Shown here: piece by piece, positions 1-64,000 of the stretch | Layout: every line of letters begins with the position of its first letter | How positions within the stretch are numbered: position 1 is the first letter of the stretch | NCBI GenBank assembly: GCA_027311945.1 | Contig: DAICXZ010000030.1 | Coordinates: 62,001-126,000 of the forward strand | DNA from: Erythrobacter sp. | Lineage (GTDB): Bacteria > Pseudomonadota > Alphaproteobacteria > Sphingomonadales > Sphingomonadaceae | Length of the DNA stretch: 64,000 nucleotides | Reading direction: 5' to 3' | Position numbers and translations under genes: made by a program | Notes under the pieces: generated by a model | Told to the model about the DNA's origin: nothing | Database searches by the model: none | What the model saw: only the letters and a program-made list of their open reading frames with translations

Positions 1-2
1 TG

Positions 3-2189
3 CAAGAGCAGTCGCTCGAACTGCCCGCGCCGCCAGCCGACGCCGAGTTGCCCGAGGTCGAAACGATCATCACCGATGATGAGTTCGCCGAGGAAGTGCC
101 TTCGCTAGACGCGGCCGACGACGAGGCCCTTTATGAAGAGCTCGAATCGATAGACGAGTTCGAGCAGCGAATCGTGGCCCAAGGCAGCGAAGGCGATGAG
201 GCCCCGCTGGGCGATCCGTCGCTGGCCGATGGCGACGCCACCGAGGAGATCGCCGACGCCCCCGTGCGCGATGCCGAACTCGCCGCGCCGCTGCCGCCGA
301 TCGACAGCCTGCTGTCCAAGCCGTTCGAATATGCCGAGGCCGAGATACCGCAGGTGCAGAGCGAACTGCGCTACCGCGTCGCCCTCTCTGGCCTGGAAGA
401 GGCGCAGGCGGCGAGTGAGACCAACATTGGCGATCTCTTCAACGACCTGTCTGCGCTGGAAGACGGTGACGGCAAGGCTGCCAACATCGCCCAGCTGCGT
501 GCGCGCATGGACGAGGATGCCGCACTTGTGCAGCGCATCCTCGCCTCCGAAGGCTGGTACAGCGCCGATGTACGCGGCCAGATCACCGGCGAAGGCGATG
601 GTGACGAACAGCAGGCCTTCGTCGCCACCATCGATGCGGTGCCGGGGCCGCGCTATGTCTTTGGCGATATCGTGATCGATGCCCCTCAGACACGGCCCGA
701 AGGGCTGATCCGCCGCGAGTTGTCGCTCGAACCGGGCGATCCCATTGTGGCCGCCCAGGTGCTTGCGGCCGAGGCGAAGGTGCTCGTCGCGCTGCCCGAA
801 TGGGGCTACCCCTTCGCCGAACTGGGTCAGCGCGATCTGCTGCTCGACCAGGACAGCGGCGAAGGCGTTTATACGCTGCCGGTCGATCCCGGTCCGCTCT
901 CGGTATTCGGCGGGATCGAAACCAGCGGCGACCTTGTGTTCGATCCCGAACACGTGGAGCTGCTCGCTCGGTTCAAGCGCGGTGAGACTTACGACAATCG
1001 CCTGGTCGAGGACTTGCGGCAGGCGCTGGTCGCCACCAGCCTGTTCTCCACCGTTTCCGTGTCGCCCAAGCGCAGCGGCGAGCCCGCTGCCGACGGCGCA
1101 GAATATGCAACGCTGCTGGTCGAACAGAATGCAGGCCCGCCGCGCACCATTGCCGGCAGCGCGGGCTATGGCACCGGGCAGGGTTTCCGGGTCGAGGGCA
1201 GCTGGACTCACCGCAACCTGTTCCCGCCCGAGGGCGCGCTGATCGCCAGCGGTGTGCTCGGCACGCAGGAACAAGGCGCGAGCGCGACTTTCCGCCGCTC
1301 CAACGCCGGGCGGCGCGACCGCACCTTCGCGCTCACCGCTCAGGCGAGCCACACGAACTACGATGCCTACGAAGCCTACACCGGGCGGCTCGGCGTATTG
1401 TGGAGCTACAGTTCGACCTCGATCTGGCAGAAGCCGTTCACCTATGCCTATGGCGGGCAGGTGCTGGTCTCGAACGAGCAGGATTTCGATCTTGTGACCG
1501 AGCAGCGCGTGCGGCGGACGTTTTACGTCGGCGGGTTGACCGGGCAACTCGGCATTGACCGCAGCGATGACCTCCTCAACCCCACCAAGGGTTTCCGCCT
1601 CACCGCGCTGATAGAGCCGGAAGGCTCGCTCGAAGGCGCTTTCTCGCCCTATGTTCGCGCGCAGCTGGATGGCTCGGCCTATTTCCCCGCCACCAGTTCG
1701 ATCGTGCTGGCGGGCCGGGTTCGGTTCGGCACGATCCAGGGCGCCGGCCGCTATGACCTTGCCCCCTCGCGGCGCTTCTATGCGGGCGGCGGCGGTTCGG
1801 TGCGCGGGTTCGGCTATCAGGATCTCGGGCCGACCGTGATGGAGCCCAATCCCGACTATCCCGCGCCCGAGGACATCGAGCCGGGCACCGACCCGGCGGA
1901 CCTTCCCGACGAGTTCGTGCCCCGCAACATAGGCGGACGCAGCCTGTTCGAAGCGGCGGCGGAACTGCGCTATCGCTTTGGCAATTTCGGCGTTGTCGCC
2001 TTTGCCGATGCGGGTCAGGCCTGGGAGGAAACCTCGCCGCAGTTCACCGATATTCGCTACGGCGTCGGCGTGGGCGGGCGTTACTACACCAACTTCGGCC
2101 CGCTGCGGCTGGATGTCGCGATGCCGATTGACCGGCGCACCGGCGAATCGAGCTTCGCGGTCTATGTCTCGATCGGGCAGGCGTTCTGA
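3..2189 (+). CDS. tamA: TamA/BamA-family outer membrane protein (autotransporter assembly component), 5' end truncated by window edge
   Basis: Open frame runs in from the window edge (ORF track starts at a TTG at 48). POTRA-like N-terminus; C-terminal Omp85 barrel with RRFYAGGGGSVRGFGYQDLGP and terminal GQAF. Overlaps the tamB start by ATGA. Confidence 0.88.
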   Translation, partial: QEQSLELPAPPADAELPEVETIITDDEFAEEVPSLDAADDEALYEELESIDEFEQRIVAQGSEGDEAPLGDPSLADGDATEEIADAPVRDAELAAPLPPIDSLLSKPFEYAEAEIPQVQSELRYRVALSGLEEAQAASETNIGDLFNDLSALEDGDGKAANIAQLRARMDEDAALVQRILASEGWYSADVRGQITGEGDGDEQQAFVATIDAVPGPRYVFGDIVIDAPQTRPEGLIRRELSLEPGDPIVAAQVLAAEAKVLVALPEWGYPFAELGQRDLLLDQDSGEGVYTLPVDPGPLSVFGGIETSGDLVFDPEHVELLARFKRGETYDNRLVEDLRQALVATSLFSTVSVSPKRSGEPAADGAEYATLLVEQNAGPPRTIAGSAGYGTGQGFRVEGSWTHRNLFPPEGALIASGVLGTQEQGASATFRRSNAGRRDRTFALTAQASHTNYDAYEAYTGRLGVLWSYSSTSIWQKPFTYAYGGQVLVSNEQDFDLVTEQRVRRTFYVGGLTGQLGIDRSDDLLNPTKGFRLTALIEPEGSLEGAFSPYVRAQLDGSAYFPATSSIVLAGRVRFGTIQGAGRYDLAPSRRFYAGGGGSVRGFGYQDLGPTVMEPNPDYPAPEDIEPGTDPADLPDEFVPRNIGGRSLFEAAAELRYRFGNFGVVAFADAGQAWEETSPQFTDIRYGVGVGGRYYTNFGPLRLDVAMPIDRRTGESSFAVYVSIGQAF

Positions 2190-5100
2190 TGGCGGACGAG
2201 GTGGACATGCCCGAAGTCGAGGGCGAACCCGAAACCGTGGCCAAGCCCGGTCGGCCCACGTGGCAAAAGGTCGCCCGTTGGGGCGCGCTGGTGCTGGGCG
2301 TGCTCGTGCTGCTGGTGGTGGTGGTTATCATCGGGCTCGATACCAAGGCCGGGCGGCAGTTCGTGGCCGAGAAGGTTGCAGGGCTATCGTTCGAGAACGG
2401 GATGGAGATCGGCATCGGCGAGATCGACGGCTCGCTCTATGGCAACATGGTGATCCGCGATCTCGAACTGCGCGATCCGCAGGGCGTGTTCCTGACAGCG
2501 CCTGAGGTGTCGGTCGGCTGGCGGCCCTTTGCCTTCATCAACAACCATGTCGACGTGCGCGTGCTGTCCAGCCCCCTGATCACCCTCGAACGCTTGCCCG
2601 AGTTCGCCGAAACTCCGCCAAGCGATGCACCGCTGCTGCCCGATCTCGATATCGACATCGGCGCGCTCCGGGTTGACCGGCTGGTTGTCGAGGCCCCGGT
2701 CAGCGGCGAGCGGCGCGTGGCGCAGTTGAGGGGCAATGCGCACATCGCCGAGGGGCGCGCGCAGGTGACGCTGAACGGCGAAACACTTGCGGTCGATGGC
2801 GGCGCGGCGGGCGACAAGCTGGCGCTTGTGCTCGATGCCGTACCGGAGGAAAACCGGCTCGAACTCGCGCTCGATGTCGATGCGCCGACGGGCGGTATGC
2901 TCGCGGCCATGGCCGGGCTGGACGAGGGGCTGAAGCTCACGGCCAAGGGCCAGGGCAACTGGGATCAGTGGGACGGCCAGCTCACCGCCGACCGCGCCGA
3001 GGAATCGGTCGCCCGGCTCGATGTCAGCGCGCGTGACGGGCTGGTGCGCGTGCGCGGCCCGGCGCAGATCGGCTGGCTGTTCGACGGCGCGACCGCGCAA
3101 TTGCTCGCGCCCGAGCTGAACCTTGATCTTGCCGCCCAGCTTGGCGAGCGCAGCGCCGACATTGAAGCGACCGTGGCAAGCGATGCCTTCCGCCTTAATG
3201 CGCAGGGGCTGGTGAACCTCGCCGATAACAGCTTCGACGGGCTGGGCCTCGACTTCGTGCTGACGCGCCCCTCTGCCCTGGCCGATAACCTTTCGGGCCG
3301 GGGGCTGCGCGCCGTGCTGACGCTCGATGGGCCATTTGCGACGCCGTATGTGGACTACAAGCTGGCAGCCGACCGCGTCGTGCTTGACGACATGGGGCTG
3401 ACCGGACTTGCCGCGCAGGGCAGGGCGACGGTCAATTCCGAACAGATCATGATCCCGGTGCAGGCGAGCGTGCGCCGCATCACCGGGCTCGACACGGTGG
3501 CGGGCGGCAGGCTCGAAAACGTGCGGTTGGCGGGCGATCTTGCGATCTCTGGTTCGCGCATCCTGTCGGACAACATGCGGCTGACCTCCAGCCGGATCGA
3601 CGCGGGGCTGATCCTCGTCGCCGATATGTCGACCGGCCTTTACACCGGAGCTATCGACGGGCGGATCGACAACTATCGCGTGGAAAGCGTGGGCCTGTTC
3701 GACATCCGCACCGATGCCGACCTCGAAACCGAAGCGGGCGGCGGCTTTGCCATGACCGGCCGCGTGAACATGCGTTCGACCCAGCTGTTCAACGAGGGTG
3801 TGCGCAATTTCCTCGGCGGCAATGTCACCGCCGCGAGCGACGTTCGCTATGGCGCCGATGGCGTGGTGCGTCTTTCGGGGCTGAGCCTGCGCTCGCCCGA
3901 TGTGCGGATCAACGGCGGCTCGGGCACATGGTCGCCCGATGGCCGGATATCGCTCGATGCGAAGGGCACGACGACCGCCTATGGCGATGTCGGCGTGAAG
4001 CTGACGGGCACCATCGCCGATCCCGACGCCGTGATCACCGCCAGCAATCCGGGCCTCGGTATTGGCCTTGCGAACCTGCGGGCGGGGGTGACCGGCGCGC
4101 CCGGCGGCTATCACCTCGATGCCACGGGTGACACCGACTACGGCCCCCTGCGCGCCGACGTGACGCTCAAGATGGGCAACCAGCTGGCGATCGAGGTGAA
4201 CGATTCCGACTTGGGCGGGATCGGCTTCTCCGGCGCCATCGCGCAAAGCCGCGAGGGGCCGTTCATCGGCCGGCTCAACGCCGAGGGCAGGGGACTCACC
4301 GGCATCGTCCGCCTCGACAGCGCCGAGGGTGTGCAGGAAGCGCTGTTCAATCTGCGCGCGAAAAACACGGTGCTCGATGGCCCGGCGCAGCTTGCCATCG
4401 GTTCGGCGAAGATTGACGGGCGCGTGGTGCTGCATGATCAGCCGCACGTGGTCGCGGCTTTCGACCTGACCCGCACCAGCTTCGGTGCGTTCGATATCAA
4501 TGCCGCCAAGGGCGAGATCAACTATCGCGGTGGCAGTGGCAGCGCCAAGGTGCTGGCCGAAGGCACCAGCGGGGTGCCTTTCCGCATCGGCCTGAACGCG
4601 CAGATGACGCCCGAGCTGTGGCGCGCCGCGATCAAGGGTCGCGCGCGCGGGATCGACTTCTCCACCGCCAGCCCAGCACGCATCGTAGTCGGCGAAGGCG
4701 AATACAAGCTGCTGCCGACGCAGATCGATTTCGGCAACGGTTCGGTGCGGCTCGCGGGCAGCTATGGCGACGGGATGAAGCTGCAAAGCCGGCTCGACCG
4801 GCTGGATCTGGCGGTGTTCAACGCCTTCGTGCCCGATCTGGGCGTGGCAGGCAGCGCCACCGGCTCGCTCGATTTTTCGCAAGCATCGCCCGATACCTTC
4901 CCCGATGCCGATGCGCGGCTCACCATCACCGGTTTCAGCCGTTCGACCGCAGCAACGGTCAGCCAGCCGGTCAACATCAACTTCGTCGGCAAGCTCGAAC
5001 CCGATGGTGGCGAGGCGCGCGCGATCATGCGCCGCCGGGGCAGCGTGATCGGGCGCATGGTGGCCTCTCTCAAGCCGCTCCCGCCGGGCAGTGGCAGCTG

Positions 5101-6430
5101 GATGACCCGCCTGCTTAACGCTCCGCTCGGCGGAGGCGTGCGTTACGATGGCCCGGCCGATACGCTGTTCTCCTTCGCGGGGATGACCAACCAGACGCTT
5201 ACCGGCGGAATCGGCCTTGCGGTCGATCTTGCCGGGAAGGTCGATCAGCCCGAAATGTCGGGTGTGATCCGCGCCAAATCGCTCGCCTACGAGAACCAGA
5301 CCTATGGCACCCGGCTCACCGACATGGCCGTCTCGGCGCGCTTCAATGGCGAGCGGGTCGAGCTGGAGAAGCTTCAGGCCAAGGCAGGCGATGGCACGCT
5401 CGATGCGACGGGGTCTCTGAGCCTCGCCTCGCAGTCGGGATATCCGATGGATGTCGCGGTGAGCCTGCAAAATGCGCAGCTGGCGTCGAGCGGCAACATC
5501 GCCACCTCGGCCACCGGCGACCTCAAGCTTACTAAGGTCGCGGGCGAGACTGCGCTCCTTTCCGGGAAGCTGACCCTGCCCGAGACGCGCTACACGATCG
5601 TGCGCCAGTCTGTTGCCGAGGTGCCCGCGCTGTCGGGCGTGCGCTTTGTGCCGCAGCGCGGGCCGCAGCGCGTGACCGGTGACGAACCCGCCGAACGTGG
5701 GCCCGGCCTGTTGAGCATGGTCCGGCTCGATGTCGAACTCAATGCACCGCGCCGGCTTTATGTGTCGGGTATGGGGCTTGAATCCGAATGGGGGGCGAAC
5801 CTGCGCCTCACCGGCACCAGTGCGGCACCGCGCCTGTCGGGCAATGTCGGGCTCCAGCGCGGTACGCTGGGCTTCGCCGGGCGCTCGTTCGAGCTGCAGC
5901 GCGGCAATATCGCGTTCCTGGGCGGGAGCGAGATCAACCCGACCATCGAAATCCAGGCCACCGAAACCATTGAGGGTGTGGCGGTTAATGTCGGCATTGC
6001 AGGCCGTGCCTATGATCCGCAGATCACCTTCACCTCTGTGCCGAGCCTGCCGCAGGACGAAGTGCTGGCCCGCGTCTTGTTCGGCAGTTCGATCGGCAAC
6101 CTGTCGGCGCTCGAGGCCGTGCAGCTGGCGGCCTCGCTCAATTCGCTGCGCGGGACGGGCGGGGGCCTGAACCCGCTTGGCGCATTGCGCTCGGCAACCG
6201 GGATCGACCGGCTCCGCGTGCTCGGCGCCGACGACACCACCGGGCGCGGCACGGCGCTGGCTGCCGGGCAGTATCTGACAGACGACATCTACATCGAGTT
6301 CATCACCGACGCGAAGGGCTTCACCGCCACCCAGCTCGAAGTGGCGCTGACCCGCACGCTTTCGGTGCTGAGCCAGGCTGGCGGTTCGGGCGAGACCAAC
6401 GTCAACCTCCAATACAGCCGCGACTACTGA
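2189..6430 (+). CDS. tamB: TamB, translocation/assembly module inner-membrane protein (AsmA-like)
   Basis: 1413 aa, single N-terminal TM, long beta-rich repeats, conserved C-terminus (GSSIGNLSALEAVQLAASLNSL, DDIYIEFITDAKG, LQYSRDY). Directly follows tamA. Confidence 0.9.
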   Translation: MADEVDMPEVEGEPETVAKPGRPTWQKVARWGALVLGVLVLLVVVVIIGLDTKAGRQFVAEKVAGLSFENGMEIGIGEIDGSLYGNMVIRDLELRDPQGVFLTAPEVSVGWRPFAFINNHVDVRVLSSPLITLERLPEFAETPPSDAPLLPDLDIDIGALRVDRLVVEAPVSGERRVAQLRGNAHIAEGRAQVTLNGETLAVDGGAAGDKLALVLDAVPEENRLELALDVDAPTGGMLAAMAGLDEGLKLTAKGQGNWDQWDGQLTADRAEESVARLDVSARDGLVRVRGPAQIGWLFDGATAQLLAPELNLDLAAQLGERSADIEATVASDAFRLNAQGLVNLADNSFDGLGLDFVLTRPSALADNLSGRGLRAVLTLDGPFATPYVDYKLAADRVVLDDMGLTGLAAQGRATVNSEQIMIPVQASVRRITGLDTVAGGRLENVRLAGDLAISGSRILSDNMRLTSSRIDAGLILVADMSTGLYTGAIDGRIDNYRVESVGLFDIRTDADLETEAGGGFAMTGRVNMRSTQLFNEGVRNFLGGNVTAASDVRYGADGVVRLSGLSLRSPDVRINGGSGTWSPDGRISLDAKGTTTAYGDVGVKLTGTIADPDAVITASNPGLGIGLANLRAGVTGAPGGYHLDATGDTDYGPLRADVTLKMGNQLAIEVNDSDLGGIGFSGAIAQSREGPFIGRLNAEGRGLTGIVRLDSAEGVQEALFNLRAKNTVLDGPAQLAIGSAKIDGRVVLHDQPHVVAAFDLTRTSFGAFDINAAKGEINYRGGSGSAKVLAEGTSGVPFRIGLNAQMTPELWRAAIKGRARGIDFSTASPARIVVGEGEYKLLPTQIDFGNGSVRLAGSYGDGMKLQSRLDRLDLAVFNAFVPDLGVAGSATGSLDFSQASPDTFPDADARLTITGFSRSTAATVSQPVNINFVGKLEPDGGEARAIMRRRGSVIGRMVASLKPLPPGSGSWMTRLLNAPLGGGVRYDGPADTLFSFAGMTNQTLTGGIGLAVDLAGKVDQPEMSGVIRAKSLAYENQTYGTRLTDMAVSARFNGERVELEKLQAKAGDGTLDATGSLSLASQSGYPMDVAVSLQNAQLASSGNIATSATGDLKLTKVAGETALLSGKLTLPETRYTIVRQSVAEVPALSGVRFVPQRGPQRVTGDEPAERGPGLLSMVRLDVELNAPRRLYVSGMGLESEWGANLRLTGTSAAPRLSGNVGLQRGTLGFAGRSFELQRGNIAFLGGSEINPTIEIQATETIEGVAVNVGIAGRAYDPQITFTSVPSLPQDEVLARVLFGSSIGNLSALEAVQLAASLNSLRGTGGGLNPLGALRSATGIDRLRVLGADDTTGRGTALAAGQYLTDDIYIEFITDAKGFTATQLEVALTRTLSVLSQAGGSGETNVNLQYSRDY

Positions 6431-6603
6431 TGCGCCTTCGCCTTATCCCCGTCGTGATGGTGGTGCTGCTGTCAGCCTGCAATCAGGAGCCTACCTTCGA
6501 GGAACGCTACTCCGAGGCGGAGGCGACCATTTCGCAGCAGGCGCAGTCGATCGACTCCGATCTTGAGCAAACGGGCGAGCCTGCTCCCAGCCCGACGCCT
6601 TAA
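6430..6603 (+). CDS. Small (57 aa) putative lipoprotein
   Basis: Below the ORF-track cutoff. ATG overlaps the tamB stop (ctactgATG). Translates as MRLRLIPVVMVVLLSACNQEPTFEERYSEAEATISQQAQSIDSDLEQTGEPAPSPTP with lipobox LLSAC. Confidence 0.72.
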   Translation: MRLRLIPVVMVVLLSACNQEPTFEERYSEAEATISQQAQSIDSDLEQTGEPAPSPTP

Positions 6604-9500
6604 CTGCCGACGTAAACGAAGGGTGCCCAATAGGCGGGATGCTGCAAGCGTGGCTCGCCGCTATCGTCGATCAACGCCAGCACCGCGCGGCGCAGGCCCT
6701 CGGCAGGCGCGATGCCCTCGCGGTAGTAGCTCTCGACCGTCGGCACGGTGATCGCGCGGGCGACGTCGTCGGCCACTTCCCAGTGCGAGACCAGCAGGTT
6801 GCGCGCGCCGGCATAGAGGAAAGCGCTGGCAAGCCCTGAAAGCCCCGCCGCGCCGGGCCGGTCGGGCCCGCCGGTGTTGCAGGCCGAAAGCACCACCCAG
6901 TCGGCATCCATATCGAGCGCGGCGATCTCGCTGGCGGTGAGCAGGCCATCGTCGCCATCGTTGGGGGTGAGCACCAGCGCCGGTTCGGCAAGACCTGCCA
7001 GATCGCCTTCGAGCAGCCCGTGCGTGGCAAAGGCGATCACCTCGGCGGGCTGGGCGATTTCGGCCAGTACACGGGTTTCGCGCGCATCCTCGCCGGTCAG
7101 CAGGACGGTCTCAGCGGTATCGAGCGCGCGCGACAGGGCGTTCAGTTCTGCCAATGCTTCGGGCAGCGGCGGGAGGTCGGCCACGGTGGCGCCAAGTGCG
7201 AGCATGCGCGAGGAGCGCAAGGTGGTCAGCGCCGTGCCGCCGAGTACCGGCGCGCCAACTGCGACGACGCGCGCGGCACGAGGGCTTTCGGGGCTGGGTG
7301 CGCGCGCCAGTGTCGAAAGCGAGGCAAGGGTCGAGAGGCTGTGATGGCGGATCACCCAGTCGGCCTCGGCCAGCGAGGGGGCGGCAGGCGCAAGCGCGGC
7401 GAAGGGAATGCGGGTCAGCGCGCCGCCGGCAGCAACCATGATGTGATCGGCCCCTTCGAGCAACTGCCCGCTCTCGCCCTCGAACAGCGCGGCGAAAAGC
7501 GCGGCACCGGGGGCAAAGTCGTAGGCCGGTTGGGCGGATGCCTTGCGGGCAGGGGCGGCGAGCACACCGCGCATCAGCACATCACCTCCGGCCAATGCGC
7601 CGCGCATGTTGGCCGCGAGGGAGGAGACTTCGCGGCTGTCGAGGGGGGCCAGATGCATCGAGTGCGCATCCTTCGTGGCCACCAGCACGGCCAGCCCGGT
7701 TGGCAGCGGCTGGGCCAGCAGCACGGCATCGCCTTCACCAAGGCTCGCCTGTACAGCGGCGAGGGTGATTGGCTCGGAGCCGGTGAAGCTGGCGGGGTCG
7801 ACAGCACGTCCAGCCTCGGCCAGTTCGCTGCGCGCGCTGGCGATCTGGGCACGCATCTCGGCCATCGTCTCGGGAGCGACGCCGATACTCATCGCTTCGA
7901 GCTGCTGGTTGGCGAGGCCGCGCAGCGCCTCGGCCTTGTCCTGATAGCTGCGCACGGCCAGCGCATCGGCCGCGCCAAGCCCGCGTCGGAAGGCCGCCAA
8001 CTGCACCGAGCGGTCGGCCTTGGTGGCGAGGCCATATTGCGCAAAGCGGAATGCGGCATCGAAGTCGCCTGCATGCATGGCCGCATCGAGCGCCCAGTCA
8101 TTCGCCTGCCCGAGAATGGCGAGCTGCACCGCGTCGGGCTCTCCCGAGGCGGCGATGGCATCGCGGTTGGCAATCAATTGGGCGTGGGCGGCGGCAACCT
8201 CGTCGATCCCGCCGATTCCGGCGCGAATGCCGTATGCGCCGAGCATGATCTGGCCGGTCAGGTCTTCCCACAGGGCGGTGTCGTCGCCAGTCGAGCGCCC
8301 CTCCTGCGCTGCCAGCTGAGTGACATAGGCATCCCGCGGGCGGCCTGCCTCGGCATAGAACTCGGCCAGAGTTTCCTGCCCGGCGATGCGGCGATAGCTC
8401 GCCGGTTCCATCGTTTCGGCGCGCAGGGCATCGGCGGCTTCGGCCACCATGATCGCCTCGTCGAGCCGCCCGAGATCGCGCAGCGCGTGGGCGCGCGCAT
8501 GCTGGGCATAAAGCGTAAGCTCACCCTTCGGGCCATGGCCTTGTTCGATAAAGGACAGCGCTTCATCGACCGTGGCGAGCGCATCTTCCGCCGCGCCCTT
8601 CTTGATCAGCGTCTGCGCAAGACTCAGCCGCATACTGGAGGCCATGCCCATGTCGGGCTCTTCAGCGCCCATCGCCAGCGCAATGGCGCGGCGCGAGAAA
8701 CGTTCCGCATCGTCGAGCAAGCCGCGTTCCGCCGCGCGGATCGACAGCGAATTGTAGGCATTGGCCAGCACCGGGTGATTGGGCGGCAGCAGCGCTTCCA
8801 TTTTCGCCGTCAGCCGCTGTCCTTCGCTCAGGGCCTTGTCGCTCTCGCCCAGCGCGGCCCAGTAGGTGGGGGTGTTGGTGAGATAGCTGATCAGTTCGGC
8901 AGCGGGGGCTTCGAGCCGGTCGATCAGGGCCTCGACCTCGGCCATGTAGGTGATGGCGGCGCGCGACTGTCCGTCTGCGTTGAGGATATACGCAGCGTTG
9001 TTGAGGCTGGCAGCGAGCCCTGCGATAAAGCTCTCGTTGCCCGGCTCATGCTCCAACAGCTTGCGCCGCGCGGCCAGCACTTGCTCGCTGATGGCGCGCG
9101 CAGCGGCAAGATCGCCCATGCGCACGCGCGCCGCCAGCAGCGCGTTCATGCCCGACAGGCGATTGGGGAGGTATCCCTCACCCGCTGCCTCAAGGATGGG
9201 CAGGATCGCCTCAATCCGTGCCGCTCCCTCGGCGAAGCGCCCTGCGTTCAGATCGGCGATAGCCAGCTCATAATCGATCAGCGCCAGCTCGGGGTGGCCT
9301 TCGGGATAGAGCGTTTCAGCAAAGGTGCGCGCCTCTTCCAACGCGGCGCGGAAGGCGGGTTCGTCGGTGTGCGGATCGATCTGGAATGCACTCTCGAGCA
9401 TGGTGTCGAGCTGCGCGCGGGCGGCCTCGCCAGGCTCGGCGTGTGCTGCGTGGGCCGCAAGCAGAAGGGCCAGCCCGGCCAAAGGCAGACGAAGATGCAT
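6600..9500 (-). CDS. Secreted TPR + CHAT-domain (caspase-fold) peptidase
   Basis: Signal peptide MHLRLPLAGLALLLAAHAAHAE; TPR-like helical middle; C-terminal CHAT dyad motifs FATHG (His) and LSACNTG (Cys), then LVSHWEVADD. Confidence 0.88.
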   Translation of the reverse strand: MHLRLPLAGLALLLAAHAAHAEPGEAARAQLDTMLESAFQIDPHTDEPAFRAALEEARTFAETLYPEGHPELALIDYELAIADLNAGRFAEGAARIEAILPILEAAGEGYLPNRLSGMNALLAARVRMGDLAAARAISEQVLAARRKLLEHEPGNESFIAGLAASLNNAAYILNADGQSRAAITYMAEVEALIDRLEAPAAELISYLTNTPTYWAALGESDKALSEGQRLTAKMEALLPPNHPVLANAYNSLSIRAAERGLLDDAERFSRRAIALAMGAEEPDMGMASSMRLSLAQTLIKKGAAEDALATVDEALSFIEQGHGPKGELTLYAQHARAHALRDLGRLDEAIMVAEAADALRAETMEPASYRRIAGQETLAEFYAEAGRPRDAYVTQLAAQEGRSTGDDTALWEDLTGQIMLGAYGIRAGIGGIDEVAAAHAQLIANRDAIAASGEPDAVQLAILGQANDWALDAAMHAGDFDAAFRFAQYGLATKADRSVQLAAFRRGLGAADALAVRSYQDKAEALRGLANQQLEAMSIGVAPETMAEMRAQIASARSELAEAGRAVDPASFTGSEPITLAAVQASLGEGDAVLLAQPLPTGLAVLVATKDAHSMHLAPLDSREVSSLAANMRGALAGGDVLMRGVLAAPARKASAQPAYDFAPGAALFAALFEGESGQLLEGADHIMVAAGGALTRIPFAALAPAAPSLAEADWVIRHHSLSTLASLSTLARAPSPESPRAARVVAVGAPVLGGTALTTLRSSRMLALGATVADLPPLPEALAELNALSRALDTAETVLLTGEDARETRVLAEIAQPAEVIAFATHGLLEGDLAGLAEPALVLTPNDGDDGLLTASEIAALDMDADWVVLSACNTGGPDRPGAAGLSGLASAFLYAGARNLLVSHWEVADDVARAITVPTVESYYREGIAPAEGLRRAVLALIDDSGEPRLQHPAYWAPFVYVGS

Positions 9501-9505
9501 GAATT

Positions 9506-9534
9506 TTCCCCCGAGGCAGGCTGCCCCGGGGGAA
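9506..9534 (-). promoter_or_regulatory. 29-nt hairpin 6 nt upstream of the CHAT-peptidase start codon
   Basis: Minus strand: TTCCCCCGGGGCA-GCC-TGCCTCGGGGGAA then AATTCATG. 13-bp stem with one G.U pair; the 3' arm contains the SD-like GGGGGA. Confidence 0.6.
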
Positions 9535-9580
9535 GAAGTATCGCCAATTGGCGCGGTGTAAAGGTTACGGAATGGTTTGT

Positions 9581-12500
9581 TCAGGGAACGGACACCCCGA
9601 ACACGGCGGAGCCGTCAATCTGCTTATCGAAGGTGGTGTTTCCGAACGTATAGACCACGCCCGCATAGGTGCCGCCGTCTCCCGCCAGAAAACCGTTGAT
9701 CGTTGCGCGGCAATCGCCGCTGCCCGCGCAGGCCGGGCCGCTGCCCTGCGCCAGCACCGGCTGGTTATACTCGGTGAAGAAGCGCATGTTGCCGGTGTCG
9801 AGTGCCATTCCGCCAGCCATTGGATCGGCCACACCGCCCGGCGTGTTGATGGCATAACTGTTGCCGCCAATCGCCACATCGAACTCCACGCCGACCTTGG
9901 GCGTGCTGCCAAAGGCCACGGCCAGCTCGCCCGAGAAGCTGCCCGGTGCCAGCGATCCATCGCGGATCGTTGGCGCGGTCGATCCGATGAGGGCATATTG
10001 CACGGTGCCCGAGGTGGGGAGGTTCGTGGCCGGATCGCCCGCCACGACATGCCAGCCGCCATTGGCGGGCAATTCGATGCCGTCCTGGTCGGCGTAAAAG
10101 CGCCCGCCCGTGGTGCCGCCCGCCCAGCGCGTCCAGCCGATCACGCCCGCCACGCTGCCGCTGTCGTGCTGGGTGTTGTTGCCGATGGTGGGGCGCTCGT
10201 CTTCGGTGGTCGAGGAATTGAGTTCCCAGACATAGGCGAGCGGTGCGCCGGTCGTGGTGTCGTAGGTCACCCGCGAATCCTCGCGGCTGTCGATCCCGAC
10301 CGTGGAAGACGAATAGATCACGATCTGGTCGGTCTCCTCGGTGCCGGTGGGTGGCGGCACCACCTCGCCGGGATCGTAGGTCCCGCCGAAAGCGGCCGCG
10401 CCGCCAATCAGCGGGAGGTCCGTTGACGTGTCACGGACCAGGTAGGCCAGCGAAGCATAGGTGCCCCCGTCGCCGCCGAGGCGGCTTGAGAAGGTCGCTC
10501 CGCAGGTTGCCGACGATGCGCATGCTGCGCCCGACCCCGTCATGGTAACAGGTGCATTGCCGTAGAAATTGCCGACCGAAGACCCAATGACGCTGGGCGC
10601 TGCGACGCCGCCCTCGGTGGCGAAGGCGTAGCTCGCATCGCTCATCGTCACCGTCGCTTCGAGACCCAGCATGGGTGAGCTGCCCAGCGTCACCGCCATC
10701 TGCCCGGCGAAGGTGCCCGGTGCGCTGCGGCCGTCCTGATAGGTCGGCTGGGTGGCGCCGAGCAGGGTGTAGTCAATCCGCCCGGAGGCAGGCAGGTTCT
10801 CGATCACCGGGATCAGCGCATAGCCAAAGCCGCTGTCTGGTCCGTACAGGCTGCCGAACGAACCGGTGTCGCTTTCGATGCTGCCGCCGTTGAACCGGCC
10901 GACCTGCCAGTTGGCATCGCCGGCAAGATCGGCCACGGCCAGGTTGCCGCGGCGGATATAGTCGATCTGGTCGTTGACTGTAACGCCATAGGCGCGCACC
11001 AACCCGCGGCTATCGGTGACGATGGGGAGATAGGCGATCGAAGTGACGGCCGCTTGCTTACGGTTCGCGCCGCCAGTGTCGACATAGCTCAACATCCCGA
11101 TGTCATCGGCGAAGGGTGCGGTAAGCGAGCCGCTTGCAACGCCCGCGTCAACGCCCGTTTCCAGCCCGGCCAGATCGGTCGAACCGAATATCGCGGCCCC
11201 GAACACGTCGGTGCCCATGTTGCCGCTCAGGGTATAGAACGTGGAGGCGATGGTGCGGAAATCGTCGGTCAGCTGGCCGAACAGGCGCAGGCTGCACGTT
11301 GCGCCAGCCGGGCAGACCGCGCCTTCACCTGTAAGCGGGGCGACCCCGAACAGGCCCGGACGGCTTATCTGCACCCCCGATGTCGCGACCGCGTCCAGCC
11401 CGCCGGTGGTGCTGAACGTATAGACGCTGTCCATGGTGAGCGAGCCTTCCATGGCGAACTTGGGCGAGATGCCGAAGTCGACGGCCAGCTCAGCCGTGAA
11501 TGTGCCCTCGCTCAGCGACCCGTCGAGGGCCACGACCGGGGAGCTTTCGATGAGCTGGTAAGTGGCGCTGCCAGCCGTTGGCAGGAACAGCGCCGGGTCG
11601 CTCACCGCAACCACAAACGCGCTTTGCCCTGGGGCGATCGTGCGTTCGGTGGTCGCCGAGGTGAGCGTGCCTTCTCCGTAACGGGTGATGATCGCATCGT
11701 CGTTGCCGAACTGCGAGATCAGCGTTGCAGTGCCGAGGGAGAAGACATCGTTGACCGTACTCACCGTGTTATCGGAAATTTCCGTGAACCCGCCATCGGC
11801 GCGCCTTGCGGCAGGGCCGGAGATCGAACTCGTGAGGTGGAGTACCGTGTTGGCTCCGCTGGTGCCGGGCACGGCGACAATTGCCGAAACCCTTGTCAGA
11901 TCGAAATTCGGCCCGACCTCGTAATTGCCGCCGCCGCTGCTGCCGCCACCGCTGCTAAGCGGATCGCCCTTGGCAAAGCCCGCCGTGCCGAGCACTTCGG
12001 CCCCGCCCGCATCCTTGGCGATATAGGAGATCGCCAGTTCCGCAGCCTCATCGCCCGATATGTAACCGCGGATTTCGCCGGTGCATCCGCCCGAGCCCTG
12101 ACAAGCAGCGCCGGTGCCGATCACCTCGATCAGGCCGCCGGTGGTTTGCAGCACTTCGCCGAAGAAGAAGCCCGGTGCCAGATCTTCGCGCAGGGCAATG
12201 CCGTTCTGCGCGGTCTGGGCGATGCCGCCGATGGTTTGCAGGGTATAGCTGCGATCGGCGAAATCGGTTTTCAGTTCCGCACCGACGCGGGTGGTCGAAC
12301 CGAAGCTGATCGCCGCCTTGGCCACGCTGAGCGAGCCGGCCTCGCCGCCGGTGAGCGTCGGGTTGGTGCCGCCGACGAAATCGTATTCGATGAGCCCCGT
12401 GGCGGGCATGTTCGTCGCCATCGGACCGGCAATGACGTGGATACCGTTGGCCCCGAGGTCGAGTTCGGTGTTCGCCTGCGCATAGGCGGTGCCATTGACC

Positions 12501-14029
12501 CAGCGGCCCCACGCGACACCTCCATCGCTGATGCGCCCGGCTTCGATCAGCTCCGCCTCGCCGATAGCGGCGCGGGTGGTGCCAAAGTTGAAGAACAACG
12601 GTGCGCCGGTCGCCTCGTCATAGACGACATTGGCGCGGCTGCGGTCGATCTGCCCGTTGAACGGGGCGAGTTCGGTCTTGCTGCCGCGCAGGGCCATGAA
12701 CTGGTTGCTCGCCAGCGTGCCTGCGGGAGTGGGGAATTCCGGCGGCGGGGGCAATTGCTCGAACTCGTCGATGTTGCCCCCGTTCTGCAGGAAGGTGAGG
12801 TAGGCTCTGAGGAACTGCGCCTGCCCGGTCAGCAGCGTATCGAACAGGCCGCGCGAGGAGAGCGCTTCGAGATAGGCCTGAAGCGCCTGTGCGTTGAGCC
12901 CGCCGAACTCGCTAGGCACCCCGCCCGAGAGCACGAAACTGGCATAGGCCTGTACCGCTGCGACATAGGCGGCGATGGCGTCTTCGCTCAGCAGGCTGGC
13001 AGGCGCGACGAACTCGCTCGGCACGCCGCCGCTGCGCAAATAACCGAGATAGGCCGAAAGCAGGTTCTGCTGCGCCGCGCCGATCCGGCCAAGCTGCCCG
13101 GTGAGCTGGAGATAGTCGATATAGCTGTTCAGCTGCGACAGGTCCGCCCCGGTATAGTCGCTGGCAAAGCCGCCGTTGGCGAGCAAGGTCAGATACTGGC
13201 TGACGAGGCTGGCATAGGCGCTCTGGAATTCGCCGATCTGGCCGTTGTTGGCGAGATACTGGAGGTACGCGTTGACCAGTAGGGGGCTTGCGCCCTCGAA
13301 GCTGGCGCCGCCGCCCAGCGCCGCCGCAAGCCTGTCCGAATAGGCGAGCAGCCGGGCGACATCGCCGCTCGGCAAACGCGCCACCGCAGGGTTGGCGAGG
13401 TATGCTTCGACACCGCGTGCCGCCGCCACCACATCGCCCGATGCGCCTACCCCGGCGAGACCTTCGCCAAGCGTCACCGCAAGGCCGTTCATGGCGGCCT
13501 GCGCGATGGTCTGGCGGGTGGTGGCGAAGGGTGATCTGCGGGTGCTGCCGTTGGGGCTGGGCTGGGCGGCATTGGCGACCACGCGCGAGCTGCTCGAACC
13601 CACGGCCGCAGCCCAGTTCTGACCTGGCCGATAGGTGCGGGTGGCTGTGCCGGTCGTCACCTGCATCGTGCCGCCCATCACGTTGCCGGAGAGCTGGCCG
13701 TCTCTCACCGCCAGCGAGCCGGAGCCGGTCACCGTGGCCTCTGCTCCGCCCGGCAGGCGCAGCACGACCCCCGAGCCTTCCGCCCCGGCGACGGTCACGC
13801 CGCCATTGGCCAAGGTGATCTCCTCACCATCGAGCGAGAACTCGGCTGGCCCCACAATCGAAACCACCGCGCCTGAATCCATGCGGATCTGCGCGACCCC
13901 GCCTTCGGCGACGGACTGGCTGCTGGCGGTGTTTCCGCTGCTGGTGAACAGGATGTCGGCTGCCTGCGAGGGAGCCGAAGCGACGGCGAGCGTGGCTACG
14001 CCCAGAAATAGTGCTTTGCGCATGTTCAA
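9581..14029 (-). CDS. Giant secreted FecR-domain protein with helical repeats and four tandem beta-rich (TbpB-like?) modules
   Basis: Signal peptide MNMRKALFLGVATLAVASAPSQAA; FecR-like segment GGVAQIRMDSGAVVSIVGPAEFSLDGEEITL; short AYLxYLxxGG repeats; four divergent ~220-250 aa modules ending GDGGTYA...(A/G)xFG. Confidence 0.82.
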   Translation of the reverse strand: MNMRKALFLGVATLAVASAPSQAADILFTSSGNTASSQSVAEGGVAQIRMDSGAVVSIVGPAEFSLDGEEITLANGGVTVAGAEGSGVVLRLPGGAEATVTGSGSLAVRDGQLSGNVMGGTMQVTTGTATRTYRPGQNWAAAVGSSSSRVVANAAQPSPNGSTRRSPFATTRQTIAQAAMNGLAVTLGEGLAGVGASGDVVAAARGVEAYLANPAVARLPSGDVARLLAYSDRLAAALGGGASFEGASPLLVNAYLQYLANNGQIGEFQSAYASLVSQYLTLLANGGFASDYTGADLSQLNSYIDYLQLTGQLGRIGAAQQNLLSAYLGYLRSGGVPSEFVAPASLLSEDAIAAYVAAVQAYASFVLSGGVPSEFGGLNAQALQAYLEALSSRGLFDTLLTGQAQFLRAYLTFLQNGGNIDEFEQLPPPPEFPTPAGTLASNQFMALRGSKTELAPFNGQIDRSRANVVYDEATGAPLFFNFGTTRAAIGEAELIEAGRISDGGVAWGRWVNGTAYAQANTELDLGANGIHVIAGPMATNMPATGLIEYDFVGGTNPTLTGGEAGSLSVAKAAISFGSTTRVGAELKTDFADRSYTLQTIGGIAQTAQNGIALREDLAPGFFFGEVLQTTGGLIEVIGTGAACQGSGGCTGEIRGYISGDEAAELAISYIAKDAGGAEVLGTAGFAKGDPLSSGGGSSGGGNYEVGPNFDLTRVSAIVAVPGTSGANTVLHLTSSISGPAARRADGGFTEISDNTVSTVNDVFSLGTATLISQFGNDDAIITRYGEGTLTSATTERTIAPGQSAFVVAVSDPALFLPTAGSATYQLIESSPVVALDGSLSEGTFTAELAVDFGISPKFAMEGSLTMDSVYTFSTTGGLDAVATSGVQISRPGLFGVAPLTGEGAVCPAGATCSLRLFGQLTDDFRTIASTFYTLSGNMGTDVFGAAIFGSTDLAGLETGVDAGVASGSLTAPFADDIGMLSYVDTGGANRKQAAVTSIAYLPIVTDSRGLVRAYGVTVNDQIDYIRRGNLAVADLAGDANWQVGRFNGGSIESDTGSFGSLYGPDSGFGYALIPVIENLPASGRIDYTLLGATQPTYQDGRSAPGTFAGQMAVTLGSSPMLGLEATVTMSDASYAFATEGGVAAPSVIGSSVGNFYGNAPVTMTGSGAACASSATCGATFSSRLGGDGGTYASLAYLVRDTSTDLPLIGGAAAFGGTYDPGEVVPPPTGTEETDQIVIYSSSTVGIDSREDSRVTYDTTTGAPLAYVWELNSSTTEDERPTIGNNTQHDSGSVAGVIGWTRWAGGTTGGRFYADQDGIELPANGGWHVVAGDPATNLPTSGTVQYALIGSTAPTIRDGSLAPGSFSGELAVAFGSTPKVGVEFDVAIGGNSYAINTPGGVADPMAGGMALDTGNMRFFTEYNQPVLAQGSGPACAGSGDCRATINGFLAGDGGTYAGVVYTFGNTTFDKQIDGSAVFGVSVP

Positions 14030-14038
14030 GTATCCCTC

Positions 14039-15352
14039 TTAGAATTCCGCGCGAATGCCGAAGCTCGCGGTGAAGCGCTCGTAATCGTAGAGCGCGATGT
14101 TCGACCAATTGCGGGTGTAGGTGACGCGTGGGCGGGCATAGACATTGCCCGTCAGCCGGAACTTGAGGCCGATGTTCGCGTCGACCTGCTCGTCCTCACG
14201 CGCGGTGAGGAACAGCGGATCGTCGGCGCCGTAGCCGCGGATCTGGCCGCCGATCCCGCCGACCACGGCCAGACGCTCGCCCGCCGGGAGTTCGAACGCG
14301 AGGTTGGCGCGGCCATAGCTGTAGGACAGGTGATCGCCTGCCGATCGGCGGGTCTCCTCCCGTCCGCCTGCTGCGCTGAGCACGAAGGTGCGCGCGGCAT
14401 AGGTCACACCCGCGCCATACCGGTTGGAATCGCGCAAGGGATCGTTGTCGAAGTTCTGGCGGAAGAACTCGCCCGAGACCGACAGGGCGCGCCCGCCTTC
14501 GAGCCGGTGTGTATATTGCCCGATTACCCCGAACGCTTGCCGGAAGCTGTTACCGCCGAGCCAGAACTGCTGCCCCTGCAACGAGAGCGAGACGACATCG
14601 CGGCTGGCCAGCGTATGCGCGACCCCGGCGGTGCCGGTGGCAGCGCTCTGGTCGAACCCGGCTTCCAGGTTCTCGCGGATATTGGCGAGCAGCGAACCGA
14701 ACAGGCGCGTCTGGCGTGAGACCCCGCTCACTGCCGAGACCCCGCCAACCGCCTCCAGATAGGCGGCGTCGGTTGCCTGCGCGTTGGCGCCAAGCTGGCC
14801 GGGACCGAAGCCTGCAAACAGCGGGATCACGATGGAATCGAGATCGGTCGCACCGTTGACGTTGCTGTCGAAGCCCGCCGTCAGGTCGAGGAAGCCCGAA
14901 ACATTCGAGCCGCCGCCCGCGATCTGGCGGTCGTAGTTGCGCACGATCTGATCGAACCGCTGGCGCACCGGATCGGGCAGCGAGGGATCTTGCATCGCGG
15001 TATCGAATTCGGCCCGGGCGGTGTCGATATCGCCCGCCAGCGCATAGGCGCGCGCCAGTTCCGCGCGGGCCTGTGCATTGTCCGGCTGAACGGCGAGCAC
15101 ACGCTGGAGTGCGATGACCGCTTCGGCCGGGTGGCCACTGTCGGCCGCCGCAATGCCGAGAGCGAGATCGTAGTCGGCATCGCCCGCGCGGGTGGCTTGC
15201 AGCGGTATCAGCAGCGCGAAGGCCTCTTCCGAGCGGCCCGCCTGATGGAGCGCGAGGGCATTGGCGACGGCATCGTCGACCTCCGCCAGAGCCGGCCCCG
15301 CCGCGCAGACGAAGCCCGCGCAGGCAGTGGCAAACAGGACAGGTCTTAGCAT
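14039..15352 (-). CDS. TPR + C-terminal beta-barrel outer membrane protein, surface lipoprotein assembly modifier (SLAM/DUF560)-like
   Basis: Signal peptide, N-terminal TPRs (GHPAEAVIALQRVLAVQPDNAQARAELARAYALAGD), then alternating amphipathic strands ending ...FTASFGIRAEF (terminal aromatic). Confidence 0.75.
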   Translation of the reverse strand: MLRPVLFATACAGFVCAAGPALAEVDDAVANALALHQAGRSEEAFALLIPLQATRAGDADYDLALGIAAADSGHPAEAVIALQRVLAVQPDNAQARAELARAYALAGDIDTARAEFDTAMQDPSLPDPVRQRFDQIVRNYDRQIAGGGSNVSGFLDLTAGFDSNVNGATDLDSIVIPLFAGFGPGQLGANAQATDAAYLEAVGGVSAVSGVSRQTRLFGSLLANIRENLEAGFDQSAATGTAGVAHTLASRDVVSLSLQGQQFWLGGNSFRQAFGVIGQYTHRLEGGRALSVSGEFFRQNFDNDPLRDSNRYGAGVTYAARTFVLSAAGGREETRRSAGDHLSYSYGRANLAFELPAGERLAVVGGIGGQIRGYGADDPLFLTAREDEQVDANIGLKFRLTGNVYARPRVTYTRNWSNIALYDYERFTASFGIRAEF

Positions 15353-15364
15353 GGTAAATTCATC

Positions 15365-15391
15365 CCCCCAGATACAGCACGTAACTGGAGG
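15365..15391 (-). promoter_or_regulatory. Hairpin covering the SD-like G-run upstream of the SLAM-like gene
   Basis: Minus strand CCTCCAG-N13-CTGGGGG then G ATGAATTTACC ATG; 7-bp stem including one G.U pair. Confidence 0.4.
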
Positions 15392-15422
15392 CTGTGTGCG
15401 TCAGGCGGGGCGTGAATTCGCC

Positions 15423-16766
15423 TTACGAAACCTGACGATGATTGCGTCGCGGCAGGATCAACTCGGCCAGCGCGCCCTTTTGACCATTGGCGAGGCTGAA
15501 GCTGCCGCCGTGCTGGCGAGCGACCGCGCGCACGATGCGCAGGCCGATGCCATGCCCGCCCAGCGTAGAGCGAGGGGACTGGTCGGCCATCGGCGCAAAG
15601 CCGGGCCCTTCGTCGGCCACGCGGATCACTGCCGCATCCTCGCGGCAGGCAAGTGCCACGCGGATCGCGGCGCCCTCGGGCGAGACCTTGAGCGCGTTGT
15701 CAAGCAGGTTCGCCACCGCGCGCACCACCAGCGAGGCGTTGCCTGTTGTCATGCATGGGCCAAGCTCACGCAGGATGCGCACATTGTGCTCTTCCTCGGC
15801 CACCGCTTCGTACAGTTCGATCGCATCTTCGAGCGCCTTGGCGACGTCGAACGGCTCGACCGACAGCGCGCCTTGCGTTTCGATCTCGCGCAGTTCGAGC
15901 AGGGCGTTGAAAGCTTCCATCAGCCGCGCCAGTTCCTCACTGGCGAGCCGCACCTCGGCGGCAGGGCGCGTATCGCCGAGCATATCCTCCAGCCGCGACA
16001 GCCGCGCCTGTACCCGTGCGAGCGGCGTGCGCAGGTCGTGCGCAAGGCCGTCGGCGGTGTCACGCAGGGCTTCGAGGCGGCGCTGCAATTCGTCGAGCAT
16101 GGCGTTCATATGGGTGGCCAGCGTGCCCAGTTCATCGTTGGTGGTGACCGGGTGGCGCGCGGTGACCTCGCCTTCCTCAACTCGTTCGCAGAGGGCGTTG
16201 AGCCGCGCGATCCTGCGGCTGATCGCGGCCCCGGTGATCCAGGCCACGAGGCCAGTGACGGCGACGATTACCGCCACGATCGCCGCGCCCCAGCGCCAGA
16301 AGGCCTGCGTCAGCGGCCCGGTCGAGGCAACACGGTAGGCGACCAGCACCGCGCTGCCGTCACCAAGGCTGCGGACCACCCCGGCATAGGCGGTGCCGCC
16401 TTTGCGGAAACTCACATAGCGGGGTGCGAGCGGGTCGAGATCGCTCGGCCAGCTTGCTGCTCGCGCCTGGGTGCCATGCACCGCAATGTAGCGCGCCTGA
16501 CCGGATTCGCGGGCCATCGCTCCCAGCTCCCCCAGCGCGGCGAGCGCCAACCCGGCCATTTCCGGGTCTTCGCCAAGGCCGGGCAGTTTCTGCGCCAGCT
16601 CGGCATATTCGCGCTCGGCATTCTCGGCGGCGCGCAGCTCGCGGGCGGTGGTGTCGATCCGCCACAGCACCAGCGTCACCAGCGCCACCGCCAGTGTGGT
16701 CGCCAGCGCCATGGTCAGCGCGGCGAGGATCGGAATGGGCACCTTGCGGGAGAGCGTGCGCTCCAT
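15423..16766 (-). CDS. Sensor histidine kinase (HAMP, HisKA, HATPase_c)
   Basis: H-box AHDLRTPLARVQARL; N-box VANLLDNALKVSP; G-boxes DEGPGF and LGGHGIGLRIVRAVARQHGG. Confidence 0.93.
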   Translation of the reverse strand: MERTLSRKVPIPILAALTMALATTLAVALVTLVLWRIDTTARELRAAENAEREYAELAQKLPGLGEDPEMAGLALAALGELGAMARESGQARYIAVHGTQARAASWPSDLDPLAPRYVSFRKGGTAYAGVVRSLGDGSAVLVAYRVASTGPLTQAFWRWGAAIVAVIVAVTGLVAWITGAAISRRIARLNALCERVEEGEVTARHPVTTNDELGTLATHMNAMLDELQRRLEALRDTADGLAHDLRTPLARVQARLSRLEDMLGDTRPAAEVRLASEELARLMEAFNALLELREIETQGALSVEPFDVAKALEDAIELYEAVAEEEHNVRILRELGPCMTTGNASLVVRAVANLLDNALKVSPEGAAIRVALACREDAAVIRVADEGPGFAPMADQSPRSTLGGHGIGLRIVRAVARQHGGSFSLANGQKGALAELILPRRNHRQVS

Positions 16767-16793
16767 CAGTTTCTGGCCATCAGTTCTTGGCCA

Positions 16794-17579
16794 TCAGCCT
16801 TGCTGGCTCAGGTCGCGCAGCATCAGGCCCTGGCTGCGGACCGAGAGGATCAGCGGGCGCAGCGCCTCGTCAAGCTCGCCGCTCGCCGCCTCCAGCTTCT
16901 TGCGCAGGCGCGAGACATGCACGTCGATGGTATTGGCCGCGTTCGAGGGCATGAAGTTGTAGTCCGACCAGCAGCGGCTCCACAGCATCGAACGGGTGAC
17001 GGGCAGGCCAGTGCTTTCGCCCAGCACCTGCAGGATCGCGTGCTCGCGCGGGGTGAGGTCAAGCGGCTGGCCGAACAACTGCGCCGACATCGCGCGCGAA
17101 TCGATCAGCAGGGGGCCGTTCTCGATCCGCTCGGCCTGTTCGGGCGTGGCCCAGCGCGCGCGGCGGCGGATCATCGCGGCAACACGCGCCAGCAGCTCGG
17201 TGTCGGAGACGGGCTTCACGATGTAGTCGTCCCCGCCTGCCGCGAGCCCTTCCACCTTCTGCCGCTCGGTGCCGAGAGCAGTGAGGAACAGGGCGGGGGC
17301 ATCGGCGGAAGGGCCGCCGCTTTCGCGGATGCGTTCAAGCGCGGAGACCCCGTCAAGGCCGGGCACCTGCCGGTCGAGGATCAGGACATCGTAAGCCTTC
17401 TCACGCGCCTGCGTCAGCGCGGCGGTGCCGCTCGAAACCACGTCCATATCGGCAAAGCCGTGGCGAGAAAGCGCCGAGGCGAGACTGCCCGCCAGCTCGG
17501 CCTCGTCTTCGAGCACGAGCGCCGAACACCCGGCAAACAGGCAGCGCAGGCGTTCGTCGAGAGCATCGTCGCTGATCAT
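16794..17579 (-). CDS. OmpR-family response regulator
   Basis: Receiver with LVLEDE, LILDRQVPGLDG, KPVSDTELLARV; C-terminal winged-helix LTPREHAILQVLGESTGLPVTRSMLWSRCW, HVSRLRKKLE. Confidence 0.93.
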   Translation of the reverse strand: MISDDALDERLRCLFAGCSALVLEDEAELAGSLASALSRHGFADMDVVSSGTAALTQAREKAYDVLILDRQVPGLDGVSALERIRESGGPSADAPALFLTALGTERQKVEGLAAGGDDYIVKPVSDTELLARVAAMIRRRARWATPEQAERIENGPLLIDSRAMSAQLFGQPLDLTPREHAILQVLGESTGLPVTRSMLWSRCWSDYNFMPSNAANTIDVHVSRLRKKLEAASGELDEALRPLILSVRSQGLMLRDLSQQG

Positions 17580-17680
17580 CGCCGGGTTTTGCCGTGCGCG
17601 GAGGCTGTTGGGAAGGCTCTTCAGGATACTTCAGGCCTGCGTGGCTGGTTTGTTAAGGGGGCCAAGGCTATGAACGGCGC

Positions 17681-18370
17681 ATGGATATTGCGCGCAGACC
17701 GACATTCCCGCTGGCAAGGGCAATGTTTCTTGCCGCGCTGGGAATCGCCACGGGCGCTTGTGTCGCCGGGGACCGCTCGGCTCCGGTCGAGGCGTTTGCA
17801 GAATCTGGCAGCCCCGTGGCGCGCGCCGAGCTGGCGCTACGGCTGGCGAGCGAAGCGCGCCGCTCGCACGATGCCCGCGCGATGCTGGTGGCCGCGCGAA
17901 TGATGCTGACGAGCGGCACGCGTCCCGCCGTGCTCGAAGATGGTGCGCTGGTGGCCGATGTGGATGGAGACCCGGTCGCTCACGGCTGGGCGCGCGAGGC
18001 CATCGCACTGGCGGGCGATAATGCCACGCTTGTTGGCGAGGCCGAGCAGGTGCTCGCGATGCGTCCGCGCGGGGTGCTTCGCAGCAGCCTCGGCGGTGGC
18101 CCCTTGCGTTATGTGCGGCGGGTCTCGGCCAACGAAAGCGTGCGCTTCGACATCAACACCCAGCCGCAGGTGCCTGCGCGCCTCGCCGCGATTGGCGATG
18201 GCGATGCGCGGATCGGTCTGATGGTGAGCGCCGGAAAAGCGCGCATCTGCGACCAGCGCGCCCGCTCGACCCATTCGCTCTGCACCTGGCAGGCGGCGAG
18301 CGAGCGGCACGATGTCACGCTCATCAACGCGGGGCCGCTGGCCAGCGATGTGATGATCCTGTCGAACTAG
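17681..18370 (+). CDS. Small exported protein (putative lipoprotein), unknown function
   Basis: 229 aa; N-terminus MDIARRPTFPLARAMFLAALGIATGACVAGDRS; stop overlaps the convergent caspase stop (CTAG). Confidence 0.7.
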   Translation: MDIARRPTFPLARAMFLAALGIATGACVAGDRSAPVEAFAESGSPVARAELALRLASEARRSHDARAMLVAARMMLTSGTRPAVLEDGALVADVDGDPVAHGWAREAIALAGDNATLVGEAEQVLAMRPRGVLRSSLGGGPLRYVRRVSANESVRFDINTQPQVPARLAAIGDGDARIGLMVSAGKARICDQRARSTHSLCTWQAASERHDVTLINAGPLASDVMILSN

Positions 18371-19698
18371 TCGCCGACCGCGAATTCGATGATCGCCGCG
18401 CGCTCTGCTGCGGTATCGCCCTTGCGCCAGAACAGCAGCAGGCGGTCGGTCCCCGCCGGATAGGATGCGCCGGTGGCCGGATCGTGGTTGACGAAGGTGA
18501 AATCGAGATGTGCGGGCGAGCGGCCATCGAGATAGAGCCCGCCGATGGGCGAGAGGAGGGTGCGGAGGCCCGCGCTGTCCACATACCAGGCATCGACGAA
18601 GCCCGGCTCGGTCGCGGCAAGCGCGAGCATCACCGCATCGCAATGATCGAGGGGCAACCGCTGCGCCGGATCACGCAGTTGCGGCGGGCCTGCGGATTCG
18701 ATGTCGCACCCCGGCGCGGCGGCGGAATGGAGGTCGAGTGACCATTCGGGCAGTGCCATGGCCCGCGCGCTCGCCACCAGATCGGGCAGCTCTCCAGCAA
18801 AGAAGAACGCGCTTTCGATTGCGCCGCCCGCCTCGCTGGCGGGGCCGGGCAAGGCCGAGCGGGCTTGCTGGCGGCGCTGCTCGCGCACCAGCTCCACGAA
18901 GTCGGCGGGCGATGCGGCGAGGGCAGGGGCGAGGCTGCGCGTGAATAGCCCACCCTCGGGCGTGTCCCATGCGGCATCGCCGGTCGGCCCGGCGGCGAGC
19001 GTTACGAGCCGTCCGCTGCCTGCTGGCATGTCGTCCTCCACCCACGCGGCATCGCGGCGCTGTGCCGAGCGCAAGGTCCGGTTGGGCACACCGAGCACGG
19101 TGGGTGAGAGATTGCGCACCGCCATATGCTCACCCCCGCGCATCGCGCCGCCCGAGGCGCAGCTGTCGATGGCGAGGAACACGTCGGCCCCGCGCTCGCG
19201 CATGGCGCGCACGGCGGCGGCGAGTTCGTCGTCGACCAGCGCGCCGGGCAGCGCGCCATCGCGCCACTCGCCCGCATCGGCCAGCAGCAGCACCTCATCC
19301 TCGCCATCGGCTTCGTCGCGCGGGCCGGTATCGGGGATGCGGCTGCCGTGGGCGGAAAAATAGAGCACGATGCGCTGGCCCGGCATGGCGCTGTTGGTGA
19401 GCCGGGTGAGTTCTTCGCGGACTCGCGCCAGCGTCGCCGCTGCGCCTTCGAGCCCCACGGTTTGTGCTTCCGCGCCCACGAAGCCCCTGAACGCGCCGCG
19501 CATAGCCACCGCATCGGCGCGCGCTCCGGCAAGAGCATAGGGCGCCAGCGCCGGATCGGTGAACTCCGACACGGCGACGATCAGCCCCGCAACCGGGCGC
19601 GACGCCTCTTCCGCGCGCGCACCGTGGGCGGCGAGCACGATAATCGCCGCGAGCGAGCATAGGGAGAGGCGAGCGGCCACTATCACGCCTGCCGGCAT
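18367..19698 (-). CDS. Secreted caspase-family (p20 / peptidase C14-like) protein
   Basis: Likely start at MPAGVIVAARLS (track extends to 19737). Signal peptide; dyad motifs LYFSAHGSR (His) and FLAIDSCASGGAMRG (Cys). Confidence 0.86.
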   Translation of the reverse strand: MPAGVIVAARLSLCSLAAIIVLAAHGARAEEASRPVAGLIVAVSEFTDPALAPYALAGARADAVAMRGAFRGFVGAEAQTVGLEGAAATLARVREELTRLTNSAMPGQRIVLYFSAHGSRIPDTGPRDEADGEDEVLLLADAGEWRDGALPGALVDDELAAAVRAMRERGADVFLAIDSCASGGAMRGGEHMAVRNLSPTVLGVPNRTLRSAQRRDAAWVEDDMPAGSGRLVTLAAGPTGDAAWDTPEGGLFTRSLAPALAASPADFVELVREQRRQQARSALPGPASEAGGAIESAFFFAGELPDLVASARAMALPEWSLDLHSAAAPGCDIESAGPPQLRDPAQRLPLDHCDAVMLALAATEPGFVDAWYVDSAGLRTLLSPIGGLYLDGRSPAHLDFTFVNHDPATGASYPAGTDRLLLFWRKGDTAAERAAIIEFAVGD

Positions 19699-19845
19699 AG
19701 CACGGACGTGGCCTAAAGGCATGGCCCACAAGCACAATGTCAGGCTTCGTCAGGGCTTGTGGCCTTGCCGCTCCACCGCCACGCAAAGGCGCACAGGCCT
19801 GACAATCATATTGCATTGCAGCACCAAGGGGCGTCTAATCCCGCC

Positions 19846-22800
19846 ATGATCCGTGCCGCCCTCAACCACCTCACCCATTACCGTTATGCCAGGCCGATCC
19901 GGCTCGGCCCGCAGGTGATCCGGCTGCGCCCCGCGCCGCACACGCGGACCTCGGTTCCCAACTATGCGCTGACAATCAAGCCTGAGGGCCACTTCATCAA
20001 TTGGCAGCAGGATCCGCACGGCAACTGGCAGGCGCGCGTTGTCTTCCCCGAGCCGGTCAGCGAGTTCTCCATCGAGGTCGACCTGATCGCCGACATGAGC
20101 GTGATCAACCCGTTCGATTTCTTCGTGGAAGACTACGCCGAGAACTACCCCTTCGCCTACGACGAGAAGCTGAAGACTGATCTGGCCGCCTATTTCGATT
20201 GCGAGCCGCAAGGCCCGCTGTTCGAGGACATGGTCGCCGCCAACAAGGGCCATCAAGGGCGCACGATCGACTTCCTCGTCTCGCTCAACCAGCAGGTCGA
20301 GCGCCGGGTCAATTACGTGATCCGCATGGAGGCGGGCACACAGGAGCCAGAGCAGACTCTGGAAGTTGGCAGCGGCTCGTGCCGCGACAGCGCGTGGCTA
20401 TTGGTGCAGTTGTTGCGGCGGCTCGGCTTCGCGGCGCGGTTCGTGTCGGGCTATTCGATCCAGCTCGTCGCCGATGTCGAGCCGGTCGAGGGGCCTAAGG
20501 GCGTGTCGCAGGACGTGGTCGATCTTCATGCATGGGCAGAGGCCTATATCCCCGGCGCGGGCTGGGTGGCGATGGACGCAACCTCGGGCATGTTCGCGGG
20601 CGAGGGGCACATTCCGCTCTGCGCCACGCCGCACTATCGCTCCGCCGCGCCGATCGAGGGGCTGGCCGAGCCGACCGAGGTCGATTTCGATTTCCGCATG
20701 CGGGTCGACCGGGTGGCCGAGGCGGTGCGGATAACAAAACCCTTCACCGACGACCGCTGGACCGCCTTGCTCGATCTCGGCGCGAAGGTGGACGAGGATC
20801 TGAACGCGCAGGACGTGCGGCTGACTCAGGGCGGCGAGCCGACCTTCGTGGCCGAGGACGGCGGCGAGGCTCCCGAATGGAACGGCGAGGCGGTCGGCCC
20901 GACCAAGGCGGGCTATGCCGACAAGCTCATCCGCAAGCTCGGCGCGGCCTTCGCGCCTGGCGCGCTGCTGCACCACGGGCAGGGCAAGTGGTATCCGGGC
21001 GAGAGCCTGCCGCGCTGGGGCTTCTCGCTTTACTGGCGCAAGGATGGCGTCCCATTATGGAACAATCCAGCGCTGATCGCGCGCGACCCGGAAGAGGGCG
21101 CGCAGGACGCGGTCGGCCCCGAGGAGGCCGAGCAGTTCCTTAACGCCGCGGCCGAGCAGTTCGGCGTGGGCGAGGGCTATGTCCACCCGGTCTATGAAGA
21201 CCCGGAGAAGTGGATCGAGCGCGAGGGCGAGCTGCCCGTCAACGTGACCGCGCTTGACCCGAAGATCGAAGACCCGGAGGAGCGCCAGCGTATCGTGCAG
21301 ACCTTCAGCCGGGGGCTGACCAAGCCGATCGGTTATGTGCTGCCGATCCAGCGCTGGCAGGCGAAGCAGGCCAAGGAGCCGGGCCGCTGGAAGAGCGAAC
21401 AATGGCGGCTGAGGCGCGGCGCGCTGTTCGCGGTGCCGGGGGATTCGTCGCTCGGCTATCGCCTGCCGCTGGGATCGCTGCCTCACGTTCCCGAATCGGG
21501 CTATCCCTATATTCACCCGCGCGTCGAGACCGATCCGCAGGCACCGCTCGCCGACTTTCGCGAGCAGCGCGCCGCGCGCGGAGCCGATCAGCGCGAGGCC
21601 GAGCAGCGGCATGAACGCGTCGAACAGGCCGAGGGCAGCAGGCAGGAACGGGTCGAGCAGGAGATCGTCGAAGGGGCTGTGCGCACCGCGCTGACGGTGG
21701 AGCCGCGTGGCAGCTACCTCTCGGTCTTCATCCCCCCGCTGGAGGCGATGGAAGACTTCCTCGAAATGGTTGCCGAGATCGAGGCGACCGCCGAGGAAAT
21801 GGGTCTGCCGGTGCGGATCGAGGGCTATCCCCCGCCGCCCGACCCGCGCATCAGCGTGCTCAAGGTCACGCCCGATCCCGGCGTGATCGAGGTCAACATC
21901 CACCCCACCGCCAGTTTTGACGAGCTGGTCGATGTCACCACCCGGCTTTACGACGCGGCGCGCGAGTGCAAGCTGACGGCGGACAAGTTCATGGTCGATG
22001 GGCGCTCGGTCGGCACCGGCGGCGGCAACCACATGGTGCTGGGCGGGGCGAGTTTTACGGATAGCGCCTTCATCCGGCGGCCGGATCTGCTCAAGAGCTT
22101 CGTGCTTTACTGGCAGCGCCATCCTTCGCTCAGCTACCTGTTCTCCGGCCTCTTCATCGGCCCTACCAGCCAGGCTCCGCGTATAGACGAGGCGCGACAT
22201 GACAGCCTTTATGAGCTGGAGATCGCGCTGGCGCAGGTGCCGCAGCCGGGGGTGCCGCCGAAGTTCCCCTGGGTGGTAGACCTGTTGTTCCGCAACATGC
22301 TGGTCGATGTCACGGGCAACACCCACCGGACAGAGATCTGCATCGACAAGCTCTATTCGCCCGATGGCCCGACCGGGCGGCTCGGCCTCGTCGAGTTCCG
22401 CGGGTTTGAGATGCCGCCGGACGCGAAGATGAGCGTTGCCGCGCAACTGCTGCTGCGCGCGCTCGCCGCGTGGTTCTGGCGCGAACCGCAGGAGGGTGAC
22501 CTTGTGCGCTGGGGCACGAGCCTGCACGACAAGTTCCTGCTCCGGCACTACTGCTGGCAGGATTTCCTCGGCGTGCTCGATGACCTGCGTCAAGCGGGCT
22601 ACGATTTCGATCCCGAGTGGTTCGAGGCGCAGAACCAGTTCCGCTTCCCGGTACATGGCACGGTCCATGCGGGCGGGGTGGAGCTGGAGATCAGCCATGC
22701 GCTCGAACCTTGGAACGTGCTCGGTGAAACGGGGGCGATTGGCGGTACGGTGCGCTATGTCGACAGCTCGACCGAGCGGCTTCAGGTAAAGGCGCGCGGG

Positions 22801-23190
22801 CTGACGCCGGGACGGCATGTGATCGCCTGCAATGGGCGGCGCGTGCCCATGCAACCCACCGGCACGCCGGGCGAGTCGGTGGCCGGGGTGCGCTACAAGG
22901 CCTGGGCCCCGGCAACCTGCCTGCACCCGCTGCTGGAGGCCGATGCACCTTTGACCTTCGATGTCTACGATACGTGGAACGGGCGCTCGCTGGGCGGCTG
23001 CATCTACCATGTCGCCCATCCGGGCGGGCGCAGTTACGACGACCTGCCGATCAACGACTTCGAGGCCGAAGCGCGGCGCCGCGCGCGGTTTCAGGAGCAG
23101 GGCCACACACCGGGGCAGATGGATGCGCCACGGCCCGAGCACCACGGCGAGTTCCCGCTCACGCTCGATCTGCGTAGGCCCGCCCGGTAA
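19846..23190 (+). CDS. Transglutaminase N-terminal + DUF2126-type protein
   Basis: Start ATG within the tracked ORF ([29 protein letters not shown]). Transglutaminase core [37 protein letters not shown]; long C-terminal DUF2126-like region. Confidence 0.88.
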
Positions 23191-25673
23191 TGTCCCAAGC
23201 CGGACAGTCTGCGGAACGGCTCCTTCCCGATCCCCTCGCAAGCTACGCGGTGGGCGATCCCTCGGCCGACGTGTTCTCCTCCGCCGCATCGGAACTGGCG
23301 GCGTGCTGGAAGCACTATGTCGCCGGGATATCGCGGCACGGGGGCGGTGGGCTGGCAGGCGTGCAACCCTATCTTGATCGCCATGTCGGCGATCTAGGCC
23401 TCGCCTTCCGCGTGGCGGGCGACAAGGGCGAGCGCCCATGGCCGCTCAACCCGCTGCCAATCTTCGTCAGCGCGGGCGAATGGGCAGGGATCGAGCGCGG
23501 GCTGATCCAGCGCGCCGACCTGCTCGAAGCGGTGGTGGCCGATATCTATGGCCCGCAGCGGTTGGTGGCCGACGGACATCTGCCCGCAGCGGTCATCTCG
23601 GGCAGCGACCATTTTGCGCGCCGCATGGTGGGGGTGCAGCCATCGGGCGGGCACTATCTGCACGTGCTCGGCGTCGATCTGGCGCGCGGGCCGCAGGGCG
23701 AATGGCGCGTGCTGGCCGACCGCGCGAGGCTTCCGCACGGGATTGGCTATGCGCTTGAAAACCGGCTCGCCATAGCGCGCGCGACCGGCGGCCTGCTCGC
23801 CTCGCTCGGCACCCGCCGCCAGACCGCCTTCTTCGAACAGTTGCGGCAGGGGCTGGCGGCGAGCTGCTATCGCTCCGATCCGCGCATCGCGCTGCTGACG
23901 CCGGGACGGTTCAACCAGTTCTACCCCGAACAGGCGCTGCTGGCGCGGCATCTGGGCTTCTCGCTGGTCGAGGGGCGTGACCTTACTGTGCGTGACGAAA
24001 AGGTGTTCGTGCGCACCATCGCCGGGCTCAAGCGGGTCGACGGGCTGTGGCGCTGGATCACCACGCGCGACATCGACCCGCTCAATTTCGATGCGCGCTC
24101 GCAGATCGGGGTGCCGGGGCTGATCAATGCTGCCGCCGACGGGCTGGTGCTGGCCAACTGGCCCGGTGTCGGCGTGATCGAGAGCCGCGCCATGCCGGCC
24201 TTCCTGCCGCAACTGGCGCAGGTGTTGCTGGGCGAGCCGCTGGCCCTGCCCAATGCCGCGACCTGGTGGCTCGGCGGCGAGCGCGAGCGGGGCCACGTCC
24301 TCGAAAACTTCGACGAACTGATGATCGCGCCTGCCTTCCGCCAGCCGCTGCCCGGCCTTCCCGATGGGCAAGCGCGCGTAGGCGGAAGTCTCTCAGCCGA
24401 AGATCGCGCGGCGGTGCTGCGCGCTATCGCGGCGCGGCCGCTCGATTTCTCGGCGCAGGAAGTGGTACGCTATTCCACCGCTCCAGCTCTGATCGACGCC
24501 CGGATAGAACCGCGCGCCTTCACCATTCGCGCCTTCCTCGCGCGCGATGGAAACGGCGACTGGGCCGTGATGCCCGGTGGCTTTGCCCGCATCTCGCAGG
24601 AAGAGCATCACCGCAACTCGCTAATGGGGCTGGGCGACATTGCCACCGACCTGTGCGTGGTGGACCCTGCCGCGCTGCCTGAGGTCACCATCACCCCCGG
24701 CATGGCCGCGCCTGCGCTGCGCCGCGATCAGGGGCTGTTGCCGAGCCAGGCGGCGGATAACCTGTTCTGGCTTGGCCGCTATTGCGAACGCGCGCATCAG
24801 GTGAGCCGGATCGTGCGCAATCTCGTCGAGCAGATCGCCATTGCCGGGGGCGGGGTGGATGCGGCTTCGGCGATCACTAGGCTCGCGAATCTGTTGCGCG
24901 ACCTTGGCGCGGTGCCGCCCGAAAGCCGCGGTTGGCAGCCCTCGCGATTGGCGGGGGCGGCGATGGGCTCGGTCGATATGCCCGGCTCGGTGCACAGTTC
25001 GCTGGAGGCGGTGCGCCAGCTCGCGCTGCTGCTGCGCGACCGGCTCAGCCGCGATGCCTGGCGCGTGATCCAGCGCCCGATGCCGACCGTGCCTGAAGGC
25101 GATATTGAAGCGATTTCGGGTGTTTGCGATCGTCTCGTCGAGCGGTTCTCGGCGCTCACCGGCCTCATGTCGGATACGCTGGTGCGCGGAGCGGCGGTGC
25201 AGTTCCTCGACATCGGGCGCAGCCTTGAACGGTGCTCGATCATGGGCCAGGCTTCGGCTGCGCTGGCGCTCGACCGGGCCAGCCATGAGGATCTATCGGC
25301 GCTGGTCGACCTGGTGGACGGACAGAACGTCTATCGTAGCCGCTACCTCGTGTTGCCGTCGCGCGCGCCGGTGCTCGACATGGTGCTGCTCGATCCGGCA
25401 CAGCCGCGCTCGATGGCGCATCAAATGCTGCGCCTGATCGACCGGCTCGGCGCCCTGCCGAGCCTGCGCGAGGATGGCATGATCGAACAGCCGCTGCGCA
25501 TTGCTCGCAGCATCAACGCCCGGCTCGAGGGGCTGGCTGCCGGCAGCATCGACAAGGCCATCGTGCAGGGCCTACTGCGCGACCTGTTCGCGCTGTCCGA
25601 CGCCATCGGCAACCGCTGCTTCCTGCAGGACCACGGCCCGCAGGCCAAGATCACCGCGAGCCTGCTCGGATGA
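23190..25673 (+). CDS. Circularly permuted ATP-grasp fused to alpha-E domain (DUF404/407/403 type)
   Basis: TAATG overlap with upstream gene. ATP-grasp segment (DRHVGDLGLAFRV, NRLAIARATGG, LLTPG) followed by SQAADNLFWLGRYCERAHQVSR typical of alpha-E. Confidence 0.87.
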   Translation: MSQAGQSAERLLPDPLASYAVGDPSADVFSSAASELAACWKHYVAGISRHGGGGLAGVQPYLDRHVGDLGLAFRVAGDKGERPWPLNPLPIFVSAGEWAGIERGLIQRADLLEAVVADIYGPQRLVADGHLPAAVISGSDHFARRMVGVQPSGGHYLHVLGVDLARGPQGEWRVLADRARLPHGIGYALENRLAIARATGGLLASLGTRRQTAFFEQLRQGLAASCYRSDPRIALLTPGRFNQFYPEQALLARHLGFSLVEGRDLTVRDEKVFVRTIAGLKRVDGLWRWITTRDIDPLNFDARSQIGVPGLINAAADGLVLANWPGVGVIESRAMPAFLPQLAQVLLGEPLALPNAATWWLGGERERGHVLENFDELMIAPAFRQPLPGLPDGQARVGGSLSAEDRAAVLRAIAARPLDFSAQEVVRYSTAPALIDARIEPRAFTIRAFLARDGNGDWAVMPGGFARISQEEHHRNSLMGLGDIATDLCVVDPAALPEVTITPGMAAPALRRDQGLLPSQAADNLFWLGRYCERAHQVSRIVRNLVEQIAIAGGGVDAASAITRLANLLRDLGAVPPESRGWQPSRLAGAAMGSVDMPGSVHSSLEAVRQLALLLRDRLSRDAWRVIQRPMPTVPEGDIEAISGVCDRLVERFSALTGLMSDTLVRGAAVQFLDIGRSLERCSIMGQASAALALDRASHEDLSALVDLVDGQNVYRSRYLVLPSRAPVLDMVLLDPAQPRSMAHQMLRLIDRLGALPSLREDGMIEQPLRIARSINARLEGLAAGSIDKAIVQGLLRDLFALSDAIGNRCFLQDHGPQAKITASLLG

Positions 25674-26542
25674 TCTACGAGGTCCACCACCGCACCACCA
25701 TCAGCTATGGCGTGCCGGTGTCGCAGGCCCGCTTCAACATTCGCCTGCGGCCCTATGGCTGGCCGGGCCAGTCGATCATCGCGCAGAAGCTGGAATTCGG
25801 CCCGCAGCCCGATCAATGGCGCGACGAGGTCGGGCCCTATTGCGTGAACCGTAGTGTGATCGGCTATTCGGGCAAGCTTTCCGAACTGGCCATTGAGAGC
25901 CGCTTCACGATGGACGTCACCGCGCGCCCGCCGGTCCACGAAGGCCCATCGCTTGAGCAGTTGCGGCAGCAGGCGCTCGATAGCCGCGATCTGTCGGTCC
26001 TTTCGCCTGCGCCTTACCTGTTCGCCTCGCGAATTGCCGATGCCAACTCGGCCATTGGCGACTGGGCGGGCGGCCTGCTGGCGACAGACCAGCCTATCGT
26101 GGCGGCGGCGAGCACTGTGATGAACGCGATCCATCGCGACTTCGCCTATCGCCCCGGTGCCACCTCGAGTGCTACCCCGCCCGCCGAAGCCTTCGCGCGG
26201 CGCGAGGGGGTGTGTCAGGATTTTGCCCATGTGATGATCGTGGCGCTGCGCAGCCAGGGCATTCCGGCGGCCTATGTCAGCGGCTACCTGCGCACGGTGC
26301 CACCGCCGGGGCAGGCGCGGCTGCTCGGCGCCGATGCCATGCACGCCTGGGCGGCTGTGTGGTGCGGGGCGGAGCTGGGCTGGATCGGGTTCGATCCGAC
26401 CAACGATTGCCTCGCGCTGGGCGATCATATCCTGATCGCGATGGGCCGCGACTATGCCGATGTTTCGCCTATCGACGGCACATTCGTGGGCTCGGCACCG
26501 CAGAATATGACGACGGCGGTGGACGTGATCGCGCAGGAATAG
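25670..26542 (+). CDS. Transglutaminase-like family protein
   Basis: MIYEVHHRTTISYGVPVSQARFNIRLRPYG; REGVCQDFAHVMIVALRSQGIPAAYVSGYL; MHAWAAVWCGAELGWIGFDPTND. Cys-His-Asp motifs intact. Confidence 0.9.
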   Translation: MIYEVHHRTTISYGVPVSQARFNIRLRPYGWPGQSIIAQKLEFGPQPDQWRDEVGPYCVNRSVIGYSGKLSELAIESRFTMDVTARPPVHEGPSLEQLRQQALDSRDLSVLSPAPYLFASRIADANSAIGDWAGGLLATDQPIVAAASTVMNAIHRDFAYRPGATSSATPPAEAFARREGVCQDFAHVMIVALRSQGIPAAYVSGYLRTVPPPGQARLLGADAMHAWAAVWCGAELGWIGFDPTNDCLALGDHILIAMGRDYADVSPIDGTFVGSAPQNMTTAVDVIAQE

Positions 26543-26583
26543 CGCGGGATGACATTACCCTGATCGACACCCTGATCGACCTT

Positions 26584-26675
26584 GCTCCCCTCCCCTTGGG
26601 GAGGGGCTGGGGGTGGGGGCTCGACGCTGGCTGGCGTGGAACCCCCATCCCAACCCTTCCCCACAGGGGAAGGGC
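26584..26675. repeat. Palindromic intergenic repeat (REPIN-like, C/G-rich family)
   Basis: GCTCCCCTCCCCTTGGGGAGGGGCTGGGGGTGGGGG ... CCCCCATCCCAACCCTTCCCCACAGGGGAAGGGC between two convergent genes; two inverted, individually palindromic units. Confidence 0.65.
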
Positions 26676-26703
26676 TTTGCGCGTCGATGCTGTGTCTAAG
26701 CGC

Positions 26704-27342
26704 TTAACTAGCCGGGAACAGCGTTAGCGGATCACCCTCGGCCCATGGCTCATGCTTGACCATGGCGCGGGCGAACAGGTCGCTTTCGAGATGCCCGGCG
26801 AGCCAGTTCTGGACCTGCGGCAAGTCTTGCGCGGCAAACCAGTCGCGGTCGGTGTGCGCGAACTGGCGCACGAACGGGAACGTCGCCGCATCGACCAGCC
26901 CCATCGCTTCGCCGCCAAGTTGCGGCTGGAGAGCGAGCCTTTCCTCCAACGCTTGCAACAGCGCGAGGCCTGCCGCGCGGTGTTCTTCCGGATCGCTGTC
27001 ATAGCGGTGAGGGTATTTGTAGCGATCGAGCGCGTGCTTGAACGGGCCGTCGTTGGCGGCGATCAGTGGATCATCGGCGCTGACGAGCCAGCCCTGCGGG
27101 TCCGAGAGCCCCAGCGCCCAGCGCATGATGTCGAGGCTCTCGTCGATCACTTCGCCAGCCGGAGTGACCACCACCGGCACCGTCGCCTTGGGCGAGGCTT
27201 CGCGCAGGGCATCGGGCTTGGCCGAGAGCTTTACCTCGCGCAGCACGCAAGTCGTGCCGCTCACCACCAGCGCCAGCCTCGCGCGCATCGCATAGGGGCA
27301 GCGGCGAAAGCTGTAGAGGATCGGCAGCGTCTCAGTCGTCAC
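26704..27342 (-). CDS. Glutathione S-transferase family protein
   Basis: [18 protein letters not shown]...[23 protein letters not shown], thioredoxin-like N-domain. Confidence 0.85.
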
Positions 27343-28273
27343 GCCGGGCCCCGATATGCGCCTCGCCTCGTTCGGCAGCGAGCTTCTCCTGCCGGTGCCG
27401 TTCCCGCAGCCCCGCGCGCTGCTGCTCGGTGCGGCTGGCGTGGCAGTGCGGGCAACTCACTCCCGCCTCGTAAAGCGGTGAGGCCAGCTCCTCCTCGCCC
27501 AGCGGCAGGCGGCACGAGTGGCAGAGCGCATAGGTGCCCTGCTCAAGCCCGTGGCGCAGACTCACGCGCTGGTCGAACACGAAACATTCGCCCTGCCAAA
27601 GGCTCTCGGCCTCGGGCACCTGTTCGAGATATTTGAGGATGCCGCCCTTGAGGTGATAGACCTCGTCGATCCCCTCGGACTTCAGGAAAGCGGTCGACTT
27701 CTCGCAGCGGATGCCGCCGGTACAGAACATCGCCACGCGCTTCTTCCCGCCCGAGAGCAGCTGCGCCTGCCGCGTCCGCCACCAGTCGGGAAACTCGGTG
27801 AACGAGGCGGTTGCGGGATCGATCGCGCCAGCAAAGGTGCCGATCGCCACTTCGTAATCGTTACGGGTGTCGATCACCACGGTTTCGGGATCGCTGATCA
27901 GGGCGTTCCATTCCTCCGGTTCGACATAGTGGCCGACCTTTTCAAGCGGATCGATATCGGGCTCGCCCATGGTGACGATCTCGCGCTTCAGCCGCACCTT
28001 CATCCGGAAGAACGGCATCTTTGGCGCGCGCGAGAGCTTCACGTCGGTTTCGGCGCAGCCGGGCAGCGCGCGGATATGGGCGAGCGCCGCGGCAATGCCC
28101 TCGTCGGTTCCGGCGATGGTGCCGTTGATGCCCTCCGCCGCGAGCAGCAGCGTGCCCTTGATCCCCTGCGCCTCGCACAGCGCCAGCAATGGCTCGCGCA
28201 GCGCCGAGTGGTCGGCAAAGCGGGTGAAGTTGTAAAGCGCGGCGACGCAGATCGGCAGGTCGGGTTCGGACAT
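27332..28273 (-). CDS. trhO: Oxygen-dependent tRNA uridine(34) hydroxylase (TrhO/YceA rhodanese)
   Basis: Start [32 protein letters not shown]; rhodanese loop [36 protein letters not shown]. Confidence 0.9.
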
Positions 28274-28372
28274 GCAGCGCCCGTTATCACGCGCAGCGGG
28301 GGCGCTCAATCGGGTGGCATGCGTGCCGCGCCGATGCACTTTGCGACAAGCGCGCGCATTGACATTGCTGCA

Positions 28373-28393
28373 ATCGTTGTGGTTCGTAACGAT
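28373..28393. promoter_or_regulatory. Candidate operator ATCGTT-N9-AACGAT just downstream of a TTGACA
   Basis: Perfect 6-bp inverted repeat in the trhO/carotenoid oxygenase divergent region; TTGACA at 28359-28364. Confidence 0.4.
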
Positions 28394-28414
28394 CGTGAGG
28401 GAGAGAGGGATACA

Positions 28415-30004
28415 ATGACCGACAAGACACAGGGTTCATCCCGGCAGTTGGGGCTTGGCCGACGCGACTTTCTGGGCGCGGGCGTGCTCGGCACAGGCGT
28501 GGCGCTGACAGGGCTGACGACGAGCGCGGCCTCGGCACAGGGCGCGGCGAGGGCCGCCCCGCAGGTCGATTTCCCCGACGAGCGCGGCACCTTTGGCGGC
28601 GGCGGCGCGGCGGCGGGCGCAGTGAACCGCACCGAGATGGACCTGCGCGATTGCGAGGTGGAGGGCGATTTCCCGACCGATCTCGACGGGGTGTTCTACC
28701 GCGTCGGCCCCGATCCGCAGTATCCCAAGCCTGAAGAGCACAAGTTCGACATTCCCTTCGATGGCGAGGGACATGTTTCGATGTTTCGCATCAAGGGCGG
28801 CCATGTCGATTACCGCACCCGCTATGCGCGCAATGCCCGCTACAAGGCGCAGGCCGAGGCGCGCCGCTCGCTGTTCGGCATGTACCGAAACCCCACCACG
28901 GATGATCCCAGTGTGGAGGGGATGAATCGCGGCACGGCCAACACCCAGCTGTTCCTGCATCACGGCAAGCTGCTGGTATTCAAGGAGGATAGCCCGCCGG
29001 TCTATATGGACCCGCTCACGCTCGAAACGCTTGACCCGGAATATACCTTCGGCGGCATGCTCGAAAGCCAGACCCACACCGCGCACCCCAAGATTGACCC
29101 GCTGACCGGCGAATATATCGGCTTCGGTTATGAGGCGAGCGGGTTCCTCTCGAAAGACGTCAACGTCTTTACCGCCGACAAGAACGGCGAGATCACCTGG
29201 TCGGTGACGGTGGAGGCGCCCTATGCCGGGATGATGCACGATTTCTGCGCCACGCAGGACTATGTGGTGCTCTATCTGGTCAACATGGTGGCCGACGAAA
29301 ACCGCATCCGCGCAGGCGGGGTGCATTTCTCCTACGACAGCAAGGCGCCATGCTATTTCGGGGTGCTGCGCCGGGGCGGCGATGGGCGCGACATCAAGTG
29401 GTTCACCGGGCCCAACTATTTCTGCACCCACGTGATGGGCGGCTGGAACGAGGGGACCAAGATCACCGTCGATATGGACGGGGGCGAGGGCAACCAGTTT
29501 CCGTTCTTCCCTTCGCTGCACGAGCCGTTCGACCCGGTGAAGGGGCAGGGCTACCTGCGGCGCTTCACCGTCGACATGGCGGACCGCGATAACGACAAAT
29601 ATGAGGCGGTGACGATCTTCCCCGAGGTTTCGGGAATGCTGGCCCGGCAAGACGATCGCTTCCATACGCTGCCCTATCGCTACGGCTTTCTGAATGTGGC
29701 CGGCCCGGAGAGCGGATGGGCTGTGATCGACCATGCCACGCAGACCAGCAAGGTGCTGACTGTGCCCGGATATCGCCTGTCGGAGATGTGCTTCGTGCCG
29801 CGCCGCAAGAATGCGCCCGAGGGCGATGGCTACCTGATCGGGCTCGGTTCGAGCATGGCGGAGGGCGGGCGGTCCGACCTGATCCTGTTCGACCTCGCCG
29901 ATACATCTGGCGACCCGCGCGCGCGGGTGCGGATGCCCTACGAGTGCGTGGGGCAGGTGCACGGCTTCTGGGCCGATGCGAGCGACATTCCTGGCGCGGC
30001 CTGA
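28415..30004 (+). CDS. Carotenoid oxygenase family protein (lignostilbene dioxygenase-like), Tat-exported
   Basis: ATG inside the longer tracked ORF; Tat-like signal [26 protein letters not shown]65-type features [55 protein letters not shown]. Confidence 0.88.
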
Positions 30005-30039
30005 CGCGCCAAGGCAGCTATTCGACTGGAGAAATAACC

Positions 30040-30645
30040 ATGTCCCTGAAGACCTTGCTGGCCAGTTCCGCGCTGGCGCTGGCAACCGCCGTGGCTCCTG
30101 CCGCCGCACACGATCAGCCGAGCTACGGTTCGAGTTATGGCAACGACCGCGCCGAGATCGAAGATTTGATGGCGCGCTATCTGTTCGCCATCGATTATCA
30201 TGACTGGGACGCCTACGTCTCGGTCTTCGCCGAGGATGCCGAGCTGGAATATGCCACCGGCATCACGCGTGGGCGCGAGGCGATCCGCGAATCCGTGGTC
30301 AGCTTCAGCGGCAACATCGGCCGCTACTACCACACCGAGGATGGTCAGCCGGCCAAGCTTCGCCACGTGGTGCTGCAGGACGTGATCCGCATCGAGGGCG
30401 ACCGCGCCTGGGGCCGCACGCTCTGGGTCGAAATGGCCAACAATGGCCCCGGCGACAGCATGAAGATGGGCACCTACGGCGTCTACGAGGACGAGTTCCG
30501 CCGCATCGACGGGCGCTGGCTGATCCAGCGTCGCAACGTGCTCAACGAGTTCATCGACGGCCGCAATTCCGGGCCGGACAATCCGGTGTCCGAAATGGAT
30601 GCGGCCGCCGAGGCCTATGCCGCAAGTGTCGCGGCCCTTCCGTAA
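30040..30645 (+). CDS. Secreted SnoaL/NTF2-like protein
   Basis: MSLKTLLASSALALATAVAPAAAHD signal peptide; EIEDLMARYLFAIDYHDWDAYVSVFAEDAELEYATGITRGREAIRESV. Confidence 0.85.
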   Translation: MSLKTLLASSALALATAVAPAAAHDQPSYGSSYGNDRAEIEDLMARYLFAIDYHDWDAYVSVFAEDAELEYATGITRGREAIRESVVSFSGNIGRYYHTEDGQPAKLRHVVLQDVIRIEGDRAWGRTLWVEMANNGPGDSMKMGTYGVYEDEFRRIDGRWLIQRRNVLNEFIDGRNSGPDNPVSEMDAAAEAYAASVAALP

Positions 30646-30653
30646 GCTCCGCT

Positions 30654-31535
30654 CTATTGGAGATCCTCGACCGAGACCCAGCCGCGCGTGCCGAAGCTGT
30701 CTTCGGCTTCGATCCACAGGCCGTCGCGCTGGCCGGTCGGGGCGAGCGCGGTTCCGGCACGCAGCGCGCGCACCTCTTCGGCTGAGGGTGAAGCGGAAGC
30801 GCGCATGGCGGTGTTGACCGCGACGGTCGCAGCGGTTGCAGCCGCTGCCGGGGCCGCGCTGGCGGCAGGCGCAGCAGTGAGTGCGGAGCCTTGGGCGACG
30901 ATGCTATTGAACGCGATCACGAAGGCCTCGGTCAGCTTGCGGCCTTCTGAGCTGCTGGCATAGCCACTGGTTTCGGCCAGACCTCGCGCAAAAGAGCCGC
31001 CCGATCCGCGAAAACTGAGCGAAGTTGAGCGAACGGTGCCGGTTCCTGCGGCAAGCGGTTGGCCGGTTGCCGGGTTCACCACCGAAAGCCCGGCGGCAAC
31101 GGTGGTCTTCCGCCCACCTAGCCCGCCGAGCATTCCCAGCGCCGCGCCGCCGAACGGCACTGAGCTGAGAATACTGGCGGCCGCCCCAGAACGCACAAGC
31201 GCTTCGGTGGCGGCGGAGCGGGCGAACTCGACGCCCTGATCGACCTCTTCCTGCGTTCCGGCCACGGCGGTAACCAGGAAGCGCGCGGGTTCGGTCCCGC
31301 CGCTGTGCGGGGTGAAGCAACCGCTTTCGGTGGCAAGGCGGGCGAGCAACTGGCGCGGTGAGCCAAGATTCCACTGCGACCAGCCAGCATTCGGGCTGTC
31401 GACCAGCGCAATGGAGCCGAGGCTGGCCTCGCACTTCACCAGTTCGACCGGCTCGTCTGCCAGCGCCGGGCTGGCTGCGGTTATGGCGATGGTGGCTGCG
31501 GCAGCAAGGCTCGTGGTTTTCAGTGTGGTGTGCAT
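30654..31535 (-). CDS. Exported protein with C-terminal SH3-like segment; middle may be CsgG-like
   Basis: Signal peptide MHTTLKTTSLAAAATIAITAASPALAD; C-terminal GTALAPTGQRDGLWIEAEDSFGTRGWVSVEDLQ. Confidence 0.6.
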   Translation of the reverse strand: MHTTLKTTSLAAAATIAITAASPALADEPVELVKCEASLGSIALVDSPNAGWSQWNLGSPRQLLARLATESGCFTPHSGGTEPARFLVTAVAGTQEEVDQGVEFARSAATEALVRSGAAASILSSVPFGGAALGMLGGLGGRKTTVAAGLSVVNPATGQPLAAGTGTVRSTSLSFRGSGGSFARGLAETSGYASSSEGRKLTEAFVIAFNSIVAQGSALTAAPAASAAPAAAATAATVAVNTAMRASASPSAEEVRALRAGTALAPTGQRDGLWIEAEDSFGTRGWVSVEDLQ

Positions 31536-31640
31536 CTTCGATCCCCCGTGTTTAACCGGGGCGATGATAGCTCTGGCTATCCCGAAGGGCTGCCTGACGT
31601 ATCCTGAAGATGCAGTAAGGCTATGAAAATCATAATAGAA

Positions 31641-31665
31641 AGGCCCGGCGCGAACGCCGGGCCTT
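31641..31665 (-). terminator. Rho-independent terminator downstream of the ompA-family gene
   Basis: Hairpin AAGGCCCGGCGTTCGCGCCGGGCCTT followed on the minus strand by TCTATTATGATTTT. Confidence 0.75.
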
Positions 31666-31713
31666 CCATGGTGCCCGCCCTGTGAGGGGGCCGGGCGGGC
31701 TTAGGGACAAGAC

Positions 31714-32685
31714 TTAGCGGTAAGCCACTTCCTGATTATCCTCGACGGCCTTGCTGACCAGGACGTTCACGGCCACGCGGCGGTTCTGTGCCTTGCCTGT
31801 CGGGGTGGTGTTGTCCGCAGCCGGATCGGCTTCGGCCATGCCGGTGGGGGTCAACATCCGGTAGGGCGCCCAGCCGCAAGCCTGCTGCAGGTAGTTCACC
31901 ACACCGCCTGCACGGCGTTCGCTCAGCGTCTGGTTAAATTCCTGGCTACCATCGGTATCAGTATAGCCGACCACCAGAAGCAGCGCGTTGTCGATCTGCT
32001 CAGCCTGCGATGCGGTGGCACACAGCTCGTTCTGCGCTGCCGGGGTCAGGCGCCACTTGCCGCTGTCGAAATAGACGTTGGCGGTGTGGCGGATGTTGTA
32101 CTGGTCGATATTGGCGACGCGGCTGCGCAGGCCTTCGATCTGCTCGTCATGTTCCGCAAGCGCCTGACCGTGCATCGCGAACTGGCGCTGCGTGCCGCCG
32201 CGGATCATCTCGGCAGTTTCGTAGTCCGAGGTCTTGTACTTGATGCGGCTGGCGATCAGGCCCCCGGCATAGTTCACCGTCTCGATGGTGACGGGCAGGC
32301 CGGGGAGAAGATCGGAGTTGGCCAGTTCCGTCCGGCCAAGGCCAAGGAAACCACCGCTGCCGGTCACGCGGGTCGCTTCGCTCAGCGACACCTCGGCTTC
32401 GGTGCTGTCGTTGGCGTTGACGATCAGGCGGTTTGCCGTGCGGGCGGCAAGAATGCCTTCGATCTCGGGGCCGGCTTCAAGGCCGGAAAGGTCGCTGGGG
32501 ATCTGGCCGTAAACGTTAATCTCGTTATCGGCGGCAGCGGTCGGCTGTTCCTGACCCGATGCGCGCAGCTCCTGCGCCGACACGGCGGTGCTGAGCGGAG
32601 CGGCGAACATAGCGCTGGCCAGAAGAATGCCAGTAGTCTTCGAAGTAATCCTCATCACAATACTCCTTGAATATCTTGTATCCAT
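31714..32685 (-). CDS. OmpA-family protein
   Basis: Signal peptide; C-terminal OmpA domain VYFDSGKWRLTPAAQNELCATAS...LLVVGYTDTDGSQEFNQTLSERRAGGVVNYL. Confidence 0.9.
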   Translation of the reverse strand: MDTRYSRSIVMRITSKTTGILLASAMFAAPLSTAVSAQELRASGQEQPTAAADNEINVYGQIPSDLSGLEAGPEIEGILAARTANRLIVNANDSTEAEVSLSEATRVTGSGGFLGLGRTELANSDLLPGLPVTIETVNYAGGLIASRIKYKTSDYETAEMIRGGTQRQFAMHGQALAEHDEQIEGLRSRVANIDQYNIRHTANVYFDSGKWRLTPAAQNELCATASQAEQIDNALLLVVGYTDTDGSQEFNQTLSERRAGGVVNYLQQACGWAPYRMLTPTGMAEADPAADNTTPTGKAQNRRVAVNVLVSKAVEDNQEVAYR

Positions 32686-32920
32686 GTTTCCACGGACGAA
32701 ATAGGCTAAAATTACATGCCAGGATTGGCGGTCTTATGAATTTCTTGTCGCAATCTAAGACAAACTCGCTCGTGGAGAGCATGACTTAAACCGTCCGGTA
32801 AAGGGACTGTTCCCCTCGACCTGACGCCTGCATGAACATTCTGACAGATTCCGTCGATTCCCGCGACGGTTTGAGACAAACCTGCGGCGAAACGTGGCTA
32901 AAATGTGATTTACGTTTGGC

Positions 32921-34681
32921 TTATCGGAGCTGAATCGGGCGCATCGCGTAGGGCAGTTCGCTGGTGAAGGCCTCGATCCGTGTAATCCGCCCACCTTCGA
33001 AGCGCGCCATTTCAACCACCTGATAGGTGAGCGGATAGCCGTTGCCATCGGTGGCGGGCCGGTCCTCGAACTGGCGATAGACGGCAAGACCGCGCGCTTC
33101 GTCCATCGCCAGCAGTTCGATATCGCGCACCCGTTCGATCCCGGCCAACGCGGGGCTACCGAACGGGGCGGGGCAGGCACCGACATCCTGCCCGTTGACC
33201 AGCCAGCGGCAGTCGTCGGCGAACAGGTCGGGCGCAGGGCTGTTTTCCTCCAGCGCGGTGAAGAAGGCGTGCATTGCGGCGGCCATGTCGGCGCGGCTGG
33301 TGCGCTCGCCTGCGGGCAATGGGGTGAATTGTGGCGCGCTGGACGGCTCGGCATAGGGTGCGCCATACTCCTTGCGTCGCACCAGCACATCGGCACCTCC
33401 GATCGCGTCGCCGTCGCTGAGCATGGTGATGGCGGCCCAGGCGGGCTGGCCATGCTCCTCGATCCGGCCGATCCACACAGCCTTGCCGGTTTGGGCATCG
33501 GCCACGATCAGTGGTGAGGGATCGACCGCTGTGACTGTGCGCCAGATGCTCTCGCCGATGCGGATGCCGACTGAGTTCTCGGCATAGCCGACCGGCTGGT
33601 CGCTCCAGTTGAGGCCCTGCCAGCGGTTGCCTGCCATGGCGGATACGAGCGCATCGGCATTGGCCGTGAGGCAGGCGCTGTCGCATTCGGCGGGGCGCGG
33701 CGCGTAGAGTGGGAAGTCCGCCTCTTCGCCCCAGAACGGGTTGTGCATGAAATAGGGCACATAGGTGAAGGTCGCCTCGACCCGCTGGATTTCGCCGTTG
33801 CGGATGCGGAAGGCTTCGAGCAGCGTAATCGAGTTCGGCCACTTGAGCGCGGTCTTCATCTCGCTGCCGTTGGTGAGCAGGTAGCGGTCGAACTCGTTGG
33901 CATGGTCGAAGAAGCCTGCACCCACGACCACCCCGCGTTGCACGTCGACCAGCGGCAGGTCGCGGCGGATACGCTTGTTGATACGGTAGATGCCCAGCTC
34001 GAACTGTTCGCGGCAGCCCGAGGCGATAGCAGCGGCGCTCTGCTGCTGGCCGGGAATCGGGGCGGTGGTGAGGATGCCGTTTTCGAGCCGCGCGCAATCC
34101 TCGCTGAACGGCGCGAAGACCTGCCCGTCGTTCAGTTCGACAGTGTCGAAATAGGCGTCGGCGATGGCGAGCATCCGTTCTCGCGGGCGGCGCTCGGCTT
34201 CCGGCAGGACTTCGGCGAACTCGGCGAAATGCTCCATGCCCTCCCAGTCGCCATAGGGGGCGGGCAAGCCCGACTTGCGGTGGATCACCGCCTCGGCCTC
34301 GTCGATCAGGCCATCGCGCACATGGATGCGCACGGCGTAGAAGCTGGCAAAGTCGTTCTCGCGGATCGAGCCGAACCAAGCGGCATGGCCGGTGGTCTCG
34401 TCGGCGACGATCAAGCCGTTGTCATCGACCTCGCGGGTGGTGCGCCATGTGCCTTGCCCTAGCGCGAGGGGAACATTGTTCTCGGTATAAAGCAGGTCGC
34501 CGCTGATGGGCAGGGCGGAGGCATCACCCGCTGCGAGCGCATCCATGAAGCGCTGCATGGTGCCGGTGAGGCATGCGTAATCGCACTGGACTGTGCGCAG
34601 CGCGCTTTCTTCGCCGGGCGCCTGTGCGTGCGCGGCCACGGGCAGGGTGAGGGCGATGGCGGCTAGAAAGTGGTACTTCAT
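32921..34681 (-). CDS. Secreted, internally duplicated protein of unknown function
   Basis: Signal peptide MKYHFLAAIALTLPVAAHAQA; duplicated motif QCDYACLTGTMQRFMDAL...YTENNVPLALGQGTWRT and ECDSACLTANADALVSAM...YAENSVGIRIGESIWRT. Confidence 0.75.
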   Translation of the reverse strand: MKYHFLAAIALTLPVAAHAQAPGEESALRTVQCDYACLTGTMQRFMDALAAGDASALPISGDLLYTENNVPLALGQGTWRTTREVDDNGLIVADETTGHAAWFGSIRENDFASFYAVRIHVRDGLIDEAEAVIHRKSGLPAPYGDWEGMEHFAEFAEVLPEAERRPRERMLAIADAYFDTVELNDGQVFAPFSEDCARLENGILTTAPIPGQQQSAAAIASGCREQFELGIYRINKRIRRDLPLVDVQRGVVVGAGFFDHANEFDRYLLTNGSEMKTALKWPNSITLLEAFRIRNGEIQRVEATFTYVPYFMHNPFWGEEADFPLYAPRPAECDSACLTANADALVSAMAGNRWQGLNWSDQPVGYAENSVGIRIGESIWRTVTAVDPSPLIVADAQTGKAVWIGRIEEHGQPAWAAITMLSDGDAIGGADVLVRRKEYGAPYAEPSSAPQFTPLPAGERTSRADMAAAMHAFFTALEENSPAPDLFADDCRWLVNGQDVGACPAPFGSPALAGIERVRDIELLAMDEARGLAVYRQFEDRPATDGNGYPLTYQVVEMARFEGGRITRIEAFTSELPYAMRPIQLR

Positions 34682-34705
34682 CTCGATGTCTCTCCCACAT
34701 CACCT

Positions 34706-34796
34706 CCGCTCATCCTGAGCTTGTCGAAGGATTGGCCTTGTTCGAGCGCGATGCTGGAAGAGAAGGACAGCCCTTCGACAGGCTCAGGGCGAGCGG
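34706..34796. repeat. REPIN-like palindromic element, copy A (intergenic)
   Basis: CCGCTCATCCTGAGCTTGTCGAAGG...CCCTTCGACAGGCTCAGGGCGAGCGG. Confidence 0.8.
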
Positions 34797-34811
34797 GGTG
34801 GGTCTCTCAAA

Positions 34812-36941
34812 TCAAGGATGCCCCGCATCGGCATAGTCCTCGTTCGCGCGGGCAATCAGGTAGGCGTGAATGTCGCTCGCATCCTGTTCGCTCAGCACGT
34901 CGCCGAAGCCGATCATGCCCCGGTCGGCGTAGATTCCGCGCAACACGATATCGTTGAACTTCTCGCGCGTTTCGGCACTCATCCAGCGCAGATCCTTAAC
35001 CCCGCCAATGGCGTTCTCGCCATGGCAGCGGTTGCAACTCTCGCCATAGAGCGCACGGCCCCGCGCGACCTCGGCCTCGGTCGCGGTCAGCCACGGCGGG
35101 CGCGGCAGCGCGGCAGCAGGGGCGGGCGGTGGCAACGTGACGCCTGAAGCGCCAAGTTTGAACACCAGCAGCTTCGCGCTCGAAGTGCTGAACTGGCCGA
35201 GGTTGTACACCGGGGAGCCGCCCCAGCCGGCGTTGATCGCGATATATTGCTCTCCGCCCGCCATATAGGTGATGGCCCCGGCGATGGGGACTTGGTCGAT
35301 GTCCATCTCCCACAGCTTGCGGCCATCATCGGCGGCATAGATCGCAAGCGTCTTGTCGATCGTGCCTTGCACCAGCAGGTTGCCCGCCGTAGCCAGCACT
35401 CCCCCCGAGCCGGGCACGCGATAGGGCACGCGCCAGGCTTCGCTCTGCGTCGCCGGGTTCCACGCGAGGAGATAGCCTTTCTCCGCCGCATTGATCTGCT
35501 TCTGCAACTCGCTGCGCAGTTCGGGCATGTTGCCGCGCGCCTGGCCGGAATTGCTGCGGTGGTGCACCCAGTCTGGCTTTTCCTCGGCGCGGGCATATAT
35601 CGCGCCCTGTTCCTGCGCGGGGAAATAGACGAGGCCGGTCTGCGGACTGAAAGCCATCGGATGCCAGCTGTGCGCGGCGAGCCAGCTCGGGCTCATGATG
35701 TGCGGGGTCGTGCCGTTGTGCGCACCGGGCATGAGCACCGGGCGGCCCATGGCCATGTCGATCCGGCTCGCCCAGGTGTTGACCGAGACGTAGCTTTCCG
35801 CGCTCAGCAGTTCGCCGGTTGCGCGGTCGAGCACATAGAAGAACCCATTCTTGGGCGCCTGCATGATGACCTGCCGGGTGCGCCCCTCGATCTCGAGATC
35901 GGCGGTCATCAGCGGCTGGGTGCAGGTAAAGTCCCAGTCCTCCTCGGGCACCATCTGGTAGTGCCATTTGTACTCGCCCGTGTCGGCATCGACCGCTACC
36001 ACCGAGCAGAGGAACAGGTTGTCGCCTTTGCCCTCGCTGCGGAAGTACCACATGTGCGGGCTGCCGTTGCCGGTGCCGATGTATACGAGATTGAGCGCCG
36101 GATCGTAGATCATCGAATCCCACGCCGCGCCGCCGCCGCCGATCTCCCAGAACTTGCCGAACCAGGTGGGGTGGGCGATATCCATCGCGCTGTCGGAGGC
36201 TTCGCCATCCGGCCCATCGGCGGGGTTGCCGGGAACGAGGTAGAACTTCCAGATCCGCTCGCCGGTGTTCACATCGTAGGCGGCGACGAAGCCGCGCGTG
36301 CCGTAGTCCGCGCCGCCGTTGCCGATCACCACCTTGCCATCGAACACCCGCGGCGCGCCGGTGATCGAATAGGCTTCGGACCGGTCGAAAGTCTGGGTGG
36401 TCCACAGTTCCTGCCCGGTCTTCGCATCCACCGCGATCAGCCGTCCATCGAGCGCGGCGATGATGATCTTGCCTTCCCAGGCCGCGATCCCGCGCGAGGT
36501 GGGACCGCAGCAGGCGAGCCGTGCCCATTCGGCTCCGACCTGCGGGTCGTAGGTCCACAGCTTTTCGCCTGTGGCGCCATCGTAGGCGGTGACGACGTTA
36601 TACACGTTGGCGTTGTAGAGTACGCCGTCGATCGCGAGCGGGGTAGCCTGCACGCCGCGCATCGTTTCGAGATCGTCGAACCATGCAAGACCGAGCCGGC
36701 TCACGTTGCCATCGTTGATCTGCGTAAGCGGCGAATAGCGCTGCTCTCCCCAATCCCGCCCGTAACTCATCCAGTTGCCCGCATTGGCCGGGGCATCCAC
36801 CGCGCGCATGGCTGCGCCATCGACTGTGTCACCAGAGGAAGTGGCGAGGGAGGTCTCGGGCATGGACTGGCACGAGGCCAGCGCCAGCGCGGCCGTGGCC
36901 CAGATCGGTAGTCGCAGTGCTTTGAGTCCCGCCTGTCCCAA
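34812..36941 (-). CDS. PQQ-dependent dehydrogenase with C-terminal cytochrome c domain, predicted lipoprotein
   Basis: Proposed TTG start at 36941 after GGGAGAGGGA; LPIWATAALALASC lipobox; adjacent cysteines RLACCGPTSRG; PQQ propeller motifs; heme motif CNRCH. Confidence 0.88.
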   Translation of the reverse strand: MGQAGLKALRLPIWATAALALASCQSMPETSLATSSGDTVDGAAMRAVDAPANAGNWMSYGRDWGEQRYSPLTQINDGNVSRLGLAWFDDLETMRGVQATPLAIDGVLYNANVYNVVTAYDGATGEKLWTYDPQVGAEWARLACCGPTSRGIAAWEGKIIIAALDGRLIAVDAKTGQELWTTQTFDRSEAYSITGAPRVFDGKVVIGNGGADYGTRGFVAAYDVNTGERIWKFYLVPGNPADGPDGEASDSAMDIAHPTWFGKFWEIGGGGAAWDSMIYDPALNLVYIGTGNGSPHMWYFRSEGKGDNLFLCSVVAVDADTGEYKWHYQMVPEEDWDFTCTQPLMTADLEIEGRTRQVIMQAPKNGFFYVLDRATGELLSAESYVSVNTWASRIDMAMGRPVLMPGAHNGTTPHIMSPSWLAAHSWHPMAFSPQTGLVYFPAQEQGAIYARAEEKPDWVHHRSNSGQARGNMPELRSELQKQINAAEKGYLLAWNPATQSEAWRVPYRVPGSGGVLATAGNLLVQGTIDKTLAIYAADDGRKLWEMDIDQVPIAGAITYMAGGEQYIAINAGWGGSPVYNLGQFSTSSAKLLVFKLGASGVTLPPPAPAAALPRPPWLTATEAEVARGRALYGESCNRCHGENAIGGVKDLRWMSAETREKFNDIVLRGIYADRGMIGFGDVLSEQDASDIHAYLIARANEDYADAGHP

Positions 36942-37026
36942 GCTTCCCTCTCCCTTTTGTTCGCCCGTCCTTTGGTATGTCGCGAGCCGGGGTGCTGCGA
37001 GTGCAGCGCCCCGGCCCGAAGCCATA

Positions 37027-39540
37027 TCAGAAGTTGCGGCGCACGGTCAGCGCGAACTCCTGCGGGCGGCCGGGCTGCCCGGTGACGTAGAAGCTGGAGA
37101 ACTTGTTCAGGTAGTAATAGGTGTCGAACAGGTTCGTCGCTTCGAACGAGACCGACCAGTCTTCGTCTTCGCTGCGGAAAGTCAGCCGCGCATTGGCCAG
37201 TGTATAGTCATCGACGTTGACGTTCGGGTCGCAGGTGAAGTTGCCGCAATAGCCCGGCGTATAGACTACGTCGAAACGTGGGGTGAGCGATCCCACGCCT
37301 GCGATGTCGAGCGTGTACTGCACGCCGGCCGCCCACTTGAATTCGCCAATGCCGGGCCGCTTTGCACCGACCACGATCGAGGTGGTCGGGAAGTTGATCG
37401 CGGTGAACTCGAAGTCGGTCAGGCTCATCGAGCCGTCGAAGACCAGACCCCAGACCGGCTCGATCGTCGTTTCCAACTCGAAGCCCTGCACGCGGGCATC
37501 GCCGATATTGAGATACTGTCCGCAAAGGCCCGGAACACCGCCCTGATCGACCGGAAGCTGCTCGCCATCGGCATCGAGGCACACCTGCGGCACGCCCTGA
37601 TAGCCCTCGTAGTCCATGTAGAACGCGGTGGCGTTGAGGCGCACGGCGCGGTCAAGCAGGTCGGCCTTGAAGCCCGCTTCATAAGACTTGATCTTCTCGG
37701 CCCCGAATGAGCGGATTTGCTGGAAGCTGTAGGGGCGCGGAGCCACGCCGCCACCTTTGAAGCCGGTGGCGAATTGCGCGAACAGCATCAGGCTTTCGCT
37801 CACCCGGTAGCTGGCGGCGAGGCGATAGTCGGTGAGCGTTTCCTCATATTTGCCGACCTGTCCGGTCAGCGGGTTCTGCGGATTGCTCAGCGGCAGATAT
37901 TCGCCATTCCCGTCTGGGTTGTAGCGGGCATAGGTATAGTCCTTCTGCTCGTGCGTGACGCGCAGGCCGCCTTCCAGTGTCAGGCCAGGCGTGATGTCCC
38001 AGGCCACATTGGCAAAGCCGGCATAGCTGGTGAGATCGGCCGTATCGTCGTTGATGAACGAGAAGCATGGCGTGGCCGCGGGGCAGAAGCCCGAGAACGG
38101 CGTGTGGATGCGCCCTTCATAGCGGGTTGAGGCGTCGTAGTAGAAGCCGCCGAGCGTGAAGTGCACGGTGTCTTCCAGCAGGTTGCCACTGAGGCGCAGC
38201 TCCTGGCTGAACTGGTGGTGATAGAAGCGGGTCGTATCCTGAATGAACACGACCGGCGAATTGTCGTTGTCCGATCCGCTCAGGCTCTCGTACTCGCGAT
38301 ATCCGGTGATCGAGAGCAAGGAGAGGTTGTCGGAAAGCTCATAGGAGATCGAGCCGGAGACGCCCCAGCCATCGACCTGCGAGGCGGATTCGGCAATGAA
38401 CGGCCCCAGCGGATCGCCCGCGACATAGGCCGAAGGCGGCCCCGGCGGCGCGGCGATGGCCGAATACATCATGCCCGGATCATAGAAGTTGGCGTAGCTG
38501 GCAAACCCGTCGTTCAGCACCGCCCCCGCGCGGCGATACTGGCCATAAGGCACGAAGCGATCATCGTATGCCACGCCCTGATAGGGAATAGACAGGCCAG
38601 AGCGGTCGGTGGGGCTGGCCGATCCCGCATTGGCGCTTTCGGCACTGGCGATCAGCACCGAGGCCTGCGTTTCCGAAGTGTCGCGGGTGTAGTCGCCCGA
38701 CAGGTTGATTTCGAGCGGGACAGATCTGGGGGCAAAGCGCAGCTGCCCGCGCATCGCATGCATTTGCTGATTGCCCAGAGTGCCAAGTTCGCAGTCGCTA
38801 CCGGACGCAAGGCGCGGGATTGCGCCCGAAACGACATCGGGGTCGCTTGGGTTAAGGCAGGCATAGTCGTAGCGGGTGACATAGCCATCGCGGTTGCGGG
38901 TAACGCCGCTGATCCGCGCATAGAGGTCTCGCGCCACGGTGAAGTCAGCGCTGGCCTTCACATCGCGGCGCTTGAAGCTGCCAATCGAGGCCTCGACATA
39001 GCCGCCTTCGCCATTGGGCTTGCGCGAATAAAGCTTGATCGCGCCGCCCGCCGAATTCATGCCCGCAAGCGTGCCCTGCGGGCCGCGCAGCACTTCGATC
39101 CGCTCAAGGTCGGAGAGGTCGAAGGCCGAGGCGGTGACGGTGCCGAAATAGATGTCGTCAATATAGATGCCCACGCCCGGCTCGACCGAGGGGCTCTGGT
39201 CGGCCTGACCCACGCCGCGAATAAAGGCGCGCATCGAATTGCCCGAACCCGAGGGGTTCTGTTGCAGGATCAGGCTGGGAGTCTGGTCGGAGATTTGCGG
39301 CAGGCTGGTCTGGCTGCGCGCTTCGAGCATGTCGGCGGTGACAGCGGTGATCGACAGCGGCACGTCCTGCAGCACCTGCTCGCGCATCTGCGCGGTGACG
39401 ACGATGGTGGTATCCCGGGTGCGCTCGGTGTCGCCGTCGGACTGGGCAAGGGCGGGGCTGCTGGCGAGCATCAGCGCCATGGTGCCAGCTGAGCTGGCGC
39501 GGAGCATGGATTTGGAAAGGCCGAAAGCGCCTGAAATCAT
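37027..39540 (-). CDS. TonB-dependent receptor
   Basis: Start MISGAFGLSKSMLRASSAGTMALMLASSPALAQ; plug IERIEVLRGPQGTLAGMNSAGGAIKLYSRKP; C-terminal barrel ending ALTVRRNF. Confidence 0.93.
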   Translation of the reverse strand: MISGAFGLSKSMLRASSAGTMALMLASSPALAQSDGDTERTRDTTIVVTAQMREQVLQDVPLSITAVTADMLEARSQTSLPQISDQTPSLILQQNPSGSGNSMRAFIRGVGQADQSPSVEPGVGIYIDDIYFGTVTASAFDLSDLERIEVLRGPQGTLAGMNSAGGAIKLYSRKPNGEGGYVEASIGSFKRRDVKASADFTVARDLYARISGVTRNRDGYVTRYDYACLNPSDPDVVSGAIPRLASGSDCELGTLGNQQMHAMRGQLRFAPRSVPLEINLSGDYTRDTSETQASVLIASAESANAGSASPTDRSGLSIPYQGVAYDDRFVPYGQYRRAGAVLNDGFASYANFYDPGMMYSAIAAPPGPPSAYVAGDPLGPFIAESASQVDGWGVSGSISYELSDNLSLLSITGYREYESLSGSDNDNSPVVFIQDTTRFYHHQFSQELRLSGNLLEDTVHFTLGGFYYDASTRYEGRIHTPFSGFCPAATPCFSFINDDTADLTSYAGFANVAWDITPGLTLEGGLRVTHEQKDYTYARYNPDGNGEYLPLSNPQNPLTGQVGKYEETLTDYRLAASYRVSESLMLFAQFATGFKGGGVAPRPYSFQQIRSFGAEKIKSYEAGFKADLLDRAVRLNATAFYMDYEGYQGVPQVCLDADGEQLPVDQGGVPGLCGQYLNIGDARVQGFELETTIEPVWGLVFDGSMSLTDFEFTAINFPTTSIVVGAKRPGIGEFKWAAGVQYTLDIAGVGSLTPRFDVVYTPGYCGNFTCDPNVNVDDYTLANARLTFRSEDEDWSVSFEATNLFDTYYYLNKFSSFYVTGQPGRPQEFALTVRRNF

Positions 39541-39653
39541 GGTGTCTCTCCCTAGCTGCCGCCTGTGTTCGCGGCTTCGCTGTTCATTAATGGCCGCCAG
39601 CGGGCGCAGGCTTCTCTCACTTCGGCGCGGCCTGCTTGCTTGCCTCTTGGCTT

Positions 39654-39684
39654 GCGCAATCATAACGAATGGTAATGTTTGCGC
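39654..39684. promoter_or_regulatory. 31-bp imperfect palindrome, candidate operator in the TonB-receptor/AraC divergent region
   Basis: GCGCAATCATAACGAATGGTAATGTTTGCGC; 12 of 15 base pairs symmetric about the centre. Confidence 0.6.
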
Positions 39685-39734
39685 CTTGACCTTTTTAGTC
39701 GCTACACTTGCCGCAATTGGAAGGGGGGGAGACC

Positions 39735-40688
39735 TTGGGACAGTCGATTGACCTTGCCGACTATGATCGGCCTGCACGGCGCGATGCGTGGGACCATGCC
39801 TCGAACTCGCTGTTTCCGGGCTTGCGGGTGGAGCTTGTTGCCGACGAGGCGCTGCGCGGCTCGATCGCCAGTGTGGACCTCGGCCGTGCGCACCTGTGCG
39901 CCATCGAGACCCCGCCAGCGCAGGCGCATCACGTGCCGACGCAGCAGCATGCGGACACCTGGCAGCACGTATCGCTGATGGTGCAGCCCTGGGGCCGCAC
40001 CACGCTGATGAGTGCTGGCGGAGAGATCACCATGGCGCCGGGCGACATGTGCATGGTCGACGAGCGCGCAAGGTTCCGCATCGTCACGCAGGAGTTTTCG
40101 CGGCTGCTGTTCCTGCGCCTGCCGCGCGCCGCGGTGCTGGGGCGCTATCCGCACCTCAACCGACTGTGCGGCAAGCTGCTGCCCGCCAGCGACGCGGGCA
40201 CCCGCTTGCTGTCGGACAGCCTGCAACGCATCAGCGAGGTTGCCGCCGATCTGGGCGAATTGCAGCGTGCGGCGGTGGTCAGCGCGACGATCCAGATGCT
40301 GGGCGTGGCGCAGGCCTTTGCCGAACTGCCCGAAAGCGCCGAATGGCGAGTGCGCCGCGCTGCCGACTTTATCGAGATGAGCCTTTCGGTGACGGGGATC
40401 ACCGCCAGCGACATCGCCGAGGAGCAGGGCATCAGCCGCAGGCGGCTCGACCAGCTGATGAAGCAGGCGCGCGGGGTCTCGATCTCGGGCTACCTGTGGC
40501 AGCGCCGGATGGAGCAGAGCGCGGCGGACCTTGCCGATCCGCACAAGGCCACGCTGTCGATCGCGCAGATCGCCTTTGCCAACGGCTATGAGGATGCCGC
40601 GCACTTCACCCGCGCCTTCCGCCGCTCTTATGGAACTACGCCGGGCCGTTGGCGCGAGCAGGCCGTGGCAGTGGGCCTCGCGCACTGA
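39735..40688 (+). CDS. AraC-family transcriptional regulator
   Basis: TTG start preceded by a G-rich SD (ORF track starts at 39708). C-terminal double HTH: GISRRRLDQLMKQARGVSISGYLWQRRMEQSAADL...IAQIAFANGYEDAAHFTRAFRRSYGTTPGRWR. Confidence 0.92.
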   Translation: MGQSIDLADYDRPARRDAWDHASNSLFPGLRVELVADEALRGSIASVDLGRAHLCAIETPPAQAHHVPTQQHADTWQHVSLMVQPWGRTTLMSAGGEITMAPGDMCMVDERARFRIVTQEFSRLLFLRLPRAAVLGRYPHLNRLCGKLLPASDAGTRLLSDSLQRISEVAADLGELQRAAVVSATIQMLGVAQAFAELPESAEWRVRRAADFIEMSLSVTGITASDIAEEQGISRRRLDQLMKQARGVSISGYLWQRRMEQSAADLADPHKATLSIAQIAFANGYEDAAHFTRAFRRSYGTTPGRWREQAVAVGLAH

Positions 40689-40795
40689 GTCAAGGCGGAG
40701 TTCCAGTTGGGACCATGCGTGGGTCTACCATCGGCCCACTGCGATGCTACTATGCCGGGAAAGAGCCCGCCGAGGGCCGAGATTGGGAGATAATC

Positions 40796-41758
40796 ATGAG
40801 CAGCTGGTCGAGCCCTGTTCTTGCGCTGAGCGTCGCCGGTACGCTGGCGGCTTGCGCTCACGCCGAGGTGCCGCTTGCGGAGGAGCCAGCGGCGCAGATC
40901 ACCATCCGCGGTGCGGGCGTGTTCCCCGAAAGTATCGCCTCCGATGCGGCGGGCAACATCTATGTCAGCTCCAATCCCGGCGTGATTTACCGCGCCTTGG
41001 CGGGTAGCGATGTGGCTGAGCCATGGGTGCAGCCCGATGCGGTGAACGGCCCTGTTTCGGCTTTCGGCGTGCTTGCAGACGATGCGCGCGAGCTGCTCTG
41101 GGTCTGCTTCAACCCGGCGATGGGCGCCGAGGGCGGGGCGCCCGCGATCAAGACCTTCGACCTTGCGAGTGGCGCGCTGAAAGCCAGCTATCCGCTCGCC
41201 ACGGGCGAGGGGCCGGCCATGTGCAACGACATTACTGTCGCCGCCGATGGCGCGGTGTTTGCGAGCGAGATGCTCGGCGGGCGGATCATGCGGCTGGCGC
41301 CCGGTGGTGAGCGGTTCGAGGTCTGGGCGGTGGACCCCGAATTCGCCACGCTCGACGGCATTTCCTTCGCGGCGGACGGCACGCTCTATGCGAATGCGAT
41401 CCAGCGCAACACGCTGCTGCGCATCCACCGCAAGGCCGATGGCAGCTTCGCCCGCGCCGAGCAGGTGGAAACCTCGCGCGATATGGTGACGCCCGATGGT
41501 CTGCGCCCCTTGCCCGATGGGCGCATGTTGCAGACCGAGGGCAATACGGGGCTGGTCACCGTGATTGCCTTCAGCGCGGATGGCTCGGCCACTGTCACAC
41601 CGATCGCGGAGGGGGTGGACTATGCCTCCTCGGTCACGCCGGTCGGCGGGCGGGCCTACTTTCCCGAAGGCAAGCTGCGGTTCCTGTTCGGTCCCGACGT
41701 GGGCAAGGCTCCGGGCACCTTCGTGATCCGCTCGGTAGCTATCCCGGAGGTGCAGTAA
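40796..41758 (+). CDS. Secreted SMP-30/gluconolactonase-like beta-propeller protein
   Basis: Start MSSWSSPVLALSVAGTLAACAHAE; GVFPESIASDAAGNIYVSS; MCNDITVAADGAVFASEM; GGRAYFPEGK. Confidence 0.8.
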   Translation: MSSWSSPVLALSVAGTLAACAHAEVPLAEEPAAQITIRGAGVFPESIASDAAGNIYVSSNPGVIYRALAGSDVAEPWVQPDAVNGPVSAFGVLADDARELLWVCFNPAMGAEGGAPAIKTFDLASGALKASYPLATGEGPAMCNDITVAADGAVFASEMLGGRIMRLAPGGERFEVWAVDPEFATLDGISFAADGTLYANAIQRNTLLRIHRKADGSFARAEQVETSRDMVTPDGLRPLPDGRMLQTEGNTGLVTVIAFSADGSATVTPIAEGVDYASSVTPVGGRAYFPEGKLRFLFGPDVGKAPGTFVIRSVAIPEVQ

Positions 41759-42453
41759 TGCGGATGCTCTTGGTCATGGCTGCCTTGGCGCTGCCTGCAT
41801 CGGCGCAGGCACAAAGTGCGGCTCAGGCGCGCGAGATTGCCGCGCTCGATGCGCGTGTGACCGTGCTTGAGGGGACGCGTGAGGTGCGCAATCTCCAGCG
41901 CGCTTTCGGTTACTTCATGGACCGCGGGCTGTGGCGGCAGGCGGCGCAGCTGTTTGCCGCAGATGGCACCATCGAGATCGGCCTCGACGGCGTCTATCGT
42001 GGACCGGAGCGGATCGAGCACTATCTGCGGCTGCTCCATGGCGGGCAGGAGGGGCTGATCTACGGCCAGCTTAACGAATGGGTGACGCTGCAACCGATGA
42101 TCGCGGTCGCGCCCGATGGGATGAGCGCCGAGGCGCGCTGGCGCGATCTCGGGATGCTCGGCCAATACAAGAGCCACGCCGAATGGCGCGATGGCATCTA
42201 TGAGAACACCTATGTGAAGGGCGCGGACGGCAAGTGGCGGATTGCCAGCCTCACGCTCCATGTGAACTTCGTCGCGCCCTACAAAGAGGGCTGGGCTCGG
42301 CTGGAAGAGGGCGAGGGAGTGGTGCGCTCGCAGGCTTCGGTGGACTTCCCGCCCGATGCGCCGTCGAGCTTGGAAGACGCGGCCTTCCCGGCGGTGAATG
42401 TGCCGCCCTTTGCGATTCCCCATCCGGTGACCGGACGGGAGGTGCGGCCATGA
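41758..42453 (+). CDS. Secreted NTF2/SnoaL-like protein, paralogue 1
   Basis: TAATG overlap with upstream gene; normal signal peptide MRMLLVMAALALPASAQAQ; LFAADGTIEIGLDGVYRGPERIEHYL; C-terminal PPFAIPHPVTGREV. Confidence 0.83.
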   Translation: MRMLLVMAALALPASAQAQSAAQAREIAALDARVTVLEGTREVRNLQRAFGYFMDRGLWRQAAQLFAADGTIEIGLDGVYRGPERIEHYLRLLHGGQEGLIYGQLNEWVTLQPMIAVAPDGMSAEARWRDLGMLGQYKSHAEWRDGIYENTYVKGADGKWRIASLTLHVNFVAPYKEGWARLEEGEGVVRSQASVDFPPDAPSSLEDAAFPAVNVPPFAIPHPVTGREVRP

Positions 42454-43262
42454 CACAAGCACCGATATCCGCTCATCCTGAGCCTGTCGAAGGATCGTCC
42501 TTCTTTTCCCGCCATGTTTGCAATGAGAAAAGCAGCCCTTCGACAGGCTCAGGACGAGCGGCTGTCTTGGGCATGTTGGCCCTCATATGCACGCCTCTCA
42601 TTCCTGCTCAGGCCCAGACCGTCGACCAGCGCATCGCTGACTATCGCCAGCGCGTCGAACGGCTTGAAGACCGCGATGCCATCGAGAACCTGCAGGCGGC
42701 CTATGGCTACTATTTCGACAAGGGCTTGTGGAGCGAGGTCGCGGGCCTGTTTGCGCGCGACGGCACCTTCGAATACGGGATGCGCGGCGTCTATCACACC
42801 CCTGCCCGGATCGAGCGTGCGCTGCTGCTGTTCGGGCCGGAGGGCCTCGCGCCGGGCTATCTCAACACGCACATGCAGTTGCAGGCGGTGATAACCGTGG
42901 CGGAGGATGGCCGCACCGCCGCTGGCCGCTTTCAGGGCATGGTGATGCTGGCTGAGCCGGGGCACAACGGCGTCTGGGGCGTGGGCATCTATGAGAATCG
43001 CTATGTGAAGGAGCGCGGTACGTGGAAGATCGCCAGCCTGCATTTCTACCCCACCGGCTTTACTGACTACGATCTCGGCTGGATGAAGTCGCAGTTGCCG
43101 CTGGCGGGGCAATCGGCGCTGTTCCCGCCGGACGAACCACCGAGCGAGCCTTATCGCGCGCTGCCTTCGAACTACATTCCGCCGTTCAGCTACAGCCATC
43201 CGGTGACGGGCGAGGAGATCACGCTGACACAGCCGGCCGACGATCTGGTGGGGAGGGAGTGA
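42450..43262 (+). CDS. Secreted NTF2/SnoaL-like protein, paralogue 2, with REPIN-derived N-terminus
   Basis: ATGA overlap; N-terminus MTQAPISAHPEPVEGSSFF...PSTGSGRAAVLGMLALICTPLIPAQAQ; LFARDGTFEYGMRGVYHTPARIERAL; PPFSYSHPVTGEEI. Confidence 0.8.
   Translation: MTQAPISAHPEPVEGSSFFSRHVCNEKSSPSTGSGRAAVLGMLALICTPLIPAQAQTVDQRIADYRQRVERLEDRDAIENLQAAYGYYFDKGLWSEVAGLFARDGTFEYGMRGVYHTPARIERALLLFGPEGLAPGYLNTHMQLQAVITVAEDGRTAAGRFQGMVMLAEPGHNGVWGVGIYENRYVKERGTWKIASLHFYPTGFTDYDLGWMKSQLPLAGQSALFPPDEPPSEPYRALPSNYIPPFSYSHPVTGEEITLTQPADDLVGRE
42469..42561. repeat. REPIN-like element, copy B, in frame inside a CDS
   Basis: 93 bp CCGCTCATCCTGAGCCTGTCGAAGG...CCCTTCGACAGGCTCAGGACGAGCGG. Confidence 0.8.
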
Positions 43263-44158
43263 TGCGCAAGTCCTCAAACGCAGAGTCCGCTCATCCTGAG
43301 CTTGTCGAAGGATTGTCCTTTTTTGGCAACCTGTGGCGCAGAAGGAAAGACGGCCCTTCGACAAGCTCAGGGCGAGCGGGTCTTGCTTTGTTGGGTGTGG
43401 TGTTGGCTATGCTGCACACCACCCCCGCCGCCGCGCAGGACAACGCAGACCAACAGCTCGATCAGCTCGACCGCCGCATCACCCGGCTCGAGGACATGAA
43501 TGCGATCGAGACGCTCCAGCGCACCTACGGCTATTTCGTCGACAAAGGCCAGTGGACGCACCTTTCCAACCTCTTCGCCGATGACGCCACGCTCGAAATC
43601 GGTGGCAAGGGCATCTTCGTCGGGCGCGAGCGGGTGCTCGAATATATGCAGACCGCCTTCGGGCCGGATGGCGCGCCGATGGGCATTCTCGTCAACCACA
43701 TGCAGTTCCAGCCGGTGACCCATATCAGCGATGATGGGCGCGAAGGCTGGTTGCGCGGGCGGGCCTTCGTGATGGCGTCGAGCGGATGGGGCCTGCCGCT
43801 TTATGAAGACGCGTTCGAAAAGGGCGACGACGGCGTGTGGCGGATCAGCCGCCTGACCGGCCCTTTCACGATGTACACCAGCTGGGCGGGGTGGGGCGAG
43901 AACGCGCTCAACAACACCTGGCCCGACAAGTTCGATCCGCCGCCTGACCTGCCGCCCTCGGTGGTCTACCTGACCTATCCGGCCTATTACATCGTGCCGT
44001 TCCACTATCCGCACCCGGTCACTGGCGAGGTGTTCGAGGCCGACGCGGGCGAGGCCGGGGCCTATCACCGTCCGCCGGGCACGCCCGAACAACGCCAGAG
44101 CCTGACCGTTGGCCGCACCGTCAACGGCAGCCAGCCGATCATGCCTCCGGGAGAATAG
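43262..44158 (+). CDS. Secreted NTF2/SnoaL-like protein, paralogue 3, with REPIN-derived N-terminus
   Basis: TGATG overlap; MRKSSNAESAHPELVEGLSFF...GPSTSSGRAGLALLGVVLAMLHTTPAAAQ; LFADDATLEIGGKGIFVGRERVLEYM; VPFHYPHPVTGEVFE. Confidence 0.8.
   Translation: MRKSSNAESAHPELVEGLSFFGNLWRRRKDGPSTSSGRAGLALLGVVLAMLHTTPAAAQDNADQQLDQLDRRITRLEDMNAIETLQRTYGYFVDKGQWTHLSNLFADDATLEIGGKGIFVGRERVLEYMQTAFGPDGAPMGILVNHMQFQPVTHISDDGREGWLRGRAFVMASSGWGLPLYEDAFEKGDDGVWRISRLTGPFTMYTSWAGWGENALNNTWPDKFDPPPDLPPSVVYLTYPAYYIVPFHYPHPVTGEVFEADAGEAGAYHRPPGTPEQRQSLTVGRTVNGSQPIMPPGE
43287..43379. repeat. REPIN-like element, copy C, in frame inside a CDS
   Basis: 93 bp CCGCTCATCCTGAGCTTGTCGAAGG...CCCTTCGACAAGCTCAGGGCGAGCGG. 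Confidence 0.8.
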
Positions 44159-44162
44159 ACCC

Positions 44163-46229
44163 TTGCGCATTTCCGCGATTGCGGCAGCCCTGCTGCTTGC
44201 CTCCTGCACTACGGCCGCAGTTCCGCCGCAAGCCGTCACCCCGTCGGCCGATGCGGGCGACTGGACCAGCGACGGGCGCGACTATTCGGCGCAGCGCTAT
44301 TCCCCGCTCACGCAGATCAATGCCGAGAACGTGAGCCAGCTTGGCCTTGCCTGGTACGACGATCTCGATACCTATCGCGGGGTCGAGGCGACGCCGCTCT
44401 ATGCCGACGGGGTGCTTTACAACACGCTGCCGTGGAACATTACCATCGCCTATGACGCGCGCACCGGCGAACGGCTGTGGACCTACGATCCCAAGGTGCC
44501 GCGCGAATATGGCCGCTATGCCTGCTGCGAGCCGGTCAGCCGGGGCCTTGCCATGCACGATGGCAAGATTATCATCGCCACGCTCGACGGGCGGCTGATC
44601 GCAATCGACCGGACCAGTGGCGAGCCGGTCTGGACCTCGCGCGCCTTCCCGGAAGATACGAACTACGCCTATTCGATCACCGGCGCGCCGCGTGTGTTCG
44701 ATGGCAAGGTGGTGATCGGCCAGTCGGGCGGCGACATGGGCGTGCGCGGGTTTGCCGCCGCCTTTGACGCCGACACGGGGGCAAAGCTTTGGAAGTTCTT
44801 TCTTACCCCCAACCCGGACGATGCCCCCGATGGCGAGGCGAGTGATCCCGTCAACGCCATGATGCGCGCGACCTGGGCCGATGAAGGCATGTGGAAGCAG
44901 CTGGGCGGCGGGGCCAACCCGTGGGACAGCTTCGCTTACGATCCCGAGCTGAACCTGGTCTATGTCGGCACCGGCAATTCGGTCCCGCATTCGCGGTTCT
45001 ATCGCTCGAACAACGAGGGCGACAACCTGTTCGTGTGCTCGATCGTGGCGCTCAATGCCGATACTGGCGAATATCGCTGGCACTACCAGATGAACCCCGG
45101 CGAGGAGTGGGACTGGACCTGCACCCAGTCGATGATTCAGGCCGACCTCGAAATCGATGGCCGCCAGCGCAAGGTCATCATGCAGGCACCCAAGAACGGG
45201 TTCTTCTACGTGCTCGATCGCGAGACCGGCGAATTCATCTCGGCGCAAGCGCACGTGTTCCAGAGCTGGAATGCCGGGTTTGACTCCAATGGTCGCCCGA
45301 TCACGCGCGAAAACGCGCGTTACACCGAAACGCCGGTGCTGGTCTCACCGGGGCCGGGCGGGGCGCACAACTGGTTCCCGATGGCCTTTTCTCCGCGCAC
45401 CGGCCTTGCCTATTTCCCGGCCTATCAGTCGGCCTTTCCCTATGCGGTGATGCCGGGCTGGACGCCGGCCCCCTTGCGCTCGAACTCGGGCTGGGGCGCT
45501 GTGGGCGAAGAAGCTGCGCGCACCCAAGGCAATCTCTTTGCCGAGGCCGCGCAATACGAGAAAGCCTGGCTCACCGCCTGGGACCCGGTGAAGCAGGAGG
45601 CGGCCTGGCAGGTCGAACTGCCGCGCCACGGCAATGGCGGGGTGTTCGTCACCGCCTCCGACCTCGTGTTCGAGGGCACCACACGCCAGACCTTCGCCGC
45701 CTTCGATGCGCGCACCGGGGAAGAGCTGTGGAGCTACCCGACGCAGAGCGCGCCGGTGGCGGGCGGCATCACCTATATGCTCGACGGCGTGCAATATGTC
45801 GCGGTCAACGCCGGGTGGGGCGGCGGCGCTGCCCAGATCGAGCGCGGGGCAGGAACCGAGCTTCCGCGCAGCGCGGCGCGGCTGCTGGTGTTCGAGCTGG
45901 GCGGGACGGCGCAGTTGCCGCCGCTGCCCGCACAGGCGAGCGCTCCCCCCGAACCGCCCCGGCTGCGGGCCGATGAGGCGACGGTTGAACGCGGGCGGGC
46001 GCTGTTCGCGCAGACCTGCGCGCTGTGCCACGGCCAGAACGCAATCGGCGGCGTGAAAGACCTGCGCCACATGGATCGCGCCACGCATGACAAGTTTGCT
46101 GATATCGTGCTCGGCGGGATATACCTCGACAAGGGCATGGCCAGCTTTTCCGACATCCTGAGCGAGGAGGATGTCGCGGCGATCCACGCCTATGTCATTG
46201 CCCGCGCCAACGAGGACTGGGGCCGTTAA
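44163..46229 (+). CDS. PQQ-dependent dehydrogenase with C-terminal cytochrome c domain, predicted lipoprotein (paralogue of 34812-36941)
   Basis: TTG start giving MRISAIAAALLLASCTTAAV (lipobox LLASC); YACCEPVSRG; VIMQAPKNGFFYVLDRETGEFISAQ; heme motif CALCH. Confidence 0.88.
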   Translation: MRISAIAAALLLASCTTAAVPPQAVTPSADAGDWTSDGRDYSAQRYSPLTQINAENVSQLGLAWYDDLDTYRGVEATPLYADGVLYNTLPWNITIAYDARTGERLWTYDPKVPREYGRYACCEPVSRGLAMHDGKIIIATLDGRLIAIDRTSGEPVWTSRAFPEDTNYAYSITGAPRVFDGKVVIGQSGGDMGVRGFAAAFDADTGAKLWKFFLTPNPDDAPDGEASDPVNAMMRATWADEGMWKQLGGGANPWDSFAYDPELNLVYVGTGNSVPHSRFYRSNNEGDNLFVCSIVALNADTGEYRWHYQMNPGEEWDWTCTQSMIQADLEIDGRQRKVIMQAPKNGFFYVLDRETGEFISAQAHVFQSWNAGFDSNGRPITRENARYTETPVLVSPGPGGAHNWFPMAFSPRTGLAYFPAYQSAFPYAVMPGWTPAPLRSNSGWGAVGEEAARTQGNLFAEAAQYEKAWLTAWDPVKQEAAWQVELPRHGNGGVFVTASDLVFEGTTRQTFAAFDARTGEELWSYPTQSAPVAGGITYMLDGVQYVAVNAGWGGGAAQIERGAGTELPRSAARLLVFELGGTAQLPPLPAQASAPPEPPRLRADEATVERGRALFAQTCALCHGQNAIGGVKDLRHMDRATHDKFADIVLGGIYLDKGMASFSDILSEEDVAAIHAYVIARANEDWGR

Positions 46230-46279
46230 CTGCAAGCGAGCGGGTTGAACTTTGCCTGCCGTCCCGCGATGAGGCGGGC

Positions 46280-47329
46280 ATGACCGGAATCACAATTTCG
46301 AGGGAAGGGCGGGCCGCGCGCCTGTCGCTGTCGCGCGGCAAAGCGCTTAACGCGATGACGCGCGAGATGTGCGAAGCGGCAATCGCAGCGCTGCTCGAAT
46401 GGCGCGACGACGATAGTATCGCCGCAGTGATGATCGACCACACGGGCGAGCGCGGCTTTTGCGCCGGGGGCGATGTGGCGATGGTGCGCCGCTCGGTGGT
46501 GGAGGAGGATGGCGCCGAGGGGCGCGCCTTCTTCCTGGCCGAATATCGCCTCAACCACCTGCTGTTCACCTATCCCAAGCCGGTGATCACCTTCATGGAC
46601 GGGGTGACGATGGGCGGCGGCGTGGGCATATCGCTTCCCGCTGCCTTCCGCGTGGCGACCGAGAACACCCTGTTCGCCATGCCGGAAGGGGCCATCGGCC
46701 TGTTTCCCGATGCCGGAGCGGGCTTCACCTTCGCGCGGCTTCCGAACCGGCTCGGCCAGTTCCTTGCGCTCACCGGAGCGCGGCTCGATGGGGCCGAGTG
46801 CTTGTGGGCCGGCCTTGCCACCCACTATCTTGAAAGCGCGGCGCTCGATGAAGCCAAGGCACGCATCGCCGCACAGCCGGAGAGTGCCGAGGCAATCCTC
46901 ACCGAATTGTCCACCACGCCGCCACCTGCTCGCCTTGCTGGCAATGCCGATAACATCGCCCGGCACTTCGCAAGCGACCGGCTGGAAGACATCCTCGCCT
47001 CGCTCGACGCCGACGATGGCAAGTGGGCGGGCAAGGAGCTGGCAGCAGTGAGCGCCAAATGCCCGACAACCAGCAAGGTGGCGCTCCGGCTGCTGGCCGA
47101 GGGCGCGCGGCGCGCGGATTTTGCCGAGGAGATGGCGCGTGAATATGCGATCGTCTGCCGCATGATCGTGCGGCCCGACTTTGCCGAGGGCGTGCGCGCG
47201 GTGCTGGTCGACAAGGACAATGCGCCGCGTTGGAACCCGGCGCGGCCTGAGGACGTGAGCGAGACCATGCTCGATGCCATTTTCGCGTCGCTGCCCGAAA
47301 ACGAGCGCTGGACCCCGGCCGTGAGCTGA
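46280..47329 (+). CDS. Enoyl-CoA hydratase/isomerase family, 3-hydroxyisobutyryl-CoA hydrolase-like
   Basis: GERGFCAGGDVAMVRRS; FMDGVTMGGGVGISLPAAFRVATENTLFAMPEGAIGLFPDAGAGFTFARL. Confidence 0.9.
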   Translation: MTGITISREGRAARLSLSRGKALNAMTREMCEAAIAALLEWRDDDSIAAVMIDHTGERGFCAGGDVAMVRRSVVEEDGAEGRAFFLAEYRLNHLLFTYPKPVITFMDGVTMGGGVGISLPAAFRVATENTLFAMPEGAIGLFPDAGAGFTFARLPNRLGQFLALTGARLDGAECLWAGLATHYLESAALDEAKARIAAQPESAEAILTELSTTPPPARLAGNADNIARHFASDRLEDILASLDADDGKWAGKELAAVSAKCPTTSKVALRLLAEGARRADFAEEMAREYAIVCRMIVRPDFAEGVRAVLVDKDNAPRWNPARPEDVSETMLDAIFASLPENERWTPAVS

Positions 47330-47427
47330 CGCCGCTGGCGAACACTGTGATCGCAAACGCCTGTGGTGCCACCCCTTTGCCAGCGGGGAAGCAATCGCCA
47401 TCTAGCTGCCAAAGGAGGATCATCCGT

Positions 47428-48123
47428 ATGATCGAAGTTCGCAAGTTTGCCGATCTGGGCAAGTCCAACCACGGCTGGCTCGACGCCAATTTCCATTTCT
47501 CGTTCGCCGACTATTTCCGGCAGGACCGCCTTCACTGGGGCGCGCTGCGGGTGTGGAACGATGACAAGATTGCCGCCAGGAGCGGCTTCCCGCCGCACCC
47601 GCACGAGAACATGGAGATCATCACCTATGTCCTCGAAGGCGCGATCTCGCACCGCGACAGCCTGGGTAACGAGGGCCGGACCAAGGCGGGCGACATTCAG
47701 GTGATGAGTGCGGGCACGGGCATAACCCATGCCGAGTACAACCTCGAAGACGAGCAGAGCCACAGCTTCCAGATCTGGATACTGCCGGACCGGCAGGGCC
47801 ACGCGCCGAGCTGGGGCACCCGCGAATTCCCGCGCGGCGAGCGGGCTGGCCGTTTCGAGGTGCTGGCTAGTGGGCGTGAAGGTGATGACGATGCGCTGAC
47901 GATCCACGCCAATGCCCGCGTGCTCGGCGCCAGTGTGGCAGCGGGCGAGAGCGTTTCTTACGATCTCGGCGGGCGCAAGGGCTATCTCGTGCCTGCGCGC
48001 GGCAAGGTCGAAATCGACGGCCAAGTGGCCGAGGCACGCGACGGCGTGGCGATTGCCGATGTCGACAGGCTCACCGTCAAGGCGCTCGAAGATGCCGAAC
48101 TGGTGATGGTCGAAACGGCCTGA
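47428..48123 (+). CDS. Pirin family protein
   Basis: SD AAAGGAGG; FPPHPHENMEIITYVLEGAISHRDSLGNEG...IQVMSAGTGITHAEYN. Confidence 0.92.
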   Translation: MIEVRKFADLGKSNHGWLDANFHFSFADYFRQDRLHWGALRVWNDDKIAARSGFPPHPHENMEIITYVLEGAISHRDSLGNEGRTKAGDIQVMSAGTGITHAEYNLEDEQSHSFQIWILPDRQGHAPSWGTREFPRGERAGRFEVLASGREGDDDALTIHANARVLGASVAAGESVSYDLGGRKGYLVPARGKVEIDGQVAEARDGVAIADVDRLTVKALEDAELVMVETA

Positions 48124-48131
48124 TCTGCAAG

Positions 48132-48161
48132 GCCCTCCCTCCCTCGGCGGGGGGGGAGGGC
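48132..48161. terminator. GC-rich hairpin between convergent genes, possible bidirectional terminator
   Basis: GCCCTCCC-TCCCTCGGCGGGGG-GGGAGGGC directly after the pirin stop and before the ABC permease stop; no clear U-tract. Confidence 0.35.
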
Positions 48162-48171
48162 TGTGCGCCGC

Positions 48172-49368
48172 CTATTCGTGCCGCAGTGCCTCGATCGGGT
48201 CGAGCTGGCTTGCGCGGCGGGCCGGGAAATAGCCGAACACGATTCCGATCAGAGCCGAGATCACGAAGCTCAGCACGTTGATGAACGGGTCGAACACGAA
48301 GGGGAAGCCCAACACGGCCGAGAGGCTGGCTGAGAACACGAAGCCCAGAACGATCCCCACCAGCCCGCCGAAGCAGCAAAGCACCACCGCTTCGGTGAGA
48401 AACTGCAGGCGCACCTCGCTCGCCAAGGCGCCGATGGCGAGGCGGATGCCGATCTCGCGGGTACGTTCGGTCACCGAAACGAGCATGATGTTCATGATCC
48501 CCACGCCGCCGACCACGAGGCTGATCGCGGCGATGGCGGCCACCATCACGGTCATGGTGCCGACCGTGCTGGAAACGGTCTCGTTGATCTCGGCGGTATC
48601 GACGATGTCGAAGTCGTTGGCCTGGCCCTCCAGCAGCACGCGCCGCTCGCGCAGCAGGTTCACCAGCGCCTCGACCATCGCCTTGTTGTCGTAACCGGCG
48701 TCGTAGGAGACGGCCATGTAGCCGATGTTGTCGTTGCCGGTGAAGCGGCGCTGCACATTGGTGAGCGGCATGAAGACCGAGTTGTCGTCATCCCCGCCGC
48801 CGCCAACGTTGCCGCGGCTGGCGAACACACCGATCACCTGGCAGCTGACGTTGTCGAGCCGCATACGTTCGCCCAGCGGGCTTTCGACCGAGCTGAACAT
48901 CTCCTCCACCACGGTGGGGCCGATGATACAGACGTTCGCGCCCGCGCTTTCCTCCTGATCGGTGAACATGCGGCCCTGATCGAGCGTGATGCCGCGAGCA
49001 TCCATGAAGGCGCGGCTGACGCCCTCGACCTTGGTCTTCCAGTCCTGCCCATTGTAAATCGCAGTGACGCTCTGGTCGACCTGCCCCGCCACTGACTTAA
49101 CCCCGGCGATCTGCTCGCGCACGGCATCGACGTCGCGCTCGTCGAACGGGCGGAACTGGCCTCGCTCGCCCTCAATCGGGAATACGAAAAACATGTTGGA
49201 GCCGAGCGAGGAGATCTGTTCCTCGATGTCGGCCGTCACCCCGCGGCCCAGCGTCACCATGGTGATGACCGCCGAAACGCCGATGATGATGCCCAGCGTC
49301 GTCAGGAAACTGCGCATCAGGTGGCGGCGAATCTCGCGAAAGGCGAGCATGAGCGAGGTGCCGAACAT
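48172..49368 (-). CDS. MacB-type ABC transporter permease
   Basis: AFREIRRHLMRSFLTTLGIIIGVSAVITMVTLGRG; C-terminal FtsX domain GVGIMNIMLVSVTERTREIGIRLAIGA. Confidence 0.92.
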   Translation of the reverse strand: MFGTSLMLAFREIRRHLMRSFLTTLGIIIGVSAVITMVTLGRGVTADIEEQISSLGSNMFFVFPIEGERGQFRPFDERDVDAVREQIAGVKSVAGQVDQSVTAIYNGQDWKTKVEGVSRAFMDARGITLDQGRMFTDQEESAGANVCIIGPTVVEEMFSSVESPLGERMRLDNVSCQVIGVFASRGNVGGGGDDDNSVFMPLTNVQRRFTGNDNIGYMAVSYDAGYDNKAMVEALVNLLRERRVLLEGQANDFDIVDTAEINETVSSTVGTMTVMVAAIAAISLVVGGVGIMNIMLVSVTERTREIGIRLAIGALASEVRLQFLTEAVVLCCFGGLVGIVLGFVFSASLSAVLGFPFVFDPFINVLSFVISALIGIVFGYFPARRASQLDPIEALRHE

Positions 49369-50087
49369 CAGGCCTTTGCTCCCGCCAGTGCGCGCCGGTC
49401 CGATTGTTCGATCCGCTCGACCAGCCCATCCTTGAAGTGGACGACGGTCTTGGCGAAGTCGGCCATTTCGGGTTCGTGGGTCACCATCAGCACGGTGATG
49501 CCCTGATCGTTCAGTTCGGCCATGAACTTCATGATTTCGACCGAGCGTTCGGAATCGAGATTGCCGGTCGGCTCGTCGGCGAGCAGCACCTCCGGGTCAG
49601 TGACGAGTGCGCGGGCGATGGCGACGCGTTGCTGCTGTCCGCCTGAAAGTTCGGCCGGGGTGTGATCGGCCCAGGGCAACAGGCCCACCCGGTCGAGCGC
49701 CCTCAGCGCCGCCTCGCGCCGTTCGGTGCGGGTCGCCCCGCGATAGACCAGCGGAAGTTCGACATTTTCCGCCGCCGTGGTCCGTGCAAGCAGGTTGAAG
49801 CCCTGAAACACGAAACCGAGATAGCGCCGCCTGAGCAGCGAGCGCTGGTCCTTGCTGAGCGACTGAACCTCCTGCCCGAGGAATCGGAATGTCCCGCCGC
49901 TCGGTTGATCGAGGCAGCCCAGGATGTTCATCGTGGTCGACTTGCCCGAGCCCGACGGCCCCATCACGGCAAGGAAATCCCCACGCTGGACGGTCAGGTC
50001 CACGCCTTTCAGCGCCTGGAACGCCGCCGCACCTTCGCCGAAGGTCTTGGTGATGCTGCGAAGCTCGATGATCGGCGGTTCGGCCAT
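49368..50087 (-). CDS. MacB-type ABC transporter ATP-binding protein
   Basis: Walker [10 protein letters not shown], signature [16 protein letters not shown], Walker [13 protein letters not shown]. Confidence 0.95.
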
Positions 50088-50099
50088 GACGCTTGTGCC

Positions 50100-51386
50100 T
50101 TACTCAGCTGCCGCCTTGAGCGCGGTGACGACCTGCATTCCCTCGGTCAACTCGTCGGAGGTGACGACGGTAAAGCGTCCGTCGGAGAGGCCGGTGGTCA
50201 CGGCGATCTCACGCAAGGAGCCGTCGGCTTCGAGCACATAGATGGTCTGCTTCGAGCCTGCGCCGATGGTCGCGCGGGCGTCCTCACGCGCGAGCCCGAA
50301 ATCATCGCCGCCCAGTTCGATGCCGCCGCTTTCCTCTTCCTTGGGAGGCTTGAAGCGCAGCGCGCCGTTGGGCACGGCCAACTGGCGCGAGGTGCTTTCG
50401 GTGGCGATGTTGGCAGTTGCGGTCATTCCGGGGCGCAGCAGGCCCTCGGTGTTGGCGACGGTCAGCCGCGCCTCGTATTCGACCACGGCATTGGTCTGCG
50501 TCTGAGTTGTCTGGCTGCTGGTGGAGATATTGCCCGAGGCAAGGTCGATCCGCTCCACCTGCGCGGGGAACTGGCGGCCCGGATAGGCATCGACGGTGAA
50601 CTTGGCATCCTGCCCGGCCTTGACCTGCCCTACATCGGCCTCGTCGACCTTCACGCGCAGCTGCATCACTGAAAGGTCTTCAGCCAGAATGAACAGCGTG
50701 GGGGTGTTGAAGCTCGCCGCCACGGTCTGCCCCGGCTCCACCTGCCGCACCAGCACCACGCCCGCTACGGGCGAGCGGATCACCGCGCGGTCACGCTGGG
50801 TCTGGGCGCTGGAAAGCGAAGCCTGTGCCGACACGACATTGGCCTGCGCGGAGGTCAGCCCGGCCTGGCTGCGCTGCAACGCGCCCTCGGCCTGCTCCAT
50901 CTCGACCTTCGAGGGCACGCGCCCGTTCGAAAGTCGAAAGACTTCGCGCAGGCGTTCACGCTGGGCCCGATCGACCGCGAGCGTGGCGCGCGACTGTTCG
51001 ACCGCGGCGCGGGCTGCGGCGAGCTGCGCGCGGGCCTGGGTGATCTGGTCGTCGATCACGTCGGTGTTGATATAGGCGAGCACCTGCCCTTGGCGGACCT
51101 GATCGTTCACGTCGACCAGCACCTGGTCGATCCGGCCAGAGACTTCCGAGCCGACCTCGACCTGGTTGGTCGGCCGCAGGTTGCCCGTCGCCGTCACCAC
51201 CAGATCGAGCGAGCGGGTGGTGACCTCTTCGGTGACGTAGGGCGTTTCTTCCTTGCTTCCGCCGAACACCAGCGCGGCGACGATGCCTGCAACGATCAGC
51301 GCCGCAATGACCCAGACGAGCTTGCGCTTGTACCACTTTGGCTTGCTTTCGGTGCCGAGGAATTCGTCGATGGTCTGGTCGCTCAT
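50100..51386 (-). CDS. MacA/HlyD-like periplasmic adaptor subunit
   Basis: Single TM, GNLRPTNQVEVGSEVSGRIDQVLVDVNDQVRQGQVLA lipoyl motif, coiled coil. Confidence 0.92.
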   Translation of the reverse strand: MSDQTIDEFLGTESKPKWYKRKLVWVIAALIVAGIVAALVFGGSKEETPYVTEEVTTRSLDLVVTATGNLRPTNQVEVGSEVSGRIDQVLVDVNDQVRQGQVLAYINTDVIDDQITQARAQLAAARAAVEQSRATLAVDRAQRERLREVFRLSNGRVPSKVEMEQAEGALQRSQAGLTSAQANVVSAQASLSSAQTQRDRAVIRSPVAGVVLVRQVEPGQTVAASFNTPTLFILAEDLSVMQLRVKVDEADVGQVKAGQDAKFTVDAYPGRQFPAQVERIDLASGNISTSSQTTQTQTNAVVEYEARLTVANTEGLLRPGMTATANIATESTSRQLAVPNGALRFKPPKEEESGGIELGGDDFGLAREDARATIGAGSKQTIYVLEADGSLREIAVTTGLSDGRFTVVTSDELTEGMQVVTALKAAAE

Positions 51387-52846
51387 GGGTCGGTCCTGTC
51401 ACTGGGGCCCTGCGCGGAGCCACTCAGGGGAAAGTCATAGGCATCGGCGCTCCAGCCGCCGCCGAGTGCCTGCGTCAGCTGCACGAAGGCGCTGGCCCGG
51501 TCGGCCTCGGCGGTGACGAGCTGATTGCGCGCCGAAAGCAGGGCGCTTTCGGCGGTGAGCAGGGTGCGGAAGTCGATTAGCCCGGCTTCATATTGGCTGC
51601 GCGCGAGGATCGCCGAATTGCTGGCCGCGTCGAGCCCCTCTTCGTTGATCGCCACGCGCTCATCAGCGGTGCGGCGGGCGACACCGGCGCTTTCAACCTC
51701 TTCGAGCGCGGAGAGGATTGCGCCTTCCCACTGCGCTAAAGCAACCTCGGCTCCGGCCTCGGCGCTGTCGACCTGCGCGGCGGTGCGCCCGCCGTCGAAC
51801 AGGAGCTGACTGATGCTGCCGACCAGCCCGCCGGTGACAAGATCGAACAGGTTGCCGGCGGTCACCGGGCCGGTCCCGATCGAGCCGGTCAGGCGCACCA
51901 GCGGAAACAGCTGCGCCCGCGCCACGCCGATGCGGGCGCCGGCGGCATAGAGCGAAGCCTCGGCGGCGCGCAGATCGGGGCGTCGTTCGAGCAGCGCGGC
52001 CGGCGCGGCAAGGCCCGCCAGTGCGGGCGGGGTGGGGACGGGGGTGCTGGTGTCGAACTCGGCGAGCACACGGCCCGGCGGTTCCCCGATGAGGGTCGAG
52101 ATGGCGTTGGCAGTGGCGGCAAGGCTCGCTTCGAGCGAGGGAATGGTCGCCGCTGTCTGCGCCACCTGCGTGCGCGCCTGCTCGACATCGAGGCTGGAGA
52201 CCAGCCCGGCCTGGTTGCGCCAGCGCGCGATCTGGAGGTTTTCGCGCTGGTTGCCGAGCGTATCGCGCGCAATGGCCAGCTGCTCCGCAAGTGCGCGGGC
52301 GTTGATCGTCTGCAGCGCGACCTGCCCGACGATCAGGCGTTGCAGGTCCGCGAGGTTATAGCCTTGTGCGGCAAGATCAGCCTGCGCGGCTGCGACATTG
52401 CCCGAGACCTGACCGAACAGGTCGGCTTCCCACGAGGCATCGAGTCCGAGCGAGAGCGGCACCCCGTCGCGCGCCAGATCGCCGACGTCGCGGGTGGCGC
52501 TGCCGCTTGCGCTCAGCGTTGGCAGGTAGGCCGCACGGGCCTGCACCAGCGCGGCGCGCGCCTGATCGAGCCGGGCGGCGCTGGCGGCGATGTCGCGGTT
52601 CTGCACAATGGCCTGTTCGACCAGTTGGCTCAGCAGCGGATCATCGAGCTGGCGCCAGTAGGCGGAGGTGTCGGGTGAGACGAGCGGAGCCTCGGTTTCG
52701 GTCCAGCCTTCGGGCACGTCCACGCGCGGCGCGGGCGGCGCGAATGGCTGGCCGGCGCAGGCAGAGAGCAGCGCCGCCAAGGCAAGCAGCGGCGCATGAC
52801 GTTGCGCCCGTTTCCAATCCCCTGTCACTCGCAACAGATTGCTCAC
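51383..52846 (-). CDS. NodT-family outer membrane efflux lipoprotein
   Basis: LLALAALLSACAGQPFAPP lipobox; LLERRPDLRAAEASLYAAGARIGVARAQLFP. Confidence 0.92.
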   Translation of the reverse strand: MSNLLRVTGDWKRAQRHAPLLALAALLSACAGQPFAPPAPRVDVPEGWTETEAPLVSPDTSAYWRQLDDPLLSQLVEQAIVQNRDIAASAARLDQARAALVQARAAYLPTLSASGSATRDVGDLARDGVPLSLGLDASWEADLFGQVSGNVAAAQADLAAQGYNLADLQRLIVGQVALQTINARALAEQLAIARDTLGNQRENLQIARWRNQAGLVSSLDVEQARTQVAQTAATIPSLEASLAATANAISTLIGEPPGRVLAEFDTSTPVPTPPALAGLAAPAALLERRPDLRAAEASLYAAGARIGVARAQLFPLVRLTGSIGTGPVTAGNLFDLVTGGLVGSISQLLFDGGRTAAQVDSAEAGAEVALAQWEGAILSALEEVESAGVARRTADERVAINEEGLDAASNSAILARSQYEAGLIDFRTLLTAESALLSARNQLVTAEADRASAFVQLTQALGGGWSADAYDFPLSGSAQGPSDRTDP

Positions 52847-52955
52847 TTTTGAAACTATCTCCGTTCCGGCCTACCGTGACTGAACAGTAATTGCCAACCA
52901 CCAATTGTCGCTTTTGTGAAATGCAGCCAGTTGATGGCTGATTTTATCCGTCTAT

Positions 52956-54053
52956 GTGGCAATAATGCATTTCCGGCCGACGTTCCTCGTCTTACTTCTT
53001 GGCGTTCTCGCGCTTCTTCCGCCCACCGAGGCCGCGGCGCATCCGGCGCCGTTCAGCTATATCGACCTGAGGCCCGGTGAAGGATCGCTCGAAGGTGCGG
53101 TCACCGTACATACGGTCGATCTCGAACATGACCTGAGGATCGACGAAGATGCCACTCTGCTCGACCGGAGTGTATTGGATGGGCAATACAGTGCAATAGC
53201 AAACTTGCTGCTAGCGCGACTCGATCTGCGCGACGCGGACGGAGCCCGTCTGGCGCTGGAGCCGGGGGCGCTCGAACCGGTGGCGGGCGATGATGCCGTT
53301 CGGCTGACCTTCCGCGCCGACGGCAAGCCTCCGGCAGCGCTGTCGGTAGACGCGCACCTGTTCGATTACGATCCGCTGCACCAGACCTTCGTCACCATCT
53401 ACGAGGGCGACGAGGTTGCTCAGCAGATAATCTTCGCCAAGGGCTCCACACCGCAAACCTACTATGCCGGCAGCGTGGCAGGGGTCGGCGCGGTGCTGGC
53501 GACCTTCATTCCGGCAGGCGCACATCACGTGCTGATCGGGCCGGACCACGTGCTGTTCATTCTTGGCCTGATCCTGATGGGCGGATCACTGCGGCGGCTG
53601 ACGCTGATCGTCACCGCATTCACGCTCGGCCATTCGATCACGCTGGCGTTGGCGGCGACGGGCACCTTCGCACCGCACGCATGGCTGATCGAGCCGCTGA
53701 TCGCGCTTTCGATCGTGGTGGTGGGGCTCGACAACCTGCTCAGGAAGTCGGGCGAGCGCGACCTGCGTGCGCTGTTTGCGGGCCTGTTCGGGCTCATCCA
53801 CGGGTTCGGCTTTGCCTATGTCCTGCGTGAATTCGGGCTCCCACAGGCGCAGCTCGGTTGGGCGCTGGCGGGGTTCAACGTGGGCGTGGAACTGGGGCAG
53901 CTGGCGATTGTCGTGCCGGTTGCGCTGGCCTTGGGCTGGCTGCGCGGGCGTTCGCCGAATGTCGCAAATCGTATCGCCGTGGGGGGCTCGCTTGCGGTGA
54001 TCGCGGCGGGGGTCTATTGGTTCGTTGACAGAGTCCGAAATCTCGCGGGCTGA
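52956..54053 (+). CDS. HupE/UreJ-type membrane protein
   Basis: C-terminal HHVLIGPDHVLFILGLIL...TLIVTAFTLGHSITLALA; alternative ATG at 52965. Confidence 0.85.
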   Translation: MAIMHFRPTFLVLLLGVLALLPPTEAAAHPAPFSYIDLRPGEGSLEGAVTVHTVDLEHDLRIDEDATLLDRSVLDGQYSAIANLLLARLDLRDADGARLALEPGALEPVAGDDAVRLTFRADGKPPAALSVDAHLFDYDPLHQTFVTIYEGDEVAQQIIFAKGSTPQTYYAGSVAGVGAVLATFIPAGAHHVLIGPDHVLFILGLILMGGSLRRLTLIVTAFTLGHSITLALAATGTFAPHAWLIEPLIALSIVVVGLDNLLRKSGERDLRALFAGLFGLIHGFGFAYVLREFGLPQAQLGWALAGFNVGVELGQLAIVVPVALALGWLRGRSPNVANRIAVGGSLAVIAAGVYWFVDRVRNLAG

Positions 54054-54068
54054 GGGGAGAGACGAACA

Positions 54069-55028
54069 ATGAAACGGATGGCGATCCTGGCAGGCGTCGT
54101 GGCAACGGGCCTGGCGACCGTGGTGGCAACCGGAGCGGTGACGGCGCAGGGCCTGCCGGGCATCACCGGGATCGAGCAGGTTTCGGGCAACGTTTACAAG
54201 ATCTTCGGTGCGGGCGGAAATACCACCGTATTCGTGCGCGAGAACGACGTGGTGCTGGTGGATACCAAGCTGCCCGCCAGTGGCGAGGCGATCCTCGCCG
54301 AGGTGCGCAAGGTGACCGACAAGCCCGTGGGCATGATCATCAACACCCATTCGCACCCCGACCACACCGGCTCCAACGCCGAACTTGCGCCCAATGGCGA
54401 TGTGCAGGTGGTGGCGCAGGTCAACAGCGCGGCGCGGATGCGCGCGGGCGGCGGTCCTTTCCCTTCGCTGCGCGTCGACAGTGACTTCGAAGCGCGCAAG
54501 ACCATCGGCAAGGGCGACGACCGGATCGAGCTGTATTACTTCGGCGCTGGCCACACCGATGGCGATGCCTTCGTGGTGTTCCCCGCCGCGCGCACCATGG
54601 CGGCGGGCGATGTCTACGCCTGGCACATGAGCCCGCTGATCGACCCAGGCTCGGGCGGCTCGATCCTCGCGCTGCCGACCACGCTGGCGGGGGCGGTCTA
54701 TGGTATCGACGGGGTCGACAAGGTCATTCAGGGCCATGGCGGGGTTTCGACATGGGATGAGTTCCACTCGTTCATGAACTTCAACCGCGGCCTCGTAGCC
54801 ACGGCCGAGCAGACCCTGCTCACCGGCGGTACGCCCGAGGATGCGCTGAAGAAGCTGGAGGCAACGCCCAGTTATGCGGTGTTCCTCGATCACAAGGTTA
54901 AGCCCGGCCTCGAATATGGCGGCACGCCCTGGTCGCGCGCGCTGATCAACCTGACGCTGGCGTTTCAGGAACTGCGCGGCGAGGAGCCGGAGCTGATCAT
55001 GGGCATGGAAGACCCGCACCAGCACTGA
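54069..55028 (+). CDS. Exported MBL-fold metallo-hydrolase
   Basis: Signal peptide; IINTHSHPDHTGSNAEL; YYFGAGHTDGDAFVVFP. Confidence 0.9.
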   Translation: MKRMAILAGVVATGLATVVATGAVTAQGLPGITGIEQVSGNVYKIFGAGGNTTVFVRENDVVLVDTKLPASGEAILAEVRKVTDKPVGMIINTHSHPDHTGSNAELAPNGDVQVVAQVNSAARMRAGGGPFPSLRVDSDFEARKTIGKGDDRIELYYFGAGHTDGDAFVVFPAARTMAAGDVYAWHMSPLIDPGSGGSILALPTTLAGAVYGIDGVDKVIQGHGGVSTWDEFHSFMNFNRGLVATAEQTLLTGGTPEDALKKLEATPSYAVFLDHKVKPGLEYGGTPWSRALINLTLAFQELRGEEPELIMGMEDPHQH

Positions 55029-55041
55029 TAGAGCCGCGGGT

Positions 55042-55884
55042 ATGGCATTACCCGAAGATCACGAGGCATTGGCGGCCGCGACCGTCGCTGGCACCGGCCT
55101 GTGCACCATCGTCAATATCGAGGGCAGTTTTTCGCGCCGCCTGGGTGCGCAGCTGGCGGTCCATGCCGATGGCAGCGTGACCGGGAGCCTCGCCGATGGT
55201 TGTCTTGAGCGCGAACTGGCCGCCGAGGTCGCGCGCGGGGGTGAGCCGCGCGTGATCCGCTATGGCGCAGGCTCGCCGAAGATCGACTTTCGCCTGCCCT
55301 GCGGCGGGGGGCTCGACATCCTGATCGACCCGGCGCCAGACCATGCCGCCTGTGCCGAGGTGCTTGCGAAGCTGGAGATGCGGCAGGAGGCGAGCCTCGC
55401 TTTGCCCGGCCAGACCCTGCTCGCCGAGCGCCGCTATATCCCCGCGCTGCGGCTGGTGTTGCTGGGCGAGGGGCCGGAGCTGGAAGCGATGGCGCGACTG
55501 GGCGCGGCGGCAGGGATGATGGTCGATAGTTATAGCCGCGAGGATGGCTCGCTCTCGCTTGGTCAGCGGCCCGAGCACATCGCGCTCGACCGCTGGAGCG
55601 CGCTGGTGCTGCTGTTTCACGATCACGAGTGGGAAGAGGCGCTGCTCGACTGGGGCCTCAGAAGCCCCGCCTTCTTCATCGGTGCGCAAGGGGGCAAGCC
55701 CGCGCGGACGGCGCGCAGCGAACGGCTGGCCGCGCTTGGCTATGCCGAGCAGCAGATCGCCCGCATCGCCAGCCCGCTCGGCCTGATCGGGCACAGCCGC
55801 GAGCCTTCGGCGCTGGCGCTGTCGGCCCTTGCCGGTGTGGCGGGCATCTACGAGCTGCGCCACCCGCACCACAGCCAGCGATGA
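55042..55884 (+). CDS. XdhC-family protein
   Basis: GSVTGSLADGCLERELAAEV; RYGAGSPKIDFRLPCGGGLDILIDP; C-terminal IASPLGLIGHSREPSALALSALAGV. Confidence 0.85.
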   Translation: MALPEDHEALAAATVAGTGLCTIVNIEGSFSRRLGAQLAVHADGSVTGSLADGCLERELAAEVARGGEPRVIRYGAGSPKIDFRLPCGGGLDILIDPAPDHAACAEVLAKLEMRQEASLALPGQTLLAERRYIPALRLVLLGEGPELEAMARLGAAAGMMVDSYSREDGSLSLGQRPEHIALDRWSALVLLFHDHEWEEALLDWGLRSPAFFIGAQGGKPARTARSERLAALGYAEQQIARIASPLGLIGHSREPSALALSALAGVAGIYELRHPHHSQR

Positions 55885-56459
55885 GCGCGCCGCTGGTCGC
55901 CATTCTGGCCGCCGGGCAGGCGCGACGTTTTGGCGGGGGCAAGCTCGATGCCTTGTGCGCCGGCCGGCGGGTCGGGGCGCATGTGCTGGCTTTGGTGGAT
56001 GCGGCGGGATTTGCGCCCGGCGTCATCGTTGTTCCGACAGCAGATGTCCCGCTGTTTGCGCGAGAGAGCGGCTGGCCCCTGATCGAAAACCCGCGCTCCG
56101 AAGCAGGGCTGGCCACGTCGGTCGCGCTGGCAGCAAAGGCCGCGCTGGCACAGAGGCGTGACCTGCTGATCGTGCTTGCCGACATGCCGCTTGTCGCGCC
56201 CGCTCATCTGGCTGCGCTCGCGGCGAGCGAAGGGCTGGCCGCGAGCGATCATGGCGCAGGCAAGCCCGGAGTGCCCGTCTTCGTGCCGCAAGTCCTGCTG
56301 GCAGACATCACCACGCTCGAAGGCGAAAGCGGGGCAGGGCGCTGGCTTGCTGGTCGCGCCGACTGCACGCTGATCGCGCCGCCACCCGGCACGCTGGCCG
56401 ATGTCGACCGATCCGAGGATATTGGCCTTATCGAAGCCGCACTTATCGCGCGTCGCTGA
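55881..56459 (+). CDS. MobA-like NTP transferase (molybdenum cofactor nucleotidyltransferase-like)
   Basis: ATGA overlap with xdhC-like gene; VAILAAGQARRFGGGKLDAL; LLIVLADMPLVAPAHL. Confidence 0.85.
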   Translation: MSAPLVAILAAGQARRFGGGKLDALCAGRRVGAHVLALVDAAGFAPGVIVVPTADVPLFARESGWPLIENPRSEAGLATSVALAAKAALAQRRDLLIVLADMPLVAPAHLAALAASEGLAASDHGAGKPGVPVFVPQVLLADITTLEGESGAGRWLAGRADCTLIAPPPGTLADVDRSEDIGLIEAALIARR

Positions 56460-57273
56460 ACACCGGCTCGCCCGCGCGGGCCACCTGTATATGGTCGATA
56501 TAGCCTTCGCGCAGCCGATAGGTCACCTGCACACGCACATCGACGTGCTCACCCTTCGCCAGCGCGCCGACGACGAAGTCCGACGCATCGGCCACGGCGG
56601 TGAAGCGGCTGGTGCAATCGACCACGATCGCCTCGTCGCTTGCGTCGAGCCTGTGAACGGTCAGCGTTTCGACCACGCGCTCGAACATCGCGCTATAGAA
56701 ATCGGCAATTGCCTGTGCGCCCTCGAAGCGCCCGACCGATGGCAGTTCGAGCACCACGTCACCGCAATAGAACCGCGTGTAGCGCGCCGGATCGCCAGCG
56801 GAGAAGGCGGCGGCATAGGCGTGGTAGGCGGCGATCTGGCTGGGATGCGCGCCGAGCGGGGGCAGGGTAGTGACCTCGCGCCCGGCAGGCCAGGCCATGG
56901 TGATAAGCCGACGCACCTTCTGCGCCGTGTCCAGTTCGTAGCGGGCGAGGAACTTCACCGTCAGGCTGTCGCCGGGGAACATTTCGCCGAAGGGAAAGTC
57001 GGGGCGGTGCTTGGTCGCATGGAAATCCATGTCGATCTCGGCCAGCACGTTGTGCTCGTCCTGCAGATAGTGCTGCACGCGCGGACATTCCCGCACACCG
57101 TCATGCGCCTTGGCGAGGAACGCGCGCATTCCGGCATGGCCGATGAATTCGCCAGAGCCGGTGATCATCGCGCAGTCTTCGGCAAAGAAGCGCTCGACCA
57201 GTCCATCATCATCGCCGGTTAGGAACTGGGCGAGATAGGCCTCGTAGTCGAACCTCGCCGCCGCGCCGGTCAT
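56443..57273 (-). CDS. SnoaL/NTF2-like protein (two NTF2-like segments)
   Basis: Start MTGAAARFDYEAYLAQFLTG at 57273; two segments LVERFFAEDCAMITGSGEFIGHAGMRAFL and YAAAFSAGDPARYTRFYCGDVVLELPSVGRFEGAQAIADFY. Confidence 0.75.
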   Translation of the reverse strand: MTGAAARFDYEAYLAQFLTGDDDGLVERFFAEDCAMITGSGEFIGHAGMRAFLAKAHDGVRECPRVQHYLQDEHNVLAEIDMDFHATKHRPDFPFGEMFPGDSLTVKFLARYELDTAQKVRRLITMAWPAGREVTTLPPLGAHPSQIAAYHAYAAAFSAGDPARYTRFYCGDVVLELPSVGRFEGAQAIADFYSAMFERVVETLTVHRLDASDEAIVVDCTSRFTAVADASDFVVGALAKGEHVDVRVQVTYRLREGYIDHIQVARAGEPVFSDAR

Positions 57274-57665
57274 TCCGCGCTCATCAGCTCGGCAAGCTGG
57301 CTTGTGCGCTGCTCGGTCAGTTTCGCCTTGCAACCGCTGACCACCATAGGCTCCATCGAGCCGCCCCGGTAGAGGTATCCCTCGCTGGCGCAATGCTTGT
57401 CGCGGTAGGTGAGCCACGCGCGTTGCGCGGCGAGCAGCGTCTCGAAGTAGCCGGGGCGATCGTCATAATCGCGATCAAGCTGGCGATCGCGCTCGCGCAT
57501 CACGTCAGCGGTGCGCGACCACTGCGCGTTGAGCGCCTTGTCCGCCTCGGCATAGTCGCGTGCGGCGCACTGGTTCATGTCCGCCTGGGTGATCGGCTCG
57601 GCGCAAATATCGGCGGGCTCGGCCGAAGACGCGCCCGCCGCGAGCAGCAACACCAGCCCGATCAC
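57270..57665 (-). CDS. DUF1311/LprI-family exported protein
   Basis: Signal peptide; AEPITQADMNQCAARDYAEADKALNAQW...LLAAQRAWLTYRDKHCASEG. Confidence 0.88.
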   Translation of the reverse strand: MIGLVLLLAAGASSAEPADICAEPITQADMNQCAARDYAEADKALNAQWSRTADVMRERDRQLDRDYDDRPGYFETLLAAQRAWLTYRDKHCASEGYLYRGGSMEPMVVSGCKAKLTEQRTSQLAELMSAE

Positions 57666-58951
57666 AGCGCAGCCAGCGCGGCGTCGAGGTCGGCGATGAT
57701 ATCGTCGATATGCTCGATCCCGACCGAGATCCGCACCACGTCCGGCCCGGCGCCGGCGGCGATCAGGTCGTCGCCTTCGAGCTGGCTGTGGGTGGTGCTG
57801 GCCGGATGGATGATCAGGCTGCGGGTGTCGCCGATGTTGGCAAGGTGGCTGAACAGCTTGACCGAGGAGACCAGCTTCACGCCCGCTTCGTATCCGCCCT
57901 TCACGCCGAAGGTGAACACCGCGCCGCCCTTGCCGCTGAGATAGCGTTGGGCGAGCGCGTTATAGGCGTTGTCCTCCAGCCCGGCGTAGGAGACCCAGTC
58001 GATCTTCTCGTGCGCGGAAAGGTGCTTGGCGACGGCCAGCGCATTGTCGCAATGCCGCTCCATCCTCAGCGCCAGCGTCTCCATGCCGGTGAGCGCGAGG
58101 AAGGCATTCATCGGGGCCATGGCCGGGCCAAGATCGCGCAGGCCAAGCACACGGCAGGCGATGATGAAGGCGATCGGGCCGACCGGTTCGAGCGCATCGA
58201 CCAGCACTGCGCCATGGTAAGAGCCGTTGGGCCGGGTCAGCGTGGCGAACTTGTCGCCGTGAGCCTTCCAGTCGAACTTGCCCGAATCGACGATGAGCCC
58301 GCCGACCGAATTGCCGTGGCCATTCAAAAACTTGGTGGCCGAGTGGACGACGATGTCGGCGCCGTGCTCGATCGGGCGGCACAGCATCGGGGTGGCCATG
58401 GTGTTGTCGACCATCAGCGGCACGCCCGCCTTGTGCGCAATGTCGGCAATCGCGGCGATGTCGCAGACCACGCCGCCCGGATTGGCGAGGCTCTCGATGA
58501 ACACCACGCGGGTGTTCTCGTCACAAGCGGCTTCGACATTGGCCGGATCGTCGGCATCGACGAAGCGCGTTTCCCAGCCGAACTTGCGGAAGGCTTCGCT
58601 CAGCTGGTTGATCGAGCCGCCATAGAGCTTCTTCGCCGCGACGATATTGCAGCCCGGCTCCATCAGCGTGTGGAACGCCACCAGCTGCGCGGCATGGCCC
58701 GAGGCGACACCCAGAGCGCCGACGCCGCCTTCAAGCCCGGCGATTTTCTTTTCCAGCGCATCGACCGTGGGGTTCATGATGCGGCTGTAGATGTTGCCGA
58801 ATTCCTTGAGCGCGAAGAGGTTGGCCGCATGCTCGGCATCGTTGAAGACGTAGCTCGCGGTCTGATAGATCGGGGTGATCCGCGCATTGGTGGCAGGGTC
58901 GGGCTGCTGCCCGGCATGAATGGTGAGCGTTTCGAGCTTATGGTCGGTCAA
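57662..58951 (-). CDS. metY: O-acetylhomoserine aminocarboxypropyltransferase/cysteine synthase family
   Basis: TTG start with upstream GGAGAGG; HAGQQPDPATNARITPIYQTASYVFND; PLP-Lys region DIVVHSATKFLNGHGNSVGG. Confidence 0.9.
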   Translation of the reverse strand: MTDHKLETLTIHAGQQPDPATNARITPIYQTASYVFNDAEHAANLFALKEFGNIYSRIMNPTVDALEKKIAGLEGGVGALGVASGHAAQLVAFHTLMEPGCNIVAAKKLYGGSINQLSEAFRKFGWETRFVDADDPANVEAACDENTRVVFIESLANPGGVVCDIAAIADIAHKAGVPLMVDNTMATPMLCRPIEHGADIVVHSATKFLNGHGNSVGGLIVDSGKFDWKAHGDKFATLTRPNGSYHGAVLVDALEPVGPIAFIIACRVLGLRDLGPAMAPMNAFLALTGMETLALRMERHCDNALAVAKHLSAHEKIDWVSYAGLEDNAYNALAQRYLSGKGGAVFTFGVKGGYEAGVKLVSSVKLFSHLANIGDTRSLIIHPASTTHSQLEGDDLIAAGAGPDVVRISVGIEHIDDIIADLDAALAAL

Positions 58952-59015
58952 AGTGGCCTCTCCTTCGGCCCGCAGGGCGGGCAGATTGTGATTTTTTCGA
59001 GGGTTAGCTCAGGCT

Positions 59016-60050
59016 TCAAGCGCTGGCTAGTTCGTCTTGCTTTGCCAGGGCCCGCATCGGCTCGGGGCCTTCCATCGGCTTGAGGCCCAGCCGCCCGAGC
59101 ATCGCCATGTCCTCGTCCTCGCCCGCATTGGGCGCGGTCAGCAGCGTGTCGCCGGTGAAGATCGAATTGGCCCCGGCGAGGAAGCACAGCGCCTGCGTCG
59201 CCTCGCTCATGCTTTCGCGGCCCGCCGAGAGGCGCACCATGCTCAGCGGCATCGCAATCCGCGCCGCCGCCACGGTGCGGACGAACTCGATATCGTCGAT
59301 CTGCGCGAGCGGGGTATCGGCCAGCATATCGCCCAGCACCGTGCCTTTCACCGGCACCAGCGCGTTGATCGGCACGCTTTCAGGGTGGCGTTCGAGCGTC
59401 GCCAGCGTGTGGACGAAGCCCACGCGGTCGGCGCGCGTTTCACCCATGCCGACGATCCCGCCCGAGCACACATTGATCCCCGCCTCGCGCACAGTTTCGA
59501 GCGTATCGAGCCGGTCTTCATAGGAGCGGGTGGAGACCACGCGCTCATAGAACTCCGGCCCGCTATCGACGTTGTGGTTGTAGTAATCGAGCCCCGCCGC
59601 CTTCAGTTGCGCGGCCTGTTCGGGGGTGAGCATGCCAAGCGTCATGCAGGTTTCCATCCCCATCGCGCGCACGCCCGACACGATCTCGACGATCTTGCCC
59701 ATGTCGCGGTCCTTGGGGTTGCGCCAGGCGGCGCCCATGCAAAACCGCTGCGAACCGGCATCGCGCACTTGCGCTGCCTTTTGCAGCACCTCGCGCACGT
59801 CCATCAGCTTGGTCGCCTTCACGCCGCTGTCGGCCGAGGCGCTCTGGCTGCAATATCCGCAGTCCTCGGGGCAACCGCCGGTCTTGATCGAGAGCAGGGT
59901 GCACAGCTGCACTTCATCAGGCCGATGATGCGCGCGGTGGACCTCTGCGGCGCGAAACAGCAGTTCGGTGAAGGGCAGGTCAAACAGGGCGGCGATTTGC
60001 TCGCGGGTCCAGTCGGTGCGGATCGGGGCGGTGGTCAAATGTGTCTCCAT
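59016..60050 (-). CDS. bioB: Biotin synthase
   Basis: Radical-SAM motif [64 protein letters not shown]. Confidence 0.95.
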
Positions 60051-60098
60051 GATTGCCTTGGGGCCGCTGCTATGCGGCCCTGCATCATGAGCACCCGG

Positions 60099-60929
60099 TT
60101 AGCTCAGCCCGCAGGCGCTGGCCAGATCGCCAATCGAATTGATGACCAGATCGGGCGTCTTTTCTGGCGGCTGCTCAGCCCATTCTTCCGCGCTGGTCGA
60201 ACCGCTGGTGACGGCAATGCCGATCGCGCCGCCGGCTACGGCCATCTGCATCTCGGCCGTGGCATCGTCGCCGACCACGCCTACGTGCGCCGCATCGATC
60301 CCCAGCTTTTGCGCGACGAACTCCATGGCGTGTTCGCTTGGCTTGCCGGTCGGCTCGGGCTCAATCCCCGTAACCCGCGCAATAGCGCCGTTAATCGCGC
60401 AGGAATAACCAAAGCTGCGGCCCTCCTTGGTGGCGAAGAAGGGAATGTCCGATGCGGTGAGGAAGGTCGCGCCGCCGAGCACGGCATCGCAGGCGCGGTG
60501 GATGTGGTCCATCGTGCAATCGGGATGCCAGGCGACATATACCCCGTCGCAGGAGAGGCCCTTGCCATCGTCGGGGTTGAGGCACTTTACGCCGAGTTCG
60601 GTGAGAGCGTCGATCACGCCCTGTGTGCCGAGCACCAGCACCCGTTCCAGCTCGCGCTCCTTGATCACCTCGGTGGCGACGGAATTGGGCGTAAAGAGTT
60701 TTTCGTCCGGCACTGGCAAGCCGGCATTGCGCAAGCGCGGGGCCTGTTTTCTGGCCGCATAGGCGCTGCCGTTGGTGAGCGCGATCCACGGCACCCCCAG
60801 CGCATCAAGCTCGCCCAGCGCATGGGCGGCACCGGGGATCGGATCGTAAGAGCCAAGCTGGCGGTTCGATAGGATCAGCGTACCGTCGAGATCGAACATG
60901 AAGCCTTTCGGCTTGCGGGGGAGGGACAT
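60099..60929 (-). CDS. HAD-superfamily (NagD/TIGR01459-like) hydrolase
   Basis: FMFDLDGTLILSNRQL; IALTNGSAYAARK; KPSEHAMEFV; GVVGDDATAEMQMAV. Confidence 0.88.
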   Translation of the reverse strand: MSLPRKPKGFMFDLDGTLILSNRQLGSYDPIPGAAHALGELDALGVPWIALTNGSAYAARKQAPRLRNAGLPVPDEKLFTPNSVATEVIKERELERVLVLGTQGVIDALTELGVKCLNPDDGKGLSCDGVYVAWHPDCTMDHIHRACDAVLGGATFLTASDIPFFATKEGRSFGYSCAINGAIARVTGIEPEPTGKPSEHAMEFVAQKLGIDAAHVGVVGDDATAEMQMAVAGGAIGIAVTSGSTSAEEWAEQPPEKTPDLVINSIGDLASACGLS

Positions 60930-60949
60930 CGGGTATCCTTGAAAGGGGA

Positions 60950-62410
60950 TCAGGCAGAAAGGCGAATTTTCAAATCGTCCTTCTCGAACGCAAAGTCGGC
61001 GATATCGTTTCGTGCCATCACATCACGCAGCAGCCGCATGACCGGGGCGGTGTCGGGATCGTAGTGGCGCGGAGCAGGGCCGGCCTTGCGCATCGCCTCG
61101 ATCTGCCCCTCGGGCATGGTGGCGCGGAGCAGGAATTCCTCGTCCGACAGGCTTTCGCCAATGCGGCTGCGCAGGGTCTTGAGGTCGGCCATGCCGGTCT
61201 CCGCTTCGAGCTGCTTCGTGCGTGGGTGGGCCATGATGCGGTCCATCACTTGCGGGTCGACCGGCTGGGTGGGCCGCCCGAACTTGCCGATGGCGAAGCG
61301 GATCACCTCGTCGGGGATAATCGACCAGCGCTCCTTGCCGGTGACGTTCAGCATGGCCTGCGTTTGCAGCATCTGCGCGAACGGCGTCATCACAATCACC
61401 CAGCCAAGTTCTTCGCGCACGCGGCCCATCTCCTCGATCACGGCCTGTTCGAGATGGGCGGCGTTCTGATCAGCCAGGTGACGGCGCATGGTGCCGACCA
61501 TCCCGCCGGGCAGGTTGTGGCGAAAATAGGCGGCATCGAACGGCAGCGGCGAACCGGTGGGATAGCCCTCGGCTTCGGCCAGCCGGGTGAAATAAGTCGC
61601 GACTTCTTCGACCGCTTCGTCATCGACATCGACCGTGTGGCCGAGGCTGCGCAGGTTGCGGATCATCCGACCGATAGGCGGGTTGCTGGTGCCGTCGGCC
61701 GCGCCGCCGCTGGCGCACTGCACCGCCGCGATGCCGAGGTCTGCCGCTTCGAGGCAGGCCGGTTCGGCAAGGCCAATCGTGCAGTGGTTGTGAAGTTCGA
61801 GTGGCTTGTCGCCTATCTCGGCAAGGATCGCCGGGATCAGCGTGGCGGCGCGTTTGGGGGTGAGCAGACCGCCGGGGTCCTTGATATAGAGCGCGTCGAT
61901 ATCGGGGCTTTGCGCCATGATCCGGGCGGCCTCGGCATAGTGGGCATCGTCGTGGATCGGGCTGATCGTGTAGACCAGCGCGCCCACGACAATATCGCCG
62001 CCCGCGCGTTTGACCATTTTCGCCGCTTCGACATTGGCGGCCGCATCGTTCATCGGGTCGGCGAGGGCAAAGCGACGGATGCCGTTGGTGGCCAGCGTGC
62101 GGTAGGCCAGCTCCATGAATTCGGGCGTGGCGGTCTCCCACGAGATGAAGCGGAAGCCGGTGGAGAGGAACTGCAACGGCGTGGTGCGGCAGATGCGCGC
62201 CATTTCGCGGATGCGCTCCCACGGGTCTTCCTGCTTGTAGCGCACGGCGACGCCCATGTGGGTCGAGGTGGTAAAGTCGATCGCCTTGTACCCGGCGCGC
62301 TCCATGGCTGGGGCGATGGTGAGCGTCTTGGCGGTGTCGATCCCGGTTGCGCCCCACAGGCACTGGTTGCCGTCGCGCAGCGAGGTTTCAACGATTTCTA
62401 TGTTGGCCAT
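60950..62410 (-). CDS. Biotin-dependent carboxylase, carboxyltransferase subunit (PycB/OadA-like, divergent)
   Basis: ETSLRDGNQCLWGATGI; YIKDPGGLLTPKRAATLIPAI; ELHNHCTIGLAEPACLEAADLGI; LPGGMVGTMRRHL. Confidence 0.88.
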   Translation of the reverse strand: MANIEIVETSLRDGNQCLWGATGIDTAKTLTIAPAMERAGYKAIDFTTSTHMGVAVRYKQEDPWERIREMARICRTTPLQFLSTGFRFISWETATPEFMELAYRTLATNGIRRFALADPMNDAAANVEAAKMVKRAGGDIVVGALVYTISPIHDDAHYAEAARIMAQSPDIDALYIKDPGGLLTPKRAATLIPAILAEIGDKPLELHNHCTIGLAEPACLEAADLGIAAVQCASGGAADGTSNPPIGRMIRNLRSLGHTVDVDDEAVEEVATYFTRLAEAEGYPTGSPLPFDAAYFRHNLPGGMVGTMRRHLADQNAAHLEQAVIEEMGRVREELGWVIVMTPFAQMLQTQAMLNVTGKERWSIIPDEVIRFAIGKFGRPTQPVDPQVMDRIMAHPRTKQLEAETGMADLKTLRSRIGESLSDEEFLLRATMPEGQIEAMRKAGPAPRHYDPDTAPVMRLLRDVMARNDIADFAFEKDDLKIRLSA

Positions 62411-62431
62411 GCAAACCTCTCAAACCCACAT

Positions 62432-62521
62432 CCGCTCGCCCTGAGCTTGTCGAAGGGCTGTCCTTACTTCTGGTGCCGCGCTCGGAGAAAAGCAGTCCTT
62501 CGACAAGCTCAGGATGAGCGG
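62432..62521. repeat. REPIN-like element, copy D (intergenic)
   Basis: CCGCTCGCCCTGAGCTTGTCGAAGG...TCCTTCGACAAGCTCAGGATGAGCGG. Confidence 0.8.
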
Positions 62522-62530
62522 GGTCGGCTC

Positions 62531-62992
62531 TTAATCCACCTTCACCCGAAACAGCGCCTGCCCCTCGGCCACCGCGCTGCCGTTCTCGGCCAGCACCGCT
62601 GTCACCTCGCCCTCGACCCCCGCGGCGACCGAGTTCATCAGCTTCATCACCTCGATGATCGCGACCACCGTGTCCTTGCTCACCCGGTCGCCGACTTTCA
62701 CGAAGTCGGGCTCGCCGGGGCGCGGGGCGGTGTAGAAGTTGCCGATCAGCGGGGCGGGAATTTCGATTTCGTCCGCTCCTGCCGCAGGGGGCGGGGGAAG
62801 CGGTTCGGCCGTAGCCGCATCAGCGAGCGTGGGGCGCTCTTCCGGCTCGTCCCTGTCGTCCTCGCGCCAGCCGCCAGCGCCATCGCGGCTGATCCGCAGG
62901 CGAAAGTCGCCTTGCGTCAGGTCGAGTGTCGTGAAGTGCGAGGCATCGAGTAATCGTGCGATCTCGACGATATCCTTGCCGGTCAAGCTCAC
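62531..62992 (-). CDS. Biotin carboxyl carrier protein subunit
   Basis: GTG start overlapping the upstream stop (GTGA); biotinylation motif AIIEVMKLMNSVAAGVEG. Confidence 0.87.
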   Translation of the reverse strand: MSLTGKDIVEIARLLDASHFTTLDLTQGDFRLRISRDGAGGWREDDRDEPEERPTLADAATAEPLPPPPAAGADEIEIPAPLIGNFYTAPRPGEPDFVKVGDRVSKDTVVAIIEVMKLMNSVAAGVEGEVTAVLAENGSAVAEGQALFRVKVD

Positions 62993-64000
62993 TTCTTCGC
63001 CCCCGCGGTGAACAGGCCCATCACATGGGCTATCGGATTGGCTTCTTTCGCTACGACCGGCGCGGCCTTGGCATCCTTCTGCGCCCAGACCGTTTCGGGG
63101 CGCGATTGCAGCAGCAGCACCTTCCCGTCCTGATCGAGCGCCCACTCGATATCCTGCGGTTTGCCATAGTGCTTTTCCACCTTGCGCCCGATGGCGCGAA
63201 GGGCTTGCAAGTCGTCGTCCGTCAGGCAAGGGGCGGAGCGGATTTCTGCTTCGTTTTCAATTTCCTGAATGCCGCCCCCGGGTGCGGGGACCTGCCTCGC
63301 GTGCTTGTCCGAAATATCGCGTTGGCTAATCTCGCCGGTGATTTTCCCCAGCACCCATTTGTCCGGCGTAATCTCGCCCGAAACCACCGAGGAACCGAGG
63401 CCCCAAGCGCCCTCGATGGTAATCACGGACTTGTCACCTGTTGTCGGCGAGCGAGTGAACATCACGCCTGCACACTTCGCCTCGACCATGCGCTGGACCA
63501 CCACCGCCATGGCCACGCCAGCTTCGGGCAGGCCGTGCTTGCGGCGGTAGGTCATGCTCTCGACCGAGTAGAGGCTGGCCCAGCATTCGCGGACCTTTTC
63601 GATCATCGAAGCGCCATCGAGCACCCACAGGAAGGTGTCCTGCAGGCCGGCGAAGCTGGCGTCGTCGGCGTCCTCGGTGGTGGCCGAACTGCGCACCGCA
63701 ACGGGCCGTTGGTCGGCGCACAATTGATTCAATGCGTCCTTGAGCGCCGTCTCCACCTCGCCGGTCATCGGATCGCCGATCACCCGCGCGCGCAACTGCT
63801 CGGAAAGCCGTGTGGCGGCGTCCAGATCGTTCGGGTCGAGCGCCTCGACCAGAGGCCTGATCGGTTCCTTCGCTTCGAGTGCTTCAAGGAATTGTTCGAA
63901 GGCTGCGGTCGTCACCACGAAGCCATCGGGCACTGCGATTCCGGCGCGCACAAGTTCGCCCAGTGAGCCGCCTTTTCCGCCAGCCGTGGGCCGGTCGGCG
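62989..64000 (-). CDS. PEP/pyruvate-binding (PPDK N-terminal, ATP-grasp) protein, 5' end truncated by window edge
   Basis: GGKGGSLGELVRAGIAVPDGFVVTTAAFEQFL; VRSSATTEDADDASFAGLQDTFL; DIEWALDQDGKVLLLQSRPETVW; ends at LFTAGAKK without the swivelling-His/PEP-utilising domains. Confidence 0.87.
   Translation of the reverse strand, partial: ADRPTAGGKGGSLGELVRAGIAVPDGFVVTTAAFEQFLEALEAKEPIRPLVEALDPNDLDAATRLSEQLRARVIGDPMTGEVETALKDALNQLCADQRPVAVRSSATTEDADDASFAGLQDTFLWVLDGASMIEKVRECWASLYSVESMTYRRKHGLPEAGVAMAVVVQRMVEAKCAGVMFTRSPTTGDKSVITIEGAWGLGSSVVSGEITPDKWVLGKITGEISQRDISDKHARQVPAPGGGIQEIENEAEIRSAPCLTDDDLQALRAIGRKVEKHYGKPQDIEWALDQDGKVLLLQSRPETVWAQKDAKAAPVVAKEANPIAHVMGLFTAGAKK

Follow-up and report, generated by a model that had tools for sequence, protein, structure and literature searches.

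What could be the function of a locus in which a SLAM-like outer-membrane protein, a giant surface protein and a two-component system are encoded together with two caspase-fold peptidases? Bacterial caspase and CHAT proteases are usually treated as effectors of death or defence that act inside the cell, and both peptidases of this locus carry signal sequences. The locus lies in a 64,000-nucleotide stretch of Erythrobacter sp. DNA, hereafter called the window and analysed at its full length. The reading favored here, to which a probability of about 0.6 is assigned, is that one two-component regulon has two outputs: display of the giant by type 11 secretion (T11SS) and extracytoplasmic proteolysis by caspase-fold enzymes.

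The first-pass annotation had described a minus-strand run of response regulator, histidine kinase, SLAM-like protein, giant and CHAT peptidase, with a small lipoprotein and a secreted caspase next to it. This arrangement was confirmed by a codon-model gene caller, an open reading frame listing and Pfam matches. The genes, together with a recurring partner that lies further along the window, beyond the range covered by the first-pass annotation, are as follows:

6600..9500, minus strand: CHAT-TPR peptidase (966 aa; N-terminal signal sequence; Pfam CHAT 5e-47)
9581..14029, minus strand: giant surface protein (1482 aa; orthologues lie directly after SLAM)
14039..15352, minus strand: SLAM/T11SS outer-membrane protein (N-terminal TPRs and C-terminal barrel; SlipAM/TPR_Slam matches in orthologues)
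15423..16766, minus strand: membrane histidine kinase, HK (Pfam HAMP, HisKA, HATPase)
16794..17579, minus strand: OmpR/PhoB-type response regulator, RR, subtype B (Pfam Response_reg/Trans_reg_C)
17681..18370, plus strand: LIPO, a small protein, either secreted or a lipoprotein, oriented divergently from RR (possible alternative start 17723)
18367..19698, minus strand: secreted C14 (p20) caspase-family peptidase, CASP (443 aa; Pfam Peptidase_C14 6.9e-9)
30654..31535, minus strand: CSGG, secreted, with C-terminal SH3b and a weak CsgG/TolB-N-like fold (recurring partner, 30/59 loci)

The five genes from RR to CHAT are separated by intergenic gaps of 9-80 bp on the same strand and may be co-transcribed; a promoter and terminator scan of the window yielded a number of sites not above that in shuffles. 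The regulatory pair is of the OmpR type, the regulator consisting of a receiver and Trans_reg_C and the kinase of HAMP-HisKA-HATPase. TamA/BamA-like and TamB-like genes (window 48-6430) adjoin the CHAT gene, and a TamB-like gene also follows CHAT in the Aurantiacibacter xanthus locus (L097).

Do these genes belong together? An alignment search with SLAM returned 80 loci, 60 of which are Sphingomonadales-type including the window, 59 of them with gene calls; the closest SLAM found was that of A. xanthus (94% identical). Across the 59 loci the giant follows SLAM wherever the contig continues (contigs end at SLAM in L148, L150 and L158 and inside the giant in three more), HK and RR are each present in 47, the LIPO family in 39 (34+5), CHAT in 28 and a C14 caspase in five, all being lower bounds because many contigs are cut. 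Relatives of the giant were detected in 6 of 150 other genomes of the family, and the regions around them carry the same genes. One genome (G101) has the complete set, CHAT-giant-SLAM-HK-RR, LIPO, caspase and CSGG. The partners are shared amid flanks that are unrelated between most loci, with shuffled gene order and across many genera, and neither scattering of the genes nor loss of active sites was found among relatives. The genes of the locus are a conserved system, as had been proposed, with one amendment to its membership: HK, RR, SLAM, giant and CHAT recur, but the C14 caspase is an accessory component. The cargo beside SLAM relatives of beta- and gammaproteobacteria consists of barrel units and lacks the giant's N-terminal domain, and these partners are absent there.

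The SLAM/DUF560-like identity proposed earlier was borne out through orthologues, the window copy alone scoring 15.9 bits against SlipAM (PF04575), under the cut-off of 22 bits. Orthologues with 51-67% identity match SlipAM at 2.3e-10 at best (5/6 members at E<=1), and the N-terminal TPRs match TPR_16 (4e-8) and TPR_Slam (6/6 members, best 1.1e-4). Environmental Sphingomonadaceae T11SS proteins were reported to form subcluster 1C (Grossman 2021, PMC8406197), and multi-barrel "Sphingomonas surface proteins" have been described (Grossman 2025, PMC12282271); both papers are silent on FecR, CHAT, caspase and histidine kinase. Family assignment and the modelled fold of its neighbour support the SLAM-like protein being a T11SS exporter encoded with its cargo, which would make the giant its exported substrate.

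The giant itself can be divided into the following regions:

13565..13954, minus strand: FecR-like N-terminal domain, tentative (4/26 orthologues match PF04773, best 5.8e-4)
12710..13312, minus strand: helical repeat region of the LLxAYLxYLxxGG type, read from sequence (repeat number varies among orthologues)
11963..12544, minus strand: unit 1 barrel core (HMM 1.8e-54)
11174..11719, minus strand: unit 2 barrel core (HMM 1.1e-52)
10376..10939, minus strand: unit 3 barrel core (HMM 2.3e-54)
9587..10363, minus strand: unit 4, C-terminal handle-barrel with the T11SS-cargo fold (AF2 and Foldseek)

A profile of the last unit revealed the four tandem units in the window giant; with the unit profile, the giants of the first relatives showed 2-4 barrel units each and those of the larger set 1-5, at protein sizes of ~800-2200 aa. 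HphA, fHbp and TbpB are known cargo of SLAM (type 11 secretion). An AF2 model of the unit, built on 55 units (pLDDT 93.7, pTM 0.91), matched at E<=1e-3 HphA of Stenotrophomonas, Vibrio and Haemophilus, Acinetobacter hemophilin, a haemophore, fHbp and TbpB. The top matches, HphA, fHbp and TbpB (prob 1.00, E 3e-5), have TM-scores of 0.4-0.5 at ~10-15% identity, and therefore indicate a common fold and a distant identity. With a C-terminal handle and an eight-stranded barrel in the model and a gene that adjoins that of a T11SS outer-membrane protein, the giant is predicted to be SLAM/T11SS cargo. It has a signal sequence (...SAPSQA, read from sequence), and no lipobox was found among 54 giants. 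For FecR, named in the earlier description, there are weak matches in the four orthologues above, and the window giant has no Pfam match at all. Many giants of A-type loci, defined below, continue past the last barrel in a C-terminal tail of 46-131 residues that contains a WxRW motif and often finishes in an LLGGMITF-like sequence (L103, L106, L108, L111, L122, L128, L129, L133, L140 and others); the window giant is without it.

Is the two-component system dedicated to these genes? Two RR subtypes can be distinguished, ~70% identical within (B mean 69%) and 36% between A and B, and each goes with its own operator. The type-A operator is TAACA-N5-TGTCA-N6-TGACA. The type-B operator, CTGA[AC]-N5-CTGA, is common to the divergent RR/LIPO promoters of B-type loci, and occurs in the window at three places:

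17621..17634, minus strand: CTGAAGTATCCTGA, RR/LIPO divergent promoter, exact match
19740..19753, minus strand: CTGACGAAGCCTGA, 42 bp upstream of the caspase start
31594..31607, plus strand: CTGACGTATCCTGA, ~60 bp upstream of CSGG

At A loci, the type-A operator was found upstream of 27/28 CSGG and 31/53 SLAM genes (the other 22 SLAM promoters have no clear site), and at none of the B-locus promoters. The exact type-B operator was found in 0/122 A promoters, and at B loci in 5/6 RR and 4/5 CASP promoters. Type-A matches of at least 12/15 number 121 in 1.01 Mb (54 loci), against 11 in mono-nucleotide shuffles, and nearly all are upstream of SLAM, CSGG or RR. Over the whole genomes of G017 and G102, matches with up to two mismatches fall at the SLAM and CSGG promoters only; G091 has three extra matches elsewhere, equal to the control of 3. 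The type-B motif is short, and its strict matches number 18 in 540 kb, 14 of them at RR/LIPO, caspase and CSGG promoters (our own count). With one mismatch allowed, the window holds 6 matches against 8.9 expected by chance, so that what counts is where the sites lie and that they are conserved. Since the pattern was partly derived from the promoters that it explains, and was widened to [AC] so as to take in the site at the caspase, its independent support is that of other loci and of a distant match at a second caspase gene described below. That the operator type tracks the RR subtype at the same targets is the strongest argument for binding by the local regulator, and the proposal of a dedicated two-component system gains support from operators that are common to its genes and change with that subtype. 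The RR would thus be expected to bind these operators. The type-B motif resembles the CenR site of Rhodobacter (TGA-N8-TGA; PMC9275681), and cross-talk with a global envelope regulator is therefore possible. A candidate motif upstream of RR, GGCTGGGT, was ruled out, since it corresponds to the end of the CSGG coding sequence (GWVS). The 14-mer CTGACCCCTTCTGA occurs at 123-136 of contigs C5, C16, C18 and C31 of the own genome (G000), and also at C23:16624; being equally far from several contig ends, it probably belongs to a single repeat element that the assembly has broken up.

The His/Cys motifs attributed earlier to both peptidases are present and conserved. In the CHAT protein (signal sequence ...AAHAAHA), the His is in FATHG at residue 824 and the Cys in LSACNTG at 871, and the dyad is kept in every orthologue whose sequence covers the region; in the caspase (signal sequence ...AAHGARA, both read from sequence), YFSAHGSR is at residue 113 and IDSCASGG at 177, and the dyad is kept in 8/8 relatives. 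The own genome has one CHAT gene and two C14 genes. The product of the second C14 gene (contig C6:6124-8718, L226) combines a signal sequence with several PPC-like repeats and a caspase domain. The likely start of this gene is preceded at ~80 bp by the operator-like site CTGAATAGTCCTGA, and the gene is followed at 8820-9494 by one that resembles OmpR-type regulators. Each of the three genes for caspase-fold peptidases in this genome is thus in an operator-bearing unit, CHAT being counted because the operator stands at the head of the RR-HK-SLAM-giant-CHAT run. Over the genome, type-B matches number 35 against 14 for a reversed control, and therefore single matches are weak. No type-B operator was found at two further caspases of G005, both without a signal sequence by eye, nor any operator upstream of the stand-alone CHAT genes of G005, G116 and G035. 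Two-partner secretion partners were considered for stand-alone CHAT genes and rejected, none being present among ten large neighbours. At L131:14430-15587 the giant is followed by another, partial CHAT-like gene, which has AAHG and SACQTG motifs of its own.

By alignment, the small post-kinase protein of other loci belongs to one family with the window LIPO, with two invariant Cys in the C-terminal domain. SH3_3 is present in 21/22 CSGG members, of which one matches the CsgG profile (0.022); the Foldseek match is weak (9e-3, TM 0.2). A PDB sequence search with barrel-unit, CSGG and LIPO profiles returned nothing informative. At L179, L180 and L186, a CSGG-like gene stands alone near pheS/pheT-type genes, the rest of the system being absent.

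How might these parts work together? The membrane kinase, probably aided by the LIPO protein encoded next to it, would sense an envelope or surface condition, and the phosphorylated RR would bind the direct-repeat operator and switch on both outputs. In the first, the SLAM/T11SS protein would carry the giant, with its 1-5 tandem hemophilin/TbpB-fold units, to the cell surface. The second would comprise the extracytoplasmic CHAT peptidase, in some species also C14, and the CsgG/SH3b protein. The peptidases may act on envelope or surface proteins, with the giant as the nearest candidate substrate; that it is cut directly is a serious possibility, although we lean against it.

Which of the outputs is the core? 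One alternative, a serious one though less likely than not, is that the core would be a program of secreted caspase-fold peptidases under HK/RR/LIPO control, serving envelope stress, lysis or inter-bacterial conflict, into which the T11SS giant was recruited in Sphingomonadales. The distribution of LIPO speaks for it: the family is present at 24 loci in 151 family genomes, 18 of them with a CHAT or C14 gene no more than 7 kb away, and across the class (337 genomes) in only two other families, where LIPO adjoins CHAT (L194) or the order is HK-RR-LIPO-LIPO-C14 with CHAT ~2 kb further (L195). The cluster at L095:185-15500 (G133) reads RR-HK-DegP-like protease-LIPO-CHAT-TPR-LIPO-C14 caspase, followed by a TonB receptor, and the operator at the second C14 gene points the same way. 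However, CSGG-RR-HK-LIPO occurs without SLAM and without a neighbouring peptidase in L182 and L187, and a PADLOC/defence-library search matched the caspase domain only.

Another reading, that the giant is the obligate substrate which CHAT, and perhaps the caspase, cuts at the surface for maturation or shedding, seems rather unlikely. Other clan CD peptidases do process surface proteins, SLAM, giant and CHAT are consecutive in the window, L098 and L097, and their regulation is predicted to be common. The giant is also poor in Lys/Arg (4.3%, against 8.5% for window proteins), with basic pairs, for example RR164-165 where the N-terminal domain gives way to the helical region, although low Lys/Arg could be ordinary in surface proteins. 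Against an obligate relation, many SLAM-giant loci among the 59 have no adjacent CHAT, and many regulator-peptidase modules have no giant: regulator, LIPO and peptidase occur without SLAM or giant in L177, L178, L090, L091 and L195, the first two having CSGG, RR, HK, LIPO family and CHAT. The outputs are thus separable across genomes, which weakens the giant-cleavage idea; cleavage is possible and not required. At L185:6937-9353 (G133), a 233-aa SLAM remnant adjoins CHAT without a giant, by appearance a decayed locus. In its boldest form, the two-output regulon would put the two-component system in charge of all caspase-fold peptidase genes in the genome, each with a secreted product, and of a giant that is exported by type 11 secretion and then cut or released by those peptidases at the surface; this form is doubtful.

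Haem or metal acquisition, with the giant as a hemophilin/TbpB-like binder and its FecR-like domain as a signalling element, is suggested by the nearest folds, HphA, haemophores and TbpB, and is improbable. No ECF sigma factor, TonB receptor or haem family is a conserved neighbour in the 59 SLAM loci, as the first-pass annotation had remarked for sigma factor and receptor at this locus, and the regulators are OmpR-type; moreover, the handle-barrel is a T11SS-targeting fold common to cargo and not a haem marker (PMC12282271). A chance assembly or a single mobile island, to which the patchy distribution (SLAM in 8/151 family genomes) might point, is hardly credible, being already contradicted, barring an artefact in the operator pattern, by the many genera, shuffled order, unrelated flanks and operators that switch with RR subtype.

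The regulon with two outputs, if correct, would place CHAT and caspase proteases, predicted here to be exported, under common regulation with a surface display system, and would assign a predicted cargo, as well as a regulator, to the Sphingomonadaceae branch of type 11 secretion. The operator sequences in hand make the predicted regulon directly testable. The literature searched contained no paper joining SLAM with CHAT or caspase, which is not proof of novelty.

What distinguishes this locus from known systems? The giant N-terminal domain weakly resembles FecR, but the conserved neighbourhood lacks the sigma factor and TonB receptor of FecR/FecI/FecA. CSGG shares a weak fold match with CsgG, PelC and TolB-N, but has an SH3b domain, and no curli or Pel genes were found. 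CenKR is likewise an OmpR-type envelope regulator with a TGA direct repeat; its regulon is broad and includes envelope genes (PMC9275681), whereas the regulon here is small and its operator changes with the local RR subtype. As in known T11SS (SLAM/DUF560/SlipAM), an outer-membrane protein with N-terminal TPRs and a C-terminal barrel stands beside a handle-barrel cargo, but here the cargo is a giant in which a FecR-like/helical N-terminus replaces the Pro-Thr repeats, there is no lipobox, and a dedicated HK/RR pair and caspase-fold peptidases are added. With EACC1, CATRA and Craspase/Csx29, the peptidases have the CHAT/C14 folds and His/Cys dyads in common; the EACC1-type caspase profile scored 25.6 bits, far below its 140-bit cut-off, the CATASP profile gave 0.016 at best, and the locus has no NTPase or CRISPR partner. 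Unlike those systems, the peptidases described here have signal sequences, a link to a two-component system and a predicted association with surface export.

Follow-up and report, generated by a model that had tools for sequence, protein, structure and literature searches.

The window analysed here is a stretch of 64,000 nucleotides from an Erythrobacter sp. genome. A SLAM-type outer-membrane protein of 437 aa is encoded at 14039..15352 (-) and a giant ORF of 1482 aa follows at 9581..14029 (-); both frames are present as a sequence-only reading of this DNA had described them. The same reading had placed the start of the giant about 9 nt past the SLAM stop, in agreement with the TAA, 9 nt and TTG found there; the giant starts either at this TTG (14029) or at an ATG (14023), with 15 nt of spacing in the latter case. 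A histidine kinase with HAMP, HisKA and HATPase_c domains (15423..16766, -) and an OmpR-type response regulator (16794..17579, -) were assigned by Pfam, and both are conserved neighbours. The SLAM-giant-kinase block is flanked by a TPR-CHAT protein (6600..9500, -; Pfam CHAT, 5e-47) and a caspase-like protein (Pfam Peptidase_C14; 18367..19737, -). Each has a signal peptide by eye and an intact His/Cys dyad (ATHG and SACNTG, SAHG and DSCASG, respectively), and these clan-CD-type peptidases are possible candidates for processing of the giant. A small exported lipoprotein-like protein (17681..18370, +) gave no Pfam match and has homologues at the same locus type. Of the annotated window genes around the giant, none was identified as coding for a heme oxygenase or a TonB receptor, and a TonB receptor was seen near four of the other SLAM-giant loci. 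Further along, a TamA-like Omp85/POTRA gene (48-2189, +; Pfam) is directly followed by a TamB-like gene (2189-6430, +; 1413 aa), and both are convergent with the CHAT gene.

The giant begins with a putative Sec signal peptide (13958..14029, -; LNMRKALFLGVATLAVASAPSQA/A), which, read by eye, is clear, of the SPI type and without lipobox. A lipobox was absent from every giant when the sequences were read by eye, in line with the earlier description of a non-lipidated protein. Pfam and NCBIfam gave no match on the window giant. Iterated profiles resolved the giants into successive parts: behind the signal peptide come a head of ~190 residues, 0-12 helical repeats of ~75-78 aa each, and 1-4 modules of ~250 aa. 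Most same-genus relatives are 1470-2228 aa long, while the giants of one genus have only 802-812 aa and one C-terminal module. The nearest orthologue of the window giant, and the only one from the contig scan, is 67% identical and belongs to Aurantiacibacter xanthus. No plasmid copy of the giant was found. All of the eight cysteines of the window giant lie in the modules, as a single CX5C pair in each. As a separate observation, most same-genus giants (L068-L078) carry a conserved C-terminal tail of 66-93 aa (WxRW...APGxxxxxxxGIxFSxEQLxxLE) past the last barrel, and the window giant is without this tail.

The FecR-like beta head covers residues 22-209 (13403..13966, -) and was delimited by a family profile in 35 giants and by its fold match; it follows the signal peptide at once, and an anti-sigma domain and a transmembrane helix were both absent from the giant. 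Pfam FecR (PF04773) gave 0 matches on the window giant and E 9e-4 on one orthologue. It was passed by the distant same-architecture relatives L202 (38.4 bits) and L211 (40.7 bits; cut-off 24), minimal proteins with FecR above the cut-off and a single module, adjoining a SLAM. The profile-profile comparison of the head with the genome's own sigma-regulator FecR proteins gave no match, which leaves the distant relatives, on the sequence side, and the fold to carry the case for FecR. In the model of head plus stalk (mean pLDDT 64.5, which is moderate), the head matched the PupR CCSSD (6ovk) with Z 14.1 over 114 residues and the anti-sigma structures 4m0h and 4m0n with Z 13.5, and the next unrelated chain had Z 4.8. 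The FecR head claimed before, faint in the window sequence, is backed by the structure of the head model and by Pfam in the distant relatives, and the head is predicted to have a FecR-like fold. Between head and modules lies an alpha-helical repeat stalk (residues 225-427; 12749..13357, -), recognized by a repeat profile and by helices in the model (pLDDT about 80), which had been missing from the earlier description. Its repeats of ~75-78 aa are composed of ~24-aa units, with three repeats in the window giant and up to 12 in its relatives, and autocorrelation gave peaks at 24 and 48 aa for the stalk, with relatives peaking at 76-79 aa.

Four tandem handle-barrel modules occupy the C-terminal part: module 1 at residues 434-686 (11972..12730, -; CX5C 643/649), module 2 at residues 697-949 (11183..11941, -; CX5C 906/912), module 3 at residues 963-1215 (10385..11143, -; CX5C 1170/1176) and module 4 at residues 1228-1482 (9584..10348, -; CX5C 1434/1440). 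These profile-defined limits agree with those drawn by the sequence-only reading. The profile used for scoring was built from other genomes, with the window and its nearest relative excluded, and it gave 128, 97, 148 and 214 bits on modules 1-4, respectively, while the best of 200 shuffled copies reached 4.9; the pairwise identity among the four modules is 21-33%. Module 4 was modelled by AlphaFold2 from an alignment of 46 modules (pLDDT 93.9, pTM 0.91). In the Foldseek search with this model, the first 43 matches were all SLAM-cargo types (HphA/hemophilin, TbpB, fHbp, NHBA), with a best E of 2.7e-5, and lipocalin and porin matches appeared only from E 0.02. By VIA-align, the best solved matches were the TbpB C-lobe, NHBA, HpuA and LbpB; the TbpB C-lobe aligned with Z 13.1 over 192 residues, from the handle to the last strand, and the plain eight-stranded barrel Ail aligned with Z 11.8 over 123 residues in the barrel half only, a middling Z being expected from any eight-stranded barrel. 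Both methods thus rank SLAM cargo best, as the proposed likeness to TbpB/hemophilin lobes had it, and a fold unrelated to TbpB-like barrels was not what the module 4 model gave. The modules are predicted to share the TbpB/HphA-like handle-barrel fold, module 4 from its model and modules 1-3 via homology. None of the 46 modules passed the curated cut-off of Pfam TbpB_B_D (PF01298), the comparison of the modules with PDB sequences gave chance matches only, and the profile-profile match to local TbpB_B_D proteins was weak (53.7%, 26 columns). The module profiles found nothing significant in the ORFs around the genus's canonical SLAM loci. A bridge lipoprotein, L206, was matched by the module profile with E 2e-6 and passes Pfam TbpB_B_D across the same residues.

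The 437-aa neighbour has a TPR part (~37-121), a barrel (~162-437) and the C-terminal motif TRNWSNIALYDYERF. Its score with Pfam SlipAM was 15.9 bits, below the cut-off of 22, with the DUF2860/BBP2 porin models scoring about equal. The N-terminal TPR was matched by TPR_16 (E 4e-8) and weakly by TPR_Slam, which also matched in 12 of 12 orthologues. By hhalign, the giant-linked SLAMs were aligned end to end, TPR and barrel, with a reference set of PF04575-positive SLAMs, most of them adjoining TbpB_B_D proteins (99.96%, E 4.5e-39, 383 columns), and the profile of the reference SLAMs matched giant-linked SLAMs with E 1e-46 to 1e-58. SlipAM was above the cut-off in G005, G021, G480 and G769; the SLAMs of the distant pairs L202 and L212 score 44.2 and 37.6 bits, respectively (cut-off 22). 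A C-terminal stretch is common to both SLAM groups, TRNWSNIALYDYERF in the window and YERNWSTVEIYDYDRV in L083. Judged from these alignments, the protein upstream of the giant is a member of the SLAM/T11SS family (SlipAM, DUF560), divergent and genuine, and not an ordinary porin, so that its first description as SLAM-like was well founded. Canonical SLAMs with multi-TbpB_B_D proteins also occur in the window's genus (L083, L084, L085), and both systems therefore coexist, e.g. in G014 and G029. At L083:6992-14185 and L085:6141-9333 the canonical SLAM accompanies large PT-repeat multi-TbpB_B_D proteins with frames to about 1250 aa. The window genome gave no further SlipAM or TbpB_B_D match.

In all 37 genomes whose locus could be read, the SLAM gene immediately precedes that of the giant on the same strand; 12 of these genomes are from the genus and 19 from the family, and wider searches contributed six. 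Where measured, the two genes overlap or are at most 32 nt apart. The pairs span 17 genera in four families of the Alphaproteobacteria. Among 61 genomes each close SLAM relative (E < 1e-100) was paired with a giant, and no other cargo candidate was common to the SLAM-giant loci. Searches of 397 family genomes with the head and with the modules gave the same 22 genomes, apart from one extra per side (in one case a weak match, in the other a short contig), and the system is patchy, being present in about 6% of family genomes and in 3 of 385 genomes of a class-wide sample, the window's own included. Three distant relatives from other families (L202, L211, L212) have a single module paired with SLAM. 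The SLAM tree, and with less confidence the head tree, joined the window pair to pairs from other genera, apart from most of its own genus. SLAM and giant are thus apparently co-inherited or co-transferred; row L053 of the SLAM tree is on an unreliable long branch, and this tree is compatible with either one or separate origins of the L202/L211/L212 pairs and the main clade. The histidine kinase and response regulator adjoin SLAM-giant in 31 of the 33 loci with enough flank, and the linkage of SLAM with giant and of both with the two-component system is established by computation. The TPR-CHAT protein is a neighbour in 13 and the caspase-like protein in 6 of 31 loci. At L177:2980-5160, L184, L186, L187 and L202:5423-7621 a HisKA_3 kinase (~730 aa) and a LuxR-type regulator were seen instead of the OmpR-type pair. 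The N-terminal half of these kinases had no Pfam match, and an assignment of the 727-aa kinase of L177 as a CHASE2 kinase was dropped, as Pfam gives it no support.

Taken together, the giant is probably a non-lipidated type XI cargo of the upstream SLAM and a predicted multivalent binding protein with repeated ligand-binding lobes. Known Slam1 cargo are exported by Sec, kept unfolded by Skp and then passed through the SLAM barrel (PMC9090332). In the proposed mechanism, Sec would carry the giant across the inner membrane, it would be held unfolded in the periplasm, and the SLAM barrel would pass it outward by recognising the handle-barrel module(s), as with TbpB and hemophilin. We infer a surface or extracellular site after this export, where each of the repeated modules would fold into a TbpB-like lobe held shut by a single disulfide. 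Carried by the helical stalk behind the FecR-type head, these lobes would together serve as a multivalent ligand binder. The adjacent histidine kinase and response regulator may control the locus or answer to the giant. Against the cargo reading, the thresholds of Pfam FecR, TbpB_B_D and SlipAM were all missed by the window proteins. That a SLAM could handle 1450-2200 aa is extrapolated: the cargo in the literature contain one to three barrels (PMC12282271), and no description of one so large was found.

Other explanations were weighed against this one. The modules could reach the surface via SLAM while a periplasmic FecR head signals to the adjacent histidine kinase, comparable to FecR/FecA. 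The FecR-family fold and the two-component system in nearly all loci would suit such trans-envelope signalling, and the Burkholderia BiofilmReg operon (PMC5192318) is a known case of FecR proteins next to a two-component system. However, a cleavable signal peptide precedes the head, the giant lacks both a transmembrane and an anti-sigma part, no gene next to it in the window was identified as an ECF sigma factor, the conserved two-component neighbour may be a mere regulator, and TbpB is exported as a whole chain, and we regard this explanation as unlikely. Since a two-component system is linked, a signalling role is possible also for an exported giant: in such a surface-signalling system a SLAM-exported multi-lobed antenna would act through its FecR head on the dedicated two-component system, with the periplasmic CHAT/caspase-type peptidases cutting or gating it, which seems quite unlikely.

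It would also be conceivable that the giant is a periplasmic FecR-type envelope protein, whose barrels bind in the periplasm while SLAM exports another cargo, since the usual place of FecR and LysM-FecR proteins is the periplasm or the inner membrane (PMC5192318; established knowledge). The strict pairing with SLAM, the lack of any other shared cargo candidate at the loci and the SLAM-cargo fold of the modules make this very improbable. Least credible of all, and already disfavoured, is the idea that the giant's neighbour, superficially similar to SLAM, is an ordinary outer-membrane protein of the TPR-plus-porin type: the sub-threshold SlipAM score in the window, about level with the porin models, speaks for it, but the full-length alignment, TPR included, with SLAMs beside TbpB_B_D proteins and the orthologues exceeding the SlipAM cut-off speak against it.

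As SLAM cargo, the giant would represent a new cargo class for type XI secretion, invisible to Pfam-based cargo surveys because modules and head both score below the Pfam thresholds. SLAM cargo would extend to non-lipidated proteins of 1450-2200 aa with up to four lobes, environmental sphingomonad SLAMs would gain strictly paired candidate cargo, and type XI secretion would be tied to a conserved two-component system. According to PMC8406197, the C-terminal barrel targets secretion; two points become testable, whether export needs more than one C-terminal barrel and whether the stalk and the FecR domain can pass through SLAM. In open-licence papers we found no report of FecR-SLAM, FecR-DUF560 or FecR-CHAT, so that earlier work elsewhere is possible, and FecR is unmentioned in the PMC12282271 survey and in the 2021 network paper. 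Within this literature the four-barrel, FecR-headed, non-lipidated architecture, which had been put forward as new, was not found described, and it points to a type of protein, predicted to be at the surface or secreted, that has so far gone unrecognised.

Compared with known systems, the head shares the FecR beta-domain fold of the FecR/PupR anti-sigma proteins (Z 14.1), while the giant, unlike these regulators, has neither anti-sigma domain nor transmembrane helix and is linked to a two-component system. The BiofilmReg operon (response regulator, LysM/FecR, CHASE2 histidine kinase; PMC5192318) likewise joins an exported FecR-domain protein to a two-component system, but SLAM and barrel modules are not reported for it and CHASE2 was absent from the kinases tested here. 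TbpB and LbpB, which are SLAM-dependent (Slam1 cargo), have the same tandem lobes of handle and eight-stranded barrel; in contrast to the giant they are lipidated, have two lobes, lack a FecR head and helical stalk and occur in an iron-protein receptor context. The soluble T11SS cargo HphA, hemophilin and HrpC are non-lipidated handle-barrel proteins and the best Foldseek match, but have one lobe of about 250 aa and a heme-uptake locus with a TonB receptor. In the largest published cargo survey, with ten architectures (PMC12282271), the multi-barrel groups are marked by proline-rich N-termini and a recognisable TbpB_B_D; in the published group nearest to the giant, several TbpB barrels follow proline-threonine repeats. 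These 'Sphingomonas surface proteins' are sphingomonad, SLAM-linked and contain two to three handle-barrel pairs, but differ from the giant in their proline-threonine repeats, disordered loops, recognisable TbpB_B_D, partial lipidation and lack of FecR; the N-terminal proline-threonine repeats with TbpB_B_D that define them were not found in the window giant. The L083 and L085 proteins look like members of this group, and their SLAMs split from the giant-linked SLAMs in the tree. Environmental SLAM-family proteins of the Sphingomonadaceae without characterised cargo form T11SS subcluster 1C (PMC8406197), which may include the window SLAM.

Follow-up and report, generated by a model that had tools for sequence, protein, structure and literature searches.

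Translational coupling of adjacent genes by termination-reinitiation at TGATG and ATGA stop-start overlaps is described as well established (Huber 2019, PMC6728339; 2023, PMC10666635; PMC12548453). The TGATG overlaps reported in two of these sources are single, join two genes through a -1 nt junction, and are presumed to work by reinitiation without a strong Shine-Dalgarno sequence (PMC6728339, PMC10666635). The chain of TGATG motifs that we describe here, located between a response regulator gene and a histidine kinase gene, shares the junction type and the presumed mode of reinitiation, but threads two extra four-codon ORFs serially through the 27-nt gap from regulator to kinase.

The nearest precedent for such a chain is the mycobacterial interspersed repetitive unit (MIRU), a repeat whose unit measures tens of bases and which was reportedly first described, by Supply in 1997, in the senX3-regX3 operon. 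The source cited here also places its first description in a two-component operon, and gives it a small internal ORF coupled to the neighbouring gene, an arrangement proposed to make the repeat compatible with continued coupling of that gene (PMC12548453). A repeat with a small coupled ORF in a two-component intergenic region is what MIRU and chain have in common; MIRUs, unlike the chain, are longer, dispersed, apparently mobile and coupled at -4 nt (PMC12548453). The chain has a unit of 14 bp encoding four codons, is coupled by TGATG at -1 nt, and is born locally at each junction, with unrelated sequences. We found a small ORF overlapping the start and stop of its neighbours, via TGATG (-1) rather than ATGA (-4). 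No dispersed, sequence-related unit was found, the unit being near chance frequency in the window and the nine free bases (N9) of other chains being mostly unrelated to it. As for the number of units among species, a close ortholog, in Aurantiacibacter xanthus, has none. The regulator/kinase site resembles a miniature MIRU, and is not a MIRU.

Bicistronic designs and leader mini-ORFs lie at 5′ ends and have their own initiation site. The mini-ORFs of the chain, unlike those of bicistronic design, are intergenic and lack a Shine-Dalgarno sequence; the likeness resides in a short ORF that serves solely to deliver ribosomes downstream (PMC4833913, PMC12548453). A limited literature search, covering titles and abstract openings, returned no description of serial four-codon TGATG mini-ORFs between genes. 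Coupling at TGATG being known, the serial mini-ORF chain is a variant of it.

On the minus strand of the window (the whole stretch of 64,000 nucleotides that was analysed), positions 16796-16764 read TGATGGCCAAGAAC TGATGGCCAGAAAC TGATG, within the context ...CAGCAAGGC TGATGGCCAAGAAC TGATGGCCAGAAAC TGATGGAGCGC. Features are collected in Table 1.

Table 1. Features of the regulator/kinase locus, and TGATG junctions elsewhere in the family
Feature	Location	Strand	Basis
OmpR-type response regulator gene, 261 aa (receiver and winged-helix domains); the chain opens with its stop TGA (16796-16794)	16794..17579	-	ORF, Pfam PF00072, PF00486
14-bp unit 1, TGATGGCCAAGAAC	16783..16796	-	direct reading, TRF
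Mini-ORF 1, ATG GCC AAG AAC TGA (MAKN, stop)	16780..16794	-	direct reading, links computed
14-bp unit 2, TGATGGCCAGAAAC, 12/14 identical to unit 1	16769..16782	-	direct reading, TRF
Mini-ORF 2, ATG GCC AGA AAC TGA (MARN, stop)	16766..16780	-	direct reading, links computed
Third TGATG, holding the kinase start ATG (16766-16764)	16764..16768	-	reading, ORF list
Histidine kinase gene, 447 aa, ATG start, HAMP + HisKA + HATPase_c	15423..16766	-	ORF, Pfam
Spanning 14/14 chain, regulator-kinase	16764-16796	-	
Spanning 14/14 chain, slt-moaB	genome G351		
Spanning 14/14 chain, slt-moaB; upstream gene stops on second TGATG	genome G072		
Spanning 14/14 chain, M19 dipeptidase-ribF, three units	genome G325 (L084)		
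Spanning 14/14 chain, GDSL esterase-thpR (LigT family)	genome G082		
Spanning 14/14 chain, glycosyltransferase (GT2)-methyltransferase	genome G401		
Spanning 14/14 chain, transaldolase-xerC	genome G303		
Single-unit 14-bp junction, aldehyde dehydrogenase family, proA-like - nadD-like			
Single-unit 14-bp junction, uppS-cdsA-like			
Single-unit 14-bp junction, beta-eliminating lyase - EamA transporter			
Single-unit 14-bp junction, APH-DUF6285			
Single-unit 14-bp junction, slt-moaB			
Single-unit 13-bp junction, mreC-mreD, relay-breaking spacing	L238		

The order along the chain is regulator stop TGATG, MAKN, TGATG, MARN, and the TGATG with the kinase ATG. The ATG of mini-ORF 1 overlaps the regulator TGA, its TGA overlaps the next ATG, and the TGA of mini-ORF 2 overlaps the kinase ATG, so that stop and start overlap by one base at all three links, as read and as computed. 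Counted from the regulator TGA, the three ATGs stand at +2, +16 and +30 and fall in three frames, the kinase being again in the frame of the regulator; its ATG is the earliest in-frame start past the regulator TGA. The sequence-only reading had given exactly this anatomy, two four-codon mini-ORFs between regulator stop and kinase start, each ATG in a different frame and each mini-ORF ending on the next TGATG. It was also right that the chain is frame-neutral to copy number, because the unit length is of the form 3k+2 and holds no internal stop. The regulator TGA is the sole in-frame stop between the two ORFs, and readthrough would yield a fusion of about 718 aa.

Pfam domains (Response_reg and Trans_reg_C in the regulator) confirm that both flanking ORFs are real genes, and a receiver with a DNA-binding domain beside HisKA and HATPase_c makes them a two-component operon. 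Upstream of this operon lies a gene for a caspase-domain (Peptidase_C14) protein (18370-19737, minus strand); downstream, beyond the kinase and likewise on the minus strand, come a gene for a TPR protein (14039-15352) and an ORF of 1482 aa in which similar blocks recur (9581-14029).

Tandem Repeats Finder (TRF) calls a 14-bp array at the junction, with a score of 56. The pattern TGATGN9TGATG occurs twice in the window where 0.14 is expected, and this excess, together with the identity of the units at 12 of 14 positions, rules out a chance meeting of three TGATG. Over the whole genome, 25 rows of TGATG triplets with gaps of 0-30 were obtained, of which two are linked chains, both at 16764-16796; the second differs from the first only by one more Met codon, taken from the regulator. 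When up to 2 mismatches were allowed, the unit pattern gave 5 matches in the window against 1.03 expected, which is near chance, and two of the five are the regulator/kinase site itself. A tandem-duplicated segment that bears TGATG, has a length of 3k+2 and lacks an internal stop forms a chain automatically; for a duplication of a TGATG-bearing segment, the phase on its own has a chance of roughly 1 in 3.

Orthologous junctions were then compared. Among 40 genus genomes, a kinase match at E<=1e-40 was found in two, the genome of the window itself and A. xanthus, whose regulator and kinase are 97% and 90% identical. Its junction reads TGA GCGAGAGCCG ATG, a plain 10-nt spacer with the kinase start at +13, and neither unit nor mini-ORF is present in it (TGAGCGAGAGCCGATGG). 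In the family, 9 of 397 genomes have the kinase at the same threshold, again with the window's own counted. At seven of the eight distant ortholog junctions the start overlaps the stop by 4 nt (ATGA, TTGA or GTGA), several of these seven having later candidate starts as well, and at the eighth (L041) the start is at +9; the 14-bp repeat is found in none of the eight. Regulator-kinase gene order is retained in all nine orthologous loci read, and units are present in none of the nine junctions, which leads us to reject conservation of the chain at this operon. Orthologous junctions without the repeat had been named beforehand, in the sequence-only reading, as one half of what would speak against it, and this half is what we observed. 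Absent as it is from the orthologs, the repeat is a tandem duplication of recent date, and the near identity of the A. xanthus proteins, which come without any unit, implies that units turn over fast. Judged from these sequences, regulator/kinase coupling appears common in the family, and the repeat local and recent.

We next considered how ribosomes may reach the kinase start. With a 16S tail sequence that we take to be the correct one, the best Shine-Dalgarno duplex at the kinase ATG has an energy of -1.8 kcal/mol, against a median of -2.6 at random positions. The absence of a separate Shine-Dalgarno sequence at this ATG is in line with the sequence-only reading, and an independent ribosome-binding site for the kinase was rejected, pairing there being not above background. 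The duplex at the A. xanthus kinase start has -4.5 kcal/mol, and the final starts of other chains range from -4.1 to +0.4 kcal/mol, most of them without Shine-Dalgarno-like pairing. RNA structure at the junction is nothing special (z-score -0.26). In two-reporter work with E. coli, a gap of +14 is reported to cost 40-80% of reinitiation and one of +38 almost all of it, with effects specific to the gene pair, and in H. volcanii a gap of 22-23 nt abolished reinitiation; in both organisms almost no coupled reinitiation is left at gaps of about 20 nt, and for coupling the upstream gene need contribute no more than its last 15 nt (PMC10666635). Taken with these reporter data, a 27-nt gap before a start that has no ribosome-binding site of its own would mean poor coupling, unless the overlapping ATGs pass the ribosomes on. 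The missing Shine-Dalgarno pairing makes it likely that kinase translation depends on regulator translation.

The pattern TGATG-N9-TGATG-N9-TGATG was searched in 397 family genomes and found at 12 distinct sites in 12 genomes; a reversed-letter control gave none, but it is a weak control, as GTAGT may differ from TGATG in frequency. By ORF context, 7 of the 12 sites run exactly from the stop of one gene to the start of the next (Table 1). Five do not (L080, L081, L082, L083 and L089, the last left out of the spanning count for its uncertain small ORFs). The gene families at the junctions were checked by Pfam (10 proteins) and tblastn; thpR, xerC, ribF, slt and moaB are names attached to Pfam families. 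Between units, 2 to 6 of the nine free bases match in the six other 14-bp junction chains, against 7 of 9 in the window, and their N9 are mostly unrelated in sequence to the window unit. As the search demanded TGATG in each unit, its conservation in diverged units comes partly from the selection of sites. In the dipeptidase-ribF chain, one unit, TGATGGCCAGAACC, has 13 of the 14 letters of window unit 2, the genes being unrelated; the likeness may be due to chance or to a shared preference. In-phase 14-bp chains recur in the family at other junctions, fitted exactly between stop and start, and this supports the first reading of the locus.

A relay needs a spacing of 3k+2, and relay-compatible spacings were compared with relay-breaking ones by allowing both gaps to be 8 or 9, then 5 or 6, in the same 397 genomes. 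Identical sequences were collapsed to one site each, which concerned one 13/14 site (five rows), L110 (four rows, three of them without locus, counted once) and one 11/10 site (three rows, L129-131). With gaps of 8 or 9, spanning was seen at 7 of 12 sites for 14/14, 0 of 5 for 13/13, and 0 of 10 for 13/14 or 14/13, that is 7/12 versus 0/15 for 14/14 against relay-breaking spacing (Fisher p 0.0009). With gaps of 5 or 6, one of eight 11/11 sites was spanning (L132, genes assessed by eye) and none of 18 mixed sites, no 10/10 site being found. Both sets pooled give 8/20 versus 0/33 (Fisher p 0.00014); for equal-period arrays alone the comparison, 8/20 versus 0/5, is not significant (p 0.14).

Single units were examined with TGATGGN{7,8}TGATGG in 129 genomes; with 115 further stretches read for context, 149 distinct sites were classified among the matches listed. 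Of these listed matches, 12 sites of 14 bp and 2 of 13 bp passed the length filter. Seven of the 14-bp sites were dropped as their upstream frame was not coding-like (L188, L207, L225, L231, L256, L286 and L320, four of which share an ExbD-like start), and the 13-bp site L198 was dropped for want of Pfam support. Among the matches listed, 5 of 102 sites of 14 bp and 1 of 47 of 13 bp were junctions (Table 1), a difference that in absolute number points the same way as the triplets and is not significant. An rmuC gene (L108) is likewise preceded by a junction with a perfect 13-bp tandem duplication, in relay-breaking phase; the first ATG of the duplication opens an 8-codon ORF whose end lies 11 nt beyond the rmuC start. 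Relay-breaking spacings are rarer at junctions, and, as this site and the mreC-mreD junction show, not forbidden.

The slt-moaB junction suggests how a chain may arise. Two units are present in G351, none in its nearest relative G284, where the overlap is plain, and one in G072. A plain TGATG overlap was found in 13 of 39 moaB loci (30 + 9) among the matches listed, and is, on sequence grounds, a form from which a chain can grow. In the loci L140-L178, the stop and start of this conserved gene pair overlap by several bases at one extreme and are separated by long gaps at the other, with plain TGATG and the +16 and +30 chains in between; the range makes a natural series for the evolution of coupling. 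Arrays were encountered away from gene starts too. In G005, an acyl-CoA synthetase/ATP-grasp gene (DALMLVD, stop) carries at its 3′ end a 14-bp array with five TGATG (L078:2481-2543); no gene starts where the array ends, and its in-phase mini-ORFs have no obvious purpose. Arrays past the 3′ ends of a PhoD-family gene (L080) and of a TauD gene (L139) likewise have no gene start at their end. Slippage can consequently build such chains without a relay target. The units of 3′-end arrays are near-identical (G005, L080), unlike the mostly diverged units of junctions. All 3′-end arrays found are in the 3k+2 phase, and some of the preference for this phase may come from mutation, through pairing of an in-frame NTG-ATG with TGA-TG at the stop; in 6 of the 7 14/14 junction chains, which begin at the stop itself, this route is not visible.

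The explanation that we hold to be somewhat probable is that of a young, slippage-born duplication at a coupled junction, with kinase coupling kept by relay reinitiation through the mini-ORFs. Slippage would have tandem-duplicated a short segment at the translationally coupled regulator/kinase junction. Ribosomes ending the regulator at TGATG would then start again at the ATG overlapping the stop, translate four codons as far as the next TGATG and, after one more round, arrive at a kinase ATG that has no Shine-Dalgarno sequence of its own. The duplication would survive because a length of 3k+2 without internal stop lets misplaced initiation hand the ribosome on; this handing-on would keep the kinase coupled over the 27-nt gap, and the units would thereby be tolerable. 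Of all this, the sequences show the anatomy, the orthologs without repeat, the missing Shine-Dalgarno sequence and the in-phase 14-bp chains at other junctions; that ribosomes initiate at the mini-ORF ATGs and are relayed, and that the amount of kinase changes in any way, is inferred. An explanation that we regard as rather unlikely is that the duplication is a neutral remnant of slippage without consequence, the kinase ATG being reached by ribosomes that scan over a short range or initiate independently. The 3′-end arrays that lead to no gene start, the nine orthologous junctions without chain, and the automatic linking of mini-ORFs by any TGATG-initial unit of 3k+2, as a by-product, are all in line with it. 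It does not sit well with the exact stop-to-start span of 7 of the 12 14/14 chains, against none of the 15 relay-breaking triplets, or with the lack of Shine-Dalgarno sequence at the kinase start, and direct reinitiation over about 27 nt was poor in the reporter pairs reported (PMC10666635).

The initial proposal had been that of a selected stoichiometry regulator, in which the number of units sets the kinase:regulator ratio as a strain-variable, tunable switch. A kinase is usually wanted below its regulator, which counts for this proposal, every added reinitiation step should lose some ribosomes, and the number of units at slt-moaB varies among relatives (0, 1 and 2). We nevertheless find it unsupported and improbable, as the products of slt-moaB, transaldolase-xerC and dipeptidase-ribF are not partners needing a set ratio, and orthologous two-component operons lack the chain. 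A readthrough element, giving a fused regulator-kinase protein by occasional readthrough of the single TGA that separates the two ORFs in frame, is more improbable still, since neither A. xanthus, with its start at +13, nor most of the other orthologs have the kinase in the frame of the regulator. Relay reinitiation across a recent duplication is the reading that we retain: the chain is a real feature of local origin, and the relay is plausible and recurrently supported.

A wider statement, which we offer tentatively and would not yet lean on, is that serial TGATG chains form a recurrent, phase-selected junction element of the family, 14-bp units persisting only if they relay, such that the genomes record a multi-step relay by which gaps beyond the range of reinitiation stay coupled. 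If the relay is true, termination-reinitiation coupling can pass stepwise via four-codon ORFs, and so bridge gaps where direct reinitiation largely fails in reporters. The junctions with 0, 1, 2 and 3 units (slt-moaB, regulator-kinase and ribF) would then offer a ready natural series in which to measure how much is lost at each step, and gene-finders would have to reckon with translation of short tandem repeats at junctions.
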